A DNA stretch of 64,000 nt from Pyropia haitanensis (lineage: Eukaryota; Rhodophyta; Bangiophyceae; Bangiales; Bangiaceae). Under the pieces are notes generated by a model that searched no databases, had not been told where the DNA came from, and saw only the letters and a list, made by a program, of their open reading frames with translations. Every line of letters begins with the position of its first letter. Within the stretch, counting starts at the first letter, position 1. Shown here piece after piece: positions 1 through 64,000 of the stretch. The position numbers and the translations under genes are program-made. The stretch covers positions 996,496-1,060,495 of the forward strand of contig SDUX01000002.1 of NCBI GenBank assembly GCA_008729055.1, written 5' to 3'.

Positions 1-3000
1 CCCTGCCGTCGTTGGCGCCGCCCCCCCCGTTTGCAGATTCCCCTGTCGCGACCGGGCGGACCGGTCTCGTGGCGTTGTCGCCGCGTGCTGGTCGTCCCGG
101 CGTTCCGCCCATCGCTGTGGCGGCGCCTTTATCTATGTCAACCTTTGCTGCACTTCTCCCCCGTCGTTGGCACCGCACCCTTATCGTGGCGCGGCTGTCA
201 TCCGTCGTTGACCGCCCCTCGTCGTTACCAGCGCCCATGCCGTCGCTGCAGCGCCTCCCTCACCGTTGTGGTGCCTTCCCCCTCCTCACCATTACCGGCC
301 CGTGTTCAAGTGGCCGCTCCTCTCGGTGAGCCGCTTCGCCACCCCCCCACGTAAGTGCTGCTGGCCGTCAGCCGCGGCTGAGGTGCCCGCTTTGCTGCTG
401 TATCCCGCCATATCGTCAAGCCCCACCACCCGCCGTGGCCGCCCTCTGGCCGTTGGGGTCTCGCCTCCTCACCGCTGCTGCTCCCCACTCCCTCGACAAG
501 CTTCCCCCCCCGGCCGAGACGCTACCTCTCCGCAGTCAAGCTACTCCCGTCATCATGCCATCTCCGCCGTCGGTACCCTTTTCTCCATGTGCGGTCGCCG
601 CCCCCCCGCTGTTGCTGCCACCGCCGCCTGGCTGACCGTCAAGCCCCCTTCCTCCGCCTCCACCGCCGGCTCCTCCCTCCCAAGGCTGCTCCCCGCGTCG
701 CTGCCACCCTATCGTCGTCGATGCGGCGGGCTTGTCTTGATGTTGTAGCCCCCCCATCTCGGACGGCGCGCACGCGTGGCGGCGTTCACTCGGCCGCCGC
801 GCACGCGCGGCAGCGCCTCAGTGCCGCCGTACCCGCATCGACGCGGCGGCCGCCCCCGCCTCGGCGCGTCGCCGCCCCCCATTGTGGCGGTCATCCGCCC
901 CTCGTTGCCGTCACCAAGCCGGTGTTGCGTCGTCGTCGCCGTGCGCCGCCGCTTCTTTGTCGTTGCCGCGCTGTCGCCGCTGCCGCCCCGCGCCTGCGGC
1001 GTGCCGCCGTCCCCCTCTGGCGACGCGGCGGCCGCCCGACGCCTGGCATCTGCGATGCCCTCCCGTCGTGGCCGTGTGCGCTCTCTGTCGCCGCCGCCAT
1101 CTCGTTGAGGCGATCCGCCGCCGCCGCCGCCGCTGGCGCTGCTGACATTGCCGCCCCCCCCTCTCCCTTCATCTGTTCGCTCCACGTGGCCCCCCTCTTC
1201 GGTGCTGTCGCCGTCCCGTCGAGGCGACCCTCCCCGGTCGTTGATGCTACCACCCCCGTCGTTTTTGCTGCTCCCACCGTCGTTCCTGCGGCCCCCCGCG
1301 GCGTTGCCGGTGCCGCCGCTGTCGTTGGAGCTGACGATGTCGTAATGCCGTCGCTCCTGTCGTTGCCACCTCCCCCCGGTCCTTGGGTGTCGCCCCTGCC
1401 TCGCCCGTGTTGTAGCGTGGCCATCTTTGCCTTTGTCACCTCCTGACCCGTCACCCAGCCGCCGTTGCTACCTTTGCCGGCGCCCGCCTGGACGTTTGGC
1501 TGCGCCTCGGCCGTTCCGACGGCCGCTCCCATCTTTGCCGCCTCTTTCTCTTGTGGTGCTGGAGGTGGGCTCTGCCTGATTGATGGGGTGACGGCGCCTG
1601 CCGCTTGTGGCGGCGGAGTGGGCTGCCGCGCCAAGATGAGCGCGTGGCGCACGCTGCAGCCATTATTGTCGGTCGCCATGCGCTTCGCGCCGCGGCACTG
1701 GACGTCTGCCTTTGGCCGAGTCGGCCGCGCGTGCAGCTAGGGGCGGCGTTGGACGGCTGTAGCCCGCTTCGCGAGTCCCACTTGTTGGCAGCAGCGGCGG
1801 TACGATGGGGCGTCGTGTCCGCCGCGGCCATCGGGCGTCGCGGCCGCGGTCGCAGCGTGGCTGTCTTCGTCTCTATCCGCGCCGCTGTCGCCGCCGCGCG
1901 GCGGCGCCGCTAACATTGCCGCCGTCGCGGCCGGTAGGTCCATCGTGTTCATCGCTTCTGCGGGTAGCGCTGCCGCCGCCGCGGCCACTGCCGCTGCCGT
2001 GGTCGCCGCCGCGTCGCGTGGCAGTACTGCGGCGATTGCCGCTGCCGTGACCGCTGCCGCTGCTACTGCCGCTGCCACTGCCGCTGTCGCTGATATGCAG
2101 AACCGTGAGGGTGACTCATCGCGCCGGCCGCTGCCGACGACAGGGGTTGGTTGGGCGCTGGTTAGGGGGGCAGCGATGGCGTGAGGGCGGTTGGCCCCGC
2201 CTCCTCTCCGTTTCCGGTGCCGTCTCGCTGGTTAATCGCCGCTCCCCCACGCGTTTGGCACCGCTACTAGATGTCGGTAGAAGCATGCGGCCTTCAGAGC
2301 TGTCTTCCCGCCCGCGTCGACCCCGCCTTCCTGCCGTCGGTGCCACGCGATCTCTGCCGTGGGCGCCGCGGCTTTTCTGCTCCCGGCCTCGCCTTTGACA
2401 CCGTCACGCAGCTGTAAGCGCCGCTCCACCCTGAGATGGTCCGCCGTTTTGCGCCATCCCCTCGCTTTCGGCGCCGCTGCTCCGCTGTTGGCGGCCCCCC
2501 TTCCGCCCCCGCTGTCCCGGCGGCCCCCGCTATGGCCGTGCGCTGTCGCGGCCGTTGCGGATGCCGCTGCCTGAGCTACCGCCAACGGCTCTGTTGCTAC
2601 GACCGCCGCGGGTTTCGTCGCTGCCGCCTTCGGGATGGGCGGTCTCTGACGCGGCCACTATCGCTGCCTGTATCGCTGCCGCTGCCGCTAGTGCGACCGC
2701 CGCCGGTGCTCTGTGTTGGCCGCTACCGCGGTGTCTGACGCGGCCGCTGCCGCTGCCGCTGTCGTGGCCACCGCTGCTGCCACCGTCGCTGCCGCCGTCG
2801 CTGCCGCTCCCACGCCGGCCGCCGCTGCCGTTGTTCCTGGCCCGGCCTCTTGTGTCGGTCCTGCTGTCGCCACAGCCGACGTCGCTGCCGCCGCCGCGGC
2901 CTTCGTCGCGGCCGCCGCCGTTGTTATCGCGGCCGCCGCCGCACACTGGGCCGCTGGCACCCCTGCGGCGTCTGGCACGGCGGCTGTTGCGGTTGATTGC

Positions 3001-3850
3001 GCGTGTCACCATTGCCGCTGTGGTTTCCGTCCCTGCCACCACCGCGGCCGGTGTTGCGGCTATTGGCGTGGCCGCTGTTGCTGCCATGGTCTTTGCGTCT
3101 GTGACGGCGGCCGCCGCCGCGTTTGTGGCTGCCACGGCCGCGGCGTCTGTCACTGCCGCCGACGTGGTGGGCCTCGTCTGGCAGCTGCTGCCGCGGCGTA
3201 CTTTATCACAGCTGCTGCTGCCGTTGTCGCGGGCGCTCATACTGCCACTGTAGCTGCCGTTGACCTGGCTTTTCTCCCTGCCGCCGGCGGGACGTCTGTG
3301 GCTGCTGCCGCCGCGGCGTCTTTGTCGCTGCCGCGGTGTCTCTCGCGGCCGCCGCGCGGCCGCCGATGCGGCAGCCATCGCCATGGGCGCTGTCCGTCGC
3401 TGCTGCTGGGGAAGTGTTTGTGGCTGGTGCCGCTGTGGAGCCTGTCGCTGCCGCGGCTTCTGGTACTGTCGCGGCCACCGTCGCTGCCGCCGTGGCTGCC
3501 TCCGACGCTGCCTCCGTCGCCGCAGCTACCGCCCTCACCGCGGCGTCAGTGGCTGCCGCCGCCGCGGCTTCTGTGGCTGCTGCTGCCGCCGCCGCGGCTT
3601 CTGTGGCTGCTGCTGCCGCCGCCGCGGTCTCGGCCGCTGTCCCTGCCGCTGCTGTTGTCCCTGTCGCTTCCGCTGCCGTGGCCGCTGATGCTGTCGCTGC
3701 CGCCACTTCGGTCTCTGCCGCTCCCGCCGCCGTAGATCTGCTCTCCCCGTCGTTCCTGCCTCGCTTCCTTCGGAGCTGTCATCGCCGAAGGCGGTTCGTG
3801 TATTGGCCGCGAGCGGGATGTAACGCAGCGCCTGGAGGGGGGTGCTGCTT
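1..3850. repeat. Degenerate GC-rich trinucleotide region, no identifiable gene
   Basis: This stretch is built from imperfect GCY/GYC triplets. Because stop codons are rare at this GC, several frames stay open on both strands at once, and their translations are Ala/Val-, Arg- or Ser/Gly-rich low-complexity peptides. I recognise no domain on either strand. A short local tandem at about 3540-3632 has roughly three copies of a 30-bp unit built on ctgtggctgctgctgccgcc. The region could be decayed coding sequence of an Ala-rich protein or simple non-coding sequence, and the sequence alone does not decide between them. Confidence 0.6.
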
Positions 3851-6620
3851 TTGGCGATGGCGCCACTTGGCAGCTGCGGAGCGCAGCCTGGGACGGCTGG
3901 GCCACCTTGGGGGCGTGTACGCGCTATGGCCGCTGAGGTGTGGTGCACCGCCTTCCGCACCGCAGCCGCCGAGGCCGTGGACGCGACCGCCGGCGGTGCG
4001 ACCGCCATGGAGCGGCTCTGCGGCGCAGCCGGCGAGGCGTTGTGCGCTCCCATCAGTGTGGCTGCCGCCGCGGCGCTCGGCGGCGCCCCCTGCGTGGCGC
4101 ATGTAGCTGTGAATATTACCGGTGGGGCCGTCGCGGCGGAGGACGTCGCCATGGGCGCTGCGGCCGCCGTGACGGGGATCGGCGACGCGGCCGCCTTGGG
4201 ACGGATCGGCGTCGCGGCCGCCAGGGCGGGGGCGCACAGCCGATAGCGACGCGGCCACCGAGGCACTGCCCGCCGGTTTTAACTGTGTGGCCGCCAAGGG
4301 GCGTGCTTGCATAGCGGGCGCCGAGGCCCTGGGCGCGGCCGTCGGCGTCGCCGCTGCCGTGGGGCGCATTGCTGCCTGCCCGCCGGGGACGCGCCGCGCG
4401 CCGTTATCGGCATCGCCGCCGTCCTGGGGCGGATCGCCACATGACCGCCGCCGTGGGGCACGCCGCCGGCACGTCAGCCGCAAGCCGCTGTGCGCCGCCG
4501 TCGGCGTCGCAGCCGTTGGGGAGTGGATCGCGGGTGGCCCGCTGCCGAGAGGCTTGGTGGCGCCGTTGACCTTTCCGCCGTCTGGCGTTGGCTCGCCGCC
4601 GGCTTGCCATTCTGTCTCTGAGCGCCACCGTCTGCGTCGCCGCCGTCCATGGGCGGGTCGCCGTCTGGCCGCGGCCAAGGCGCTGGACCCTGCCGTCAGC
4701 ATCGCCGCCGCCGTAGGGCGGTTCGCCGACTGCCAGTGGCCGACGTGGCGGCCGCGGCTGTCGGCGTTGCCGCCACCGTGGGGCGGATCACCGGCTGCCA
4801 GACGCCGACGCGGCGGACACTACCGTCGGCGTGGCCGCCGTCGGACTTCGGCTCGCGGTCTGCCCGCGGCCGACGCGTAGGGAGCCATTGTCGGCATCGC
4901 CGTCGGTGTGGGGCGCGCCGCCGGCGTGCCTGCCGCCAAGGCGCTGCACGCCGCCGTCGGCGTCGCCACCGTCGGGCGGACGATCGCAACCGGCTCGCTG
5001 TCTTGGCGCTGGGTGCCGTCGTCGGCAGCGTCGCTGTCGTGGGGAGTGCCGCTGGCGTGGCCGTTGTCGTGGCGCTCGTCGCCGCCGTCGTCGTCTCCAC
5101 CGTCAAGGGGGCGGATTGCTGTTCCCCTGCCGTCGTAGCGCTGGGCGCCTCCGTCGGCGTTGCCGCTGCGGGGAGGCGTGCCGCGGCCCCCCCCGTTTTC
5201 GTCGCGCTGGGTGCGCTGCCGGCGTGTCCGTTTTCGTCCCGCTTGCCGCCGCCTTTGACGCCGCTGCTGCCGCTGGGGCGAGCGCCGCCGGCGTTGCCGC
5301 CGCTGTGGCGCTTGGCGCCGCCGTGGGCGTAGTCGCCACTGGGGTGCCGGGTAGCGCCGCCCGGGGCCCCACCGTCGGCGTCGCCGCCGCCACGGAGGCG
5401 GACCGTTGCCGGCTCGCTGCAGAAGGGCTGCGTGCGACCGTCGCCGTCGCCGTCGCTCTGCGGCGGATCGACGCCCGCCGGCCGCCGAGGGGCCGGTCGT
5501 CTCTGTCAGCATCACTGCCTTTTTAGGTCGCGCCGCCGGCCATCCGCCTACCGAGGCGGTTGGCACCGCCGTCGGCGTCGCCGCCGAGGTGGGGCGTGTC
5601 GCCGGCGTTCCCGCCATCGTTGTACCCTGCGCCGCGGTCGTCGTCTCCGCGGCCAACGGCGCGGATCGGTGCCAGTCCGGCTTCGTGGCGATGGGCGCTG
5701 CCGTCGACGTCGCTGCCGTCGTGGGCCGCGCTGCCGGCGTGCGCGCCGTCGTGGCGCTTGGTGCCGCGTTCGACGTCGCCGCCGCCGTGGGGCGGACCGC
5801 CGGCGTGCCCGTAGCCGCCGCCGTGGGGCGGACCGCCGGCGTGCCCGTAGCCGCGAGGCTGCGCTTGGCGGTCGCCGTTGTCGCCGCCGTCGGGGTCACC
5901 GTCGGTTTGCCGTCCGTCGTGGGGCTGGGCGCCGACGTCGCCGTCGCCGCCGCTGGGGGGGCGGGTCGCCGCCCGCTGGCCGTCGAGAGTCCGAGCGCCG
6001 CCGTCGGCTTCGCCGCCGTCGTGGGGCTCGCCACTGGCGTGCCTGCTGTCGTGGCGCTGGACGCCGCCGTTGACGTCGTCGCCGCCGGGGTGGGGGATTG
6101 CCGCCGGTCCGCTGCGGAGATGCCGGGCACCGCCGTCGGCGTCGCCACCACCGGACTGCGGATGACTGGCCTGCCGGCCGCCGAGGGGCGGGGCGCCGCC
6201 GTCGGCGTCGCCGCCGTCGTGAGGCGCGCCGCCGGCGTGTGCGCCGTCGTGTTGCTAGGTGCAGCCGTCGTCGTCACCGTCGTCCGCGTAGCGGACGTCG
6301 TGGGTCGCGCCGCCGGCGTGCCCGCGTTCATGGCGCTGTGCCCCGCCATCGGTGCCGCGGCCGTCACGGAGCGTGCCGCTGGAGTGCCCGTCGTCCTGGC
6401 GTCGCCGCCGTGGGGGCGGATTGCTGCCGGCCGCCAAGGGGCCGGGCGCCGCCGTCATCTTCGCCACCGTCGTGGGGCGCGCCGCTGGAGTGCCCGCCGT
6501 CGTGGCGATGGGCGCCGCCGTCGGCGCGGAGGCCGACGTGGTGCGTGTCGCTGGCGCGGCGCCGAGGCTCTGGGCGCTGCCGTCGGCGCGGCGGTCGTCG
6601 GAGGGCGGGCTCGGCGCGCC
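3850..6620. repeat. Degenerate minisatellite, unit about 66 bp (22 codons)
   Basis: A unit of about 66 bp recurs with point changes and small indels. Translated on the minus strand it reads as a Thr/Ala/Pro motif (TPAARPTTAATPTAAPSATT); on the plus strand as a Val/Ala/Gly motif (VGVAAVVGRAAGVPAVV). The minus frame is open for about 515 codons (6367 down to 4820) and the plus frame for about 555 codons (5406-7073). The Thr/Pro-rich minus reading resembles mucin- or extensin-like wall glycoproteins, but no signal peptide or flanking domain confirms it. The unit being a multiple of three fits either coding origin or triplet-based expansion. Confidence 0.6.
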
Positions 6621-7459
6621 CCCACGGGCGTGACGCCTGCGGAGGCGGCGCTGTCAAAGGGCGGGTTCGATTGGGCCACCCCGCTGCCGTTTGCGGCCGC
6701 GGTTGACGACCCGACCGTCGACGGGAATGCCACAGACGCTCGGACGGCGGCGGATGACACCGCGGCAGCGCCCCCGCCATCTGCCGCCGCCCCCGGGCCG
6801 GTTGCCGGCGCCATGGCGGCCGGCTCGCCAGCGCCGACTGTGGTGGCGGTGGCGGCTCCCGGCGGAGAATCGGTTGCAGTTGTGACGGCGATGTTGCCGA
6901 CCAGAACGACGCCGTCCGCGGCGGTGGCTGCGGCGGCGGTGGCGGCGGCGGCGCCCTCCCGTGCGCCCGTTGCCGCGGGGCGTTTTACGGTGGTGACTAC
7001 CGGATTGACAGCAACCCGCCGCACGGCTACAGTAGCGCTAACTGCGGTCGTGGCTGCCACCGCCGCCTTTTAGAGGGCGGCTGATGCCAGCTGCGGCGGC
7101 GGCGGCCACAGCGACAATGGCGGCAGCGGCCGCGGCGGTGGCCGCCGAGTCGTTTGTGCTGTTGGCAGGATGGCGGCTTGGCGAAGAGTGCACCCTATCG
7201 CCCCTGCCGCCGCCATCGTCGCCTCGGCCGCCACCGCCAACCTCTGCGCGGCGGCCGCCGCTGCTGTCGCCGCTGCCGCTGCTGCCACCTCCACCGCCGC
7301 CTCCACCATCGCCGCGGCCGCCGTCGCTGTCGTTCTCTGGCGGCGCGGCAGACGCGGCGGCCGACACGGCGACCGACGCGGCCGCCGCTGCGGCGTCGCC
7401 CGTCGGCAGCCTATCTTTGCTCCTCGGCGGCGGCGGCGGCAGCGGCGCACGCCGCCGTG
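6621..7459. other. Low-complexity stretch upstream of the chelatase-like gene
   Basis: This is Ala/Thr/Val-type low-complexity sequence open on both strands. The missing N-terminal part of the following chelatase H-like gene would be expected here or further upstream, but no frame shows recognisable similarity to that family. I see no promoter motif or RNA gene. Confidence 0.4.
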
Positions 7460-10400
7460 TCGCTGCCCGCTGCCGCCGTCGACGCGGTGGTGTCCACGAT
7501 TGGGTTGACGCTGGTCATCGGCCCTGCCGACTCCATGGCCGCCGGCTGCTTCATAGACGCGGCGGCGGCCATCCTCTTCCGCCTAGACGTGCCGTACGTG
7601 ATTGCCGTGACACTGCTCATCCAAGATGTGCCCGCGTGGTCGCTGTCGGGCGTTAGCGGCCTGCAGGCGGTGATGCTGTACGCGCTGCCCCAGCAGAACG
7701 GCGCGCTGGACCCAGCTGTCCTCGGCCGTTTTGCCGGCGACCGCACTCTCCTCGTGTTCGACCGCGTGACCGGCCACCTGCGCGCACGGCTGGCGGCGGC
7801 TGCCAAGCCGCCCGCCCAGCGCTTAGTTGCGGTCGTGCTGTGCGGCCGCCCGCCTGGCGCCGGCGCGGGGGGCACCGCCGCGCTGCTCTACGTGCCGCGG
7901 TAGCTCGAGACGGTGCTCGGCCGGCTCGCCGCCGACGGCTATGACGTTGGCGACGTGCTGACGCGCGGCGCCGCCGACCTGGTCGCCGCCGCCGCGGTCA
8001 CTGACACGGTTGGCACCGCCGCGGGCGGTGGCGTGTTGCGGGCGGCGGCGGCGGCGGCGGTGCCGTGCGCCCGCCGCCTCGTCACGCCCGCCACGCTCCG
8101 CCAGTGGCTCGGGCCCGCTGTCACCGCGCGCGTCGCCGCCGCGTGGGGCGTCGACCTCGCCGCGTGGACGCTGCCGCGCGCGTTGGACGGCGCGCTCCCG
8201 GTCGGCGGCGTCCGCTTTGGCAACCGACGGGTGGGTGGGCTGCCGCTGCTGGGCGTGCCGGGCGACCCGATGCGGCTGATGTTGGAGCGCGCGGCCACGC
8301 CAAACCCGCAGTCCTGTGGGTGGTACCGGTGGCTGGAGGTGGACCTCGGCGCGGACGCGATCGTCCACTTGGGGAAGGTCCGCACGCGCACACGGGGGGG
8401 GTGGGGGGGAGGACGGCGTGGGTGTTGGCAGGGCGGCCACCCCGTCCCGGCGCGGGCGGGGAAGCAGGGTTGGCACGGTGCCGGGGGGGGGGGGTCCGCC
8501 ACGGCTGGCGCTGATGGCGGCGCCAGCCGCGGCGCCCGTCGTGGCTGGCCGCGCCGCGGCCGCCACCGCCGTGACCGGCGGTGCTGCCCCGGTGGTTATG
8601 TGCTGCAGTACTGAAGGTCGTGACGCCGCTGCCGCCTCTGCTGTGCTCCCCGGCCTGCCCGACGCGTGCTTTCCCCGACCTTTCTCTCCCCCCCCCCCCG
8701 CTCCGCGCTGTGTGGTTTTTCGCCCCCGGAGCCCCACGCCCTGTCTGCAGCTTGCTGTGCCTCTCGTCGTTCTTTGTCCCCTGTCCGCCCCTCCCGCCCC
8801 GCCCTGTCGCGTCCACCCCCCCCCCGCACCGGATGCACGGCACGCACGAGTGGCTTCCGGGCGCCCCGCTCGGCGCGGGATCCTACTGACAACCAGACAA
8901 ACTGCTGGGCAACGTGCCCGACGCGTACATCTACGTGGCCGACAACCCCGTCGAGTTGGCGCTTGCCAAGCGCCGCGTGTCCGCCACCATCATCAGCCAC
9001 GGGGTGCCGCCGCTGGGGCGGGCGGGGCTGAACCGGGAGCTCGCGGCGCTCAAGCCGCAGCTCAGCGCGTTTTGTGCCGCCCTGGCCGCCGTGGAGGGGG
9101 GAGGGCGCGCCGGGGGGGGATGCGACGCCCCACCCGCCGCCACCGCCGCCGACGCGTCTGCCGCCGACGAGCCGACGGCGGCGGCGTCGCCGGCGACGGC
9201 GACGGCGGGGGCGGCATCGCCGTCCCCCCTCACCCCAGCCATGACGACCGCGCTGGCGGCGGTCGTCGCCGCCGCCACCGCCGCGGACTTGTCGTCGCAG
9301 ACACCCGCCCGGTGATTGCCCCGGACGGCTTCGCGGCGGGCGGCGCGGCCCTGCCCGCGTCAGCGCTCGCTGACGCGGCGGACGTGCGGTCGTCCCGCCT
9401 GGTGGTCGTCGCCGCGCGCCTCGACTCGGTGGAGCTGCACGTGCTTGGGCGGCCGCCTCCACCGCCGGCGCTTGCGGGCATCCTGTCGCCGCTGCTGGCG
9501 TCGCCGATCCCGCCCAACGAAACGGCCCTGGTTGCCGAGGGCGGGTGGGGGGGGGGAGCACCAGTCCCGGGAGGTGCTCGAGCGGGCTACCCTCCCGGCT
9601 CTGGCCGCGGCGGTTGCGGAGCACGTAGCGGCGGCTGCCGAGGGGGCCGCCGGCGCCGCCGATGGCGCGGCCGACGGCGAGGCCCACGGCGCGGCGGCGA
9701 CGGTGGCGCGGCCAAGGAGGCGACGGGGACGGCACGGGGTATATCGCCTGCCCCTTCCTCCTTTGGTGCGACCCCCTGGGCAGCTTCCCTCCCCGCCACA
9801 ACGCTCGCAGCCATCCCGTCGGCCGTGTTGGTCGGCCACCGGCTGCGGTGCACGGGCACGGAGCTGGGCGCCCTGTCCGCCACCCTCCGCGGCGGCAACG
9901 TGCGCGCCGCGTCCGGCGGGGGCGCCCTCCGCGACGGCCCCAGTGGTGCTGCCCGCCGGCCGCAACGCCCACAGCCCCGACCCGTTCCTGGTGCCGGCGG
10001 CGGCGACCGCCGCCGCTCCGCCGCCGCGGGCGCCGCCGCGGGCGCCGCCGCCACCGCCAACATGCTTTGCGCGCACGCGGCCGCGCACGGCGGCGCGCCG
10101 CCGCAGACTTTGTCCCCTTTGTTGCCCTGGTCGGCGCCCCTCTGCAGGGGCACGGTTGCCAACACGGTGGACCTGCTTGATGGCATGTTCCGCCGCGCCG
10201 TGGCGGACGGCGGGGTCACCCGGCGCTCCACTTTCGCCGCGCCCACGCGCTGGAGGCGGCCGCGGCCGCGGCGGCTGGCGACGGCGACGGTGCCGACGAC
10301 AGCGACGGCGGCAATGACGGTGACGGCGGCCGTGGCGGCGCCACCGCCGCCGCCACCGCCGCCGCGGCCGACGCCGCGGCGGCGTGGATCGCTGCCAAGC

Positions 10401-11200
10401 CGCCCGCGTCGTACGGCTGCCGCGTCGCGGTGCGGGGTGGCGGGCGGGAGCTGGGACGCGGGCGCGGCGCTGCGCGATGCGCGTGCCGCGCGCAGCGCGT
10501 GCGCGTGGGTGCGCCGCGTCCGCGGCGCGCCCGCGCGGCGCACCCTCGACGCGCTGCACCGCGTCACCGAGGCGGTCGTGCAGCGGGTGGACAGCGTCGA
10601 GTATGGGCTGACGGGCCCGTGCGGCGAGGCAGCGGTGGGGGCGGGGGGGACGGGGGGGGTGGTGCGGGGGGTTTCGTGCAATGGGAGAAGGGGTGGAGTG
10701 GGGGCCGTGGGTGGGAAGGGGGGGGGGGGGATCGGCGGGGAGCTGACGCTCGGGGGAGGGGGGGGGGGGTGGCCGGCGCCCTTCCCGCGTGGCCTTGCGG
10801 CGCATGTGCTGCGGGGCGACGCGTCGCGCGCTGGCGCTGACGGTCGAGCCATGTCGCTGCCGGCCCTGCGCCCCCGCCTCGTTTCTCCTGTGCTCTGGTT
10901 CCCTGCGTACTGCCCACGAGCGCGACCCCTCTCCCCCCCCCCCCTCGCCGCCACGACCAGCCACCCAAGAGTACCACGCCAACACGGGCGCGCTCGTCAA
11001 CGCGGCGCGGGCGACCGCGCGCACGCCCGCCGCGGCGGCGGTGGACGTCTCCGCGTCAATGGGCGAGGCGGTCGGCGTGCCCGTGACGGCCGCGGGCGGG
11101 CGGCTGGCGCACTGGGCGCCGACGCCGACGCGCCGAGTGCCGGGTCCAGCCGCTCAACTCGGGGTGGGCGGCGGCGACGCTCGCCGCGGGAAGGGGGGAG
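7460..11200 (+). pseudogene. Broken magnesium-chelatase H subunit (BchH/ChlH-type) gene
   Basis: BchH/ChlH is the large porphyrin-binding subunit that, with the I and D subunits, inserts Mg2+ into protoporphyrin IX for chlorophyll synthesis in the plastid. Family hallmarks appear in order: VSTIG and GPADSM at about 7484-7540, SGVSGLQAVMLYALP at about 7645, GTAALLYVPR ending at 7900, FGN and PLLGVPGDPMRL at about 8215-8280, AIVHLG then HGTHEWLPGAPLG (8832-8880), VPDAYIYVADNP and AKRR (8914-8985), then GRNAHSPDPF (about 9960), NTVDLLDGMFRRA (about 10160), QRVDSVEYGLT (about 10580-10612) and NTGALVNAAR (about 10980). The N-terminal quarter is not recognisable. In-frame stops lie at 7901-7903 (TAG) and 8887-8889 (TGA), and the frame changes repeatedly after 9290. 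Gaps at about 8375-8830 and 10615-10970 could be introns; the first starts AAG|GT but lacks a clear AG acceptor. The motifs resemble bacterial BchH or the second algal CHLH more than canonical plant ChlH. The family call is strong; inactive gene versus assembly errors is open. Confidence 0.75.
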
Positions 11201-11589
11201 GAGAGGAAGGGGGGTGGAGAGGGGAGGGCGCCACGCCGCGCCGCCGCGTGCGGCGAGCGGATGCGGTGGCGGCGGCCACGGCGGACAATGAGCTGTTGCC
11301 ACGGGCGGCAGCGGCCACGGGCGGCCCCCTGTGCGCGCGGCACGCTCACTCCCACACGCGGGTGTGCCCGCCGGCCGCGGCCGCCCGGTCCGCCGCTCGC
11401 ACCGTCGGCGGGCGGGCGGTGCGGCCCAGGCGCGGCCGCGCGCGCGGCCACCCCGCCGGCCGCCACCCGCCGCGCCTCGGCGGGGGGCACGCGGCCGGGC
11501 GACCGCAGGGCGCCGCGGCCGCCGCGGCTGCCGCCGGCGCGGCGGTCCACGCCAACCCCCGCCCGTCGATGGACACGGGGGGTGGTGAC

Positions 11590-13122
11590 GGCGGGGGGGG
11601 GGGGAGGGAAGGGGCAGGGTTGGCAGCGCCGGCAGCGGGGCGCCACAGGTCCGCGGCGGCCACATCGCAGGGGGGGGCACGTGGCCGGCCAGCACCGCGA
11701 CGCCCGGGGGAGACAGCGCCCGTGGCGATGCGGACGGCGTCAGGGACCGCCGCTGCCCAACAAAGTGCGCACTGTGCTTGGACAATGGCTGTCGCCGCGT
11801 CAGTCCGCGCCCCCCCCCCCCCCGCCGGCGGGCACACGTGCGCCCGGTGTGCACCCGCCTCCCGCGACAGCCGCCCACACGCGACGCAGCGGAAGCGCGG
11901 CGTCGCGCCGCGCGGGACCGCCACCAGCGTATCCCCGGGGTTGGCGAGCACCGCCGGGGGGGGGGGCGGGTGGACGCCGCCGCCACCGCCGCCGCCAGCC
12001 ACGCCGCCGCCGTCGACGCTGCGGCTGCGGTCGTCGTGGCGGCGGCGGCGGCGGCGCGACGCGTCCCGCCCGCCGCCGCTGCTGTCGCGGCTGCGGCTGC
12101 GGGAGGCGGCCCGCCCGCGGCGGCGGCCGTGGCGGCGGCGGCCACCGCGGCTGTCACTGCTGCTGCGGCTGCGGCTGCGGCTGCGGCTGCTGCGGCTGCG
12201 GCGGCCACGGTCGCCGTCCACCCCGCCCGCGCCTGCGCCCGCAACTCCCGCCCCCCCCCCCCCTCCGCGGCGGCCACCCCCCCCCCCCCCCCCGCCGCCG
12301 CCGCGGCGGCGGCGGTGGCCACCACCGCCACCCACTCGGCGACATCCCCCCCCCCCGCCGCGACCGCGGCGAGCGCGTCGCGCAGCGTCGGCACCGCCGC
12401 CGCCACCTCCCCGCCGCGGCCCGCCGCCACACACACCGCCGCCGCCCGCCGGTGGGCCCGCCCGGCCGTGTGCTGCAGCAGCGTCCGCGGCGCGTCCATC
12501 TGTGCGTTGCACACGCGGCAGTACCAGCGGCAGGGGGGGGGGGCACGGCGGCGGCGGAGCCACCCCCATCCCCACCGCCGCTACCACCACCACCACCACC
12601 ACCACCACCACCACCACCACCACCACCACCACCACCACCACCACCGGCGGCGGCGGCGGCGGCGGCGGTGGCATCCGCCCTCGACGGCCCCTCCGCCGCC
12701 GCGGCGCGCGCGGCGTGCGCGGCGGCGGCGGTGACCTTGCGCGCGTGCCCGCGGCCGCGGAGGTGCGCCGCCCACTGCGCCGCGCCGCTGACCGCCACGC
12801 GGCAGACGGCGCACTCGACGTAGCCGGGGAGGAGGCCCGGGGGGGGGGGTGGGGGGGCGCGGGGGGGGGGGGCGCCATGCCCGACCCGCCACGGCCGCGA
12901 GGTGTGGCAACGGGCGGAGGGGGGGAGGGGCACCCGTTTAGGGTGGGCGGGAGGGTGGGCGGCGGCAACCGGGGAGCGAGGCGGCCCACGCCGCCGCATC
13001 CGTCGAGGCGGCGCAGCGGGGGGTGCGGGCAAAGGCGACCCGCGGGGGAGAGGCCCGCGCGGGGCGCCCTTCCCCGACTCTGCCACACCGTAGGGTGCCG
13101 GGCGGATCAACAGCCGTGCCAC
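11590..13122 (-). CDS. U1-type (matrin-like) C2H2 zinc-finger protein, frame-broken
   Basis: Two fingers of the C-x2-C-x12-H-x5-H type used by U1C/matrin/JAZ-like RNA-binding proteins can be read. One at about 12835-12750 has core CAVCRVAVSG...HLRGRGH; a second at about 12522-12440 has core CRVCNAQMD...HTAGRAH. Between them lies a poly-Gly tract encoded by a 60-bp trinucleotide run (12583-12645). The fingers are in different frames, and the switch falls in an 11-base G run at 12533-12543, as if one base were missing. A Cys/His-rich stretch with CVACG follows at about 11,900 in the third frame after another G/C run. The upstream Met at 13122 gives a Pro/Arg-rich leader; an ATG at 12878, close to the first finger, is a more natural start. 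The 3' end is uncertain. An RNA-binding or splicing role is inferred from the finger type only. Confidence 0.5.
12583..12645. repeat. (CAC)n trinucleotide microsatellite
   Basis: About 21 uninterrupted CAC/ACC triplets. In the minus-strand zinc-finger frame it encodes a poly-Gly linker between two U1-type fingers, so length changes would alter linker length without shifting frame. Confidence 0.95.
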
Positions 13123-14187
13123 CGTGTTCTGACTCCCGCCCCCGAGAGAGTTGCAGCCGCCAGGCGCACAAGGACCTCAACTCCTTCCGCGGCTCCTCTG
13201 TCATCCCCCGGCAATGACAGGTATTTTGTTTGCCGTCAGCAGCCTGTGGCGGCGGATGTCCCACGGCCGCGCGCTTGCCGCGGTCGCCAACACACCATTG
13301 GCCATTGGCACAGTGACAGCGCCGGTCGTGCCACTGTGACAGACACACCGCGGTCGGGACAGCACGCGCCCCCCCCACCGCTGGTGCGGCACGGCACCCC
13401 CACCACCTGCGCAGCATCTGGGGGGGCCCGCCGCCCCCCCCCCGCCGCCACGCCACGCACACGCCCACCCCCCCCCGCCCGCGGCCGCCGCCGCGCCATA
13501 TTGTCGGGCGACGCCCCGCCTCGCCCGCCACTGTGGCCGCGGGGCCGCCCGCGGTGGTGGCGGGGGGGGAGCGCGGTGGAACGCCGCCCTCCCCCGCCGC
13601 TGCCCGCCCGCCCCTCCTCCCCGGCCCCCCCCCGTTGCCACCTCCCCCGCCGCTTCCCACCTTCCCCCCGTCTCTTTCCCCCCGCCTCCCCCCCACACCG
13701 TCAGGTCAGAGATACCCGCGCGGTGTGCGACCGTCGGCGGCCGGCGGGGACCTCACCACCCGCTCGCCCCTCCGTCGCGCGGCGCGCTTGCCCGCCCTTT
13801 CCCGCGTCGCACGGCTCGCGTCGTGCCGGGCGCCGCGGGTGGCGCGGCGGCCGTCTGGGTCTCTCGGCGGCGCCTGCTGCTGTTGGGTGGGGCGGGGGGG
13901 GCGGTGGCGTGGCGGCCGGCAGCGCGGCGCCAGTCGGGGCGTGGCGGCGGCGGCGGCGGCGGGGACCCCATGCGGGCGCCTCCGCGGCGGCGGCGGCACC
14001 CCCACGTGGCGGCGGCCGCTCCCAGCTGCTGCGGTTGACTGCGTCGCGGCGTCTCCCCTGGTCGAGAGACGCGGCCGCCATTCTCCCCCCCCCTCCCCCC
14101 CCTTCCCCCGCTGTGGGCGTTGCCCTCTGCACTCCCCTCTGCCTCTCTCTCTTGCCTCTCTCTCTCTCTGCCCACCCCCCCGCCGCC
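13123..14187. other. Intergenic region with C/T-rich leader of the TLC gene
   Basis: No gene is recognised. The first half contains mixed sequence (13,090-13,340) and then long C/G runs. The last 100 bases before the TLC start are almost pure C/T, including TCTCTCTC at about 14,145-14,170, followed by a good initiation context (cgccgccATGa). The pyrimidine tract is a plausible core-promoter or 5'UTR element. Confidence 0.5.
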
Positions 14188-15012
14188 ATGACCACGGTGG
14201 CCGTAGATATGGTAGACAAGCGGATGCTGTCGGCGACCCTTGCGGAGCACGCGGCGTACCTGGTCACCCCCCACGGCTTGCAGACGCTAAGCGTCATTGG
14301 CGGGTGGGTGGCGTTTTGGACCGCCCTCTGCCTTCTCGCGTGTGTGTTGCCGCGCGTCGGCCCCACCCGCGCGGGTTTTGCCGTCTCGGCCATCCACGCG
14401 GTGAGCACCTTCTCCATCGCGACCGCCGTGCTGGTGCGCCGGCGGGGGTCCATCCCCTTCTACGCGCCCCTCGACGCGTACCCGATGGACACGGCGCTGT
14501 GCGCCGCGTCGCTCGGCTACTTTATCTACGACATGTACTGGGTGCTAACCAAGAACCGCGCGTTCCTCGCGCACCACCTGATCTGCATTGTGGACTTTTC
14601 GTCCCTGCTCCTCGTCATCCGCTGCTGCTCCACCCACGGGTCGGCCAACCTGTTTGTCGCCGAGCTGGGCGGCCTCGCCTTCCAAGCCGCCCGCCTCTAC
14701 CCGTGCCCCGCCTCCCGCACCGCCTTTCACGTTGCGTTTGTGGTCACCCGGGCGGGGCTGTGGCCGGTCTACCTCGGCGCGATGAGCCGCGCCTTCCTCG
14801 CCGAGCCCACCTGCGGGTGGGTGTGCGCGCTGCTGAGCGTGGGGGGGGAGACCCTCCTGTGGCTCATCAACGTTGTGTGGTTGTGCCAGACGGTGTTTGG
14901 GGTGGACATTTTGTGGCGGCTCGGCCTGACGCGGAGTATGAAGCCCAAGGCGCCGCCGAGCGTGCCAGTGCGGGAGGCGCCCAAGCAAAAGCCACTCGCC
15001 GCGACGCAGTGA
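14188..15012 (+). CDS. TLC-domain (TRAM/LAG1/CLN8) membrane protein
   Basis: This complete, single-frame gene encodes 274 residues. TLC-domain proteins are multi-span membrane proteins; relatives include ceramide synthases and the TMEM56/TLCD group involved in membrane lipid composition. Several hydrophobic segments are visible (about residues 28-52, 65-80, 105-120, 125-145, 170-195, 205-235). TLC-like cores are HAVSTFSIATAVL, GYFIYDMYWVL and AFLAHHLICIVDF, with the His pair of the last typical of the family. The tail is Lys/Pro-rich (PKAPP...PKQKP), consistent with a cytosolic end. The chosen start has a strong context and follows a C/T-rich leader; upstream frame extension is low-complexity. 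Without the lysine-rich ceramide-synthase signature, a TLCD/TMEM56-like role is likelier than ceramide synthesis. Confidence 0.85.
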   Translation: MTTVAVDMVDKRMLSATLAEHAAYLVTPHGLQTLSVIGGWVAFWTALCLLACVLPRVGPTRAGFAVSAIHAVSTFSIATAVLVRRRGSIPFYAPLDAYPMDTALCAASLGYFIYDMYWVLTKNRAFLAHHLICIVDFSSLLLVIRCCSTHGSANLFVAELGGLAFQAARLYPCPASRTAFHVAFVVTRAGLWPVYLGAMSRAFLAEPTCGWVCALLSVGGETLLWLINVVWLCQTVFGVDILWRLGLTRSMKPKAPPSVPVREAPKQKPLAATQ

Positions 15013-16079
15013 TGGTCGGTTTCTCTTTTTCGGAGGCACTCGTGTCTTACGGCGCCTCTTCTCTGGCCGGTAACATGAGCGGGGAAGGAGGGGCGGTGGA
15101 CTGAGCGGGGGGGTGGGGGGGGGGGATTGGCTAGGCAAGTAAGCGCAGATGGGGGCGGTAGCCGTGCCCGCGCAGTGTGCGGCTGGCCCCTCCCACGAAT
15201 TGGCTGGCCACGCCCTGGGTAGATGGGGGAGTCCCGCCCCTTTTTTTCACCAGACCGCTGTTTCCCGTGTTTGCGGACGTGCCAGCGTGGGCAGACGTCC
15301 AGGCGGGCGGGTGGGCGGGCGAGCAGACGGCCAGTGGCTGGCAGGCGGGCGGGCGAGCGAGCAGTCGGGCGGGCGGGTAGTCCGATGGGCGGGCGAACTC
15401 GGGGGCGGCCGCAGAGTGCCCCAGTCCGTTCCCGCCCAACGGGTGGTCGGCTGCGCGGACCGGCCGTGTTGGCTATCCCCCGGCGCGATGCGCACGGGTG
15501 TGTCGCGGTGGAACAGGCGTGGCATGGCGTGGCGGACCAGGCGTGGCGTGGCGTGCCGTCGAGGGCGGCGCACGGGGGAAGAGGTGCGCGTGCTCGCCCG
15601 CGCGGGGGCGTCGCGGGGGGGTACGTCGCCCTGTGTCTGCCGCCACGGTCGGCGGCGCGCGTCGCGGAGTGCGCCACGGCGCGGGCCGCCCCCCGCCTTG
15701 ACGCGCACCCACTGGGCGTGCGGGGGTGCCGAGAAGCGGGGCGCTGCTGCTCGACGGCGCGAGACGCGCTGCTCAGCTCTCTTTAGGGGGAGAGGAGCCT
15801 GCTGGCGCCGCGGCGCTGGGTTGCTTGGGTTGGTCTCGACCGGACCACCAAGCAGGGAGACGCTGGGGTAGGGGTTACGAGGGGAGGGCGACCGCCCAGT
15901 TCCCCAGACGTGCGTGCCGGGGCCGCCGCGTCGGTTGGGTTGGCGCGGCCGACAAGGTCGCGGTCACCAAACACGCAGTCGCTCCCACGGAGAACCCGCG
16001 CCGGCCCCATGTCGGGGGCGAACAAGACAGGACATGTAAATATACAGAACGATCAGCTGGGCTGCACGCACGCGCCGCG
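15013..16079. other. Intergenic region between convergent TLC and PITP genes
   Basis: This is the 3' flank of both genes. A G-run at 15,105-15,125 is followed by a short GGGC/GGCG-rich tandem-like patch at 15,300-15,400 and a gcgtggcgtggc patch near 15,520-15,560. Open frames here are low-complexity, and I see no clear poly(A) signal or RNA gene. Confidence 0.5.
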
Positions 16080-16925
16080 TCAGCGCGCCGCTAGCTGGCG
16101 CTTGGCCTCCCCCTCCAGCCGCCGGATGTCCGCCATAGACAGCCCCAGCCACTCGTCCAGCCAGCACACCACCCGCCGGTTGTACCGCACAAACGCGTTG
16201 CGCAGGCCGTAGCGGTGGCCCCACGCCTCGGCGCGCCCCTGGAGGCCCCGCTTGGCAAAGTGCAGCGCCACCGCCTTGACCGCCACCATCCGAGGCGACG
16301 ACGGCGCGGTCCGCCACGGGCCGCCCGCCGGGAAGGGACCTCGCACAGGGGGAGGGGGGGGCACCGCTCCGCGGTCGCCACCGCCACCGCCACCACCGCC
16401 GCCACCGCCGCCACCGCCGCCGCCGCCGCCGCCAGTCCACGTAGTCGGGTCTTCGCCCGCCACCAGCGCCACGTGTTCTGCCGACGAGATATCCAGGTCC
16501 ACCACCGTGCGGGCAGCCAAGTCGGCAGCGTCCAACCCCACCACGTTGTACAGGGGGTGACTCGGCTCTCGCGTGGCGGGCCCGTCGACGGGGACCCCCG
16601 CCGGCGGGGCGTCAGCGTACACGGAGCGGATAACGAGTGAGAATTTGGCACCCAGGTAGGGGGACGCGTACGCGGTAACGCAGACGGGAAAGGAGTTCCA
16701 CGCCGTCTCGTACAGCACCCCCGCCCCAGTGGGCAGCAACGCCGCCAAAAAGGTGGGCAGGTGGGCGTCCAGGAAGTAGGTCTTCTCCGTGTACTGACCC
16801 GGGGGGAGGCCGTGGGGGTTGTCAGTAAAGGGCTCGTTCTTGACAAACAAAACGCCCGACACGGGGGAGGGTCCCCCTTTGGCTGCCCCTCTGCCGCCCG
16901 CCTTACCATTTGTCGTCGGCGTCGC

Positions 16926-16957
<32 letters not shown>

Positions 16958-17063
16958 TCGTGGCCGAGTCGCGGATCGACGACTTGGCAATCATGTAGAG
17001 CATCCCCCGTTGATATTCGGCCACCGTCAGGGGCAGGACGATGCGGTACTCAACGAGCAGCAT
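16080..17063 (-). CDS. Phosphatidylinositol transfer protein (START-like PITP)
   Basis: PITPs carry phosphatidylinositol or phosphatidylcholine between membranes and feed phosphoinositide signalling. The 327-residue product starts with the family's hallmark (MLLVEYRIVLPLTVAEYQ), then has NEPFTDNPHGLPPGQYTEK, a lipid-pocket stretch around WNSFPVCVTAY, and the C-terminal GLRNAFVRYNRR...CWLDEWLGLSMADIRRLE helix. Animal PITPs are about 270 residues. The extra length is two low-complexity inserts: an Ala/Thr and Gly/Ala-rich one near residues 33-60 and a run of about 20 Gly near residue 220. The start is fixed by alignment with the family N-terminus; an in-frame upstream extension to 17309 looks non-coding. 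The gene is complete and lies divergently from mS38. Confidence 0.93.
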
Positions 17064-17867
17064 GGCAAAAACGCAGCCAAAAGACACACCAGCGGAGACG
17101 TGCGACAGTGCGAGCGGGACAAGGCCAAGAGAGGGGTCCAGGAGGACAAAGGGAAAAGAGGAAGGTTCCCGGAAGCGGGCAGCGCGGAACTTGCCGGCTG
17201 GTCTAGACCATGCACTCCGTCGCGATAAGCGCCGACTAGTCGTCGGGCGCGCCGGACCGTGGCCGACGGGGGCAGCGGAAAACGGGGTCCAGTGCCGGTC
17301 CCAGGCCACTCCCCGACACGCTCACCCGACAGTGACGACAACGCAAGCAGCGTGGCGCACCATTGCTGCGACTGCGCGCTGGCGCGCGAGCATGGTAGCT
17401 GGCAGTGAAACGGGAGCACAAAATGGCATGCATCAGTGACTGCACCGGCGGGTGCCCGTTGGAGAGACGTGGACGGACAGCCGCATACTGGCGGTTCGCA
17501 TCGTCTGCAGTCTGAGGGCATCTAGAGCCATGAAATTCTCAGTATTCCCCAATATCGTGCTCACTCGTGCACTCAGCAACTCATACGTACAAACCTTAGA
17601 GTTCTTCTTCGTTGTGGCGTTTGTCCTTAAAGTAAGTTGAGGTCATGTCGAGGCGGGATCCGCCCTCGTCGCCACCGTGGGAGTCGGCCATCAACCAGCG
17701 AGCCGTTGTCGTCGTCCACTGCCGCGCCGCCTGCCCGGCTCTCCTTCCCCTCCCCCCCACCTCCGCCCTGGCCCTCTCCTATTCCTCCTTCCCCCCTTAC
17801 CGCCCCCTCCCCCTTTCTCACTTTTGGATCTCTCCAATCTCCGAGTACTCTCCATGCCGCCACGACC
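17064..17867. promoter_or_regulatory. Divergent intergenic region between PITP and mS38 genes
   Basis: This shared upstream region is clearly less GC-rich between about 17,420 and 17,640 than the coding sequence. On the mS38 side, 17,735-17,825 is an almost unbroken C/T tract ending about 45 bases before the start codon. I see no TATA motif at a normal distance from either start. Confidence 0.4.
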
Positions 17868-18548
17868 ATGTTGCGCTGCCGAGTCGCTCTAGCCGCCGCC
17901 GCGGCCGGCGCGTGCCGGCCGCCGCGCGCCAGCGGCAGGGCCGCCGCCGCAGCCGCCGGCGGCGCTCCCCCTCTCCTCGCTGCCGCGGCTGCATGTACCG
18001 CCGCAGCTGTTCGCCGCGCTGTGCACGCGCGGCGGGTGGATGATCCGGCGGCGCCGGCGCCTCCGCCCCCTGCGCCGGGGGTGGCGCCCGCCCCGGCCAC
18101 CTGGTGGTGGCTACCCGTCGGCGTGGACCCCACGGCGGAATCGGCGGCGCTGGTGGCTCTAGTCGCCCAGGGTGGGCGGCGGGCGCCTGGCGCTCGCCGC
18201 GCCGCGGCGCGTTTGCGTGCCGAGGAGGGGTGGGCGCCGGTGGGCGTGCCGTCGCCCTGGGCATGCCTGGCCGCGCCGGCGTCGTTGTCGCCGCCGCCGC
18301 CGCCGCCGCCGCAGGGCCTGGCGGCGGCGCTGGAACCGACCGCGGCGGCCACTGCCGCGGCGGCCGACGCGGCGTCGGCGGCGGTGGCGGGCACGATTGG
18401 CCGGCTGCCGACGCGGCGGGGCGGCGGCGCCGCCGAGCCACCGCCGGCTGAGGAGCTCGTTGCGAGCAGCACCAAGAAGAAGCGGCGGGCCAAGATGAAC
18501 AAGCACAAGGTGCGCAAGCGGAAAAAGCGCGATCGGAAGCGCGCCTAG
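17868..18548 (+). CDS. Mitochondrial small-subunit ribosomal protein mS38 (AURKAIP1/COX24 family)
   Basis: The 226-residue product ends in the compact basic signature of the mS38/COX24 family: STKKKRRAKMNKHKVRKRKK, then RDRKRA-stop. In yeast this protein (Cox24/Qri5) is needed for mitochondrial translation, and in mammals it is AURKAIP1; both contact rRNA through this basic C-terminal helix. The rest is Ala/Pro-rich and poorly conserved, as usual for the family. The N-terminus (MLRCRVALAAAAAGACRPPR) has Arg/Ala composition typical of a mitochondrial presequence. The start follows a C/T-rich leader (cgaccATGt). The sequence is intact in one frame; poly-Pro at about residue 145 is encoded by CCG triplets. 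Confidence 0.85.
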   Translation: MLRCRVALAAAAAGACRPPRASGRAAAAAAGGAPPLLAAAAACTAAAVRRAVHARRVDDPAAPAPPPPAPGVAPAPATWWWLPVGVDPTAESAALVALVAQGGRRAPGARRAAARLRAEEGWAPVGVPSPWACLAAPASLSPPPPPPPQGLAAALEPTAAATAAAADAASAAVAGTIGRLPTRRGGGAAEPPPAEELVASSTKKKRRAKMNKHKVRKRKKRDRKRA

Positions 18549-18976
18549 GCGGCGCGGGCAGTGGGTCGGCGGGAGCGAGTGCCTCTGGCGGCACCCAGCG
18601 GGGTTCTGTTCTGGCGTGGGCGGCACACAGCGGCTGGTGTTTCCCACCGTCTCCCACGTTGCTCGCTGATGGGTGGGACGCCCTTCCTATCCCGGCCCAC
18701 ACGAGGGTGGACGGGTGGGTGAGCCTGGGAGGACGACGGCCATCGCCCGTGGACTCGGTGGCTGTCACGGCCACCCGTCGTCAGTGGCCACAGGTGTGGC
18801 CCGTGTGGGCACCGCCACTGCCGCCGCGGCACAACCCCACCGCACATGCGCGGCGGTCCCTCGCTGTGGACAGGCCGCTCGCAAAACAGAACGAACGGGG
18901 ACGGATAAAGCACTGGAACACAAAACCCATTCGGACGCCGCGGGCGGGGCACCGCCAGGACCGCCAGCACCCCCCA
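18549..18976. other. Intergenic region between convergent mS38 and NUMOD3 genes
   Basis: Mixed-composition 3' flank. The 18,880-18,930 stretch is A-richer, and the rest shows no gene, hairpin or RNA feature that I can support. Confidence 0.4.
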
Positions 18977-20818
18977 TCAGTCCCGCGTCGCCGGCGCGGC
19001 CGGGTCTTCCCCGGCGGCGGCGGCGGCGCCACCCGTGCCCCCGCGGCTGCCGGCAGCGCCACCCGTGCCCCCGCGGCTGCTGGCGGCGCCGGTGGCCCGC
19101 GGCGGCGGCCACGCCCCCCCCGCCCCCCCCGACCCCCCCCCCCCGCCCCCCCCGACCCCCCCCCCCCCGCCCCCCCGACAGCCGCGCCCCCGCCTTGAGC
19201 GCGTGGAGGATGCTCTCCCCCGCGTTGGCCGTCCGCTGCATGCCCTCCACGTCGTCCACCTCGGCGCCAAACACCTCCTTGGCCAGCCCGCGCATCCGCG
19301 CGCGGAGGCTGAGGTACTCACAAAACTGGGCGTAGACGCTGGGCGGCGCGTCCTCGCGCACGTCGCTCAACGACGGCGGCCGCGACACGTGGTGGGTGGC
19401 CTTCCAGCTGTCCGACCACGCCTTGAGCTGCCGCCGCAGCTGGATGTACGAGTGGATGTCGCCCGTCGTCATCAGCCGGTGCTTCCCAATCAGCCGGTAG
19501 TCGTCGGCGGACAGGTGGCGGCGGGCGGCCTGGCCCGGCGCGGGGGGGCGCGCCGGCCCTGCCGCCGCGTCGGCGAGCGTCGACAGCGACTGCGACGAGG
19601 GGGCGATGGAGAGGAAGCCCGACGAGTAGTCGGATCTGCCCAGGCCGACGCCCAGGTCGTCGTGCGCGCCCTCCTCGCCGTCACCGACGGACGAGTCGTC
19701 GCCCACCAGGTTCTCTGCGGGGACGCCACCCAGCGAGCTCCGCGCCGCCGTCGCGCCGTCAACCACCCCCACGCCGTCGGCCGCCCCCCCGCCCGACAGC
19801 GTCGGCGGCGCCCCCCCCTCCCCTCCCCCACCCCCCCCCTCGTCCACCGCCTCGAGGGTGCCGTCGGGCCGCCGCACAAAGCGGGCCTCCCCGTCGGCGG
19901 CGCTCGCCGCCTCGGCGGCGGCGGCGGCCCCCCCCCCCACCACGTCCGCGGCGAGCCCCCGCAGCAGCTGCCGCATGCGCATGTACACCTCAAACTTGCG
20001 CACGACCGGCACCGGCGCCAGTCGCCGCACGTCGGCCAGCGACGGCCGCCGGTCGTTGCGCGCGGCGTACGCGTCGGACCAGACGCGGAGCTCCCGGCGG
20101 AGCGACACAAACTCGTGAATGTCGGCGGTCGCGACAAGCGGGAACTCGCCGGCGCCAACGTCGGCGGCGCGCGGGGTCCTCCCCCCCCGTCTCCCCCTCC
20201 CGCTCCTCCTGCGCCTCCCCCCCGCGCGCCGGCGCGGCCGCGGCCGCCGACGGTTGACACGCGCGCCCCCCCCCGGACAATCCCGTCCGTCCGTGGCCGC
20301 GCGCGGGCGGCGGCGGCGAGCGCTGGCAGCCGCTCGGCCGGCGGCCCCGGCCGGCGGCCCGCCGCGACGGCGGCGGCGAGGGAGCGGCTCAGCGCCAGCC
20401 GGTGCGCGCGGGAGAGGCGGCGGCCCTTGTTCCACGGCGACGAGCCGGTGCGGGCCTCGGACATGCGGGCGCGCGTCTCGGGGGACATCTTCTTGCCCTT
20501 GTTCCACGGCGTCCGCCCGCGCATGGCCGTCGACAGCTTTTCTCGCATCGCCGCGGTCTTGGTCTGACCGACCATGGAGCGGCTAATCTTGCGCCGCGTC
20601 TCGTCCGACAGGGGGGACCCGCCGCCGCCGCCACCGCCACTGCCGCCGCCGCTGCGGAGGGGCACCGCTTCGGTGGGCCGCCTGCCCGCCGCGGGCGGCG
20701 GGGGGGCCCCGCCGTCGCGGCCGCGGCCCGGCGCCCCAGTCGCTGCCGCCGCCGACGCTGCCGCTGCCGCCGTCGCCGCCGCCGCCGTCGCCCTCGCCGC
20801 CGTCGTCGCCGTCGAAGC

Positions 20819-20875
<57 letters not shown>

Positions 20876-21523
20876 GGCGGTGGCAGTTGGCGCACCGGCG
20901 GCCGGCCGGCCGGCAGGGGCGGCCGCGGCCGCGGCAGCAGCGGCGGGCGGCGGCCCGACAGCGCGCTGCTCCGCGGCGGCCGCGGCGTGGCGGCGGCCCG
21001 GCGGCGGTGCCGCCGCGGCCGCCACTACCGCCGGCCGCCGCGGCCGCGCCGCCGCCGGCCGCGGCCGCGGCGGCGGCACGGGGCGGCGGGCGAGCGCGGG
21101 CGGTGGGGACCAGACAAAGAGGGCGGGTGCGGGGGGGGCGGCGGGGGGGGGGGTCGGCGCGCGCGCCGCAGCGCCATGGCGTCGGGCGGCGGGGGGGGGG
21201 GGCGCCCGCGGCGGCTGCGGCATGGAGAGACCGCAACCGTCGGGGGCACAGGGACGGGCGCCGCGGCGGGTGGACGCGGCGGGTCGGGACGCAGGGGGGG
21301 GGGAAGGAGGGTAGGCGACGGGCGTGGCGGGCGGGGGAGGCGGGTGTGGCGGGCGGGGAGGCGGGCGGGGAGGCGGGCGTGGAGCGCGGCGGGGCGGCGG
21401 CTCGCCGTGAGGTTGGCGCAAGGTGGAGCCCCGCTGGCCGCCACAGCCGCGAGCTGGCCCAGAGGCCCGTCGGACCGTGGGCGCTCTCCCGGGGCCCTCG
21501 TTCTGTGCCGCGGCCTCGGCCAC
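18977..21523 (-). CDS. NUMOD3-motif protein with a duplicated DIH/LRR/WSD module
   Basis: At about 20,610-20,390 the minus strand encodes tandem NUMOD3 motifs: SDETRRKISRSM, then PWNKGKKMSPETRARMSEA, then PWNKGRRLS. NUMOD3 is a short DNA-binding helix first described beside homing endonucleases; it also occurs in nuclear-encoded plant and algal proteins. Downstream are two related segments of about 60 residues, at about 20,145-19,940 and 19,470-19,260, each with D-I-H, L-R-R-x-L, W-S-D and P-S-L-x-D-V-R and ending R-G-L-A-x-(D/E)-V. They look like an internal duplication I do not recognise. The NUMOD3 and module frames differ; the switch falls in C/G runs at 20,266-20,274 or 20,181-20,188, consistent with one missing base. 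Upstream, a C-x2-C and Gly/Asp-rich stretch (about 20,890-20,740) sits in yet another frame, so the N-terminus is uncertain. The end at 18977 assumes a further switch in the C runs near 19,130-19,176; otherwise the frame reads to 18765. No nuclease domain is seen. Confidence 0.6.
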
Positions 21524-21730
21524 TCACACGCGGGGGATCTGTCAAGTACGATAGATTTAATAGTATTTTCGGAAGTGTGCGGGCATTTCTTCAGTGTGGG
21601 ATGTCCTTCCGGATTCAAGGCCACCGTTCTTGCCACACCTGCCGCGACTCGGACAATTGGGCCTTTCAGCTGGCCGCTGCGCCGCCGCCGCCACCGTCGC
21701 AGCAGCTGCAAGCGGTGAAGTTCCCTCGCC

Positions 21731-22802
21731 ATGCCTCCGACGTTTGCTGCGCAGGTGCCTGGGGCGGGCGCCGCCGGCGCGGCGGTTGACGGCCACGACG
21801 AGGCGTCCACCGGTCCGTGTTTGCCTCGCGGCGTCGCTGGTGGGAGCGACCGCGTCGACGGCGGCGTAGGGGGTGGCATTAGCGGGTCGCAGCTCTGCCT
21901 CCCAGACACGCCCCCACTGGGCGCCGGCGCGAGTGCCGTCGTCCATCCCGCCACTTGGTACGGCGCCAGGGCGGCCGCCAAAGTGGTGCAGGCGGGCCCG
22001 CCCGGCACCCTTGGTCCTTTGCCGCGACGTGGGCCAAAAGTGAGCACCGCATCCTCGGGGCGCTGCGGCATGGCGGGGTGCTGGCGCTCTGGCACTATGC
22101 GCACGAGCTGGCCGATGGTCGGCGCGTTCTGGTGATGGAGCGTGCAGCGGGAGGGAGCGTCGACGACCTTCTCGCCGCCTCTGCGGCGTCAGGCCACCCC
22201 GTGGGTGCCCGCACAGTGCTGGACGTGGCCGTCCAGGTCATGGACGCGCTCGCCTACCTTCCCGATGGTGCACGTGTCGTCCACGGGGACATCAAGCCGG
22301 CCAACCATCTGCTCTCCCAGGCCCCTGTCTGTAGACGCTGCGACGAGCACGGTGGGCTCTCCCCCGGGTACGGTCATCAAGGTTGGTGACTTTGGGGTGG
22401 TCCCCGCCTTGGGGGACGTCACACCCCGGCCGGCCATTGGCGGCTTCCCGCCCCGCTACCTGCCCCCCGACTGTGCAATTGACGCGGACGACGCGGGCGG
22501 CGCGGGCGCGGCCTACGCCCCCCCCCCCCGTGACGCGTACGCCTTTGGGGTGGGTCGTCCCCCTCTTGCTCATGGCACCAACGTTTGCGGCGGCTGCGCA
22601 GGGGCGCCGCCCCGTGTCCGCCACCGACCCATCCTCCCACCCGGCTGCCGCTGGCGCAACGGCCGCCGCCCGGACCGCGCGCGCGGCCGCGTGGCCACCG
22701 CTTGCTGGTGCCGCCGCCACGACGCGTGCCGCGTCCGACCAGAGGTGGACCGCGTCGGGTCCCCCGCGGGCCGCCCGCAGCAGCGGCGGCCGACGCGGCT
22801 AG
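21731..22802 (+). pseudogene. Protein kinase-like gene with three frame breaks
   Basis: Kinase subdomains occur in order: Gly-loop GAGASAVV (about 21,920), AAKVV with the ATP-binding Lys (about 21,977), VLVMERAAGGSVDDLL hinge/helix (about 22,130), catalytic loop HGDIKPAN with catalytic Asp (about 22,280), KVGDFG (about 22,383), a degenerate activation-segment end PPRYLPPD (about 22,452), and DAYAFGV (about 22,533). All key residues are present, with HGD replacing HRD. The frame changes at about 22,010, at about 22,365 (beside CCCCCGGG) and at about 22,553, none in a run longer than five bases. So the gene is either a recent pseudogene or damaged in assembly. The C-lobe after the third break is Ala-rich and unconvincing. 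The ATG at 21731 opens an N-terminal extension of about 60 residues. Confidence 0.6.
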
Positions 22803-23872
22803 GGCCGACGACGGCCGGCCGGCCGGCCGGCGCGGGGCGGCGACCGCCGCCGACGGGCGGCCGCCGACGGGACCAGCCGGCGGACGCTTTCCCCCCCCCC
22901 GCATCGACCCCACCGCCGCGGGCGGCGGTGGCCAACAGCAGCCCCCCCCCCCGCCGCCACCGCCACCGCCGCCCGCCGCCGCCGCCACCGCCCCCGCGGC
23001 GGCCCAAAAAAAAAAAAACCAAGTGGGGCTCGACGAGCCAACACCCCCCTTTCCCCCCCCCCCCCCCCCCCGAGCGGTATACGCCCTCCTCTACTGACGC
23101 CGCGGCCGGCGCGCGTCGCCGCGCCGCGCCCGCCGCCCGCCGCGGCGCGCGACCGCCGCGGCGGCACCGCGGCCGCGGCGTCACCGCCGCCGCCGCCACC
23201 GCGACCGCGGCGGGACCGCCGCCGCCCCGCGGCCGCGGAACGCCGCGAGCGCTTCAAACTCAAAACTCAAATCGTGCGCCGCGGCGCGCCCGCGGGCCGC
23301 GGCCGCCGCCGGCACGCGCGCGCGCGCGACCGCCCCGCGGTTGGAAACGCGCGCCGGTCACGGGCCGCGCGCGTCCCGCTCGCGGCGAGACGCCGCGGCG
23401 CGCGCGGCGCGCCCGCCGCCGCGGCGGGCCGCCGCGGCGGCGGGCCCCCCCTGCTCCCTCGACCGCTCCCGCGGCGCCTCGGTGGCGTCGACGCGCCTGC
23501 GGGGGGTTCCCGGTTGACCGGGGCGGGTGGCGTGCTCGTCCCCCCTCCGCCCCCCCCACCCACCCCGGCTGCGTGCGCGACAAGCGTGCGGTCTTCCCCC
23601 CCCCCCGGTCGACCCACATTCCCGCCGGCCGGGGCACGAACGGCGGGTCACCCCCCCCCCCACCCCCCTCTACGTGCCGCCCTTCTTTTGGTTGCGCTCA
23701 CCCCCGCGGCCGGTCGCCAACGACCGCCACGCCCTCCCCCTCTCCCCACCCCCCCTTCCCTCTGCCCCTGGTCAGTCGTGCGCCACGGCGGGTGCAACGC
23801 TCCTTCCGCGGGCCGCTCCCCCCCCCCCCCCTCCCCCCACTCCTCTCCTCCCACCCTTCCACCCACCGCCCC
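22803..23872. other. Low-complexity intergenic region and C/T-rich leader of the SNF2 gene
   Basis: Pro- and Arg-type triplet sequence with no recognisable domain. An A13 tract at 23,006-23,018 stands out against the GC background. From about 23,690 to the SNF2 start the plus strand is mainly C and T with many C runs, matching the leaders of other genes in the window. Confidence 0.45.
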
Positions 23873-24085
23873 ATGGCGCCTGCGCCGGCACTGGCGCCGC
23901 GGCGGCCGCTGCCGCCGCCGCAGCGGCCGCCGCCGGCCGCCGCCGCCACCCGCACCATCGTTGGGGGCGGCGGTGACCAAGACGTGGACGCCCGCGGCGG
24001 CGTGTGCGCGGGCCCCTTTTGTCCCGACGTTGGGGACCCCGCTCCGCTCAGCGGCGGTACCGACGCCACCGCCGTCGCCGTCGCT

Positions 24086-24130
<45 letters not shown>

Positions 24131-26173
24131 GCCACCACCGCCGCCGCCGCGGCGGGCCGCCCGACGGGCCGGGCACGGGCGCCCCCCCCCCCGCCACCAC
24201 CCCCACCCCAACCGCCGACGCGGTGGGCACGACCGCGGCGGCGGGCGTGGCGGCGGCGGCAGACGGGGAGCTCGCCGCGGCGGCGGCGCGCCTGGCCGTC
24301 CCGCCCGCCGCGTGGGCGCGCCTCTACCCCTTCCAGCGGGCGGGCGTGGCGTGGCTGTGGTCCCTCCACCCCACCGCTGCCGGCGTCGATGGTGGTGGCG
24401 ATGGCGGCGGCGGTGGCGGTGGTCGCGGCGGTCGTGGCCGCGCCACCCCCGCTGGGGGCATCCTCGCCGACGACATGGGCACGGGCAAGACCGTCCAGCT
24501 GGCCGCCTACATGGCCGGCCTGTTTGGCACCCCCGCCACGCGCACGGCGGCGGTCGTTGTTGTTGCGCCGCTCAGCCTCCTCCGCCACTGGGCGGCAACG
24601 CTGGGCGACTGGCTCGCCGCCGCCGCCACGGTGGTGACCTACCACGGCGGCGAGGCGGCCAAGCGGGACGCGCTCGCCGCGGCGGCCGCCGCGTCGCCCG
24701 CCGCCCCCGCCGTGGTGCTCACCACGTACGGCACCCTCCGGGTGGCGGGCGGCGCGGCGGTGGCGGCCGCCCGTCCGGCCGGCTGGGACCTCCTGATCGC
24801 GGACGAGGGGCACCTGCTGGCCAACCCGCGGACCGCCACCGCCGCGGCGGTGCGGGCTGTCCCCGCGCGGCAGCGGGTGGTCGTGACGGGCACGCCGCTG
24901 GCCAACCGGCTGGCCGAGGTGTGGGCGCTGTACGACGTGGCCTGCCCGGGGCTCCTCGGCAGCGCCCGCTACTTTGCCGACACGTACGAGGTGCCGATCG
25001 TCGCGGCCCGCGAGCGGCACGCGTCGGCGTACACGCGGCGGGTGGGGGCGGCGGCGCACGCGGCGCTCGGCCGCGCGATTGGCGGCCGCTTCCTCCGCCG
25101 CACCAAGGCGGACGCGTTTGGGGCGGCGGAGGGGGGGCCCCTCGCCGCCCTCCCCGCCGCCACCGCCGACGCCGCCACCGTTGCGACCGCCGGCGCCGCC
25201 GCCGAGGTGGTGGCGGCGGCGGCGGCGAGCCCCGCGGCCGGCGTCGTCGCGGCGGGGGGTGGTGTCCCCCCCCCCCCTCGCGGCGCGTACAAGAACGAGC
25301 TCGTCGTGTGGGTGCAGCTGTCGCCCGCACAGGAGGCGCTCTACCGCGCCTTCCTCACCTCCCCCACCGTGCGGGCGGTGCTGGCCAAGACCGTCTCGCC
25401 GCTCGCGGCGCTGCACGTGCTCCTCGGCGTGTGCAGTGACCCGGCGCGGGTGGCGGCGTCGCTCGAGGCGGGGGGGGGGGGAAGGGCGCCGGGCCCGCCG
25501 CGGCCGACGACCTCGCCGCGTCCATGGCGCAGCTGGCGCTGGGCGCCCCCCGGGCTGCCGGCGTCCACAGCAGCGGCGGCGGCGGCGGTGGTGGCAAGGC
25601 CGGTCCCGCCGCGCCGGCGGCGGCGGCGCCAAATGCCAAGCTCGCGGTGCTGCTGGCGCTGCTCGCCCGCTTCCGCGCGGGCGGCCACCGGGCGCTCGTC
25701 TTTTCCTCCTCCCGCACCCTCCTCGACCTTGTCGCCGCCGCCCTGGACGCGACCGGCGTGGGCGGCGTCGTCCGGCTGGACGGCCGCATGCAGGGGGCCG
25801 CCCGGGCGGCGGTGGTCGCCGCCTTTAACGCCCCCCCCGGCGGCGGCGGCGGCGCGCCGCCCCCCTCGGTGATGCTGCTGACCAAGCAGGTGGGCGCGCT
25901 GGGCCTCACCCTCACCGCCGCCACCCGCGTCGTCCTCTTTGAGCCCCACTGGTCGCCCGCGGCCGACGCGCAGGCGGTGGACCGGGCGTACCGCATTGGC
26001 CAGGGCCGCGACGTGCTCGTCTACCGCCTCGTCACCGCGGGGGGGGTGGAGGAGCGCATCGTGCGGCGGCAGGTGGCCAAGCAGGGGCTCGCGCGGCTGC
26101 TCGGCGCGTCGGCCGGGGTGGGCGTCGGCGCGGGGGGGGCGCGTGCGGCTGCCGCCGCCGACGGTGGCGGCAT

Positions 26174-26215
<42 letters not shown>

Positions 26216-27365
26216 CGACCGCGGCGGCGGCAGCGACGGGGGCGCGACGGCCGCCATGGACGGCGGCCGCTTCTTCTCCGCCGCCGAGCTGCACGACGTC
26301 TTCTCGCTGGGCAACGTCGCCGACGCGCCGACGGCGCGGCTGCTCGCCGACGCGCTCGCCGCGCGCACCGACACGGCGGCGGTGCGGGCGCACGTGGGGC
26401 GCGTCGCCGCCGAGGTGGCGTGGCTCGCCCGGCAGCCCGCGGCGGGCAGCCGCGTGCTCGGCGTGTCCCACTGGGACCTGGTGTTTGGGGGCGCGGCGGC
26501 GGCGGCGGCGGCCGCCGTGGGGGGCGACGCGGCCGCCGTGCCGCCGCCCGCGCCGCGGCCGCCCGCGCCGCCGCCACCGGCCGAGCCGCCCGTGCCCGAC
26601 CGGCGGCCGCGGGGCGCGCCGCCGCCGCCGCCGCGGGTGCCGCCCGCCGCGACGGGCGGCGTCGCGTGGCGGCCGACCGCCGCGCCCCGCCGGCGGGTGC
26701 TCATTGAGGACGATGAACCCGCTGTTGACGGCGCGGCGGTCGCGGCCGTGCCGTGGACGGCGGCGGCGGCGTCCACGGCGGCGGCGGCGGCGGCGGCGGT
26801 GGGGGTGGGCGTCGGGGGGGGGGTGGGCGCGGCGACGACCGTGGCGGCCGCGGCGGCCGCGCCGTCGGCCGCGCGCGAGGCACACCGGGAGGGGGCGCCC
26901 GCCGGCCGGGCGCCACGGCTGATGCCGCCGCCGCCGCCGCGGGCGCCACGGCTGGTGCCGCCGCCGCCACCCCGGGCGCCGCGGCTGGTGCCGCCGCCGC
27001 CACCCCGGGCGCCGCGGCTGGTGCCGCCGCCGCCGCCGCGGCTGGCGCCGTCGCCGCCAGCCACCGTCGACGCGCCGGCAGCGGTGGGGGCACCCGCGGC
27101 GACGGCGGCGGCGGCGCCGTTGGCGCCGCCGCTGCCGCCAGCCGCGGCCACGGCCGGCCGCGGCGGCGGCGATGGCGGCGGCGACGACCGTGGCGGTGGT
27201 GGCCGGCCAGCACGGGGGGCGACCGCCGGGCGGTCGCCGCCCGTGGAGCGGCCGCCGGCCGCGGCGCCGCCCCGTGCGCGGCGGGGGTCTGGCGGCGGTG
27301 GCCCGGCGGCGGCGGCGGCGCCGCGGCGGGCGCGGGTGGTCGTCATCTCGGACGATGACACGTAG
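23873..27365 (+). CDS. SNF2-family ATPase of the ERCC6/ERCC6L (Rad26/PICH-like) type, two homopolymer frame breaks
   Basis: SNF2 ATPases translocate on double-stranded DNA in repair and chromatin remodelling. Visible motifs are YPFQRAGVAWLW (about 24,328), Walker A DDMGTGKT (about 24,470), the DEAH-type box IADEGH (about 24,798), VVVTGTPLANRLAEVWALYD (about 24,878), and the helicase-C motifs VRLDGRMQG (about 25,770), LLTKQVGALGLTLTAA (about 25,875), EPHWSPAADAQAVDRAYRIGQ (shown to 20 residues: EPHWSPAADAQAVDRAYRIG) and VYRLVT. A following FFSAAELHDVFSL resembles the ERCC6/ERCC6L post-helicase segment. The frame changes at a C11 run (24,182-24,192) and a G12 run (25,470-25,481); each is explained by one missing base, giving about 1,164 residues. 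The C-terminus is low-complexity, with 33-bp repeats and an acidic end (ISDDDT). The start at 23873 has a good context (ccATGg) after a C/T-rich leader. Confidence 0.85.
26907..27050 (+). repeat. 33-bp in-frame tandem repeat in the SNF2 C-terminus
   Basis: About four copies of an 11-codon unit encode R-A-P-R-L-(V/M)-P-P-P-P-P. The period is a multiple of three, so the SNF2 frame is kept. It is a Pro-rich tail expansion with no known domain. Confidence 0.85.
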
Positions 27366-27740
27366 CGGGGGTGGCGTCGCCAATGAGGGCGTAGTCGGCG
27401 GGTCCGTTGCTTGTGGACGGAGAGGGGCCAGCCGGAGGGATGGGAGGCGGGAGGGAGCGGCGGCGGAAGGGGACAGGCGGCTCGGCGGGCGTGGGTGACA
27501 CCGCGGCCGTGTCCCGGGCTCGCGGGAGGAGAGCTCCGCCGCGGGTGCGCGAGCGGCCGATCCGCCGGCCCGGCTGGGCGTCGGTGGTGCCGCCGCGCGG
27601 GGCCGCACGTGGATTGGGGGGAGGTGGGGGGGGCGGAGCGGACCGCCCCTGCCGCTGCGCGCGGATGCCCGCTCGACCGTCCGCGGCGGTGGGGGTGTGG
27701 CGGGGACTGGGGCGACTCGAGTGGGGCGGTGACGGCCGCA

Positions 27741-27795
<55 letters not shown>

Positions 27796-29366
27796 CAGCG
27801 GCGGCGGCGGTGGTGGCGGTGTCGGCGGCGCGGCTGGCGGCGGCGCCGCTCCTCCCCCGCCCCCCTGCCGTTGGCTCCTCGCCCCTCCGTCCCCCCGCGG
27901 GCTCGGCGCCCGTCGCCGGTGGGCCCGTCGTGACTTTTTTTTTTTGCGCTTTTTCTCGTTCCGGTCTGCGTGTCGTCCCGCCGTTTCCGCGACCTGGCGG
28001 GTGTGCCGCCCCCGCGAGCGCGGCCGCGCCCCCCTCTCCCGTTGGCGGGGGGTGCCGCGCCGCCGCCGACGGTGGCGACTTTGGAATCCGCCATGCAGAC
28101 GGAGGAGAGCGGGGAAAAGATGGGGGACAGAACAAGAGGAAGACGCGTGGCGGAGAGCGGGGGCAGGGGGGGGAGTGAGCGTCAGGGTTTCGGTCGTACC
28201 TAGTACTGGATGGCCCATGAGAGCAGCCCGGGGCGTGGCGGGGGGCGAACAAGAGGGTGGCGCGAGAGGGCACATCGCGGCGCGCGGCTGGTAAAGAGGC
28301 CGCCGATGTGAGCCACAGCTCACTCTTTTTCGGTAGCTCGACTCCATCCACTACACGCGGAAATGAACAATGGAGGCTGTCGTTCGAGATAAGTCTGCTA
28401 CACAGAGGACCGGTACTGTTGAGTGACAGCGTGTTGACAAATCTATCTGCCACTCAATGGAAAATGGTCAACTCATGTTTCTTCAAAATATTTTCAATGA
28501 AAGTCGTGCCTACGACTTTCCATCTGTGTGCGTGTGTGTGCTCCAAGCCTGTGTGAGCGGAAGCACGAACACGAGAGAGCAGAAGCGTCGGTTACATCTA
28601 CGTTGTAACTGCGCCGTGTGCCGCGATAGTCGACGGGTTGAAAGTGCTGCTGCTGCACTGGTGGCGCTGCGTCCCCCTCCGCACCCGGCGTCCTTACCCT
28701 CCGCCTCCTTTTTTTTTGCATCTCCGCTCTCCCGCTGTGCGCATCTGCTGCCGGCCCGCGCCACAAGAATGCCGGTGTGGACATATTATGGCATAGTGGG
28801 GGGGGGGACGCTGACGCGCGCGCCGCGTGGAGGTTACACCCCCGGGCAGGCGCCAGGCGCGGCATGTGGGTGCGGTGAGTGAGGTGCGAGGAGGCAGGCG
28901 GCGCCGCGGGGGGGGGGGGGGGGGGGTGGCAACGCCCTCAGGGGAGGTGCCTGGTGGCTGTTGAAGCGGGGGGAGGTCGGGTCGATGAGGGGAACCTGCC
29001 GTCCCTACCAGGCGCAGCGCGGCGTGTCCCGTCCGCCTGGGGGAGGTCAGGGCGGCGGGGGGGGGGATTGCAACGGGGGGGCAGGTCGCCCAGCCACCCC
29101 CGGCGCGCTGGCGTGACCTCATCCCGGGGCGGGGCCTGTGCGAGACGGGGTCGAGGTGAGCAGGGCGGAGAGGAGATATAAGCACGGCGTGTAGCTGTAA
29201 CCCCCATGGCTGGTGTCCTGTTGCGACCAACTCTCCCGCCCGCTCCCCTCCCCTGCCCCCCCGCTCCCCCCTGCTCCATCACTCCCCGTTTCCCCAGAGT
29301 CCCTGCTCTCCTCCTGTACTCTGACGCCCCTGTGCCCGTTGCGCCACCTCCCGACCTCTTCCCGCC
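27366..29366. other. Long intergenic region with an AT-richer island
   Basis: 27,366-28,300 is GC-rich, with a GGC trinucleotide run at 27,740-27,840 and a T11 tract at 27,935-27,945. From about 28,300 to 28,660 the composition drops sharply to near-balanced A+T, and no frame is convincing. 28,660-29,170 is mixed, with a G run at about 28,910-28,926. The last 190 bases are the promoter and leader of the secreted-protein gene. Confidence 0.5.
29177..29182 (+). promoter_or_regulatory. TATA-like box upstream of the secreted-protein gene
   Basis: agaTATAAGc lies 190 bases before the ATG at 29367 and is followed by a C/T-rich leader. The motif, spacing and otherwise GC-rich context make a core promoter plausible. 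An upstream ATG at 29206 opens a 62-codon frame that overlaps the main start, so it would act as a uORF if transcription starts at the usual 25-35 bases from the TATA. Confidence 0.45.
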
Positions 29367-30170
29367 ATGGCTTCCCCCTGTCACCGTCCCCTGACCGTCT
29401 TGGCCGCCGCCGTCGCGGCGACCGCCGCTCTCGTCATCGCCCTCCCCGCTGCCACCCGCGGCGCCCCTGCGTGCGGCTTTGGCTCCCGCTACGTCGCCGC
29501 CGACGGCGTGCTGTCGGTCCTTGCCGCCGCCCGCACCGACCAAGACTCCCCCGAGTGGGTGTCCTTTATTCGCCCCATTGGCACTGGTGGCAGGGACGAC
29601 GACAAGCCGATGGCGCCCGCCGAGGTGATTGCGTGGAAGCCCAACCGGACGTTTACCGACATCCAGCCGCCGGGCGAGACGGCGCGCCTCGCCTACCCTT
29701 TCACCGTTCAGCAGGCCGGCCACTACCGGATGATGATGCGGTCGGCAGCCCCCGACGTGACGGAGAAGAATGACGTGTGGATGTCTCTCAACTGGCCCCG
29801 CAGTCGATCCGCCTTTATCCGCGACCGCTCCGAGTCGGGCCCCGGCAGCGGCAACAACGCGAGCAACAACTATGGGCTCAAGCCGATCTCCACGTCGGAG
29901 GACGATGGGTGGGTGAAGATTTATCAGAACCGGGGCGGCAACGAGTTCAACTGGGACAGCATGACCGTCGACAACAACCCGCACATCCTTGTCAGCAGGT
30001 GGTTGCCGGCAGGGAGCAACCACACCCTGAGGCTCGCTGCCCGGAGCACCACCGTTGAGGTGCACCGGCTCGTGCTCTTCCGGTGCGACAAGGCCGACCC
30101 GGAAGGGTGCAACGACGGGAGCCCCACGTGGCGGGACGCCACCAACGCGCCCCTGTCCAAGTGCGCGTGA
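29367..30170 (+). CDS. Secreted protein with a CBM6-like beta-sandwich
   Basis: This complete 267-residue protein has a signal peptide: a basic start, then a hydrophobic core (about residues 9-28) ending in Ala-x-Ala-type sites. The mature part has motifs typical of a CBM-like module found in secreted carbohydrate-active proteins of marine bacteria: an AG-H-Y-R strand before a ND-V-W-M-SL-N core, then GWVKIYQNRGGNEFNWDSMT, and a closing T-x-E-V-H-R-L-V-L-F strand (compare 'fxIDRivly' in such modules). N-x-T/S sites and paired Cys residues fit extracellular folding. A sugar-binding or cell-wall role is inferred; no catalytic domain is attached. The start has a good context (ccgccATGg). Confidence 0.7.
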   Translation: MASPCHRPLTVLAAAVAATAALVIALPAATRGAPACGFGSRYVAADGVLSVLAAARTDQDSPEWVSFIRPIGTGGRDDDKPMAPAEVIAWKPNRTFTDIQPPGETARLAYPFTVQQAGHYRMMMRSAAPDVTEKNDVWMSLNWPRSRSAFIRDRSESGPGSGNNASNNYGLKPISTSEDDGWVKIYQNRGGNEFNWDSMTVDNNPHILVSRWLPAGSNHTLRLAARSTTVEVHRLVLFRCDKADPEGCNDGSPTWRDATNAPLSKCA

Positions 30171-31759
30171 GAGCGCGGGGGCCGGGCGGGGGCATGAAGG
30201 GAACCGGTTGCGAAGAGGGGAGCACGAACGTAGGGGGGGTTGAGGACTAACCGTTTGGAGTGCTTGGAAGGACTACAAAATTTCAAAGCGCTTGGCGTGG
30301 ATAGTGACGCACGTGCACACACCTCGGCCACTCACGGAGGAGGGGGCGGGAGCCACCGACGACTTGTGAGTGGAGCCTCAGGACCCTCTAGCTTGCGAGG
30401 GGGGCCGCACCGCCCGCCAGGGCCCTCAAGGCACGCCGATACGACCCGAATACCAACCCCGCAGGCCCTGTGCCAAAGAGGCTCGCCACCCCCGAGCAGC
30501 GGGCCCTCCCCGTCTGGCGCCAGTGTCCCGCGGCCTCGGGACGGGCCGGCGCGCCAGCACCATTACCGCACGCTACCGCCCGCCCCCCTCACAGAGGCTC
30601 GCCTCGCCACCCGTCCGTGCGCCCGCCCCCCCCCGGGGAGGCAGGCGTTGGGGGAATGCAAGGGGCTGACCACCGCAGGCACGGCCGCGGCGGCGCGGCG
30701 GCGCGTCGCGGCACGCGGCGGCCGCGGCGGAAAGGGCGGCGCCGCCGCGGCGGCGGCGGGGCGGGCGGCCGCCGCGGGCGGCCGCCGCGGCGGCATCCGG
30801 GACGGCAGAGGCGGCGGCGACGGCGGCGGCGGCAGCCAGCAGCAGCAGCGACCGTGTCGACGGCGGCGGCCGCGGCGCGAGCGGCCGCCCACCCAAGCGG
30901 TCCCGCCCGGCGCGCCGAGCCGCACCGCCGGCGGCGGCAATCGCGGCGGCAGCGGCGGCGGCGCCCGCCCCCCTTCCCCCCCCCCCCCGGTTGGGCCAGC
31001 CGGTCCACCGCCGCGGCGGGCGACGCCGCCGCGGCGGCGGCGGCCGCCGCGGCCGCCGCGTTCCCGCCGGCCCACCCGGGGCGGCGGCGTCCCCCGGCGG
31101 CCGCCGCGGCTGCAACCGTGACGGCAGCGGCGGCGGCGGCGGCGCGCGTCGCGGAGCGTGCACGCGGGTCCCCCCCCGGGAGGAGGGACCCGCCGCCGCC
31201 GCCGCCGCCGCCGCCACCCGCGCCTGCAGCCGGCGTGGCTGGCGCCGCCGCGCCGTCGGGGGTGGCGGTGGTGGCCGCCGCGGGCGCCCCCCCCCCCCAC
31301 CCCCCCCCACCCCCCCCCCAACGGTCTCCCCCGCCACGTGTCGGCGGCTGCGGCTGCAGGCGCAGGGGCTGGTGGCACCCCCCCGCGCCCCCCCCCCGCC
31401 CCCCCCAACCCCCCGGCGCGGCCGCGGTCGCGCGGGCCCCCTGCGTGGGGTGCGGCCGCCCGCGGCGGCCGCGGCGGCGCGCGCGCCGCGGCGCCGCCGC
31501 CGCGGCGCCGGCCGGCGCGGGCGGCGGCCACCGACCGCCCGCGCGGGGGTGGTCGGGGCGGCCGGCCGGCCGGCCGCCGCCGCCGCGTCGGCGCTGGTGC
31601 CCCCGGCGGGGGGGGCCGCCGCCGCCACTGCCGCGGCCGCCGCGGACGTGGCCGCGGCCGCCGCGGACGCGGCGGTCGCGGTCGGCCCGCCGTACGGGCT
31701 GGCGGCCGTGACGGTACGGGCGGCGGCCGGCGCGGGCGGACTCCCCCACCCCCCTCCCC
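30171..31759. other. GC-rich low-complexity region
   Basis: After a mixed 3' flank (to about 30,660) the sequence becomes GGC/GCC triplet-rich with C runs at about 31,290-31,420. A minus-strand stretch near 30,870-30,780 reads as a hydrophobic LLLLAAAAAVAAASAV segment but leads nowhere. If the downstream winged-helix call is right, the missing N-terminal part of that gene would lie here. Confidence 0.4.
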
Positions 31760-32140
31760 ACCCCCCCCACCCCCCCCCCCGCTGTCGGCTGCTCGGCCGC
31801 TTTTGACCCGTTGGTGCTGGGGCCCACCCGGACACGGCGTGGCGGGTGGCGCCCCGCCCCCAAGGGGCTCGTGTGGAGCCGCACCGCGGACGTGGCGGCG
31901 GCCGCCCGCCGCCGCCGCCGCCGCGCCGTCGGCACGGGACGGGCGGCGGCCCGCGACCGGGCGGGGGGTGGTGGTGGCGGTCGCGGCGTGGCGCGGCGGG
32001 GGCGGGCCGCCCGCCGCCGCCGCGGCCGCCATCCGCGCCGACGCCCGAGGCGCTCGCGGCGGGGGTTGTCGGAGCTGCCGCGGCCCGCGTCGGCCACGGA
32101 CGGCGCGCCGACCGGGCAGCACGCAGCGGCTAGCCGCCTG
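31760..32140 (+). pseudogene. Possible C-terminal fragment of a winged-helix (HTH_42, YcaQ/AlkZ-like) protein
   Basis: One frame reads AAFDPLVLGPTRTRR...KGLVWSRTADV (about 31,797-31,890), similar in spacing to the 'AFDxyvLG...R' signature of the winged-helix HTH_42 family, which includes bacterial DNA-crosslink glycosylases. Two more frames continue with GVVVAVAAWRGGG and AAAAAIRADA (about 31,970-32,045) and LAAGVVGAAAARV (about 32,060-32,095), as the C-terminal strand and helix of that family would. Three frames in 350 bases mean either decay or miscalled bases. This is a tentative family call. Confidence 0.3.
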
Positions 32141-32902
32141 TGCGTACCGTGGCAGCCGCCGGTGTGGCGCCGTCCACGTGCGCTGAGGGGGGGGCGCGGG
32201 GCGGCAGGGGGGAAGAGGCGGGATGGGGGTGCACCAGACGGCGGCGCGAGTGCCGCCACCGCCGCGGCGACGGCGTCGGCGCGGCCGCCGCGCCGCCGCC
32301 GGTTGTGAGCAAGACACACGAAACAGGTCCTAGCCGGCGCCCTCGTCGTGCGCGCCACGCCACCGGCCTGTGCCACCGCGTGTCCTGGCCGGCCGCACGA
32401 CCCCCCCTCCCACCCTTCCACGCCGCGCCGTGCCGCGCCGCTGTGCCGTCGCGGCGGAGGCAGCGACAAGCAATGGCATCGGGGCGGCGGGGGCGTCGAC
32501 GGGGGCGGGGTGGCCAAGAACAAAACGCAACCCAGAGGGGGAGCAGCGGAGACCGCGGCGCCGGTGGGATGGCGGGCACCACACGGGCCGCCACACCCCG
32601 CCGCGGGCGTGCGCGCGCCGCGGGCCGCCGCGCCGTCGCGGCCCGCACGCGCGGAAAACGGCAGCCCGTTCCTCCCCGCCCAGCGGCTCCCCCCACACAC
32701 CATCGTATACGTACCCCCGACGGCAGCCCCCCCCGCAGCGTCGGGGCCACCCCAGACCCGCCCCGCTCCACGCGGTCCCAAGCCACCGCTCATAGCGCAC
32801 GGGGCCACGGGTGCCCACGGTCAGGCCGCCAAGCGCGTGGGCATCCCCCCCCCCACGCCCACCCCCCCAAAACCTGCGCCTCCCCCTGACCGAGTCTCCC
32901 CC
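32141..32902. other. Intergenic region 3' of the FKBP-like gene
   Basis: No gene supported. Several frames are open because of GC content, but their translations are Pro/Arg/Ala low-complexity with no motif. Confidence 0.4.
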
Positions 32903-33700
32903 TCACACCCCCGGCCCGTACGGGTTGACCCGCCGCACCTCGAGCGTCACGTACACGGTCGACGACGCCGGCACGACCCGACCGCTCGGCCGATGCAATG
33001 GCGCCGCTGTCCATGTCGGGCGCGACGCCCCGGATGCGGCGGGTCCCCCCCCCCGCGGCCAATGCGCACCACCCCCGCGTCCACCCCCGCCATCACCCGC
33101 GCCGAGGCGGCACGGAAAAAAAAAAAAAAGACGGGCGCCGCCGCCGCGGGCGGTCCCTCCCCCACCGCCCCGTCGTCGACGGCCACCCCCGACCGTGCGC
33201 GACGACGCGCGCGCCGCGGGGGACGAGCGGCGGCGTGCCGCCGCGGGTGGCGCCCGCCGCCGCGGTGGGCGCGGCGGCGGTGGCGGCGGCACGGCGGCGG
33301 CAGCACCGTCTTGGGGAGCTCGATGGGGGCGCCCCCCCCGCGGCCGCCCGTCGGCGGCGGCGGCCGCCGCCGCCGCCGCCGCCAACGACGACGCGCCGCC
33401 GGCAGCGCCGTACGACGGTCCCGCCCGCCGGCTGTGGGGTTGGGCTGGAAGGCCGGCACACGTCCGGGTCAAACGCGGGGCGGCACCGCCGCCCGACGCG
33501 GGGCCGCCCCTTTGGCAGGCACCGCCGGACGGTCACGGCGGGTGCCGTTGGGGTCCGCGGTGCGGACGGTGGGCGGCCGCCGCGGCGGCCGCGACGCCCG
33601 CCGCGGTGGCCGTCGCGGCGGCCGCCGCGGCGGCGAGTGCCGCGAGCGCCGCCCGCCGCGGCAGCCGCCGCGGGGAAGGGGAGGTGGGGGGGGGGGGGTG
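32903..33700 (-). pseudogene. FKBP-type peptidyl-prolyl isomerase with a thylakoid-type targeting segment, frame-broken
   Basis: Read across frames the minus strand gives an FKBP fold in order: VPRGARVVAHG (about 33,230), GVAVDDGAVGEG (about 33,185), a Phe-rich strand then RVMAGVDAGVVRIGRGG (about 33,100-33,050), TRRIRGVAPDM (about 33,035), and VVPASSTVYVTLEVRRVNPYGPG up to the stop (last 20: ASSTVYVTLEVRRVNPYGPG). These match the FKBP pattern 'G...D.gV..m..GG.RRi...P' and 'vP..stl.v.vEv..V'. Upstream at about 33,690-33,570, RRLPRRAAL followed by a long Ala/Thr/Val hydrophobic run resembles a twin-Arg thylakoid-lumen signal. Frame changes occur near 33,200, at the C10 run 33,045-33,054 and near 32,970; the Phe strand is encoded by a T14 tract (33,116-33,129). 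Lumenal FKBPs assist photosystem assembly; that role is inferred. Confidence 0.6.
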
Positions 33701-34189
33701 GGGGGGGGCGCCGCCGTCGGCGGCGCCGCGCCGGCGGGGGGCGTCGCGGACGGGGGGCGGCGTGGTCAGCCAACCCAGTCTGCGGGTGCCCACGCGCGGC
33801 GGCGGGCGCGCGCGGGGTCCGTCGTGAGCCAACACTATTGGCCCGTGACGGCCCGCCCGCCGACGGCCGGGGGGGGCCTCTCCATTCGTCGTACGCGCTG
33901 CGTACCGGCGGGCTGCCCCGTGCGGCATCCCGCCATGTCTGGCCGCGGCGACGCCGCTCTTGGCGCTGCCGCCCTCGTTGGCCGCCAACGCGCGCACGTT
34001 CCGGTCTCGCCGATGGGGAGCTGGTGGGTGCTGCCGCCCGCCAGTCCAGGCGCTGGGCGCCCTCGTGCGTCCGTGGCATCCTCCCCATGCGCCGGCTGTG
34101 GGCGTCCCCCGTGTGTCACCGGCCTGGGGAGGGGGACGCCCGCCGCCATCCCACTGTGCGTCTGTCACCCCGCGGTACGAGGGAGGTAG

Positions 34190-34768
34190 ATGGCGGCGTC
34201 CCCGACGGCGGATACCTGGGTGGACGACTTTGACATTGACCTGGACGCGCTGCCCGCGTCCCCCCTGTCGGGCGCCGAGGGCTCTCCCAGCGGCTCCCCC
34301 CTCTCCCACGACTATCTGCGGCGGGCGGGGATGGTGGGCGCGGCGCCTCCGCGCACGATGGAGTCGGCGTCCGCTCTGGTGGACGACGCCGCAGCACCTC
34401 CCGTCGGGGAGCGCTTGCCGCCTCCTCGGCCCGTCGCGGGTGGTGGCTCGCCCGTGCCATCCAGGCCGCCTGCGGGCGGCGACGGCTTCCAACCAGCACC
34501 CGGCTGCGCCGGGCACGTCGGACGGCCGATGGCCGCCGACGCCCAGGACGCAGCGCCCGCTTCCTCCGACCGGCAGGGCGCGGCGGAGGAGCACGAGCCC
34601 CAGCCGGCCCTCAAGTGCGTCCTGTGCCACCAGTTCCTATTTCCGAGCCGCGTGGCTCTGCGGCGTCATCTGGGGCGGCACCACCCCACTCAACCGGCAG
34701 ACGCGGAATTTTTGGACCGCTGTGCAGCGGCGGCAAAACTGGATGGGGTTGCCCAGCGGAACGTCTAG
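34190..34768 (+). CDS. C2H2 zinc-finger protein
   Basis: A complete 192-residue protein. The N-terminal 140 residues are acidic and then Pro/Ala/Ser-rich, without a fold I know (WVDDFDIDLDALPASPLSG near the start looks like an acidic activation-type segment). A single finger lies at about residues 143-165: CVLCHQFLFPSR...LRRHLGRHH, i.e. C-x2-C-x13-H-x3-H, one residue longer than the classical spacing. A nuclear role in transcription is a guess from these two features. An A22 tract begins 109 bases after the stop. Divergent from the FKBP-like gene. Confidence 0.65.
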   Translation: MAASPTADTWVDDFDIDLDALPASPLSGAEGSPSGSPLSHDYLRRAGMVGAAPPRTMESASALVDDAAAPPVGERLPPPRPVAGGGSPVPSRPPAGGDGFQPAPGCAGHVGRPMAADAQDAAPASSDRQGAAEEHEPQPALKCVLCHQFLFPSRVALRRHLGRHHPTQPADAEFLDRCAAAAKLDGVAQRNV

Positions 34769-34876
34769 AGGCACTGCCGCTGTGGGGGGGAGAGGTACGA
34801 GCAGAGAGGAGTGGAGCTGAAAGACGCGCACCGGTCAATGGGCGAAGGACGGAGAGTTCGGAGCCGCCTCTTTGAC

Positions 34877-34898
34877 AAAAAAAAAAAAAAAAAAAAAA
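34877..34898 (+). repeat. A22 homopolymer
   Basis: An uninterrupted run of 22 A in a GC-rich setting, between the stop codons of two convergent genes. It could be a replication-slippage microsatellite or the poly(A) relic of a retrocopy; no target-site duplication is evident. Confidence 0.9.
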
Positions 34899-34937
34899 TA
34901 CGCCCCACGTCACTCTCCACACCCCTCGGGACTTCCC

Positions 34938-35690
34938 TCACGCCAAAGCTGTCCCACCCGCCACCCCTCCGCCCCCCGCTCTCGCCGCTTTGCGAGCACG
35001 CCCCGCCAGGTGCCGCGCGATTCTCGCGTCCATCGCTGCTGCCGCGTCGTGCGGCGTCAAGGAGGTCAACCCGCGAGCCATCAGGTTGTCCGCACACGTC
35101 AGGATGAGCCCCGCCCGGGGCATCCCCTCTGCCATGCGCATGGTCACGCGGCCGCCGTTGCACGCCATGTCCTTGCGCAGCGCCGCGGCGACGCCGAGCA
35201 CGCACACGTCGACGCGGCGCAGCTCCACGTTGAGGTAGGCGTGGATGCGGGTGATCACCTCGCGGGTCAGCCATGAGGGTGGCATGACCGCCGGGGCCAT
35301 GCGCGCCCACCGGTAGTCCAAGGACATGAGCCGCAGAGCGGCTTCGAGGGTGGCCGTCTTGTCACGGGCGTACGAGGTAGCAAACACGCGGCAGGCCTGG
35401 ATCGACTGGGCCCGCATGAAGAAGAGGACCTCGAAAAAGTGGTCCTGGTGCGCCGCCTTTAACGCCTCGAGCACCGCCCACACGGACGCCGCCTCCACCT
35501 CCATCTCTTTCGATGGCCCCACCCAGCCGGGCGGTTCCGGGATGGCCGCGTTGGCCGGGTCATTCACCCACTCCTTGCCGGTATGGTCGTACCTACAGCT
35601 GTTCGTGTGGCCGTTGGTGAGGGAGTCCAACGTGGCGGGGGGGGAGGTGGCCATGATGCATTCGAGGTGTGGAAGAACGGCTGCAGGCAA
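34938..35690 (-). CDS. Hypothetical protein
   Basis: A clean 250-residue frame with balanced composition unlike the surrounding low-complexity frames, so I take it as a real gene. It is mainly helical in character (KEMEVEAASVWAVLEALKAA; FFEVLFFMRAQSIQACRVF; LEAALRLMSLDYRWARM; VITRIHAYLNVELRRVDVCV) and ends in an Ala/Arg/Gly-rich tail. There is no signal peptide or obvious membrane span. An internal Met, 12 residues in (35654), has an equally good start. I do not recognise the family. It converges with the C2H2 gene. Confidence 0.6.
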   Translation of the reverse strand: MPAAVLPHLECIMATSPPATLDSLTNGHTNSCRYDHTGKEWVNDPANAAIPEPPGWVGPSKEMEVEAASVWAVLEALKAAHQDHFFEVLFFMRAQSIQACRVFATSYARDKTATLEAALRLMSLDYRWARMAPAVMPPSWLTREVITRIHAYLNVELRRVDVCVLGVAAALRKDMACNGGRVTMRMAEGMPRAGLILTCADNLMARGLTSLTPHDAAAAMDARIARHLAGRARKAARAGGGGVAGGTALA

Positions 35691-36933
35691 CGGGGGAAGG
35701 GTGCAAGGAGGGGAGAGGCGGGGGGAGGAGGCTGGAAAGCAGCAGCAATAATGAAGACTAGGGAAGAGTGTGGCGGGAGGCAGTGGTGCTGCGCGTGTAT
35801 GGTCGTATGCGTGCAGACGCGTCGCCGCGAGGCAGGCTACGGAGGTCGGCAGTGGTACAGAGGGGGGCCCGAAGCGTTACGGGTCGCTGCACACATGTTA
35901 CGAAAGTATGCTTGCCTTTCACATCGACTTTGCTTTTGTGCCGATTGTTCATCCGACCTGGCCGCCGCCTCGGTTGGCCAACCCGTCCATTACATAATTA
36001 CTCTTTCCGCGCGCCGAACACCCCACCCACCCCGGCACCTCAGAAGAGGGCTTTTCCATCTCCAAACTTTTTTTCATCTTTCATGCACGTGTCACGGTGC
36101 CTGCTCTAATTGCCTTGCCTCGGTCTCCTCGTTGGCGCGACGCAGTGTGTGGGTGTCAGAGGTGGTCGGCGGCGCGGGTGGGGAAGCGCCGGCCGCCATG
36201 CCCGGCGGCCGCGGGGCGCGTCCACCCCCACGTGGACTGGCGCGGCTGCGCCCGCGCAGGCCAGCCCTGGCGGCCATACCAAGGCCTCCGTACAGAACCG
36301 GGCACGCCCACAGCGGTTGTGACCGCCGCCCTACACGGGCGGTCACGGTTCCACCGAGCGCCCGGCGTGGCGGTGCGGCGGGCCCCCCCCTCCCCCCCCC
36401 CCCGCCCGCCTAGCGCCCCGCCCCAACGCACCTGCCTGCCGCACGGCGCCCGTGCGGGTGCCACGCCGCGCGCCGTCCCGCTGGGCGGCGCGCCGCCGAG
36501 CCGGGGCACCGCCAGGACACCCGCCACGGGCGCCCGACGGGCGCGGGCCGCCGCCGCGGCGGGCCCGCCACGGCAGGCGGCCTCGGCGGAGTGCGCCCGC
36601 GGCGTGCACGCGCCGGCGCCGCCGGCGCGGCGGCCGCCGGCAGCCAGACGCCAACGTCGCGGCCGCCGCGGCCGGCCGACTCACCAAGGACGCCGTGCAG
36701 ATAGATACGGGCATGAACCGCGTGCTGCGCCACCGGTGGGTGGAGCTCCCCTCCCCCGCCCGCCGGGCAGCTCCTCAAGCCCCCATCTCCCCTCCCCCCC
36801 GCCGCCCCCCTACGCCCACGGTGGTGTCCACCCCCTCATCCCCCCCGCTCAGCACTGCCACAGGGGGAGCCGACGGCGGCGTCCCCCTCCAGTGGGCCCG
36901 CCCCCCAACGTCGCCGTGCGCGTGCGGCGGCCG
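35691..36933. other. Intergenic region 3' of MtnA
   Basis: 35,700-36,110 is less GC-rich and non-coding in appearance. From 36,150 onward triplet-rich sequence returns. A short plus-strand stretch at about 36,650-36,745 (RLTKDAVQIDTGMNRVLRHR) looks more protein-like than its surroundings and could be a fragment of an unrecognised gene. Nothing else is supported. Confidence 0.35.
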
Positions 36934-38134
36934 TCAGCGGCGCACCTTGGCAGCCGCCGCCGCCACCAGCGGCGGCAGCGACTCTGTAAACGGCGGCCGC
37001 GCCACCCCCTCCTCCGTCACAATGGCGGTGATGAGGTCCGCGGCGGTAACGTCAAAGGCCGGGTTGAACACGCGCGTGCCGGGCGGCGCGACGCCGTCGG
37101 CGTCCCCCCCCCCCCGCACGGGTGGGTCACCTCCTCCGCCGCCCGCTCCTCCACCGGGATCCCCGCGCCCGTCGCGCACGCCAGGTCCACCGTCGACGCC
37201 GGGGCGACAACGTAAAAGGGCACCTTGTAGTGCGCCGCGGCGATCGCCACCGCCAGCGTGCCAATCTTGTTGGCCGTATCCCCATTCGCCGCCACCCGGT
37301 CCGCGCCGACGGTCACCGCGTCGACGCGGCCGTCGCGCAGCAGCACCGCCGCCGCCGAGTCCACCGTCAGCGTGTGGGGGATGCCCGCCGCGGCCAGCTC
37401 CCACGCCGTCAGCCGCGCGCCCTGCAGCCGCGGGCGGGTCTCGTTGACCCACACGCTCACCCCAGCGTCCGCCGCGGCCGCCGAGCGGATGACGCCCAGC
37501 GCGGTGCCGTGGCCGACCGTCGCGAGCGCGCCCGTGTTGCAGTGGTGCAGGACGCGCGCGGCGGGGGGGAGGAGCGCCGCGCCGAGCGCGCCCATCCGCC
37601 GGTTAATCGCCACGTCCTCCCGCGCAATCGCCCGCGCGTCGGCGGTGAGGGCGGCCGCCACCGCGGCGGGCGTGTGCGGCGTGGTGTCGCCACCGCCCCC
37701 GTCGCCGCCGTCGCCGCCGTCGCCGCCGTCGCCGCCGCCGTCTGCGGGTGGCACCAGCCGCAGCAGCCGGTCGAGCGCCCAGCCGAGGTTCACCGCCGTC
37801 GGCCGGGCGGCGCGGAGCACCGCCGCGGCGGCGTCAACATCCGCCCGGAAGGCGCGCCCATCGGCCGGGTGCGCGGCCGCGGCGGCGGCGGCGCCCACCG
37901 CCAGGCCGTACGCGGCGGTGGCGCCAATCGCGGGCGCGCCGCGGACGACCATAGCGCGGATGGCGTCCGCGACGGCGGCTGCCGACGACAGGTGCACGTA
38001 GGTGAGGGTGTGGGGGAGGCACCGCTGGTCCAGCAGCGTCACCGTCGTGCCGTCGACGGAGAGCGCGACGGTCTCGTAGGCCAGGGGGGGGGGCGGCCGC
38101 CGCCGGCCGCCGCCGCCGCCGCTGGGTCCCCCAT
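36934..38134 (-). CDS. mtnA: S-methyl-5-thioribose-1-phosphate isomerase (MtnA), two homopolymer frame breaks
   Basis: MtnA converts methylthioribose-1-phosphate to methylthioribulose-1-phosphate in methionine salvage; it shares its fold with eIF2B subunits. Signatures in order: [12 protein letters not shown] near the N-terminus, [61 protein letters not shown] with the catalytic Cys, [38 protein letters not shown] with the catalytic Asp, and [12 protein letters not shown]. The C-terminus ([20 protein letters not shown]) is in another frame after a C12 run (37,104-37,115), and the start region ([17 protein letters not shown]) is in another frame before a G10 run (38,084-38,093). Each is repaired in principle by one missing base, giving about 400 residues, near the family's usual 350-380. 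A Gly/Asp insert sits mid-protein. Cytosolic. Confidence 0.88.
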
Positions 38135-38779
38135 CCGCGCGTCCCCGGCGTGGCGCCACGCCCGCGTGGAGGGGGGAAGACGAGGCAATGACCAGACGAG
38201 GCGCAGCACCGGCCAAAAACAAAACACACTGCGCTGGCGTTGCGCCGCGTGGAGCAAACCGCAGACCAGACGCCCCTCGCCGGGCCGTACGGTGCCTCTG
38301 CAGCTGCGCGGCCGCGGTGGGCACTCTGCCGTCGCAGTGACGTGGCCAGATCCCGTCGGCGACGCGGCGGCCGCGTCGCACGGCCGGCCGCGGTCGATAG
38401 CGGACACTACACGTGTCGAATCTGAAACGTGGCGATGCTCTTGGCGTGCCCCGCACGGCAACCCGCCGTTTGAGCGTCCTCCGCCCTCGGCCGGCTCCCA
38501 GCGCACGACCAACCTCCCGACGAGATACCTCCCCGCCATGCACACCTACCCTCTGTACCCACTTGCCCGGCGCAGACCATCTCTGGGATGGAAAGAGAGT
38601 CACCGCCTACAAGAGGAGACACACCGCTACAACCAAACCACATCCACGCATTGGTGACGCCGCCTCTGCGGGCGTCCCTCCTCCCTTTGGGGGCGCCCCC
38701 CGCAGCCCGGCTGCGCCCACCCCCGCCGCCCCCCACCCGCGCTCCCCACCCGCTCTCCTATCCTTCGCGGCACTCTGGC
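38135..38779. other. Intergenic region between tyrosinase and MtnA genes
   Basis: This is upstream of MtnA and downstream of the tyrosinase (both on the minus strand). 38,390-38,650 is less GC-rich. No TATA-like motif at a convincing distance from the MtnA start, and no RNA gene or terminator is seen. Confidence 0.4.
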
Positions 38780-40707
38780 CTAGACCGCCGCGTCCCCGCG
38801 GCCGTCGCCTCCGCGCGCTCGCACCGGCGGCGCCGCCGCGCCGCCGCCGCCGCCGCTGCCGCTGCCCACCGCGGACATCTGCATCCGCAATGTTGCCGGC
38901 GTCGGCGTCGGCGTCGGCGTCGGTGTCGGCGTCGGCGTCGGCGTCGGCGATGGCGTTGGCGTCGGCGTGGCTGACGGCGTCGACGTCGGCGTGGGCGTGG
39001 CTGACGGCGTCGACGTCGGCGTCGGCGTGGCTGACGGCGTCGACGTCGGCATCGGCGTGGCTGACGGCGTCGACGTCGGCGTGGGCGTTGCTGATGGCGT
39101 CGACGTCGGCGTGGGCGTTGCTGATGGCGTCGACGTCGGCGTGGGCGTCGGCGTCGGTGTCGGCGACGGCGACGGCACCGGCGTCGGCGACCCCCCCTCC
39201 AAGTCCAGCTCGCCCTCCAAAAACGCGGTGGTGCCCGCCTCGAGCAGCGCCGCCCGCGCGCGGGCGACCGTCGCCGGCGGCGCGCCCGCGGCGAGCGCCC
39301 ACGCGCGCTCCGCCGCGTCGCGCGGCGCGCGCGCCGCCGCGACCGCCCGCGCGGCGGCCGCGCGCGACACGCGCCGCGGCGATGGCCGGCGGCGGGGGCC
39401 CCCCCCGCCGCCGCGGGCGCCCCAGCCGCGCGCCGCGCGGCCACGCGCGTGCCCCCGTAGCGGCGCGTAGCGCACGCACGGGAGGCGGAGCAGCGCGTCG
39501 ACGGGGACGCCAAACGGGGTGAGGACGTCCCACCGCGACACGCGGCGGCCGCCGTGCCAGCCGGTGTACTCGAGGCGGCGGCGGCCACCGGCAGCGGCCT
39601 GCCGCGCCGCCCACACCGCGTCGACAAACGCGTGGTGCAGGTAGAACGCCGGGTCGTTTGGGGACACGGAGAGGAGCGCCATATCCCCCGGCGTGGCCGT
39701 CGACGGCAGCGCCGCGGCGCCAATGGCAACGTGGGGCACCCCGTGGGCGACCTCGAGCGCCTCGACAAACGCCCAATAGTTGGCGGGTCCGTCTACGAGG
39801 GCGGCCAGCGTCGGCGCGTCCTCAAACGTCATGCCCGCCATGCCCCGCGGGTGGCCAGATGTGAAGCCGCGGCGCACGCAGTGCGGGCGGGGGAGGGCGG
39901 CGCGGAGGTTTTGGAACGGGCCGCTGAGGATGCAGCGCCCGGGGCGGGACGCGCCGAGGAAGAGGCGCCAGACGGTCGACATGGAGGGCGCTCGCGCGTC
40001 GCGGGACCAGTCCCCTGTAAACGGCCGCACAAACGGGGAACGGGGTGGGGGAGGATGGCACCCGCGGCGCGGTGCGGGGAACAGACAAAGACAGCGGAGA
40101 GAGGGGGGGCGGACCCACGATCATGCTGCGTTAGACGATGGATGCTTCTGCAAGGAGCGGATCAGCGCAGCCCCCCTTCCCCTCCGCCCACCAAAAAAAC
40201 AACAGCATCCAACAGACGCCAGATAGGAACAGGCGCCCCCAACGTACAGTACGGCAGCGTCACGGTCGGCTCGTACTGGCGGAGCGCGTTCTCCATCTCC
40301 AGCACAAACGCGCGGTGCCAGGGCAGGAACTGGGCGCCCCAGTGAGCGTCCGTTGTCGCCGTCGCGTGCACCCGCACCAGCGCCTCGGCGGTGCCGTCGG
40401 CCACCATGCGGCGCCACGCAGACACGAGGGCGCGCACCTCGGCGCCCGACAGGTCGCGCACCTCCTTGCGCGTCCGCACGGGCGACCACGTCGTGCAGGT
40501 GCGGAGGAGGGGGGGGCGCGGCTGGCCGCCCCAGCCTTGCCGGCCCGACGGCGGCAGCACGGCGGGGGGGGGGTGGGGGGGGGTCGCGCCCGCGACCGCC
40601 CCGCCAGCAGCGGCTGCGGGGGCGGCGGCTCCGGCGAGGAGGGCGACGGCGACGGCGGCGACGGCGGCGGACGCAACCATCCAGACGCGGCCGCGGGTGC
40701 ACCCCAT
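38780..40707 (-). CDS. Secreted tyrosinase (type-3 copper oxidase) with a Pro/Thr-rich tail; two exons
   Basis: Tyrosinases oxidise phenols to quinones using two coppers, each held by three His. Exon 1 (40707-40248) has a signal peptide (MGCTRGRVW then [14 protein letters not shown]) and the CuA site: His in [12 protein letters not shown] and FLPWHRAF, then LEMEN. Exon 2 (40014-38780) resumes exactly at the conserved PYWDW, split as T|GG across the intron, and carries the CuB site: [10 protein letters not shown] and [18 protein letters not shown]. All six His are present. The intron has GTACGT and TTTACAG ends. After the catalytic core a Thr/Pro/Ser tail contains about six 10-residue repeats ([10 protein letters not shown]) and ends Gly-rich. 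Total about 564 residues. A TATAAA box lies about 245 bases upstream. A wall-associated or mucin-like glycosylated tail is inferred. Confidence 0.92.
38890..39180 (-). repeat. 30-bp coding minisatellite in the tyrosinase tail
   Basis: Direct repeats of 30 bp, about six copies, each encoding [10 protein letters not shown], followed by shorter TP repeats. The unit is in frame with the tyrosinase. The translation resembles O-glycosylated stalks of wall or matrix proteins. Confidence 0.9.
40015..40247 (-). other. Spliceosomal intron of the tyrosinase gene (233 bp)
   Basis: On the minus strand it begins GTACGT at 40247 and ends TTTACAG at 40015. Removing it joins CCG TAC T with GG GAC TGG, restoring the conserved Pro-Tyr-Trp-Asp-Trp of tyrosinases and keeping one frame across both copper sites. 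It is the only intron in the window that I can define at both ends with confidence. Confidence 0.92.
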
Positions 40708-40952
40708 GGCGCTGGTGTGAGTGACGACGGCGGCCGCCGCGGCGGTGGCGGCAGCGGCAGGGACGGCGGCAGCAGTGGCGGTTGTGGCGGTGGCGTCCCG
40801 TGCCAGCACCAAGTCGGTTGGTCCGCCTTGGCCACTTCCCGCCGTCGTCGACGTTGCGGGGTACCGGGACGCGCGCTCGCCTGCCCGCCCACACCGGATG
40901 GCGCTGCCGACCGGCGGGGTCCCGGCCGCCAGCCGCCGCCGGTCGCCACCGC

Positions 40953-40958
40953 TTTATA
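40953..40958 (-). promoter_or_regulatory. TATA box of the tyrosinase gene
   Basis: The minus strand reads ggTATAAAgcg in an otherwise GC-only context, about 245 bases before the tyrosinase start at 40707. That implies a 5'UTR of about 215 nt if initiation is at the usual distance. Confidence 0.5.
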
Positions 40959-42939
40959 CCCTCACCCCCGCTGCCGATAAGCGCCGGACGGGCAAAGGGG
41001 TTGGTGAGTGGGAGCAAGCGGGCGCGGCGGGAGGAGGCGTTCCCACCGAGCCTTGTCCCCTCCACCCACCCACGCCAGCACCAAGGGTGGAAGGCGCGCG
41101 GCGGCTTCGGGACCACCGCGCGCCCGCCCTCGCCGCTGTCACCCTGCCTCTACGTTGGCGCGCGCGCGGGCGGACCGCGGCGCTGGGCGGTGACGCCGCG
41201 CCCCCCGCGCCGCCGCCGCCGCCCTGCCGCCGCCGCCCGCCCGACGCGCCAGCCCCCCCCCGGCGCGCGGTACGGCGTCCATGCCCGCGGCGGTGACGCC
41301 ACCACCCCACGCACGCCTGCGCGCGACTGTAGGCGGGTGCCCACGGCGGAGGGGGCTGGGCTTCACCGTGGAGGTGGCACCGCCGCGGCGGTGGGGGTGC
41401 GGACGGCACCCGCGGGCGGCATCTCTGTCCGAGGGGGGGCGGCGCCGTCCGCCGCGCGCCTGGCCCCCGCCGGCGGCGGCGGCGGCGGCCAAGCAGAGCG
41501 CGGCCCGCTGCCGTGGCCGGCGCGCCCACTCCGCACGCGGGCGGCCCCGTGGCGGCCGCCCGGCCGCGCCGCGCAGCACCGTCAGCGGGGCGGGCGCGGC
41601 GGCGTGGGGGGGGACCGCCGCGGGCGTCCACACCCACCATGGGGGGGTGTGCCGCCGCCGACCCGCGGGATCGTCGACGCGCCCCGCCGCGGCGCGCGCC
41701 CGCCCGTGGACGCGGCGTCGCCCGCGGCGGGCGGCGGGGACGCCGCGCGGCGGCGCGCCGCCGCCGGCCGCGGTGGACCAGATCCGCGCCGCCCGCGCTT
41801 GCCGCGCCCTGCCGCCTTCCCCCCCCCCCCTCTCCGCCGCGCGGGGCCCACTGCGCTGGCCCCGCACCGTCTGCCTATTTACAGCCGGCGGCAAGGCGGC
41901 GCGGCAAGGCGGCCGCCGCCGGCGCGCGTGCCACCGTCACCGGCACCGCGCGGTGGGGTCTGGGCTGGCCAGCGATGGCAGGCCAGCGTGGATGGGCCGT
42001 TCGCACGCATGACATGCGGATGAGACAGAACATAGGGTGGCGGATAGTGTCTATTCTACTGCTCGCCTCATTTGAGGCGATTCGCCTCAATTGAGGCGGT
42101 TTTTTTCGCGGCTATTTTCAGGGTCTTCCTCTCATCTGAGACAGAAACTGACGCCAGAAATGGACTCAGCGCAGTGTGTTTGCCGTTGGGGGAAGTGGAG
42201 GACGCCCAAAGACGACGGGTTGTCATCGGTTGGCGCCCTCTTTTCCGCGCGACCGACTGCTTCCGATGGCGCGTACACCGCCCCAGTCGTAGCGCAGGGC
42301 ACTTCCGGCAGAGCTGCAGTATGGCCAACAGCCGTTTGGCAGATGGTGCGCGCGCACTACTCCAAGCTTGTACGGCGGCGTCCGTCACAGTGCTCCTCAG
42401 AGGAGCACGCGTCCGCGCCATGTACCCTGCCTGCCACGCCTGCCTCGGATTGTCTGCCTTTGCACTCCTGCGCCCACCACCAGCGCTCCCCATCCCTTTG
42501 CTTCGCACCCCTTACCCCTGCTGCGCCCCGTGAGGGGGGCACGCCGGCAGTCGTTGGCGGCACCCTGTCGCGCAGACAGGCGCGGGAGAGTCTGGGACAA
42601 ACTCCCGCGCACAGGCCGTGTCAAACACCCACCTGGACGCCGGTGGGGGCAAAGTGCTGCCGCACCTGCCGTCGCTTGGCTGCATCTTGGTCCCGACGGG
42701 CGCACGCCGGTTGTCGCCGGCGGAACTGCACTACGCCGCCGGCCGCGCTAGCGGACACCGAGCGGCGGCGACGCGGCGGTCTCTCTCTCGCCCGCGACCC
42801 TTCCCGGTGCGGCATGGGGAACGGCTCCGCACCCGACGCTCCCGTTTTTTGTGCTTTGGTGGGCCGCGTGGTGCCGCTGGCACCCTCTGGCGGTTGCGCT
42901 GCCGGCCACTTCTTCCTGCGCCGCGGGGGTGGCTGGAGG
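40959..42939. other. Intergenic region, GC-rich then AT-richer
   Basis: 40,980-41,980 is low-complexity GC sequence with no recognisable frame. 42,000-42,420 has a more balanced composition, with paired palindromes (separate entry) followed by T7. A plus frame at 42,072-42,533 is open for 153 codons, but its composition and lack of motifs do not persuade me it is a gene. Confidence 0.4.
42064..42098. promoter_or_regulatory. Two adjacent 16-bp palindromes, then a T run
   Basis: cgcctcaTTtgaggcg (42064-42079; arms of 7, two-base centre) and the perfect palindrome cgcctcaattgaggcg (42083-42098) are three bases apart and share the half-site CGCCTCA. A T7 tract starts just after. They could be paired binding sites for a dimeric factor or form hairpins; there is no nearby gene they clearly serve. 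Confidence 0.6.
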
Positions 42940-43215
42940 CTAGCGGGGAAGAGCGGCGCGGGCTGCGTTGGCCTGCTCGGAAGCCACGCGCAGCTGGTCG
43001 TCCGTGGCCAGCCCTGACGCCAGCAGCGACAGCGCCATCGCTGCGCTCAGCGCCGCGTGCGCCGCCGCCCGCACCGCCCCTTCGCGCCGCCGCCCGCCGT
43101 GGCCCGCAACGGCCCGCGGCGGCGCGACCTGGGCGGGGGGGGGGCGGCGGCGTCTGCCAGCCACCGCGTGGCCACGCTCGCCACCCGCGGCGGCCGGCGG
43201 CCGCCGCGGCGGGCG
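42940..43215 (-). CDS. C-terminal coding fragment, function unknown
   Basis: The last 60 codons of one frame (AAAHAALSAAMALSLLASGL, then ATDDQLRVASEQANAARAAL near the end) look like an amphipathic helical C-terminus rather than low-complexity shadow. A preceding stretch in another frame (VASVATRWLADAAAPPP, about 43,200-43,150) would join it across a G run near 43,136-43,144. Farther upstream everything is Arg/Pro/Ala low-complexity and I cannot find the rest of a gene. The family is not recognised. Confidence 0.3.
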   Translation of the reverse strand, partial: RPPRRPPAAAGGERGHAVAGRRRRPPPAQVAPPRAVAGHGGRRREGAVRAAAHAALSAAMALSLLASGLATDDQLRVASEQANAARAALPR

Positions 43216-44430
43216 TGACCGCCGGGACGCACGCTGCGGCTGTCGCGGCGGCGGCGCGTCGGGGGCGGCCGGTGGGTGCGGGGGGGGAGGGGGGAGGGGG
43301 GGTGGGGGGGGGCCCGCGCGTGCCGCCCCCGTCGGCCGCCCGCGGCGGCGGCGGCGTTGTGGCGCCGCGGCGACGCGGCTGCGCCGTGGCCGCGGCGCGC
43401 GGCCGCCACACGCCGCGCTGGTGGTGTGGGACGCGGCGCGGCCGCGCAGGGCGACCACGACGGCTGGGCGGGGCGGGGGGCGTCTGGGGCGCTGCCGCCG
43501 TCGACGCGGCGCGCCCGTGTGCAGCCGGGCCAAACGGGCGGCGGCGGTGGGACCGCCCCGTGCAACGACTGGACGCGGCGTGGCGCGGCGCGGTGTCGCC
43601 GCCGCCGCGCCGCCGTCGCCCACCGCGCTCCCTATTGGCGAGCCGTGGCAAGCGAGGGCGCGGCACGCCGGCGGGGTCGAGCCGCCGACCTCTCCGCGGC
43701 GGGCGTGCCCCTTGGCCATACCTGACCGAGGGCGGCTGCGCCCCTGCCCCCGCCCCCCGCCGTCGAGCCCGCTCTCCACCCTCCCTGCGCGTACTCCCCG
43801 TGCCTGTAGCGGACGTCGGGCGCGGCTCGGTCCCCACCCCCCGTCCCTGGTGGCACCTGCGCATGCTGCTCTTGCTGGGTAACTCAACATCGTGGTCGCG
43901 ACAAGGAGCGGACCGTATGACACGGCTCCTCCACGATCCGGCGGCAGCCTCCGTCGGCGGCAGACTCGGATGAAGGGAGCTGGCGGAACGAGCACGAGCG
44001 GAAAAGAAAAAGCGTGTCTCATTTCGTGTGTACATGAAAAACGAAAGAACGCGGTTGCAGCACGTCGAACAAAGGCGGATGGAGAGAAAAACAAACGGCA
44101 GCAGAAGTAGAGCGGCGCAAGCGCCACGCACATCCCCACAACAATAAAATACAGGGCAGAATAGTGGCTGCGGTGCCATCCCGAGCCGAGCCGCACGGCC
44201 CAGACCGCCACCTCTCCAACGGCAGCCCAGCGTCGCAGCCGCGACACGCACACGCCGCACCTGGGCGCACGGCGGGCGGGGCGGCCGAGCCACCCCCTCC
44301 CACGCTGGGCTACCACCACGGAAGGAGGCACGCCCCACAGCCGTCGACCCGGCACGGCCGCCCACCCCCCGGGCGTGCCCCGCCCACGCGGCCAGCTCCC
44401 AGCCGGCGCACGCCACCACCCGCCCGCCGC
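43216..44430. other. Low-complexity region, then mixed 3' flank of the HIG1 gene
   Basis: 43,216-43,700 is triplet-rich with G/C runs. 43,860-44,170 is less GC-rich and includes an AATAAAAT on the plus strand near 44,144, which could be a poly(A) signal for an unseen plus-strand transcript. No gene is supported. Confidence 0.35.
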
Positions 44431-44704
44431 TCACGACCGCTCCTGCCGCCGCCGCGTGTCCCACACCGTCTCCTTGAGCGCGAGCGCGGCGAGGCCGCCG
44501 ACGGCGAGGCCCTGCATGACGATGCGGGCGTGCATGACCTTGTTGGGCGCCGCGTTTTTGGAAAACAGGTTGAGGCCCAGCGCCGTCGCCGCCGCGGCGC
44601 CGACCACCGCGCCGGCGGTGGAGAGGGCGCTGCCGGCCGCCCGCTCGCGCTGCCGCTCGGCGGCTAGGACGTCCCGGCCGGCGGGCCCGTCCGCGTCCGC
44701 GTCC

Positions 44705-44751
<47 letters not shown>

Positions 44752-44937
44752 AGGAGCGTCGGCGGGTGCTGCCGACGGGGGTGCCTCACCGCCGCCGAGG
44801 CGCTCCTGGTAGGCCGCCACCTCAGCCGACAGCTCCTCCGTGCGCATGCGGGAGTAGGCCTTGCCGCCATAGTGGGCGGCTACGCCAGAGAGGAGCACGC
44901 CAGCCCATAGCAGCCGGCCGCTGCGGTGGGTATTCAT
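44431..44937 (-). CDS. HIG1-domain mitochondrial membrane protein
   Basis: A complete 168-residue protein. The C-terminal third matches the HIG1 (hypoxia-induced gene 1) family: a glycine/alanine-rich hydrophobic segment, N-K-V-M-H-A-R-I-V-M-Q-G-L-A-V-G-G as the N/M-R-V-Q-G signature, and a second hydrophobic segment. HIG1 proteins such as yeast Rcf1 associate with respiratory complexes III/IV in the inner mitochondrial membrane. The N-terminus (MNTHRSGRLLWAGVLLSGVA) has an additional hydrophobic segment that could be a signal anchor. A poly-Ala run of about 16 residues, encoded by a GCC/GCG run (44,701-44,752), separates the halves. The start sits in a good context; the upstream frame is a C-run leader. 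Confidence 0.75.
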
Positions 44938-47900
44938 GGTCAGGAGCAGCAGGGGCTCAGGGGGGGGGGGGGGGGTGAGAGGGTGTGGCAGGGGGAACGG
45001 CGACGCAAGGGGAGGGCAACGCAGGCGTGAGCGCGGGGACGCCTGCAGGCGGGGGCGGTTGCGCCAGCAGCAGAGGATGACCGCGCGGGTGCACCAACGT
45101 GCCAGGACCGTCGATGAGCGGAAGGCCTCGGCACAGGGACCAGCAGTCCCGGCAAACGCCGGCAGTTCCCAGGCAAAAGAGAGCACGGGTGGGGGTGGGT
45201 GGTGGACGCGGGGAGCGCGGGCTCGACGGCGACGGACGGCGCGGACACGACCGGGCGAGCGGCGTCGGCAGCATAAATGGGGTGGAGCACGGCGGCGACA
45301 GCAAGCCGAGTCCCCCCTGCGCTGGCCAGCTCCGCAAGGACACGCAGCAGCAGCCGCCGCACGGGCGCCTCGGTGACGGGCCGCGCTCCCCCCACCGCGG
45401 GGGCCTGCGGCGGCCAACAAGAGACGGCGGCGTGGAGGGGGCCACCATCCCCGCGCGGGCCCGCCGTCTGGCCACGGGCGGGCGCGCACAGCGGGCCGCC
45501 GCGAACCATGCGCTGGTCAGGTCAGGGAGGTGGCGGGGACACGTGACCGGGCGGGGATCGCGCCCAGAAAAGAGGGTGGAAGGGCCATCCAGCGCGCATG
45601 GCATTCAATCCGACGAGGAGCCCGAATCATTGCGCGCTGTTTATGGTGGTACCGAACCTCCAGCGGGCGGTCCTCATGCCCAACCGTGCACGTGCATGAT
45701 GACGTCATGGTCGACCTCGAGGCGCGCCAGCGCGCTGCGCCCGGAGGAGATGTCTGGCCGCCCCCCCGGCCGCCCGCCTTCCCGGCAGTGCCCCCCGTGG
45801 ACATTGGGTCCCTGGTGGCCACGGGCGTGGACGCCGCGCCCTCCCCAGCGACCGCCCCGGATCGACACCGACGTCGCTGCGCCCATTGTCCTCACCGTCA
45901 CGCTCACAGGCACCGGCCGTCGACGCGAGCGGGCCGCGTCGCCCGACACGGCTGGGCGAGACGGGCGGCGGGGTGCGCTGCCGCCGCGTGGGGCGCGGTG
46001 GTCGAGGCGGTTGCGGCGGGGCTGTACGCAGAGGCATCCCCGGCCGCCAGGACGACCGCAGCACGGTGCGGATGGCCGCCAGACCTGGACAACGCGCTTC
46101 GGGGGTGGTCGCCCACGTGACAGCAGGGTGTGTGGACGGTCGCGATGCCACTGCAGGGGTCACTTTCCTCCCTCCCGCCCTCCCGGAGGATGGGAGCCCT
46201 ACCATCCCGTGCCACCCTCCCCATGTCCGTTGCACCTCTACCTGTCGACGGCCCAGCGCGTGGTAGCTTTCGGGGAGTCCCCTGGCCGTCGTTTCGCGCA
46301 ATGGCGCCGACCCATGCTCGCCCTTCCCGTCGAGACACTTGGTCGGCGGCTGAGGTCCGTCGCTGACGCCCAATGCGAACCCGTGCTGGCGCCACATGCG
46401 AGGCGGACACGACCGAGTGGTGCCTACGGCCGAGAGTCCCAGACGCCGCCACGCGCTGTCACCCTCGCTGGCGATGCGCCGGTGCCACGGCAGGCGGCGG
46501 GCGGCGGCGGCGGCGGCGTCCGCGGCGGCAGTGGCGACGGTGGCGGCGGCGGTGGTGGCGGCGGCGACGGCGGCAGCGGCGGTGTCTGGAACCTCTATGT
46601 TTCCCGCGGCGGCCGCTTGCCACTCCCACCGTGCTGCGGCAGGGATCCACCAGCACCCAATTGCACTCCCCCCCCCCCCCCCCCCTCTTGTCCGTCCCCT
46701 CCGCTGTGGCACCCGTGTTGGGCGTCCGCTGGCGTGGCCGGCGGCCGACCATGCAGCGTGGCCAAGCCGCCCGCGCCCCGCCACGGCGTGGCGGCCACCC
46801 GCGGGGACGGCGGCTGCCGCGGCGGCGCGCCGCCGCGCGCCCGCAGCCTAGTCTCTGGGACTCGCTCGCTCGACGGCTGCCGCCGCGCGCGGGAGCGCAG
46901 CACCCGTGGGGGGCGGGGGAAGGGGCGTGGGGGGGCACGCCACCCTGGCCACCCTGGCCACCCCGCCCGGCGTGGCGGCGTCGGTGGGTAGTCTGGTGGT
47001 GGGGGTAGGGGGGAGCGGCGGCCGCGTCACCTCGCCCGCACGGCCCGCCGCGGGGGCGCCGCGGCACGCCGAGCGCGCCGACGGCGGCACCACGCGCGGC
47101 GTGGCCGTGTCCCGTGACGCAGCCACGCGGTGTCGTCCGCGGCCTGCCCCCACGGGCAGACGCGCGGCGGCGTTGCTCGCGTTGGGTATGGTGGCCCGCC
47201 ACCGCGGCGGTCCCAGACGGACGGGTGCCGCGTCTGTTTCTTTTCCGTTGGGGGTGGGGGGGGCGCGGCACCCGGCCCACCACACGGGGACGTGCGCCAC
47301 TTCCCGGCGCCCCGCCACCGCCGCCGCCGCCGCCGCATCCCCAGTCCCGCTGGCGTCGCTGCGGCGGGCGCCGCCGCGGGGTGGCGGCGGTGGGGCAGGC
47401 GCCGCTGACGGCGGCGGCGGCGGCGGCGGCGGCTGGTCGCTGCTCCCCGCCGGCCGTGGCGGGCAGGGACGCGTGGGAGAGCGAGCGGAAGGGGGGGGGT
47501 GTGCCGGCCACACCACCAACCGGGGAGGGGTTCCCGGGGAGAATGGGGGGCGGCACATTGACCCGGAGGTGCGTGCCGTGCCGGGGGGGGGGGGAGGCGG
47601 GGTGACGGACACGGCCCTGACGGCGACCGCCGCCGCCCAGCCGGGACAGCCCGATGCCCGGCGAGAAGCAGGAGTCCGAGTCGGCCGCGGCACCTTGCCG
47701 CGCGGCGGCCGCGGGAGAAGCCGTCGCGCGGGCGACAGACCAACAACCGTAGGCGACCCGTCCGCCCGACGGTCGGGTCGCTGCCGCCGCGCTAAGGGGC
47801 GCCGGCGCTGCCCCGGGTACGCCGTGGCGGTCCCGCCCCCACCTCTCACCCGGCCAGACGCCCATCCCCGCCGGCGGATGGGGAGCGTCGACGGTGACCG

Positions 47901-48130
47901 CAGCCGCCGCGGGCGGCACGCCCACTGCATCCGCGGCGGGCGGGGCGGGCGGCGGCGACCGGGGGCGGCCACAGCCGCCCCCTTCGCCACGGCGGTTGCC
48001 GCCATTCCCCCCCCCCACGCCGGCGGGTCAACCATCCTCCCTCCCGACATACCCCATCCCCAACCCTCCCCCCCCCACTCCCGCCCTCCCCCTTCCCCCG
48101 CGCCCCGCGTCCTCAGAGCCTTCTAGCCGC
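44938..48130. other. Region without an identifiable gene
   Basis: 44,938-45,600 is the HIG1 upstream region. 45,530-46,460 is mixed sequence with a plus frame of 196 codons (45,530-46,120) that has somewhat protein-like parts (TVHVHDDVMVDLEARQ) but no family. 46,460-48,120 is triplet-rich, with minus-strand pieces near 47,780-47,480 (GGRVAYGCWSVARATAS; SDSCFSPGIGLSRL) that may be remnants of a frame-broken gene. I cannot assemble a product from them. Confidence 0.35.
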
Positions 48131-48496
48131 TCACGGCGCCGCCAACGCGTCGGCGCGGGCGCCAAAGTAGAGGCCCGTCCAGTCGTGCACCAGCCGCGGC
48201 CCGCGCGACGGCACCTCCGCCCACGTGCAGTGGTACCGGTGCGGGGCCGCCTTGGTCACCCCGAAGCCGTGCGAGTCATGCGGCGCGGCGAGCAGGTAGC
48301 TATCGACGCTGCCGCCGGACGCCGCCAACCCGCCGCCGCGGGGCGCGTTGCACGTGTAGGCCGCCGCGTTGCACGCCAGGCCGAGGCGCACGGTCAGGGT
48401 GCGCCCAAAGCCGTCGCCCGGCTCGACGGCCGCCCGCGCGCGAACGTAGCAGCTGGAGATGCGCGGGGCGCCGGCGCTGACAATGCGCCCCGACAG
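48131..48496 (-). CDS. Unknown protein fragment (C-terminal part)
   Basis: About 120 codons without a start: they begin just after a TAG at 48497-48499 and end at 48131. Composition is protein-like (SSCYVRARAAVEPGDGFG; SVDSYLLAAPHDSHGFGV; RYHCTWAEVPSRGPR; DWTGLYFGAR), with several Cys that suggest a secreted domain. CTAG directly before the frame could be a splice acceptor, making this a terminal exon; alternatively the TAG is a mutation and the frame continues from the upstream fragment. Not recognised. Confidence 0.4.
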   Translation of the reverse strand: MSGRIVSAGAPRISSCYVRARAAVEPGDGFGRTLTVRLGLACNAAAYTCNAPRGGGLAASGGSVDSYLLAAPHDSHGFGVTKAAPHRYHCTWAEVPSRGPRLVHDWTGLYFGARADALAAP

Positions 48497-49008
48497 CTAG
48501 CCCGCCGCGTACCACATGGCCAGCGGAGCGTTGCCGGCGTTGATGGACCGCGCGATAACGCCGTACATTGCGCTCGTCAGCATCAGCAGCCCCGGCCGGC
48601 CTGCCACTCGGGAGATGCTCACGCCCAAGCGGTTGATCATGGAGCGGCCGCACATGCGGGTCACACACAGCATGGTGCCTTCTAGGTAGGCCATCGTCAG
48701 CTTGCCATCAACCGTCTTGAAGAAGATGCAACTTTGGTGAGTACAGCGCCCAGTGACATTATAGGCACCGCGTACTGCCGCACTGCGAGGCCGCCAACGA
48801 CCGCGGCGGTATTGCCCAAGCCGTCGTACATGTCCCAGGGACGCGCTTCCCAGTTGAACGAGGGTTGCTCGCTCGGCAATATGCAAGAATGAAAGTAGGG
48901 AGGGGCCTCTCGCTCTGGAACACCAGCAACGCAACGCACCGCCCACACACATATACACCCTAGTTCAGAGACGTACGATGATGAAGTGGAGCCATGCAAG
49001 GCACCCAC
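48497..49008 (-). CDS. Unknown protein, frame break near 48,725
   Basis: The first part (from ATG 49008) reads SEQPSFNWEARPWDMYDGLG and TAAVVGGLAVRQYAVPIMSL in one frame. The second (about 48,724 to 48,497) reads FKTVDGKLTMAYLEGTM, MCGRSMINRLGVSISRVAG and GLLMLTSAMYGVIARSINAG in the next. The switch is not in a homopolymer; a 29-base GT...AG segment at the switch would restore frame but is too short for a normal intron. Balanced composition suggests real coding sequence with alternating hydrophobic stretches. The family is not recognised. Confidence 0.4.
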
Positions 49009-49102
49009 TAGGCCAGCGTCCGTAACCCGTTACCAAGCAACAAACGTTGCACAAACTGGCGTATCCCCTGTGGTCGACAGGTTGCCATCTTCGATTACGA
49101 GT

Positions 49103-49546
49103 TCACAGCGTGACGGCGACTCGGACGACAGCCCCAGGGGACCGCGAGAGGGGGGGGGTGGGGGTGGGGGATGAAGCGACGTCCGCCACAACCGCGGCGG
49201 CCGGCTGGGTGCCGGGCACGACGGTCGGGTGTGGGCCGGTCGCCGTGCTCGTAGCCGCGTTGGTCGGCGCAGACGTGCTGGCGGCCGCGGGCAGACTATG
49301 TGTGTCCATCAATAGGCGGGTGGGGGTGCCCGCGGCGGGGAGGTTGTCCCCGACGACTGCCGGGCGCTCCGTTGGCGCCGGCATTGTAGACGCGCCGATG
49401 GCTAGCGGTCGCGGTAGCCGCGGCGGCAGCGGCGACGGCCCACCCGACCTGTGGGCGCTGGCGTCAGCATCCCACGCGGCGGTCCAGGCATCTGGCCGCC
49501 GCGCGGCCGAGGTGTCGGCGTTTGGCGTGACGCCACTTGCGCTCAT
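49103..49546 (-). CDS. Thr/Pro/Ala/Ser-rich hypothetical protein
   Basis: A 147-residue frame rich in Thr, Pro, Ala and Ser without long single-residue runs (TPNADTSAARRPDAWTAAWD; PAPTERPAVVGDNLPAAGTP). It has no signal peptide or known domain. It may be a piece of a larger wall-type glycoprotein or a chance frame; the absence of Arg-rich shadow composition tips it towards coding. Confidence 0.3.
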   Translation of the reverse strand: MSASGVTPNADTSAARRPDAWTAAWDADASAHRSGGPSPLPPRLPRPLAIGASTMPAPTERPAVVGDNLPAAGTPTRLLMDTHSLPAAASTSAPTNAATSTATGPHPTVVPGTQPAAAVVADVASSPTPTPPLSRSPGAVVRVAVTL

Positions 49547-51430
49547 CCCACTTTCGCCCGGTCGTTCCCTTGATCCGCGTGGCGGCCACCTCTGCCTTGC
49601 AGGAGCGCAGCATCACGCCGCCGGCAGCGTCCAGCGTCGGCCGCTTCGGACTGACCGACGGGTGGGAGGACGCCCTGGCGGCGGCAGTGACTTCTTCACG
49701 TACGTCTTTGTGTCGGGTGTGCCTGCGAGCCGACCAGTGTCTTGTCGTCTTGTGCTCTTTGTGCAGCGTGCGGGGTGGCCACGTCTGCGGGTACCGGCTG
49801 CTTCCCAATGGAAGCGGGCAGGGGGACGGAGACGATAGCAAGTCGGGTGGCGTTGTAAGCCACAAGATGGGCGTGGTTGCCATGGCTGGGTGGGGGCGGC
49901 CGCGTCGTCACCCTCGCCATCCCACCTCTTTCCGCCTGCGGGGCCTTGCGCCCCACCTTCCAGGCCATCACCAGCCAGCCTGCCGCTGGTCCGTGCCAAG
50001 TCCCCGGCGCTGCCCTTGCCAGGTTGCCGGGTGGAAATGGCCGGACGGCGCCCGGTCGACCAGCCCACCCCTGCCACCCTGCCTCCACCCCTGCGTCCCC
50101 TCCCCCAATAGACGAGTGGTAGGCAGTAATGCGGACACCTCCATCCACACACACCAACGCTCGCGACCAGAGGAGGAGGGGGGGGAGAGGGGGTGTCGGC
50201 AACACCCGAGGGCGTGCGGCGGAAGCGACGCGGAGAGTCCGAGGCGCAGCTCGTGGGACATGGGGTGAGAGGCCAACGGCATTGTGGTTCATGACTGAAA
50301 TTCACTTGGAGGTCACACCTGTGTTGTACGGCATTCGGTGCAGCCAATCGAAACATCACTGTTTGATAATGTACGCAATGTGCACATATGCCATAATCTC
50401 ACGAGATAATGACATGTCGCAGAGGCTGCAGACTTGCACGCAAGTCACAGTACACCTTTTCTACAGCAACTCCGAGACTGGTCCCCCGCCGTCCCCTGCG
50501 CGCCCCAGTCGTGACCACAACGACGCGGCCCGGGCACCGCAGGCCAGCGCGCGCTCGACGGCTGCCGCTACTGCACAGCTGCTCTCAGCGCTGCGAGACT
50601 GTTTTCTGCTTCTTCCTGTGCCACTGCCATGCTGCAGTCGTCGCTCTCTCCATCGGACGCGGCGCTGTAGACCGCCCGTCGCTGGCACTACGCAGCACGG
50701 GCTGTACGACGGCGCGCACTACCGGGTCGGCTGTTCCGAGCTGGCAGCGACGACGCGTTTCGGGTCGGGAGCAACGCTCTCTCCCGAGGGTCGGACCCTT
50801 CCTGGATGGTCGGCCCTCGCTGATGTGCGGGGCTTGCACGGCCCAGCCGACCTCCCACCGGGACGTTGCGCTGCGTCTTACTCGGAATTGGGAGGCACGC
50901 GTCGGTCGAACGGGTGCCGAGTATTGATGGACCGGCTGCCCTTGACCGAATGTAGGGCGTTGTGGGCCATGAGTGGAGCGACGACAAGGTCCCGCAGAAA
51001 GAAGGGGCCCTATGCAGATGCAAACATCCGCGAGCTCTCGGACCACGCAGTCTCTCGCCGTGGCAGTATGGGCCACGTAGTAGCTGACCCGATTCCTAGC
51101 ACTCTCGCTGGCCTTTCAACCGTCCGATCGACTACTCACGTACTCTACGCAGGGACAACCTGATCCAGAATGAAGCCAATGGGACTGGACATGCCTGGGC
51201 GCTCCACACGGGCACACCCCCGCGTGTCCGACGCGTGTGCTCGCCGCGGCGTCCGGAGCGCGCGGCCCCGTGGGCTGCTACCAAGTCCAACGGGTCATCC
51301 TCAAGTCGCGCTTTGGCCGGTTGACATTCCCCAGATGTGTCGTGTACAGGACACGTGCTGCGGAAGTGGGACGGCCCTGCCAACGCTGTAAAAAATAGTC
51401 GGGGACGGTCGCAACCCACACCCCGTTTCG
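49547..51430. other. Intergenic region of moderate GC, no gene recognised
   Basis: Composition is more balanced than the window average, particularly at 50,280-50,460. Plus- and minus-strand frames of 160-340 codons overlap here but none has motifs or protein-like composition throughout. No tRNA or rRNA signature seen. Confidence 0.4.
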
Positions 51431-51842
51431 CTTGGAAACGGGAACCAGCTACGGGTCACACCATCGAGAGAGCCACGCCGCGCAACTTTTCGTGGCCACC
51501 ACCACCAGGGGCGGTCGCGGTCGGTGGCCACCCTCCCCTCCACTCCGCCACGACCCCCCCTCCCCCCCCCCCCCGCCCCACCCCCCCCCCCCCCCACAGC
51601 CACCACGCCGCCCTAGATGGCTCCCGCCTCGGCTCCCTGCCCCTCCATTCCCCCCCCCGCCCCTCCCGCGGCACCCCACGCGCGACGGTCCCCCCCCAGC
51701 GTCGCCCGCCGCGTCGCGCCGCGGCCAACCGCGCCCGACGCGGACGCCGCGGCGGGCGCCCCCCGACCGCGCGTCGCGGCAGCGGCGGCAGAGGGGGGCG
51801 GGGGGGGGGGGGGGGGAAGGCGACCGCCGCGCCCCGCCGCAC

Positions 51843-51871
51843 GGCCGGCCGGCCGGCCGGCCGGCCGGCCG
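51843..51871. repeat. (GGCC)n self-complementary repeat
   Basis: About seven GGCC units in a row; the unit is its own reverse complement, so the tract can form hairpins or cruciforms. Confidence 0.9.
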
Positions 51872-52153
51872 GGGGGGCGTCGCGTCGCGTCGCGTGGCGC
51901 GGCGGCGGCCGCGGGCCGGCCGCGGTGGGGGGGGGAGGGGGGGGAAGCGCCGCGGGGCACAACGTGCGGGAGTGTGGGACGCTGCTGGGGGGGGGGGGCG
52001 GCCGCCGGCGGCGGCGGCGGCGGCGGCGGCCGTCGCCCGCGCGCGCGGCGGCCGCGCGGGTGCGCCCACGACGCGCCGTCCGTCGGCGGGGGGCGACAAC
52101 AGCGCCCGCCCGCGGCGGCCGCCCGCGTGGTGCCGCCGCCTGTCGCGTCGGGA

Positions 52154-52257
52154 ACCCACCCACCCACCCACCCACCCACCCACCCCCGCCCCCACCCACC
52201 CACCCCCGTCCCCACCCACCCACCCGCCCACCCACCCGCCCACCCACCCACCCACCG
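52154..52257. repeat. (CCCA)n tetranucleotide array with CCCG interruptions
   Basis: About 24 tetramers, mostly CCCA, with occasional CCCG/CCCC variants. The G-rich strand (TGGG)n has G-quadruplex potential. Confidence 0.9.
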
Positions 52258-53346
52258 ACTCTCCCCCACCAACCCACCCCCCCCCCCACAGCAGCAAGCA
52301 CGCACCCTCCTCCCCCCCCCCCCCGCCACCACCGCCGCCCACGATCCAGCGGCACCACAACCAGCGCGCCCTCGTCGGTAAGCCACCCCCCCCCCCCCCC
52401 CCCCACCCCCCGCCGCCCGCCGCCAGCCGCCGCGTGCCACGGCCGGTGCGAGCGCCCACCCCACCCCACCCCCCCCCCCCAACGCCCCCCCTCTCCCCCG
52501 GCCACCGACAAACTGCCACCCCCCCCCCCCCCACCCCACCCCACCCCACCGTCCCGCCGCGACGGCGGCGACCGCCCGCCCGCGCGCGTGCGTGCGCCCC
52601 CGCCCACCCGCCCGCCCACCCGCCCGTGTCGCCGCCGGCCGACCCCCCCGGCGGCCGCGGCGGCCGCGGCGGCCGCGGCGTGGTGGCGTCGGCGGCGGGT
52701 GCGCGCGGCGGCGGGTTGGCGGCGGGGGGGGTGGGGGGGGGGGAGGGGGGGGCACGCACGGAGGGTGGGTGGGGCGGGGGGGGGGGAGGGGCACACGCCC
52801 ACCCGCCACGCGCCGCGTCGCGGTCCCGCCCGTTCCCCCCCCCCCCCACCACCCCCGTCGCGTCCACGCCAGCGCCCCCCCCCCTGCCGTCGCCCCCCCT
52901 TTGCCCCTGTCGCTGCGCCGCCGCCGCCGCACGGCGGAACCACCCGCCCAACCCCCCCCCCCCCCGCGGCGGGGTGGGCCACACGAGCCGCCGCCGCCGC
53001 CGCCGCGGCGGGCCGGCACCCCCCCCCCCCACCCCCCCACCCCCCCCCTCCTCCGCCGGCCGCCCCCCCCCCCCCCCGCACCGCCGGCGGCGCTGCCACC
53101 GCCGCGGACCGGCGCGGCCGCGGCGGCGGCGGCCGCCGCGTGGGGCGCCCCCCGCCGCCGCCAACGGCGGCCGCGGCGCGGCGCCGCCAGCCCCCGCCTG
53201 CACACCCCTCGCTACCCGCCGGGACGGGCGGCTGGCGGGCGGCGGTGGCGGCAGCTGGCTAGGGGCGCCGCCGCCGCCCCGGCGGCGCGTTGGGGGGGGG
53301 GGGGGGGGGACCGACCGCCCGCCGGCACCCGCAGCCGCGGCCGCGG

Positions 53347-53460
<114 letters not shown>

Positions 53461-54279
53461 CCGCCCCCACCCGCACGCCCGCCGCCACCACCTCTGCCGC
53501 GGTGCCGCTCCACCGTCGTGTCCACGCCGGCCGGGGGTGGTGGCGTCGGCGGCGGCGGCGGCGGCGGCGTGCGGCGGCACCACCACCGCCGGGCACGCCC
53601 GCTGGCGCCCCCGCCCTCCCCACCCCACCACCCCCCCCCCCCTGTCGCGGCGGCTGGCTTCCCCCCCCCCACCCCCCCCCCCCCCCCCCCCCCCCTCCCT
53701 ACCCCCCGCGCCGCTCGGCCACCCCCGCGAGCCCGGTGCCTGGCTTCCCTCGCGCGCCCACCCCCCCCCCGCCCCCCCCCCCCGCCCGCCGGCGGCACCA
53801 CCCCACTCCCCGGCGCGCACGGCGTCACCCCGCGCGGCGGCGCCGTCCCCCCCCCCCCTGCCGCGTGCCGACGCGGCGGCCGCCGCCACCGTGGCGCCGC
53901 GGCAGCGTCCCGCTGCGCGTGGGGGGGGGGCGCCCGCCTAGGCGCACGCGCGGCGCCGCGCGGCGGCCGCACCGCGGCGGCGTGCGGCGGGCACCGCGGG
54001 GCGGTGGCCGCTGGGGCGGGGCCGTCCTCTCTCACCTCCTTTCCCCCCCCCCCCCTAACCCCTTGGTCCATTCCCCCCCGCGGCCTCCCCTTTCGCTGCC
54101 TCCACCACTTGCCGACCGTGCCTGCGCCAACTTCCCCCCCCCCCCCCCCTCCCTCCGGCCCTCCCCCACCGCCTCCTCCCTGGGGACCTCCCCTCCTCCC
54201 ACCCCCCTTCCACCCCCTCCCTCGCCCGCTCGTCAGGCCGGCACCTTCCACCCCCCCCCCCCCCCCCCCTCACGCCACC

Positions 54280-55057
54280 ATGTCCGCCGCCGCCCTCCGC
54301 ACCGCCCGGTCGGCGCGCATTGACTGGCGGCGGCTGTCGACGCTGTCGCTGACGCCGCTGCCGCCCGGCGCTGGGGCCCCCCCCCTGGCGATGGTGGACC
54401 TGCTGGCGGCCCCCCCCCCCCCCACCCCCCCCACGCCGCTGCTGCTGCTGCTGCTGCCGCACCCGTCGTTGCCCGCCACCGCAACGGCGCTGTCGCTGCC
54501 GCCGCTGCCGGGCGTGCGGGTGCTCTACATCCTCGACGCGCCGCCGCCCGCGGCGGCCGCCTGGGTCGCTACGTACGAGGCGCGGGGGGGGGTGCTGGGG
54601 GGGGAGGTCCTCGCCGATGAGGGCGGCGCGGTGTTTGACGCGCTCGGCGTGGGCGGGTGCGGCGCGGTGGGGTGGGTCGGCGTGGGGCGCCGCTGGGGGG
54701 GGGGCGTCGGACGCGCCGTGTGGGCGGCGCCCAAGGGCGTGGCCGCTTCCGCGATGGCGGCTACGCCGATGGGGGGAGGGGGGAGGGAGCTGCTGGGGGG
54801 GGGGGGGGGGGTGGCCTGGCTGGGCTGCTGCGGGGGGGGGGGGTGCCGCCGTCGGTGGGGGTGCCGCCGCCGCCGGCGGTCGCGGCAGCGCCGACGGTGG
54901 CGGTGGGGGTGGCGGTGGGGGCGGCGGCGGCGGTGGCGGCGGCGGCGGCGGCGGCGGGTTGCCGTCGGGCAAGGCCCTCGGCGGGGGTGTCAGCGCGACG
55001 GGCAGCGCGTTTGGCAGCGTCATCACGGTCAGCAGCGCCGAGGGGAGTACATTGATG

Positions 55058-55102
<45 letters not shown>

Positions 55103-55455
55103 GGCGGCGGTGGTGGCCTCATCACTGGCCACGCCTTCCCCGCGTCGTTCCCCCCCGCGGGCCGCCGCGGCGGCGGCGGCATTGGCGGCACCGGCATTGG
55201 CGGCGGCGGGGGTGGCGGCGCCCACCGCCGCACGTCCACCTCGTCGCTCACGTCGCTGCAGGGGGGTGGACGCCGGCGGGGCTCCAAGCGGCTCGCCGCG
55301 CCGCCATCGCCACGGTGGCGCAAGGGCGGCACGTTTCTGCTCCTGCCGGGCGGCGGGCAGCAGGGGCTACCCGGCGTCGGCGTCGGCGTTGGCGGCGGCG
55401 GCGGCCTGGGCGGCGGCATGGGCGGCGGCCTCGGCGGCGGCTTTGGCGGCGGTAT

Positions 55456-55487
<32 letters not shown>

Positions 55488-56209
55488 GCGGCGGCGGGGG
55501 TGCCGCCGGTGGCGCCGCGGCAGGGGCGGGCGCGGCGGCGGGCGGCGCGGCGGTCGGTGGCATGCTGCCGATGCTCCTTGCCGCGACGGTGGCGGGCAAC
55601 CCCCTGGAGCTCCCGCCGTGGGCCGAGGTGCTCGGCGCGCTCGGCCGGCCGCCCGGGGTGTGGGCACCGCCCGGTGCGGGCGGCATTGGCGCCGCCGCCG
55701 CCGCCGCGGCGGGCGGCGGCCGCAGCGCCAGCCTGGCCGCCGCCGCCGCCGCCGCGGCCGCGGCCGCGTCGGCCGCGGCGGCGGCGGCCGCGGCGGCCGC
55801 GGCGGGCGCGGGCGCGCCACCGCCGCCACCGCCCGCCGCGGCGGAGGAGCTCGTCCGCTCCGCGCTCGTGGCCCACTACAGCGGCCGCCGCGACGCGGTG
55901 GCCGCCGCGGCGAGTGACCGCCGCGCCGCCGCTGCCGCCGCGGCGGGCCGTGGCGGTGCCGCCGGTACCGGCGGGGGCGGCACCAGAGGAGCCGCCGGCG
56001 GCGGTGGCGGCGCGGGCGCTGGCGGTGGCGGCGGCCGTGGCGACCGCGGGTGGTGGGGCGGCGGCAGCCTCGGCGGCAAGCGGATGGCCGCGGCCGCGGC
56101 CGCGGCGGCGGCGGCGGGTGCGGGGGGGACCGGGGCGGGGGGGGGGCGCGACCGCCGCGGCCGCGGCGTCCGCAGCGCGTCGGCGTGGAATAGCGCGGCG
56201 CTGGTGTGA
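54280..56209 (+). CDS. Gly/Ala-rich protein with a possible thioredoxin-like N-terminus, frame-broken
   Basis: The start (accATGt) follows a C/T-rich leader. The N-terminal part has protein-like features: ARIDWRRLSTLSLTPLPPG, then a hydrophobic poly-Leu strand, VRVLYILDAPPPAAAAWVAT, and VLADEGGAVFDALGV. That order (strand, helix, 'D...vfdALGv') resembles AhpC/TSA-like PRXL2/AAED1 proteins, but no redox Cys pair is visible. After about 54,800 several G runs of ten or more shift the frame; the C-terminal frame is a long Gly-rich and Ala-rich region with coding-like islands (VITVSSAEGS; TSTSSLTSLQGG; NPLELPPWAEVLGALG; EELVRSALVAHYSGRRDA) ending at 56209. The exact path through the G runs cannot be fixed by eye. 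Function unknown. Confidence 0.45.
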
Positions 56210-57022
56210 GCGGGTGCGGTGGATGGCGGGGGGGGCGGGGGAGGGGAGGGGTGGCCACCGCGGGGCCGCCCTACAAGATCACACAAACACAGCCTTCCAG
56301 TGATGCTTCCCATGTCCGTGTGTTTGCCTATGGCTCGCATGCCGTACTTCCTCCACGCGGCGGCGGTGCGGCGGCGCGGAGGACAGTGGGTTGCCCCGGT
56401 GCTCTGCGTCTTTTCTCGATGCCGCTGCCTTTGGCGGAGACTGCACCCGCGGCGAGCGGTGGCGACGCCCGCGCAAAACAGCACCCTCCCGTGCAGTGTA
56501 CGGCCGCGGCACGCCCGCCCGTCAAGATGGGTACAGCCCCCGCCGTGGCCGCCGGGACCGCCACCGCCGCGCCAGAGACCCAGCGGCCATGACGAGGCCG
56601 CGCAGGGGATGCAAGGGGGTGCGACGCACCGTCCCTCTGGCGGTCCCCGTCGCCGCCTGCCCGCTGCCTCCCAAACCCCTACCCGCCGTGGGCGCGACCC
56701 CTGACCTGGCGAGGCAGCTACGTTTGCGCCACCCACTCCACGCCAGGCAGGCAACGTCCCACACTCGCGGGCCGCTCCAGCGCGCGCTCGCGAGGCATCG
56801 CCACGCCGCGGCGCGCGTCGTCGCGCCGGCCACGCGCTACTCTCCCCCCCGTGTCCACCTGTCACCGCCGGCTCTCCCACCCCGCCCGCCCGCCCCTCGT
56901 CCTCCGCTAGCATCTCCCACTCCGCGGCGTCCGCCCCCCCCCCAGGCCCCAATCCCAGAGGCCCTTCCCCACACGGGGGCGGCGGTGCCCCCCCCCCCCC
57001 CCCCCCACCCCCCCGCCTCCAA
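56210..57022. other. Intergenic region between convergent genes
   Basis: Mixed composition with a short less GC-rich part at 56,270-56,350; C runs near 56,935-57,010. No supported feature. Confidence 0.4.
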
Positions 57023-57162
57023 CTACCGGCAGTCAAACCGGCAGCGGCAGCGGTGGCACGCACACCCGCGGATGATGCGGTGGAAGCGCGCGTCGAACGC
57101 GAGGAGCGCGCAGCATGTGCGGCAGACGCCGGCACGGCGGAGGGAGGCCGTCAGTGCCACCC

Positions 57163-57196
<34 letters not shown>

Positions 57197-57835
57197 GGCG
57201 GGCGCTGCCGTTGCCGCGGCCGCCGCGGGCGCTGCCGGCGTCGCCTCCGGCTCTGCCGACACCTGCGCCTCGTCCAGGATGGCCTCAAACTCGGACACGA
57301 CAAACTCGACAACGTCGTCTGAGACGTAGCACCGCCGGTCGTCGCCCGCATCGTCCGGGGCGGCCGCGGCGGCACCACCGGCGGGCGCCCCCGCCGGTCG
57401 GTCGTCGACGCCATCGTCGGCGTCGTCGGAGTCGTTGCGCCCGCCGCCGCCGCTACCGTCGACGGGGACGCGTCCATCAACAACGGCGGGGTGAGCGGCG
57501 GGGTCGTCTGGCGTGCCCAGCTCCGTTGGCATCCGCACGGTCATGGCGCGCACCCAGCGGTCGAGGAGCGGCGGCGGCACGCCCAGGTCGGCCATGGCCG
57601 CCGCTGTCACGGCGCCCATGTGGTTCAGGTCCGCTTGCGTGACGCACACGGCCGACGCGACGGGCGCCGCTGCCTCGCCTCCCGCCGGGGGTAGGAAGGC
57701 CGAGAGGGGACGGCTGGCCGCCACTGCCACCGCCGCCGCCGCCGCGGGGGGGGAGGCGGCAGCCGTGGCGGTGGCTGCGGCGGTGGTAACTGCCACCGCC
57801 ATCGCTACGGCGGCCACCGTCGGCCCTGCACGCAT
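57023..57835 (-). CDS. Putative secreted protein with a Cys-rich C-terminus
   Basis: 270 residues from ATG 57835, which follows a C/T-rich leader like other genes here. The N-terminus (MRAGPTVAAVAMAVAVTTAA) is a plausible signal peptide. The middle has a protein-like helical part (VTQADLNHMGAVTAAAMADL; LLDRWVRAMTVRMPTELG), then an acidic Asp/Gly-rich section and a hydrophobic/acidic part (YVSDDVVEFVVSEFEAILDE). After a poly-Ala run the C-terminus is rich in Cys (CRTCCALL; CACHRCRCRFDCR), which may bind metal or form disulphides. No known family recognised. The frame is intact. Confidence 0.55.
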
Positions 57836-59856
57836 GGTCGCTGCAGTGAGGGGACGGGGGGGGGGGGGGACGAGTGCTAGGAGAGACGAGTGCAGTGTAC
57901 GGGGGTGTGGAGCGAGGTCAGGGGCGGACGGGGACGGCTTGCGGCGAGACGCGGTGCTGGACAGGGAGGGGGGTGGGAAATCCGTGACTGCGGGTGTGGA
58001 GCACGGGCTGTTGTAGGATGCCGCCCGACGCCGTGGGTGGGGTGTCAAGGGGGGGGGACGGAAGGGACGCCGCGGGCGGCTTGCACTGGGAGAGACCACT
58101 GGCAGAGCTCGAGCAGTAGGGTGCCTGTTGCCGCGGCGGCGGACGCACGCCGCTGTTGTCGACGGGGAGCGGAGAGGCTGGAGGGCGCCGACGGGCGGGG
58201 CGGCCCCGTCCAAGCAGCATCCGCGATCACGCTGACCGCGGGGCGTGGACCACCTCCACGTGATCGCGGCGGAAGAGGACCCACTACGCGGCCGCAGCCA
58301 AAAAACGGCGCACGCGAGCCCCACGCCTCTGTCCCCACGGATAGGGCGCCAGGACATCTATCCCCCTTCATCTGGACGATGCGGCGCCCAGCAACCGACC
58401 GCCCCCGCCGGGGGTGACGGAGCGACCGGCGCTACCGCAGCGGCCGCGCCCTCCACCAGCCGCTGCCCCGCCCCTCACGGTGGACACTCGCGCCGGCCGC
58501 GTAGCGCCGTCATCCGACTGCTACTGTTGGCACGCGCACGGACGCGTCACGTCCTCCCCAGGCCGCACCCCCCTCCGCCTCCTCGGAGCGCACTGCAACC
58601 AGCCGACTTTCGTCTCGAGGACATGTGGCATCGCTACTGTAGCCGCGGGCGGCCGGCCCGAGTGCGTAGACCGCGTCCATGGAGTGTCCTACAGTGGCCG
58701 CGTCCCAGCGCAGCGGGGTCTGACAACGACTCTCAAGGGGGTGTGGGGGTGTGAGGAGTCCCCTTTTCTCTACCGCCCGCACCCATTCGGTCTGATTCGA
58801 CAAACGCATGCCCCTCATCATTCATGATGGCGCGCCCTCTGCAATCTAGTACGGACGGCATGGGCGCACACCCGCGCGACATGGACCATCCGGACCATGG
58901 ATCAGCAACGTCCATCGTGGGCATCCAACATGGGCCAACCCGGCAAATGATTGGCCACGATGGCCGAGCGCAGTTCGGAGGTGGAACCAAGGTCGCTCTG
59001 CCGGCGGCCGAGGCCGACGGGTGGGGCGCTCTCACTTTGTTGCTAGCTAGCTAGGCCGATGCTCTGCTTGGCAGTAGAGGATACGTTGCGGGGCGATACG
59101 TATCCGTGGATACACTACAGTACTGCACACCACCCGCCGTACCGTCCGATGCTTGCCGTGCGTTGTGGAGGCACTCTAGCAGATGGTTGTTCATCAACCA
59201 TTGGAGCGTAGAGGTCCTCCGAACCACGTGGGCCCACGCAGGTGGATTTTGAGGGGACGCTGCCCCGGACGAGGTGTCCGCTTGACCTCGTCATACAAAC
59301 GTGATGGGCGACGTCGTGACGAGTGTGACGTGAGACAACCATCAGATCCTCGTCCCAGATTCATCCAATCAGTCGCAAACAATGTGCTGGGTAATTTAGT
59401 GCCACTTGATCTACGTTACTCGTTCATCGGAGATTGTGTAGGAATTGAATGTACGTGATATGCCGTTTGTGTCTGGCCATGTTCCACACACTCGGTCGGC
59501 AGCTGCCAGCTGGGATCAGTCCCTCCCCTTCCGGGCGTCCCCGATGCCTTGGCCTGCACTGCTCCTCATTGGCGTGTGCAGGCCGCGCCCCCTCTCTCGG
59601 TCGGCGCGGAGGGGGGGCCTTCCCCGCCCTCCCCTCTACCCCTCTCCGCGGAGCCTTTCCCCTCCCGCCACCGTGGCAGCGCGACACGCCCCGCCCTGCC
59701 GGTCTGCCTGGCGTCGTCTGTCCATCGGCGTGTCCAACCTCCCACGACGGCCGCCGCACCGGCCACTCCTTGCTCGTCCGCGCCTCTCCGTCCCTCCGCC
59801 CCTCCCCCCCTCGCCTCTCCCCCTCGCCCCCATCCGTGCTCGCGGGCGCGCGTCCC
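57836..59856. other. Intergenic region upstream of MMSDH
   Basis: 57,836-58,800 is mixed, with overlapping open frames lacking motifs. 59,040-59,460 is the least GC-rich part, with inverted bits such as ATACGTATCC...GGATAC. The final 110 bases before the MMSDH start are C/T-rich. No TATA box at a normal distance. Confidence 0.4.
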
Positions 59857-61512
59857 ATGTCCGTGTCCATGGCGGCCCGCTCGTCGCTGCGGCTGCGGCG
59901 CGTGGCGTCGGCAGCGGCGGCGGCTGCTGGCCGACCCGCCCGCGGTGCGCCCCCGCTCCGGGGCGTGGCGGCCGCGGCGGTCGGTGGCGGCGGGCCGGCG
60001 CCCCCGCTGGTCCCCCATTACGTGTCTGGCGCGGCGCGGGCGCCGACCAACCCCCTGTCCACCCCCTGGACGCCAGTCACCAACCCCGCCACCGGCGCCG
60101 TCGTCGGGCGTGTCCCGCCCGAGGCGGCCGCCAAGGACGTGGCCGCCGCCGTCGACGCGGCCGCCGCGGCGTTTCCCGCCTGGCGGGACACCCCCCTCGC
60201 CGACCGGTCGCGGGTGGTGGCGCGGTGGGCGGCGGCGGTGGCGGCCGCCGCCCCCGACCTGGCCGCCGACGTTGTGCGGGAGACGGGCAAGACCGCCGCG
60301 GACGCGGCGGGCGACGTTGCCCGCGGGCTGGAGGTGCTCGAGTACGCGGCCGCCGCGCCGGCACTGCTCACCGGCACGACCGTCCCCGGCGGCCGCCGGC
60401 CGGGGGCGGTGGATATGGCGCAGCGGCCGCTGCCGCTGGGCACCGTCCTCGGCATCACGCCGTTCAATTTCCCCGTCATGATCCCGCTGTGGGTGGCGCC
60501 GTTGGCGCTCGTCGCGGGCAACACCGTGCTCCTCAAGCCGCCGCCCGCCACCCCCTCCGCGGCGGTGCGGCTGGCGGCGCTGGCGACAGAGGCGGGCGTG
60601 CCGCCGGGCGCGCTCGGCGTCGTGCAGGGCGGCGCCGAGACGGCCGCCGCGCTCATCGCCGCGCCCCCTGTGCGGGCCGTGAGCTTTGTCGGCAGCACCC
60701 CCGCGGGGCGGGCCGTCTACGCGGCGGCCGCCGCGGCGGGCGTACGCGCACAGGCCAACCTGGGCGCGAAGAACCACGGCGTCGTCGCGCCCGACGCGGA
60801 CGTCGACGCCGCGGCGGCCGCGCTGACGGGCGCCGCGTTTGGCGCGTCGGGCCAGCGCTGCATGGCGCTGTCGGTGGCGGTGGTGGTTGGCGACGCGCCG
60901 CGCGTGGCGGCGGTGGTGGACGCGGTCGTCGGCCGCGCCGCGGCGCTGCGGCTGGGTGCGGGGGAGTCGGGGGGGGAGGTCGGGCCGCTCATCTCGGCCG
61001 CCTCCGTCGAGCGGGTGCGGTCGTTGGTGGCGGGCGCCGCTGCGCAGGGTGCGACCGTTGCGCTCGACGGGACGGCCGTGGACGCGGCCGCCGAGGGCGT
61101 CGACGCCGGCGGCTACTGGCTCCGCCCGTCGGTCGTGACGGGCGTGACGCCGGGGATGGCCATCTACGAGCAGGAGGTGTTTGGGCCCGTCCTCTGCGTC
61201 GTAGCCGTGCCGACCATGGACGCGGCCGCGGAGCTGGTCCGCGCCAGCCCGTATGGCAACGGGACCGCCGTGTTTACCACCAGCGCGGCGGTGGCACGGC
61301 GCTACACGGACGCCTGTGGCGTTGGCCAGGTGGGCGTCAACGTGCCCATCCCCGTGCCTGCGCCTGCGTTGGGCTTTACGGGGGGCGGGGGGTCCGCGCT
61401 GGGGGACCTCCCCTTTTACGGGCCGACCGGCCTCCAGTTTTACACCCGCCCGCAGACGGTGGTGCAGCGGTGGCCCGAGCCGGCGGACGGGGCGGCCGGG
61501 GGGGGGCGGTGA
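59857..61512 (+). CDS. Methylmalonate-semialdehyde dehydrogenase (ALDH6), mitochondrial
   Basis: A complete 551-residue gene in one frame. MMSDH converts malonate and methylmalonate semialdehydes to acetyl-CoA and propionyl-CoA in valine and pyrimidine catabolism. ALDH landmarks: TPFNFPVMIPLW (cofactor-binding region), the GSTPAGRAVY turn, NLGAKNHGVVAPDAD (the family replaces the usual general-base Glu region with Asn), the catalytic Cys in FGASGQRCMALS, EQEVFGPVL and GNGTAVFTTS. RCMALS and the C-terminal NVPIPVPAPALGFTG (family: NVPIPVPLPMFSFTG) are diagnostic for ALDH6. The N-terminus (MSVSMAARSSLRLRRVASAA) is a mitochondrial presequence; a second in-frame ATG at 59869 is possible. The family is about 535 residues. 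Confidence 0.95.
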   Translation: MSVSMAARSSLRLRRVASAAAAAAGRPARGAPPLRGVAAAAVGGGGPAPPLVPHYVSGAARAPTNPLSTPWTPVTNPATGAVVGRVPPEAAAKDVAAAVDAAAAAFPAWRDTPLADRSRVVARWAAAVAAAAPDLAADVVRETGKTAADAAGDVARGLEVLEYAAAAPALLTGTTVPGGRRPGAVDMAQRPLPLGTVLGITPFNFPVMIPLWVAPLALVAGNTVLLKPPPATPSAAVRLAALATEAGVPPGALGVVQGGAETAAALIAAPPVRAVSFVGSTPAGRAVYAAAAAAGVRAQANLGAKNHGVVAPDADVDAAAAALTGAAFGASGQRCMALSVAVVVGDAPRVAAVVDAVVGRAAALRLGAGESGGEVGPLISAASVERVRSLVAGAAAQGATVALDGTAVDAAAEGVDAGGYWLRPSVVTGVTPGMAIYEQEVFGPVLCVVAVPTMDAAAELVRASPYGNGTAVFTTSAAVARRYTDACGVGQVGVNVPIPVPAPALGFTGGGGSALGDLPFYGPTGLQFYTRPQTVVQRWPEPADGAAGGGR

Positions 61513-62696
61513 CCACCTCCATGACCCCGGCCTCGGGGGTGGCCGCTGGGAGCCGGGGGTAGCACACGGGGGGGGGGGGATACAGGCGGACGAGCCGCGG
61601 CAATAAGGTTGCTGGAAGTCGAAGGGTTGAGGGGGGGGGGGAAGGGGCACGTCGGCAACCGCCGAAGGCGGCGGTTGCGTGGTGACGCCCCCGTGGCCGC
61701 TGACCGATATTGCAAACACGACAAGGATCGCCACCGCCGCCGTCGCCGTCAGCGGTGCCGTCACCGCCGCCGCTACCGGTGCCGGCGCCGCCACCACCAC
61801 CGCCGCCGCCGCCGCCGTTGCGTTGCCGTCGCCGTCGCATGGCACCTGGCGGTTGGCGCCCCCCCTCTCCCCCGCGCCCGCCAGCCGCGGTCGCACCCGA
61901 GAGCGGCGGCGGCGGGACCGCGGCTGGTGGCGGGAGCTGGGGCTGGTAGTCGGTGGCGGATGCTTGGGGGGGCGGACGGACGCTGGCTGCGGGGGCATGA
62001 TTGCTGGCGGCGGGGTGGCGCGCCTTCTGAAGGTGTGGGGAGCGGGCGCTGGCGGGGACGTTGCGGGGCGTGTTCCATCTTGGTACATTTGTCGCTGGCG
62101 ATGGGATGCAGTGTAACGGGGGGTTGAGCGGCCGGTCGTGGCGGGGGGCGGCTGCTTGGTGCGACGGGACAGGTGCTGGGTGCGCGCGGTGGGGCCGCTG
62201 GGTGCGAGGTGCAATACTGGCGGGGGGATAGTGGGCGCTGAAGGGGAGCCTTTTTGGAGAGGGGCGGGCGGGGTTGTTGTTCATGTGGGCGACTGATGGT
62301 GAGTCCGCTGTTGCCGCTAGTGTCGTGCTCGTTGGTGCTCTGGGTGTGCAATCTGGTCGCTCCCACACTTACACGCGGAGTCGGGTGCCACAAGAAAAGC
62401 AGAGGCCTACTGAGCCTCCCGCGCTCGCCGTTCACATCACCGTTCCACCAGCAGCCCCCTACCAGCCGCTACTCCCCTGCCACCAGCTGGGCCGCCCGCG
62501 CTACGGCTTCCCTGCCAACTCTTCAGCGGCTACACCCCCCCCCGCCAGAAGCCGCGGCACCCTCCCACCAGCAGCCGCGGCGTCCCCCTACCAGCCGCGT
62601 CGCCGCCTTCCCTCCCGAGGCGGCCGCGCAACCCGCCGCATAGCAGCGGCCGCCCGCCGGCTGGCAGAGCGTCGCCCCTCCCGCTGCGCAGTGCCT
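61513..62696. other. Intergenic region 3' of MMSDH
   Basis: 61,513-62,050 is triplet-rich, with open frames on both strands; a minus-strand hydrophobic stretch (ATAAVAILVVFAISVSG) at about 61,750-61,700 looks like a signal or membrane segment but is not followed by a convincing protein. 62,230-62,690 is mixed, with no feature supported. Confidence 0.4.
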
Positions 62697-63904
62697 GCGC
62701 AGTGGGTGCTAAACCGTCTCAAAGAAAACCTGCTTTTCCGTTGCTTGGCCCGGCCCGCAAGCGGTTGTCAACGCCTGTTTTGACAGTGTGAGGCCTGCTT
62801 TTTTTCGGTTTTTTTGTTTTTGACTTACATGGGTGCCTTTCGGACCTTCGACGGAGTGCATCTCATACAGAAAGAAGCGTCTGGAGCTGAGCTGTCTGGG
62901 CCTACAAAATCACCCGTGTCAACGGACCGAAACGCTTCACTGTAGGGCTCCATGCAATCCGCGTCTGGGAAGGTTGCCAACGACCGCAAGGTGGCTTGCG
63001 GGCGGCCGCAGAGTACCTTGCGGAAACGCCTCTGCATGGGCCATTGCGGCGAAAATCTCCCGCACTCTGCAGTCCCCGGGAGTAAGAAAAGTGACGTGGA
63101 GGGAGACGCTTTGAGGACGCGCTTGACGACACGGCTAGGGTGGATGGCGTAGGCTTAAGAGGTGGCTCTCTCTTCCCCCCCCCCCTTCACTCCACTTACC
63201 CGCTTCTCTGCTTGCTCGTGGCCCCCTCACCTTTACTCCCCCACGCCCGTCCGCTCCCCCCCCGTTCTCGTCCGCGGGTGCCGCAGTCATGACGGCTTTT
63301 TGAGGCGCTGCGGAGCGGCAGCTAGCGCAGGCTGTTGTGACTGGAAATTGTGGCGCGGCGCAGGGATAGTGCCCGCCGTCTACTTCGCTTCAGCCGATAG
63401 TAGCGTTCTCTCCCGCCTCCCTCTCCCCTCAGCTCTCCTGCGCTTCCCGCTCACTCTCGACGGTAGGTATCGCGATGGAAGCGGCATCCGCTGAGGCGTA
63501 AAAGCCGGCCTCTGGCTGTCTGCGGCAGGTGGTGGTGATACTCCGCCTTGAGGTGTGCGGCTCCACTGCGGAGCTGGCGCAGGTAAACGAGCAGCTGCTG
63601 TCTCAGCGGAAGAGCGAGTAGGCGCTGGTCCAGGTAGCCAAGACGGCCCAGGGCTTCGAACACCTGTTCCGTCCCGGCCTCTGATTGGATACATTCCGAC
63701 GGTTGTTGACAGTCGCAGCGTGGGAGATTTTCGCAAAGTGCCGCGCAAGAAGGACAAACTTGCGGACGCAAGCAGACTCCGCACAAAAATCTTGCTTGTC
63801 CACGCAGACTGGCTTGCGGAAAAGCAAGATCCCACGCAAGCCCGCAAGGGGCCCCGCAACCGAAAAAGCAGGTTTTTTTTGAGACGGTTTAGCACCCACT
63901 GCGC
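62697..63904. mobile_element. Non-autonomous inverted-repeat element (MITE-like), about 1.2 kb
   Basis: The first bases (GCGCAGTGGGTGCTAAACCG at 62697) reappear reverse-complemented at the other end (63904 inward), and the match runs about 45 bases with only two or three differences (continuing TCTCAAAxAAAACCTGCTTTT). The interior is less GC-rich than the window, is studded with CTTGCG/CGCAAG motifs and has no transposase or long protein-like frame. The ends, apart from the leading GCG, start CAGTGGG, recalling hAT-type termini, but I see no matching 8-bp target duplication, so the superfamily is not settled. Right-hand flank is another related copy. Confidence 0.65.
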
Positions 63905-64000
63905 TGCTAAACAGTCTCAAAAAATTCTTGCTTTTCCTTTGCTTGGGCCGGCCCGCAAGCAGTTGTCACCGTCTGTTTCGACAGTGTGAGCCCCGATTTT
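63901..64000 (+). mobile_element. Second copy of the same element end, truncated by the window
   Basis: This is a direct repeat of 62,697-62,800 (about 85% identical by eye): TGCTAAAC-GTCTC, CTTGCTTTTCC, TTGGGCCGGCCCGCAAGC, GTTGTCA, CTGTTT-GACAGTGTGAG. It abuts the right end of the first element back to back, so 63,860-63,945 forms an inverted repeat with a short centre. The rest lies beyond the window. Confidence 0.65.

What the first reader, a model, noticed from the sequence alone, without database searches (positions are those of the whole stretch)
7460..11200. Damaged BchH/CHLH2-type magnesium chelatase gene
Motifs spanning about three quarters of the H subunit are present in order, yet there is an in-frame TAG (7901) at a site where the family has Ser, a TGA (8887) inside a conserved segment, and several frame changes away from homopolymers. 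The motif variants (HGTHEWLPGAPLG, VPDAYIYVADNP) look more like bacterial BchH or a second algal CHLH than the canonical plastid subunit. It may be a relic second CHLH or an unannotated active gene with introns.
Basis: partly seen in the sequence, partly recalled or inferred. Interest (0 to 1): 0.75.

Follow-up and report, generated by a model that had tools for sequence, protein, structure and literature searches.

The report
Dead chlorophyll-enzyme gene copy in repeat
This stretch of a red seaweed's nuclear DNA holds a decayed partial copy of a second-type magnesium chelatase H gene, carried inside a dispersed repeat, while an apparently intact version of the same gene sits elsewhere in the genome.

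Summary
Window 7341-11201 (+) carries, in order, about two thirds of a CHLH2-type magnesium chelatase H subunit, with TAG at 7901 (Ser in a lesion-free paralogue), TGA at 8887 (Cys there) and many frame breaks. An intact neighbour gene is 89% identical in protein to Pyropia vietnamensis, so the host is a bangialean red alga. The same genome holds a CHLH2 gene without lesions (contig C3), an intact CHLH1, and at least four more partial CHLH2 copies (C6 twice, C93, C1). The 'gap' at 8375-8830 is an ancestral intron whose two splice dinucleotides are both lost here. Against the C3 gene, substitutions are nearly even over codon positions (dN/dS 0.85, bootstrap 0.70-1.01). Of 240 residues invariant in 23 ChlH2 proteins, 60 are lost only in the window copy and 1 only in the C3 gene. 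The copy lacks both termini and lies inside a dispersed repeat found at seven other loci without it. Best reading: one CHLH2 segment captured into a repeat, multiplied with it and decaying neutrally. The active-gene alternative does not fit the sequence; no RNA data were available. An ordinary kind of thing, mildly interesting as gene capture in a red alga.

The parts
1..7340 (+). Upstream part of a dispersed repeat unit that carries the CHLH2 piece; it continues left beyond the window
   Evidence: Colinear in pieces with C6m from window about -5292 and with C6p from about -2433, up to 9733, at 67-85% identity; parts recur at seven loci without CHLH2 and at an eighth that ends with its contig; no mobile-element protein found
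7341..8373 (+). Relic of CHLH2 exon 2 (3' part); homologous frame 7454-7900 and 7904-8373; TAG at 7901
   Evidence: blastn to C3b; 82% identity for the exon 2 tail; Pfam/NCBIfam hits; stop in register at C3b codon 509, TCG->TAG
8374..8831 (+). Relic of intron A; donor GT now GA, acceptor AG now CG
   Evidence: Alignment to the C3b intron (497 nt) and to copies C6m, C6p and C93, which also lack GT at that site but keep the AG
8832..9484 (+). Relic of CHLH2 exon 3, with the HGT.E and NP.E motifs; TGA at 8887
   Evidence: 78% identity to C3b exon 3; C3b codon 684 TGC->TGA
9485..9653 (+). Relic of intron B; donor GT kept, acceptor AG now GG (gapped alignment here)
9654..10108 (+). Relic of CHLH2 exon 4, cut by a deletion of about 596 nt that removes the exon end and most of the next intron
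10109..10147 (+). Remnant of intron C; donor deleted, acceptor AG kept
10148..10614 (+). Relic of CHLH2 exon 5 with frameshifts at about 10215 and 10433
   Evidence: 77% identity to C3b exon 5; indels; TIGR02025 1051-1109
10615..10960 (+). Relic of intron D; donor GT now GC, acceptor AG kept
10961..11201 (+). Relic of CHLH2 exon 6 (5' part); the rest of exon 6 and exon 7 not found
   Evidence: 80% identity to C3b exon 6; homology ends at 11201; exon 6 tail and exon 7 give only short low-scoring matches
11247..11757 (+). Downstream part of the same repeat, found at three CHLH2-free loci that also hold the upstream part
   Evidence: 76% C10a, 75% C10b, 73% C7

Best explanation
An unprocessed pseudogene carried by a repeat. 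A genomic segment of the CHLH2 gene, introns included, from mid exon 2 to mid exon 6, was copied into a dispersed repeat of a bangialean red alga, where a CHLH2-free copy has about 1.1 kb of repeat instead. The chimeric unit was then copied to several loci: the window copy is the longest, and four others (C6 twice, C93, C1) end at the place matching window about 9726-9733. Freed from selection, the copies gather stops, frameshifts and splice-site losses. The second H subunit is presumably made from the lesion-free gene on contig C3 and the canonical one from CHLH1. Shown: homology, lesions, near-neutral pattern, shared repeat flanks, paralogues without lesions. Inferred: that the copy makes no working protein, that the segment entered the repeat (and not the reverse order of events), and that recombination or transposition carried it; the agent of movement is not identified.
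For: Whole-genome search finds an intact CHLH1, a stop-free multi-exon CHLH2 and broken copies. C3b can be read as 7 exons over 1463 codons without stop or frameshift, at a score of 2610 against 2638 with lesions allowed; the window copy scores 709 against 867. Window copy against C3b: mismatches of 16.2, 16.9 and 18.3% at codon positions 1, 2, 3; dN/dS 0.85 (bootstrap 0.70-1.01); 663 of 955 codons keep the residue against 613-666 in a neutral simulation, and 2 stops against 1-10. Window copy against C6p shows no third-position excess (0.193, 0.172, 0.150). Of 240 invariant columns C3b keeps 219 and the window copy 160; 60 are lost only in the window copy, 1 only in C3b. Tree: end branch 0.012 for C3b, 0.59 for the window copy. 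Repeat. Some neighbours are open over nearly whole domains: ALDH 9-461 of 461, IF-2B 2-242 of 280, TLC 7-194 of 198.
Against: dN/dS is 0.54 over codons 1-560 of the gene (236 aligned codons), 0.84 over 561-800 and 1.06 beyond; 663 kept codons lie at the upper edge of the neutral range. Indels shared by the copies are in frame or compensating: -2/-1, -9, -18, -24 in all five, +3 in four. C3b against the copies has a small third-position excess in the shared part. So a first copy may have been under some constraint for a time, or the signal comes from the constrained C3b branch. C3b's own model is inferred: the program admits only GT-AG introns, its lesion-tolerant run used 2 frameshifts in C3b, and no start codon was found in the upstream frame. 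Two neighbours are not in one clean frame: SNF2 lies in two frames and tyrosinase matches profile 148-213 of 214 only. No RNA data. No transposase or terminal repeat was found.
Confidence: 0.93

Rival explanations
1. An unannotated active CHLH2 gene whose breaks are introns or recoded stops.
For: The breaks at 8374-8831 and 10615-10960 fall at ancestral intron positions. A stop-free spliced path can be forced, but with 8 introns and a lower score (709 against 867).
Against: Intron A has lost both splice dinucleotides, B its acceptor, C its donor. Stops and frameshifts lie inside exons. N-terminal third and C-terminus not found. Near-neutral substitution pattern and loss of 60 invariant residues.
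Confidence: 0.02
2. An intact gene damaged only by sequencing or assembly error in very GC-rich DNA.
For: The region is 76-81% GC with many G/C homopolymers.
Against: Lesions are not only homopolymer slips but substitutions and deletions of up to about 596 nt. Several indels are shared with four other loci. About 17% substitutions against C3b at all codon positions. The ALDH neighbour is identical over residues 190-687 to a protein from a 4.4-kb contig of another source.
Confidence: 0.02
3. A repeat-borne gene fragment now used as a regulatory RNA or antisense source against the C3 CHLH2 gene.
For: Five partial copies share parts of exons 2-3 with that gene; exon pieces of over 120 nt are 72-82% identical to it in the colinear matches.
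Against: No evidence of transcription or conservation; divergence among copies looks neutral.
Confidence: 0.03

Closest known systems
CHLH2/ChlH2 (BchH2-type) magnesium chelatase H subunit of cyanobacteria, green algae and red algae
   Same: Sequence, order of blocks, place in the tree, lesion-free paralogue on contig C3
   Different: The window copy lacks both ends and carries stops, frameshifts and lost splice sites
Gene fragments captured and multiplied by repeats (transduplication, as by Helitrons or Pack-type elements; recalled)
   Same: Partial gene with introns, same repeat flanks at several loci, CHLH2-free copies of the repeat exist
   Different: No transposase, helicase or terminal signature was found, so the carrier is not assigned to any transposon class
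Duplicated (unprocessed) pseudogene
   Same: Introns retained, lesion-free parent elsewhere, near-neutral divergence
   Different: Carried inside a dispersed repeat rather than a simple tandem or segmental copy of the parent locus

Membership tests
ChlH2/CHLH2 magnesium chelatase H subunit | Homology to PF02514 and TIGR02025 in order | tested here: met
ChlH2/CHLH2 magnesium chelatase H subunit | Falls in the ChlH2 clade, not ChlH1 | tested here: met
   with C3b and red-algal CHLH2; ChlH1 and ChlH2 divided by 100/100 branches (midpoint root)
ChlH2/CHLH2 magnesium chelatase H subunit | Complete open reading frame including the N-terminal part | tested here: not met
   N-terminal third not found, 2 stops, 4 frameshifts in the best lesion-tolerant alignment
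ChlH2/CHLH2 magnesium chelatase H subunit | Binds porphyrin and works with subunits I and D | not testable with these tools
   no experiment
Duplicated pseudogene | Disabling lesions in exons and splice sites | tested here: met
Duplicated pseudogene | Lesion-free parent in the same genome | tested here: met
   (C3b; its start codon was not located)
Duplicated pseudogene | Neutral substitution pattern | tested here: met
   overall dN/dS 0.85 (0.70-1.01), but the 5' part has 0.54
Duplicated pseudogene | No functional transcript or protein | not testable with these tools
   no RNA data
Gene fragment captured by a transposon | Fragment lies inside a repeat that also exists without it | tested here: met
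   C10a, C10b, C7 hold both repeat sides without CHLH2
Gene fragment captured by a transposon | Carrier has a known transposition protein or terminal signature | tested here: inconclusive
   no mobile-element family in 28 frames scanned; listed Helitron_like_N and RVT_1 matches lie elsewhere; the ends of the repeat were not mapped

The most novel reading that the evidence does not exclude
The repeat-borne CHLH2 pieces are not mere debris. A first chimeric copy was expressed and constrained for a time, and the surviving family of copies now feeds antisense or small RNA that tunes the C3 CHLH2 gene.
Probability: 0.03. Interest if true: 0.55.

Novelty: new member of a known kind. Interest (0 to 1): 0.25.

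Why it matters
It settles that the odd H-subunit motifs are the wreck of a second-type chelatase gene and points to the lesion-free CHLH2 of a bangialean red alga, whose role beside CHLH1 is open. It also gives a worked case of a photosynthesis gene segment carried and multiplied by a dispersed repeat in a compact, GC-rich red algal genome, which gene finders may misread as genes.

Tried and rejected
Recoding (TGA as selenocysteine or tryptophan): rejected because the copy also has TAG, frameshifts and lost splice sites, although the TGA sits at a Cys codon of C3b. Canonical plastid CHLH: rejected by the tree. CobN: NCBIfam CobN models score below BchH on the same pieces; one plasmid cobN matched window 8820-9080 at 69% over half of it. 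Search for a mobile-element protein in or beside the repeat: 28 open frames scanned in Pfam (9, 10, 9), no mobile-element family. The weak matches were Thioredoxin_3 (E 0.044) at window 2533-3384 and zf-met (E 0.0003, score 21.3 against cut-off 21.2) at 12157-13122, which lies downstream of the repeat. The ends of the repeat were not mapped. No RNA family reached its gathering score in the window.

Frameshift counts differ by method: 4 by profile, 11 by pairwise alignment; in the multiple alignment some indels fall differently. The profile alignment of the window copy also ran on past 11201 to about 12585 with long introns; I take that tail as chance. The 1003-codon open frame 8280-11288 lies above the 95% point (674) but below the maximum (1133) of 300 resampled sequences. 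The tblastn part printed no rows and was replaced by the profile alignment.

Full report
What is there. The window is nuclear DNA of a bangialean red alga. A gene in it (methylmalonate-semialdehyde dehydrogenase type, 59449-61509; residues 190-687 searched) is 100% identical to P0235, an unnamed protein of another source, 89% to Pyropia vietnamensis and 81% to Porphyra umbilicalis. The assembly holds 52.9 Mb in 136 contigs, with the window at C11:996496-1060495. Passages of the Neoporphyra haitanensis genome paper (PMC8752119, passages seen) give 49.67 Mb and 70.06% GC. The species may be N. haitanensis or a near relative; this is inference.

The damaged gene. Open pieces between 7175 and 10838 hit BchH (TIGR02025) in order. 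A 797-aa protein joined from the pieces finds cyanobacterial second-type ChlH (40% identity, E 3e-119) and the red alga Agarophyton chilense (37%) among 279 proteins, of which the best 120 were listed. Among solved structures it matches ChlH better than CobN.

The rest of the genome. A search of the whole assembly with PF02514 gave 18 matches. They are one intact single-frame gene (C3a, C3:6691650-6695021), one stop-free multi-exon gene (C3b, C3:2459492-2465336), the window copy, and pieces on C6 (two places) and C93. A DNA search with window 7460-8374 (40 of 51 candidates scored) added a partial copy on C1, so five partial copies is a lower bound. The 80 listed relatives of C3a in prokaryote genomes are 70-73% identical to it, and its motifs read like those of the solved ChlH printed, so I take it as the canonical CHLH1. 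C3b can be read as seven exons over 1463 codons without stop or frameshift, and a stop codon follows. Three cautions: the program admits only GT-AG introns, so that feature is by construction; its lesion-tolerant run preferred two frameshifts (near an optional 125-nt intron and in a linker) at 2638 against 2610; and no ATG stands in the open frame upstream, so the start was not located.

Tree. I gave 34 rows: 10 of the 80 loci, 18 of the ChlH2 proteins, C3a, C3b and four copies (not C1). The copies and C3b form one clade (100/100), sister (99/95) to a clade of Agarophyton, Gracilariopsis and three unnamed proteins. ChlH1 and ChlH2 are separated by 100/100 branches. C3a falls with the ChlH1 rows, which were found as its relatives, so that part is by choice of rows. 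Some rows are long or of odd composition, and three copies fill under half of the columns. [quoted passage not shown] Searches listed no paper that, by title and abstract start, describes such a copy in a red alga (one search showed 8 of 12); apart from those passages I did not open these papers.

The lesions. Aligned to C3b, 955 codons stand in register and 663 keep the residue. Two are stops: 7901 (Ser codon) and 8887 (Cys codon). There are 19 coding indels, 11 not divisible by three. A deletion of about 596 nt takes the end of exon 4 and most of intron C. Of four introns in the stretch, A has lost both splice dinucleotides, B the acceptor and C the donor, and D has GC instead of GT.

Selection. 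Mismatches against C3b are nearly even over codon positions in the whole stretch (16.2, 16.9, 18.3%; introns 25%) and show a small third-position excess in the part shared by all copies (0.169, 0.142, 0.204). dN/dS is 0.85 (0.70-1.01); by part it is 0.54, 0.84 and 1.06. Between the window copy and C6p the third position is not faster. Of 240 columns invariant in 23 ChlH2 proteins, C3b keeps 219 and the window copy 160; 60 are lost only in the window copy and 1 only in C3b. In the 144 such columns aligned in five rows, C3b keeps 130, the window copy 102, C6m 100, C6p 99 and C93 98; 12 are lost in all four copies, 12 only in the window copy, and 25 are kept in C3b and the window copy but lost in one or more of the others. 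So decay began before the copies parted and went on in each line. Against this, the indels common to the copies are in frame or compensating: -2/-1, -9, -18 and -24 in all five, +3 in four. This leaves room for an early phase under some constraint, or for insertions in the C3b line.

The carrier. Sequence left of the gene piece recurs widely. The window and C6m are colinear in pieces from window about -5292 to 9726. Long matches to window 5003-7400 stand at C6 (two places), C93 and C1, all with CHLH2 pieces, and at eight further loci: C6:3487229, C11:4180766, C10 (three), C4:1543469, C7:595379 and C55:163183 (40 of 869 candidates scored, so a lower bound). Seven of these show no CHLH2 piece; C55 cannot be judged, because its contig ends there. 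Three (C10a, C10b, C7) also carry the sequence that follows the gene piece in the window, 11247-11757. In C10a about 1.1 kb lies between the places matching window 7183 and 11247. The gene piece is therefore best seen as an insert in the repeat. None of the 28 open frames scanned there or beside it matches a mobile-element family in Pfam, and the listed reverse transcriptase and Helitron matches lie outside the fetched repeat loci (150 of 271 RVT_1 candidates scored). How the repeat moves is unknown.

Verdict. A captured, multiplied and decayed CHLH2 fragment: an unprocessed pseudogene inside a repeat. The absence of transcripts is not shown.

Noticed in passing
L009 (C3:2458500-2467500, minus strand): A CHLH2 gene readable as seven exons, at least 1463 aa, with alanine-rich linkers, in a bangialean red alga; its start codon was not located.
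   Followed up: yes
L012 and L013 with flanks (C6): Two C6 copies of the repeat plus CHLH2 unit are 91% identical over 4.1 kb and 87% over 8.1 kb, in opposite orientation and about 1.6 Mb apart, so a recent duplication.
   Followed up: partly
L022 and L023 (C10:1274840 and 1307508): Two CHLH2-free copies of the repeat lie about 30 kb apart in inverted orientation, 86% identical over 5.3 kb.
   Followed up: no
window 38783-40030 (-) and 37020-38603 (-): A reading frame with the end of a tyrosinase domain (profile 148-213 of 214) next to an eIF2B-like (IF-2B) gene.
   Followed up: no
window 24004-27362 (+): SNF2 helicase in two frames (SNF2-rel_dom, then Helicase_C), probably with an intron near 25.1-25.6 kb.
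   Followed up: no
G000 (150 scored RVT_1 matches): Many near-identical reverse-transcriptase frames of 1180, 1664 and 1330 aa, suggesting recently active retroelement families.
   Followed up: no
window 23147-23236 (-): ARAGORN reports one tRNA-like fold with no clear anticodon in very GC-rich DNA, probably chance.
   Followed up: no
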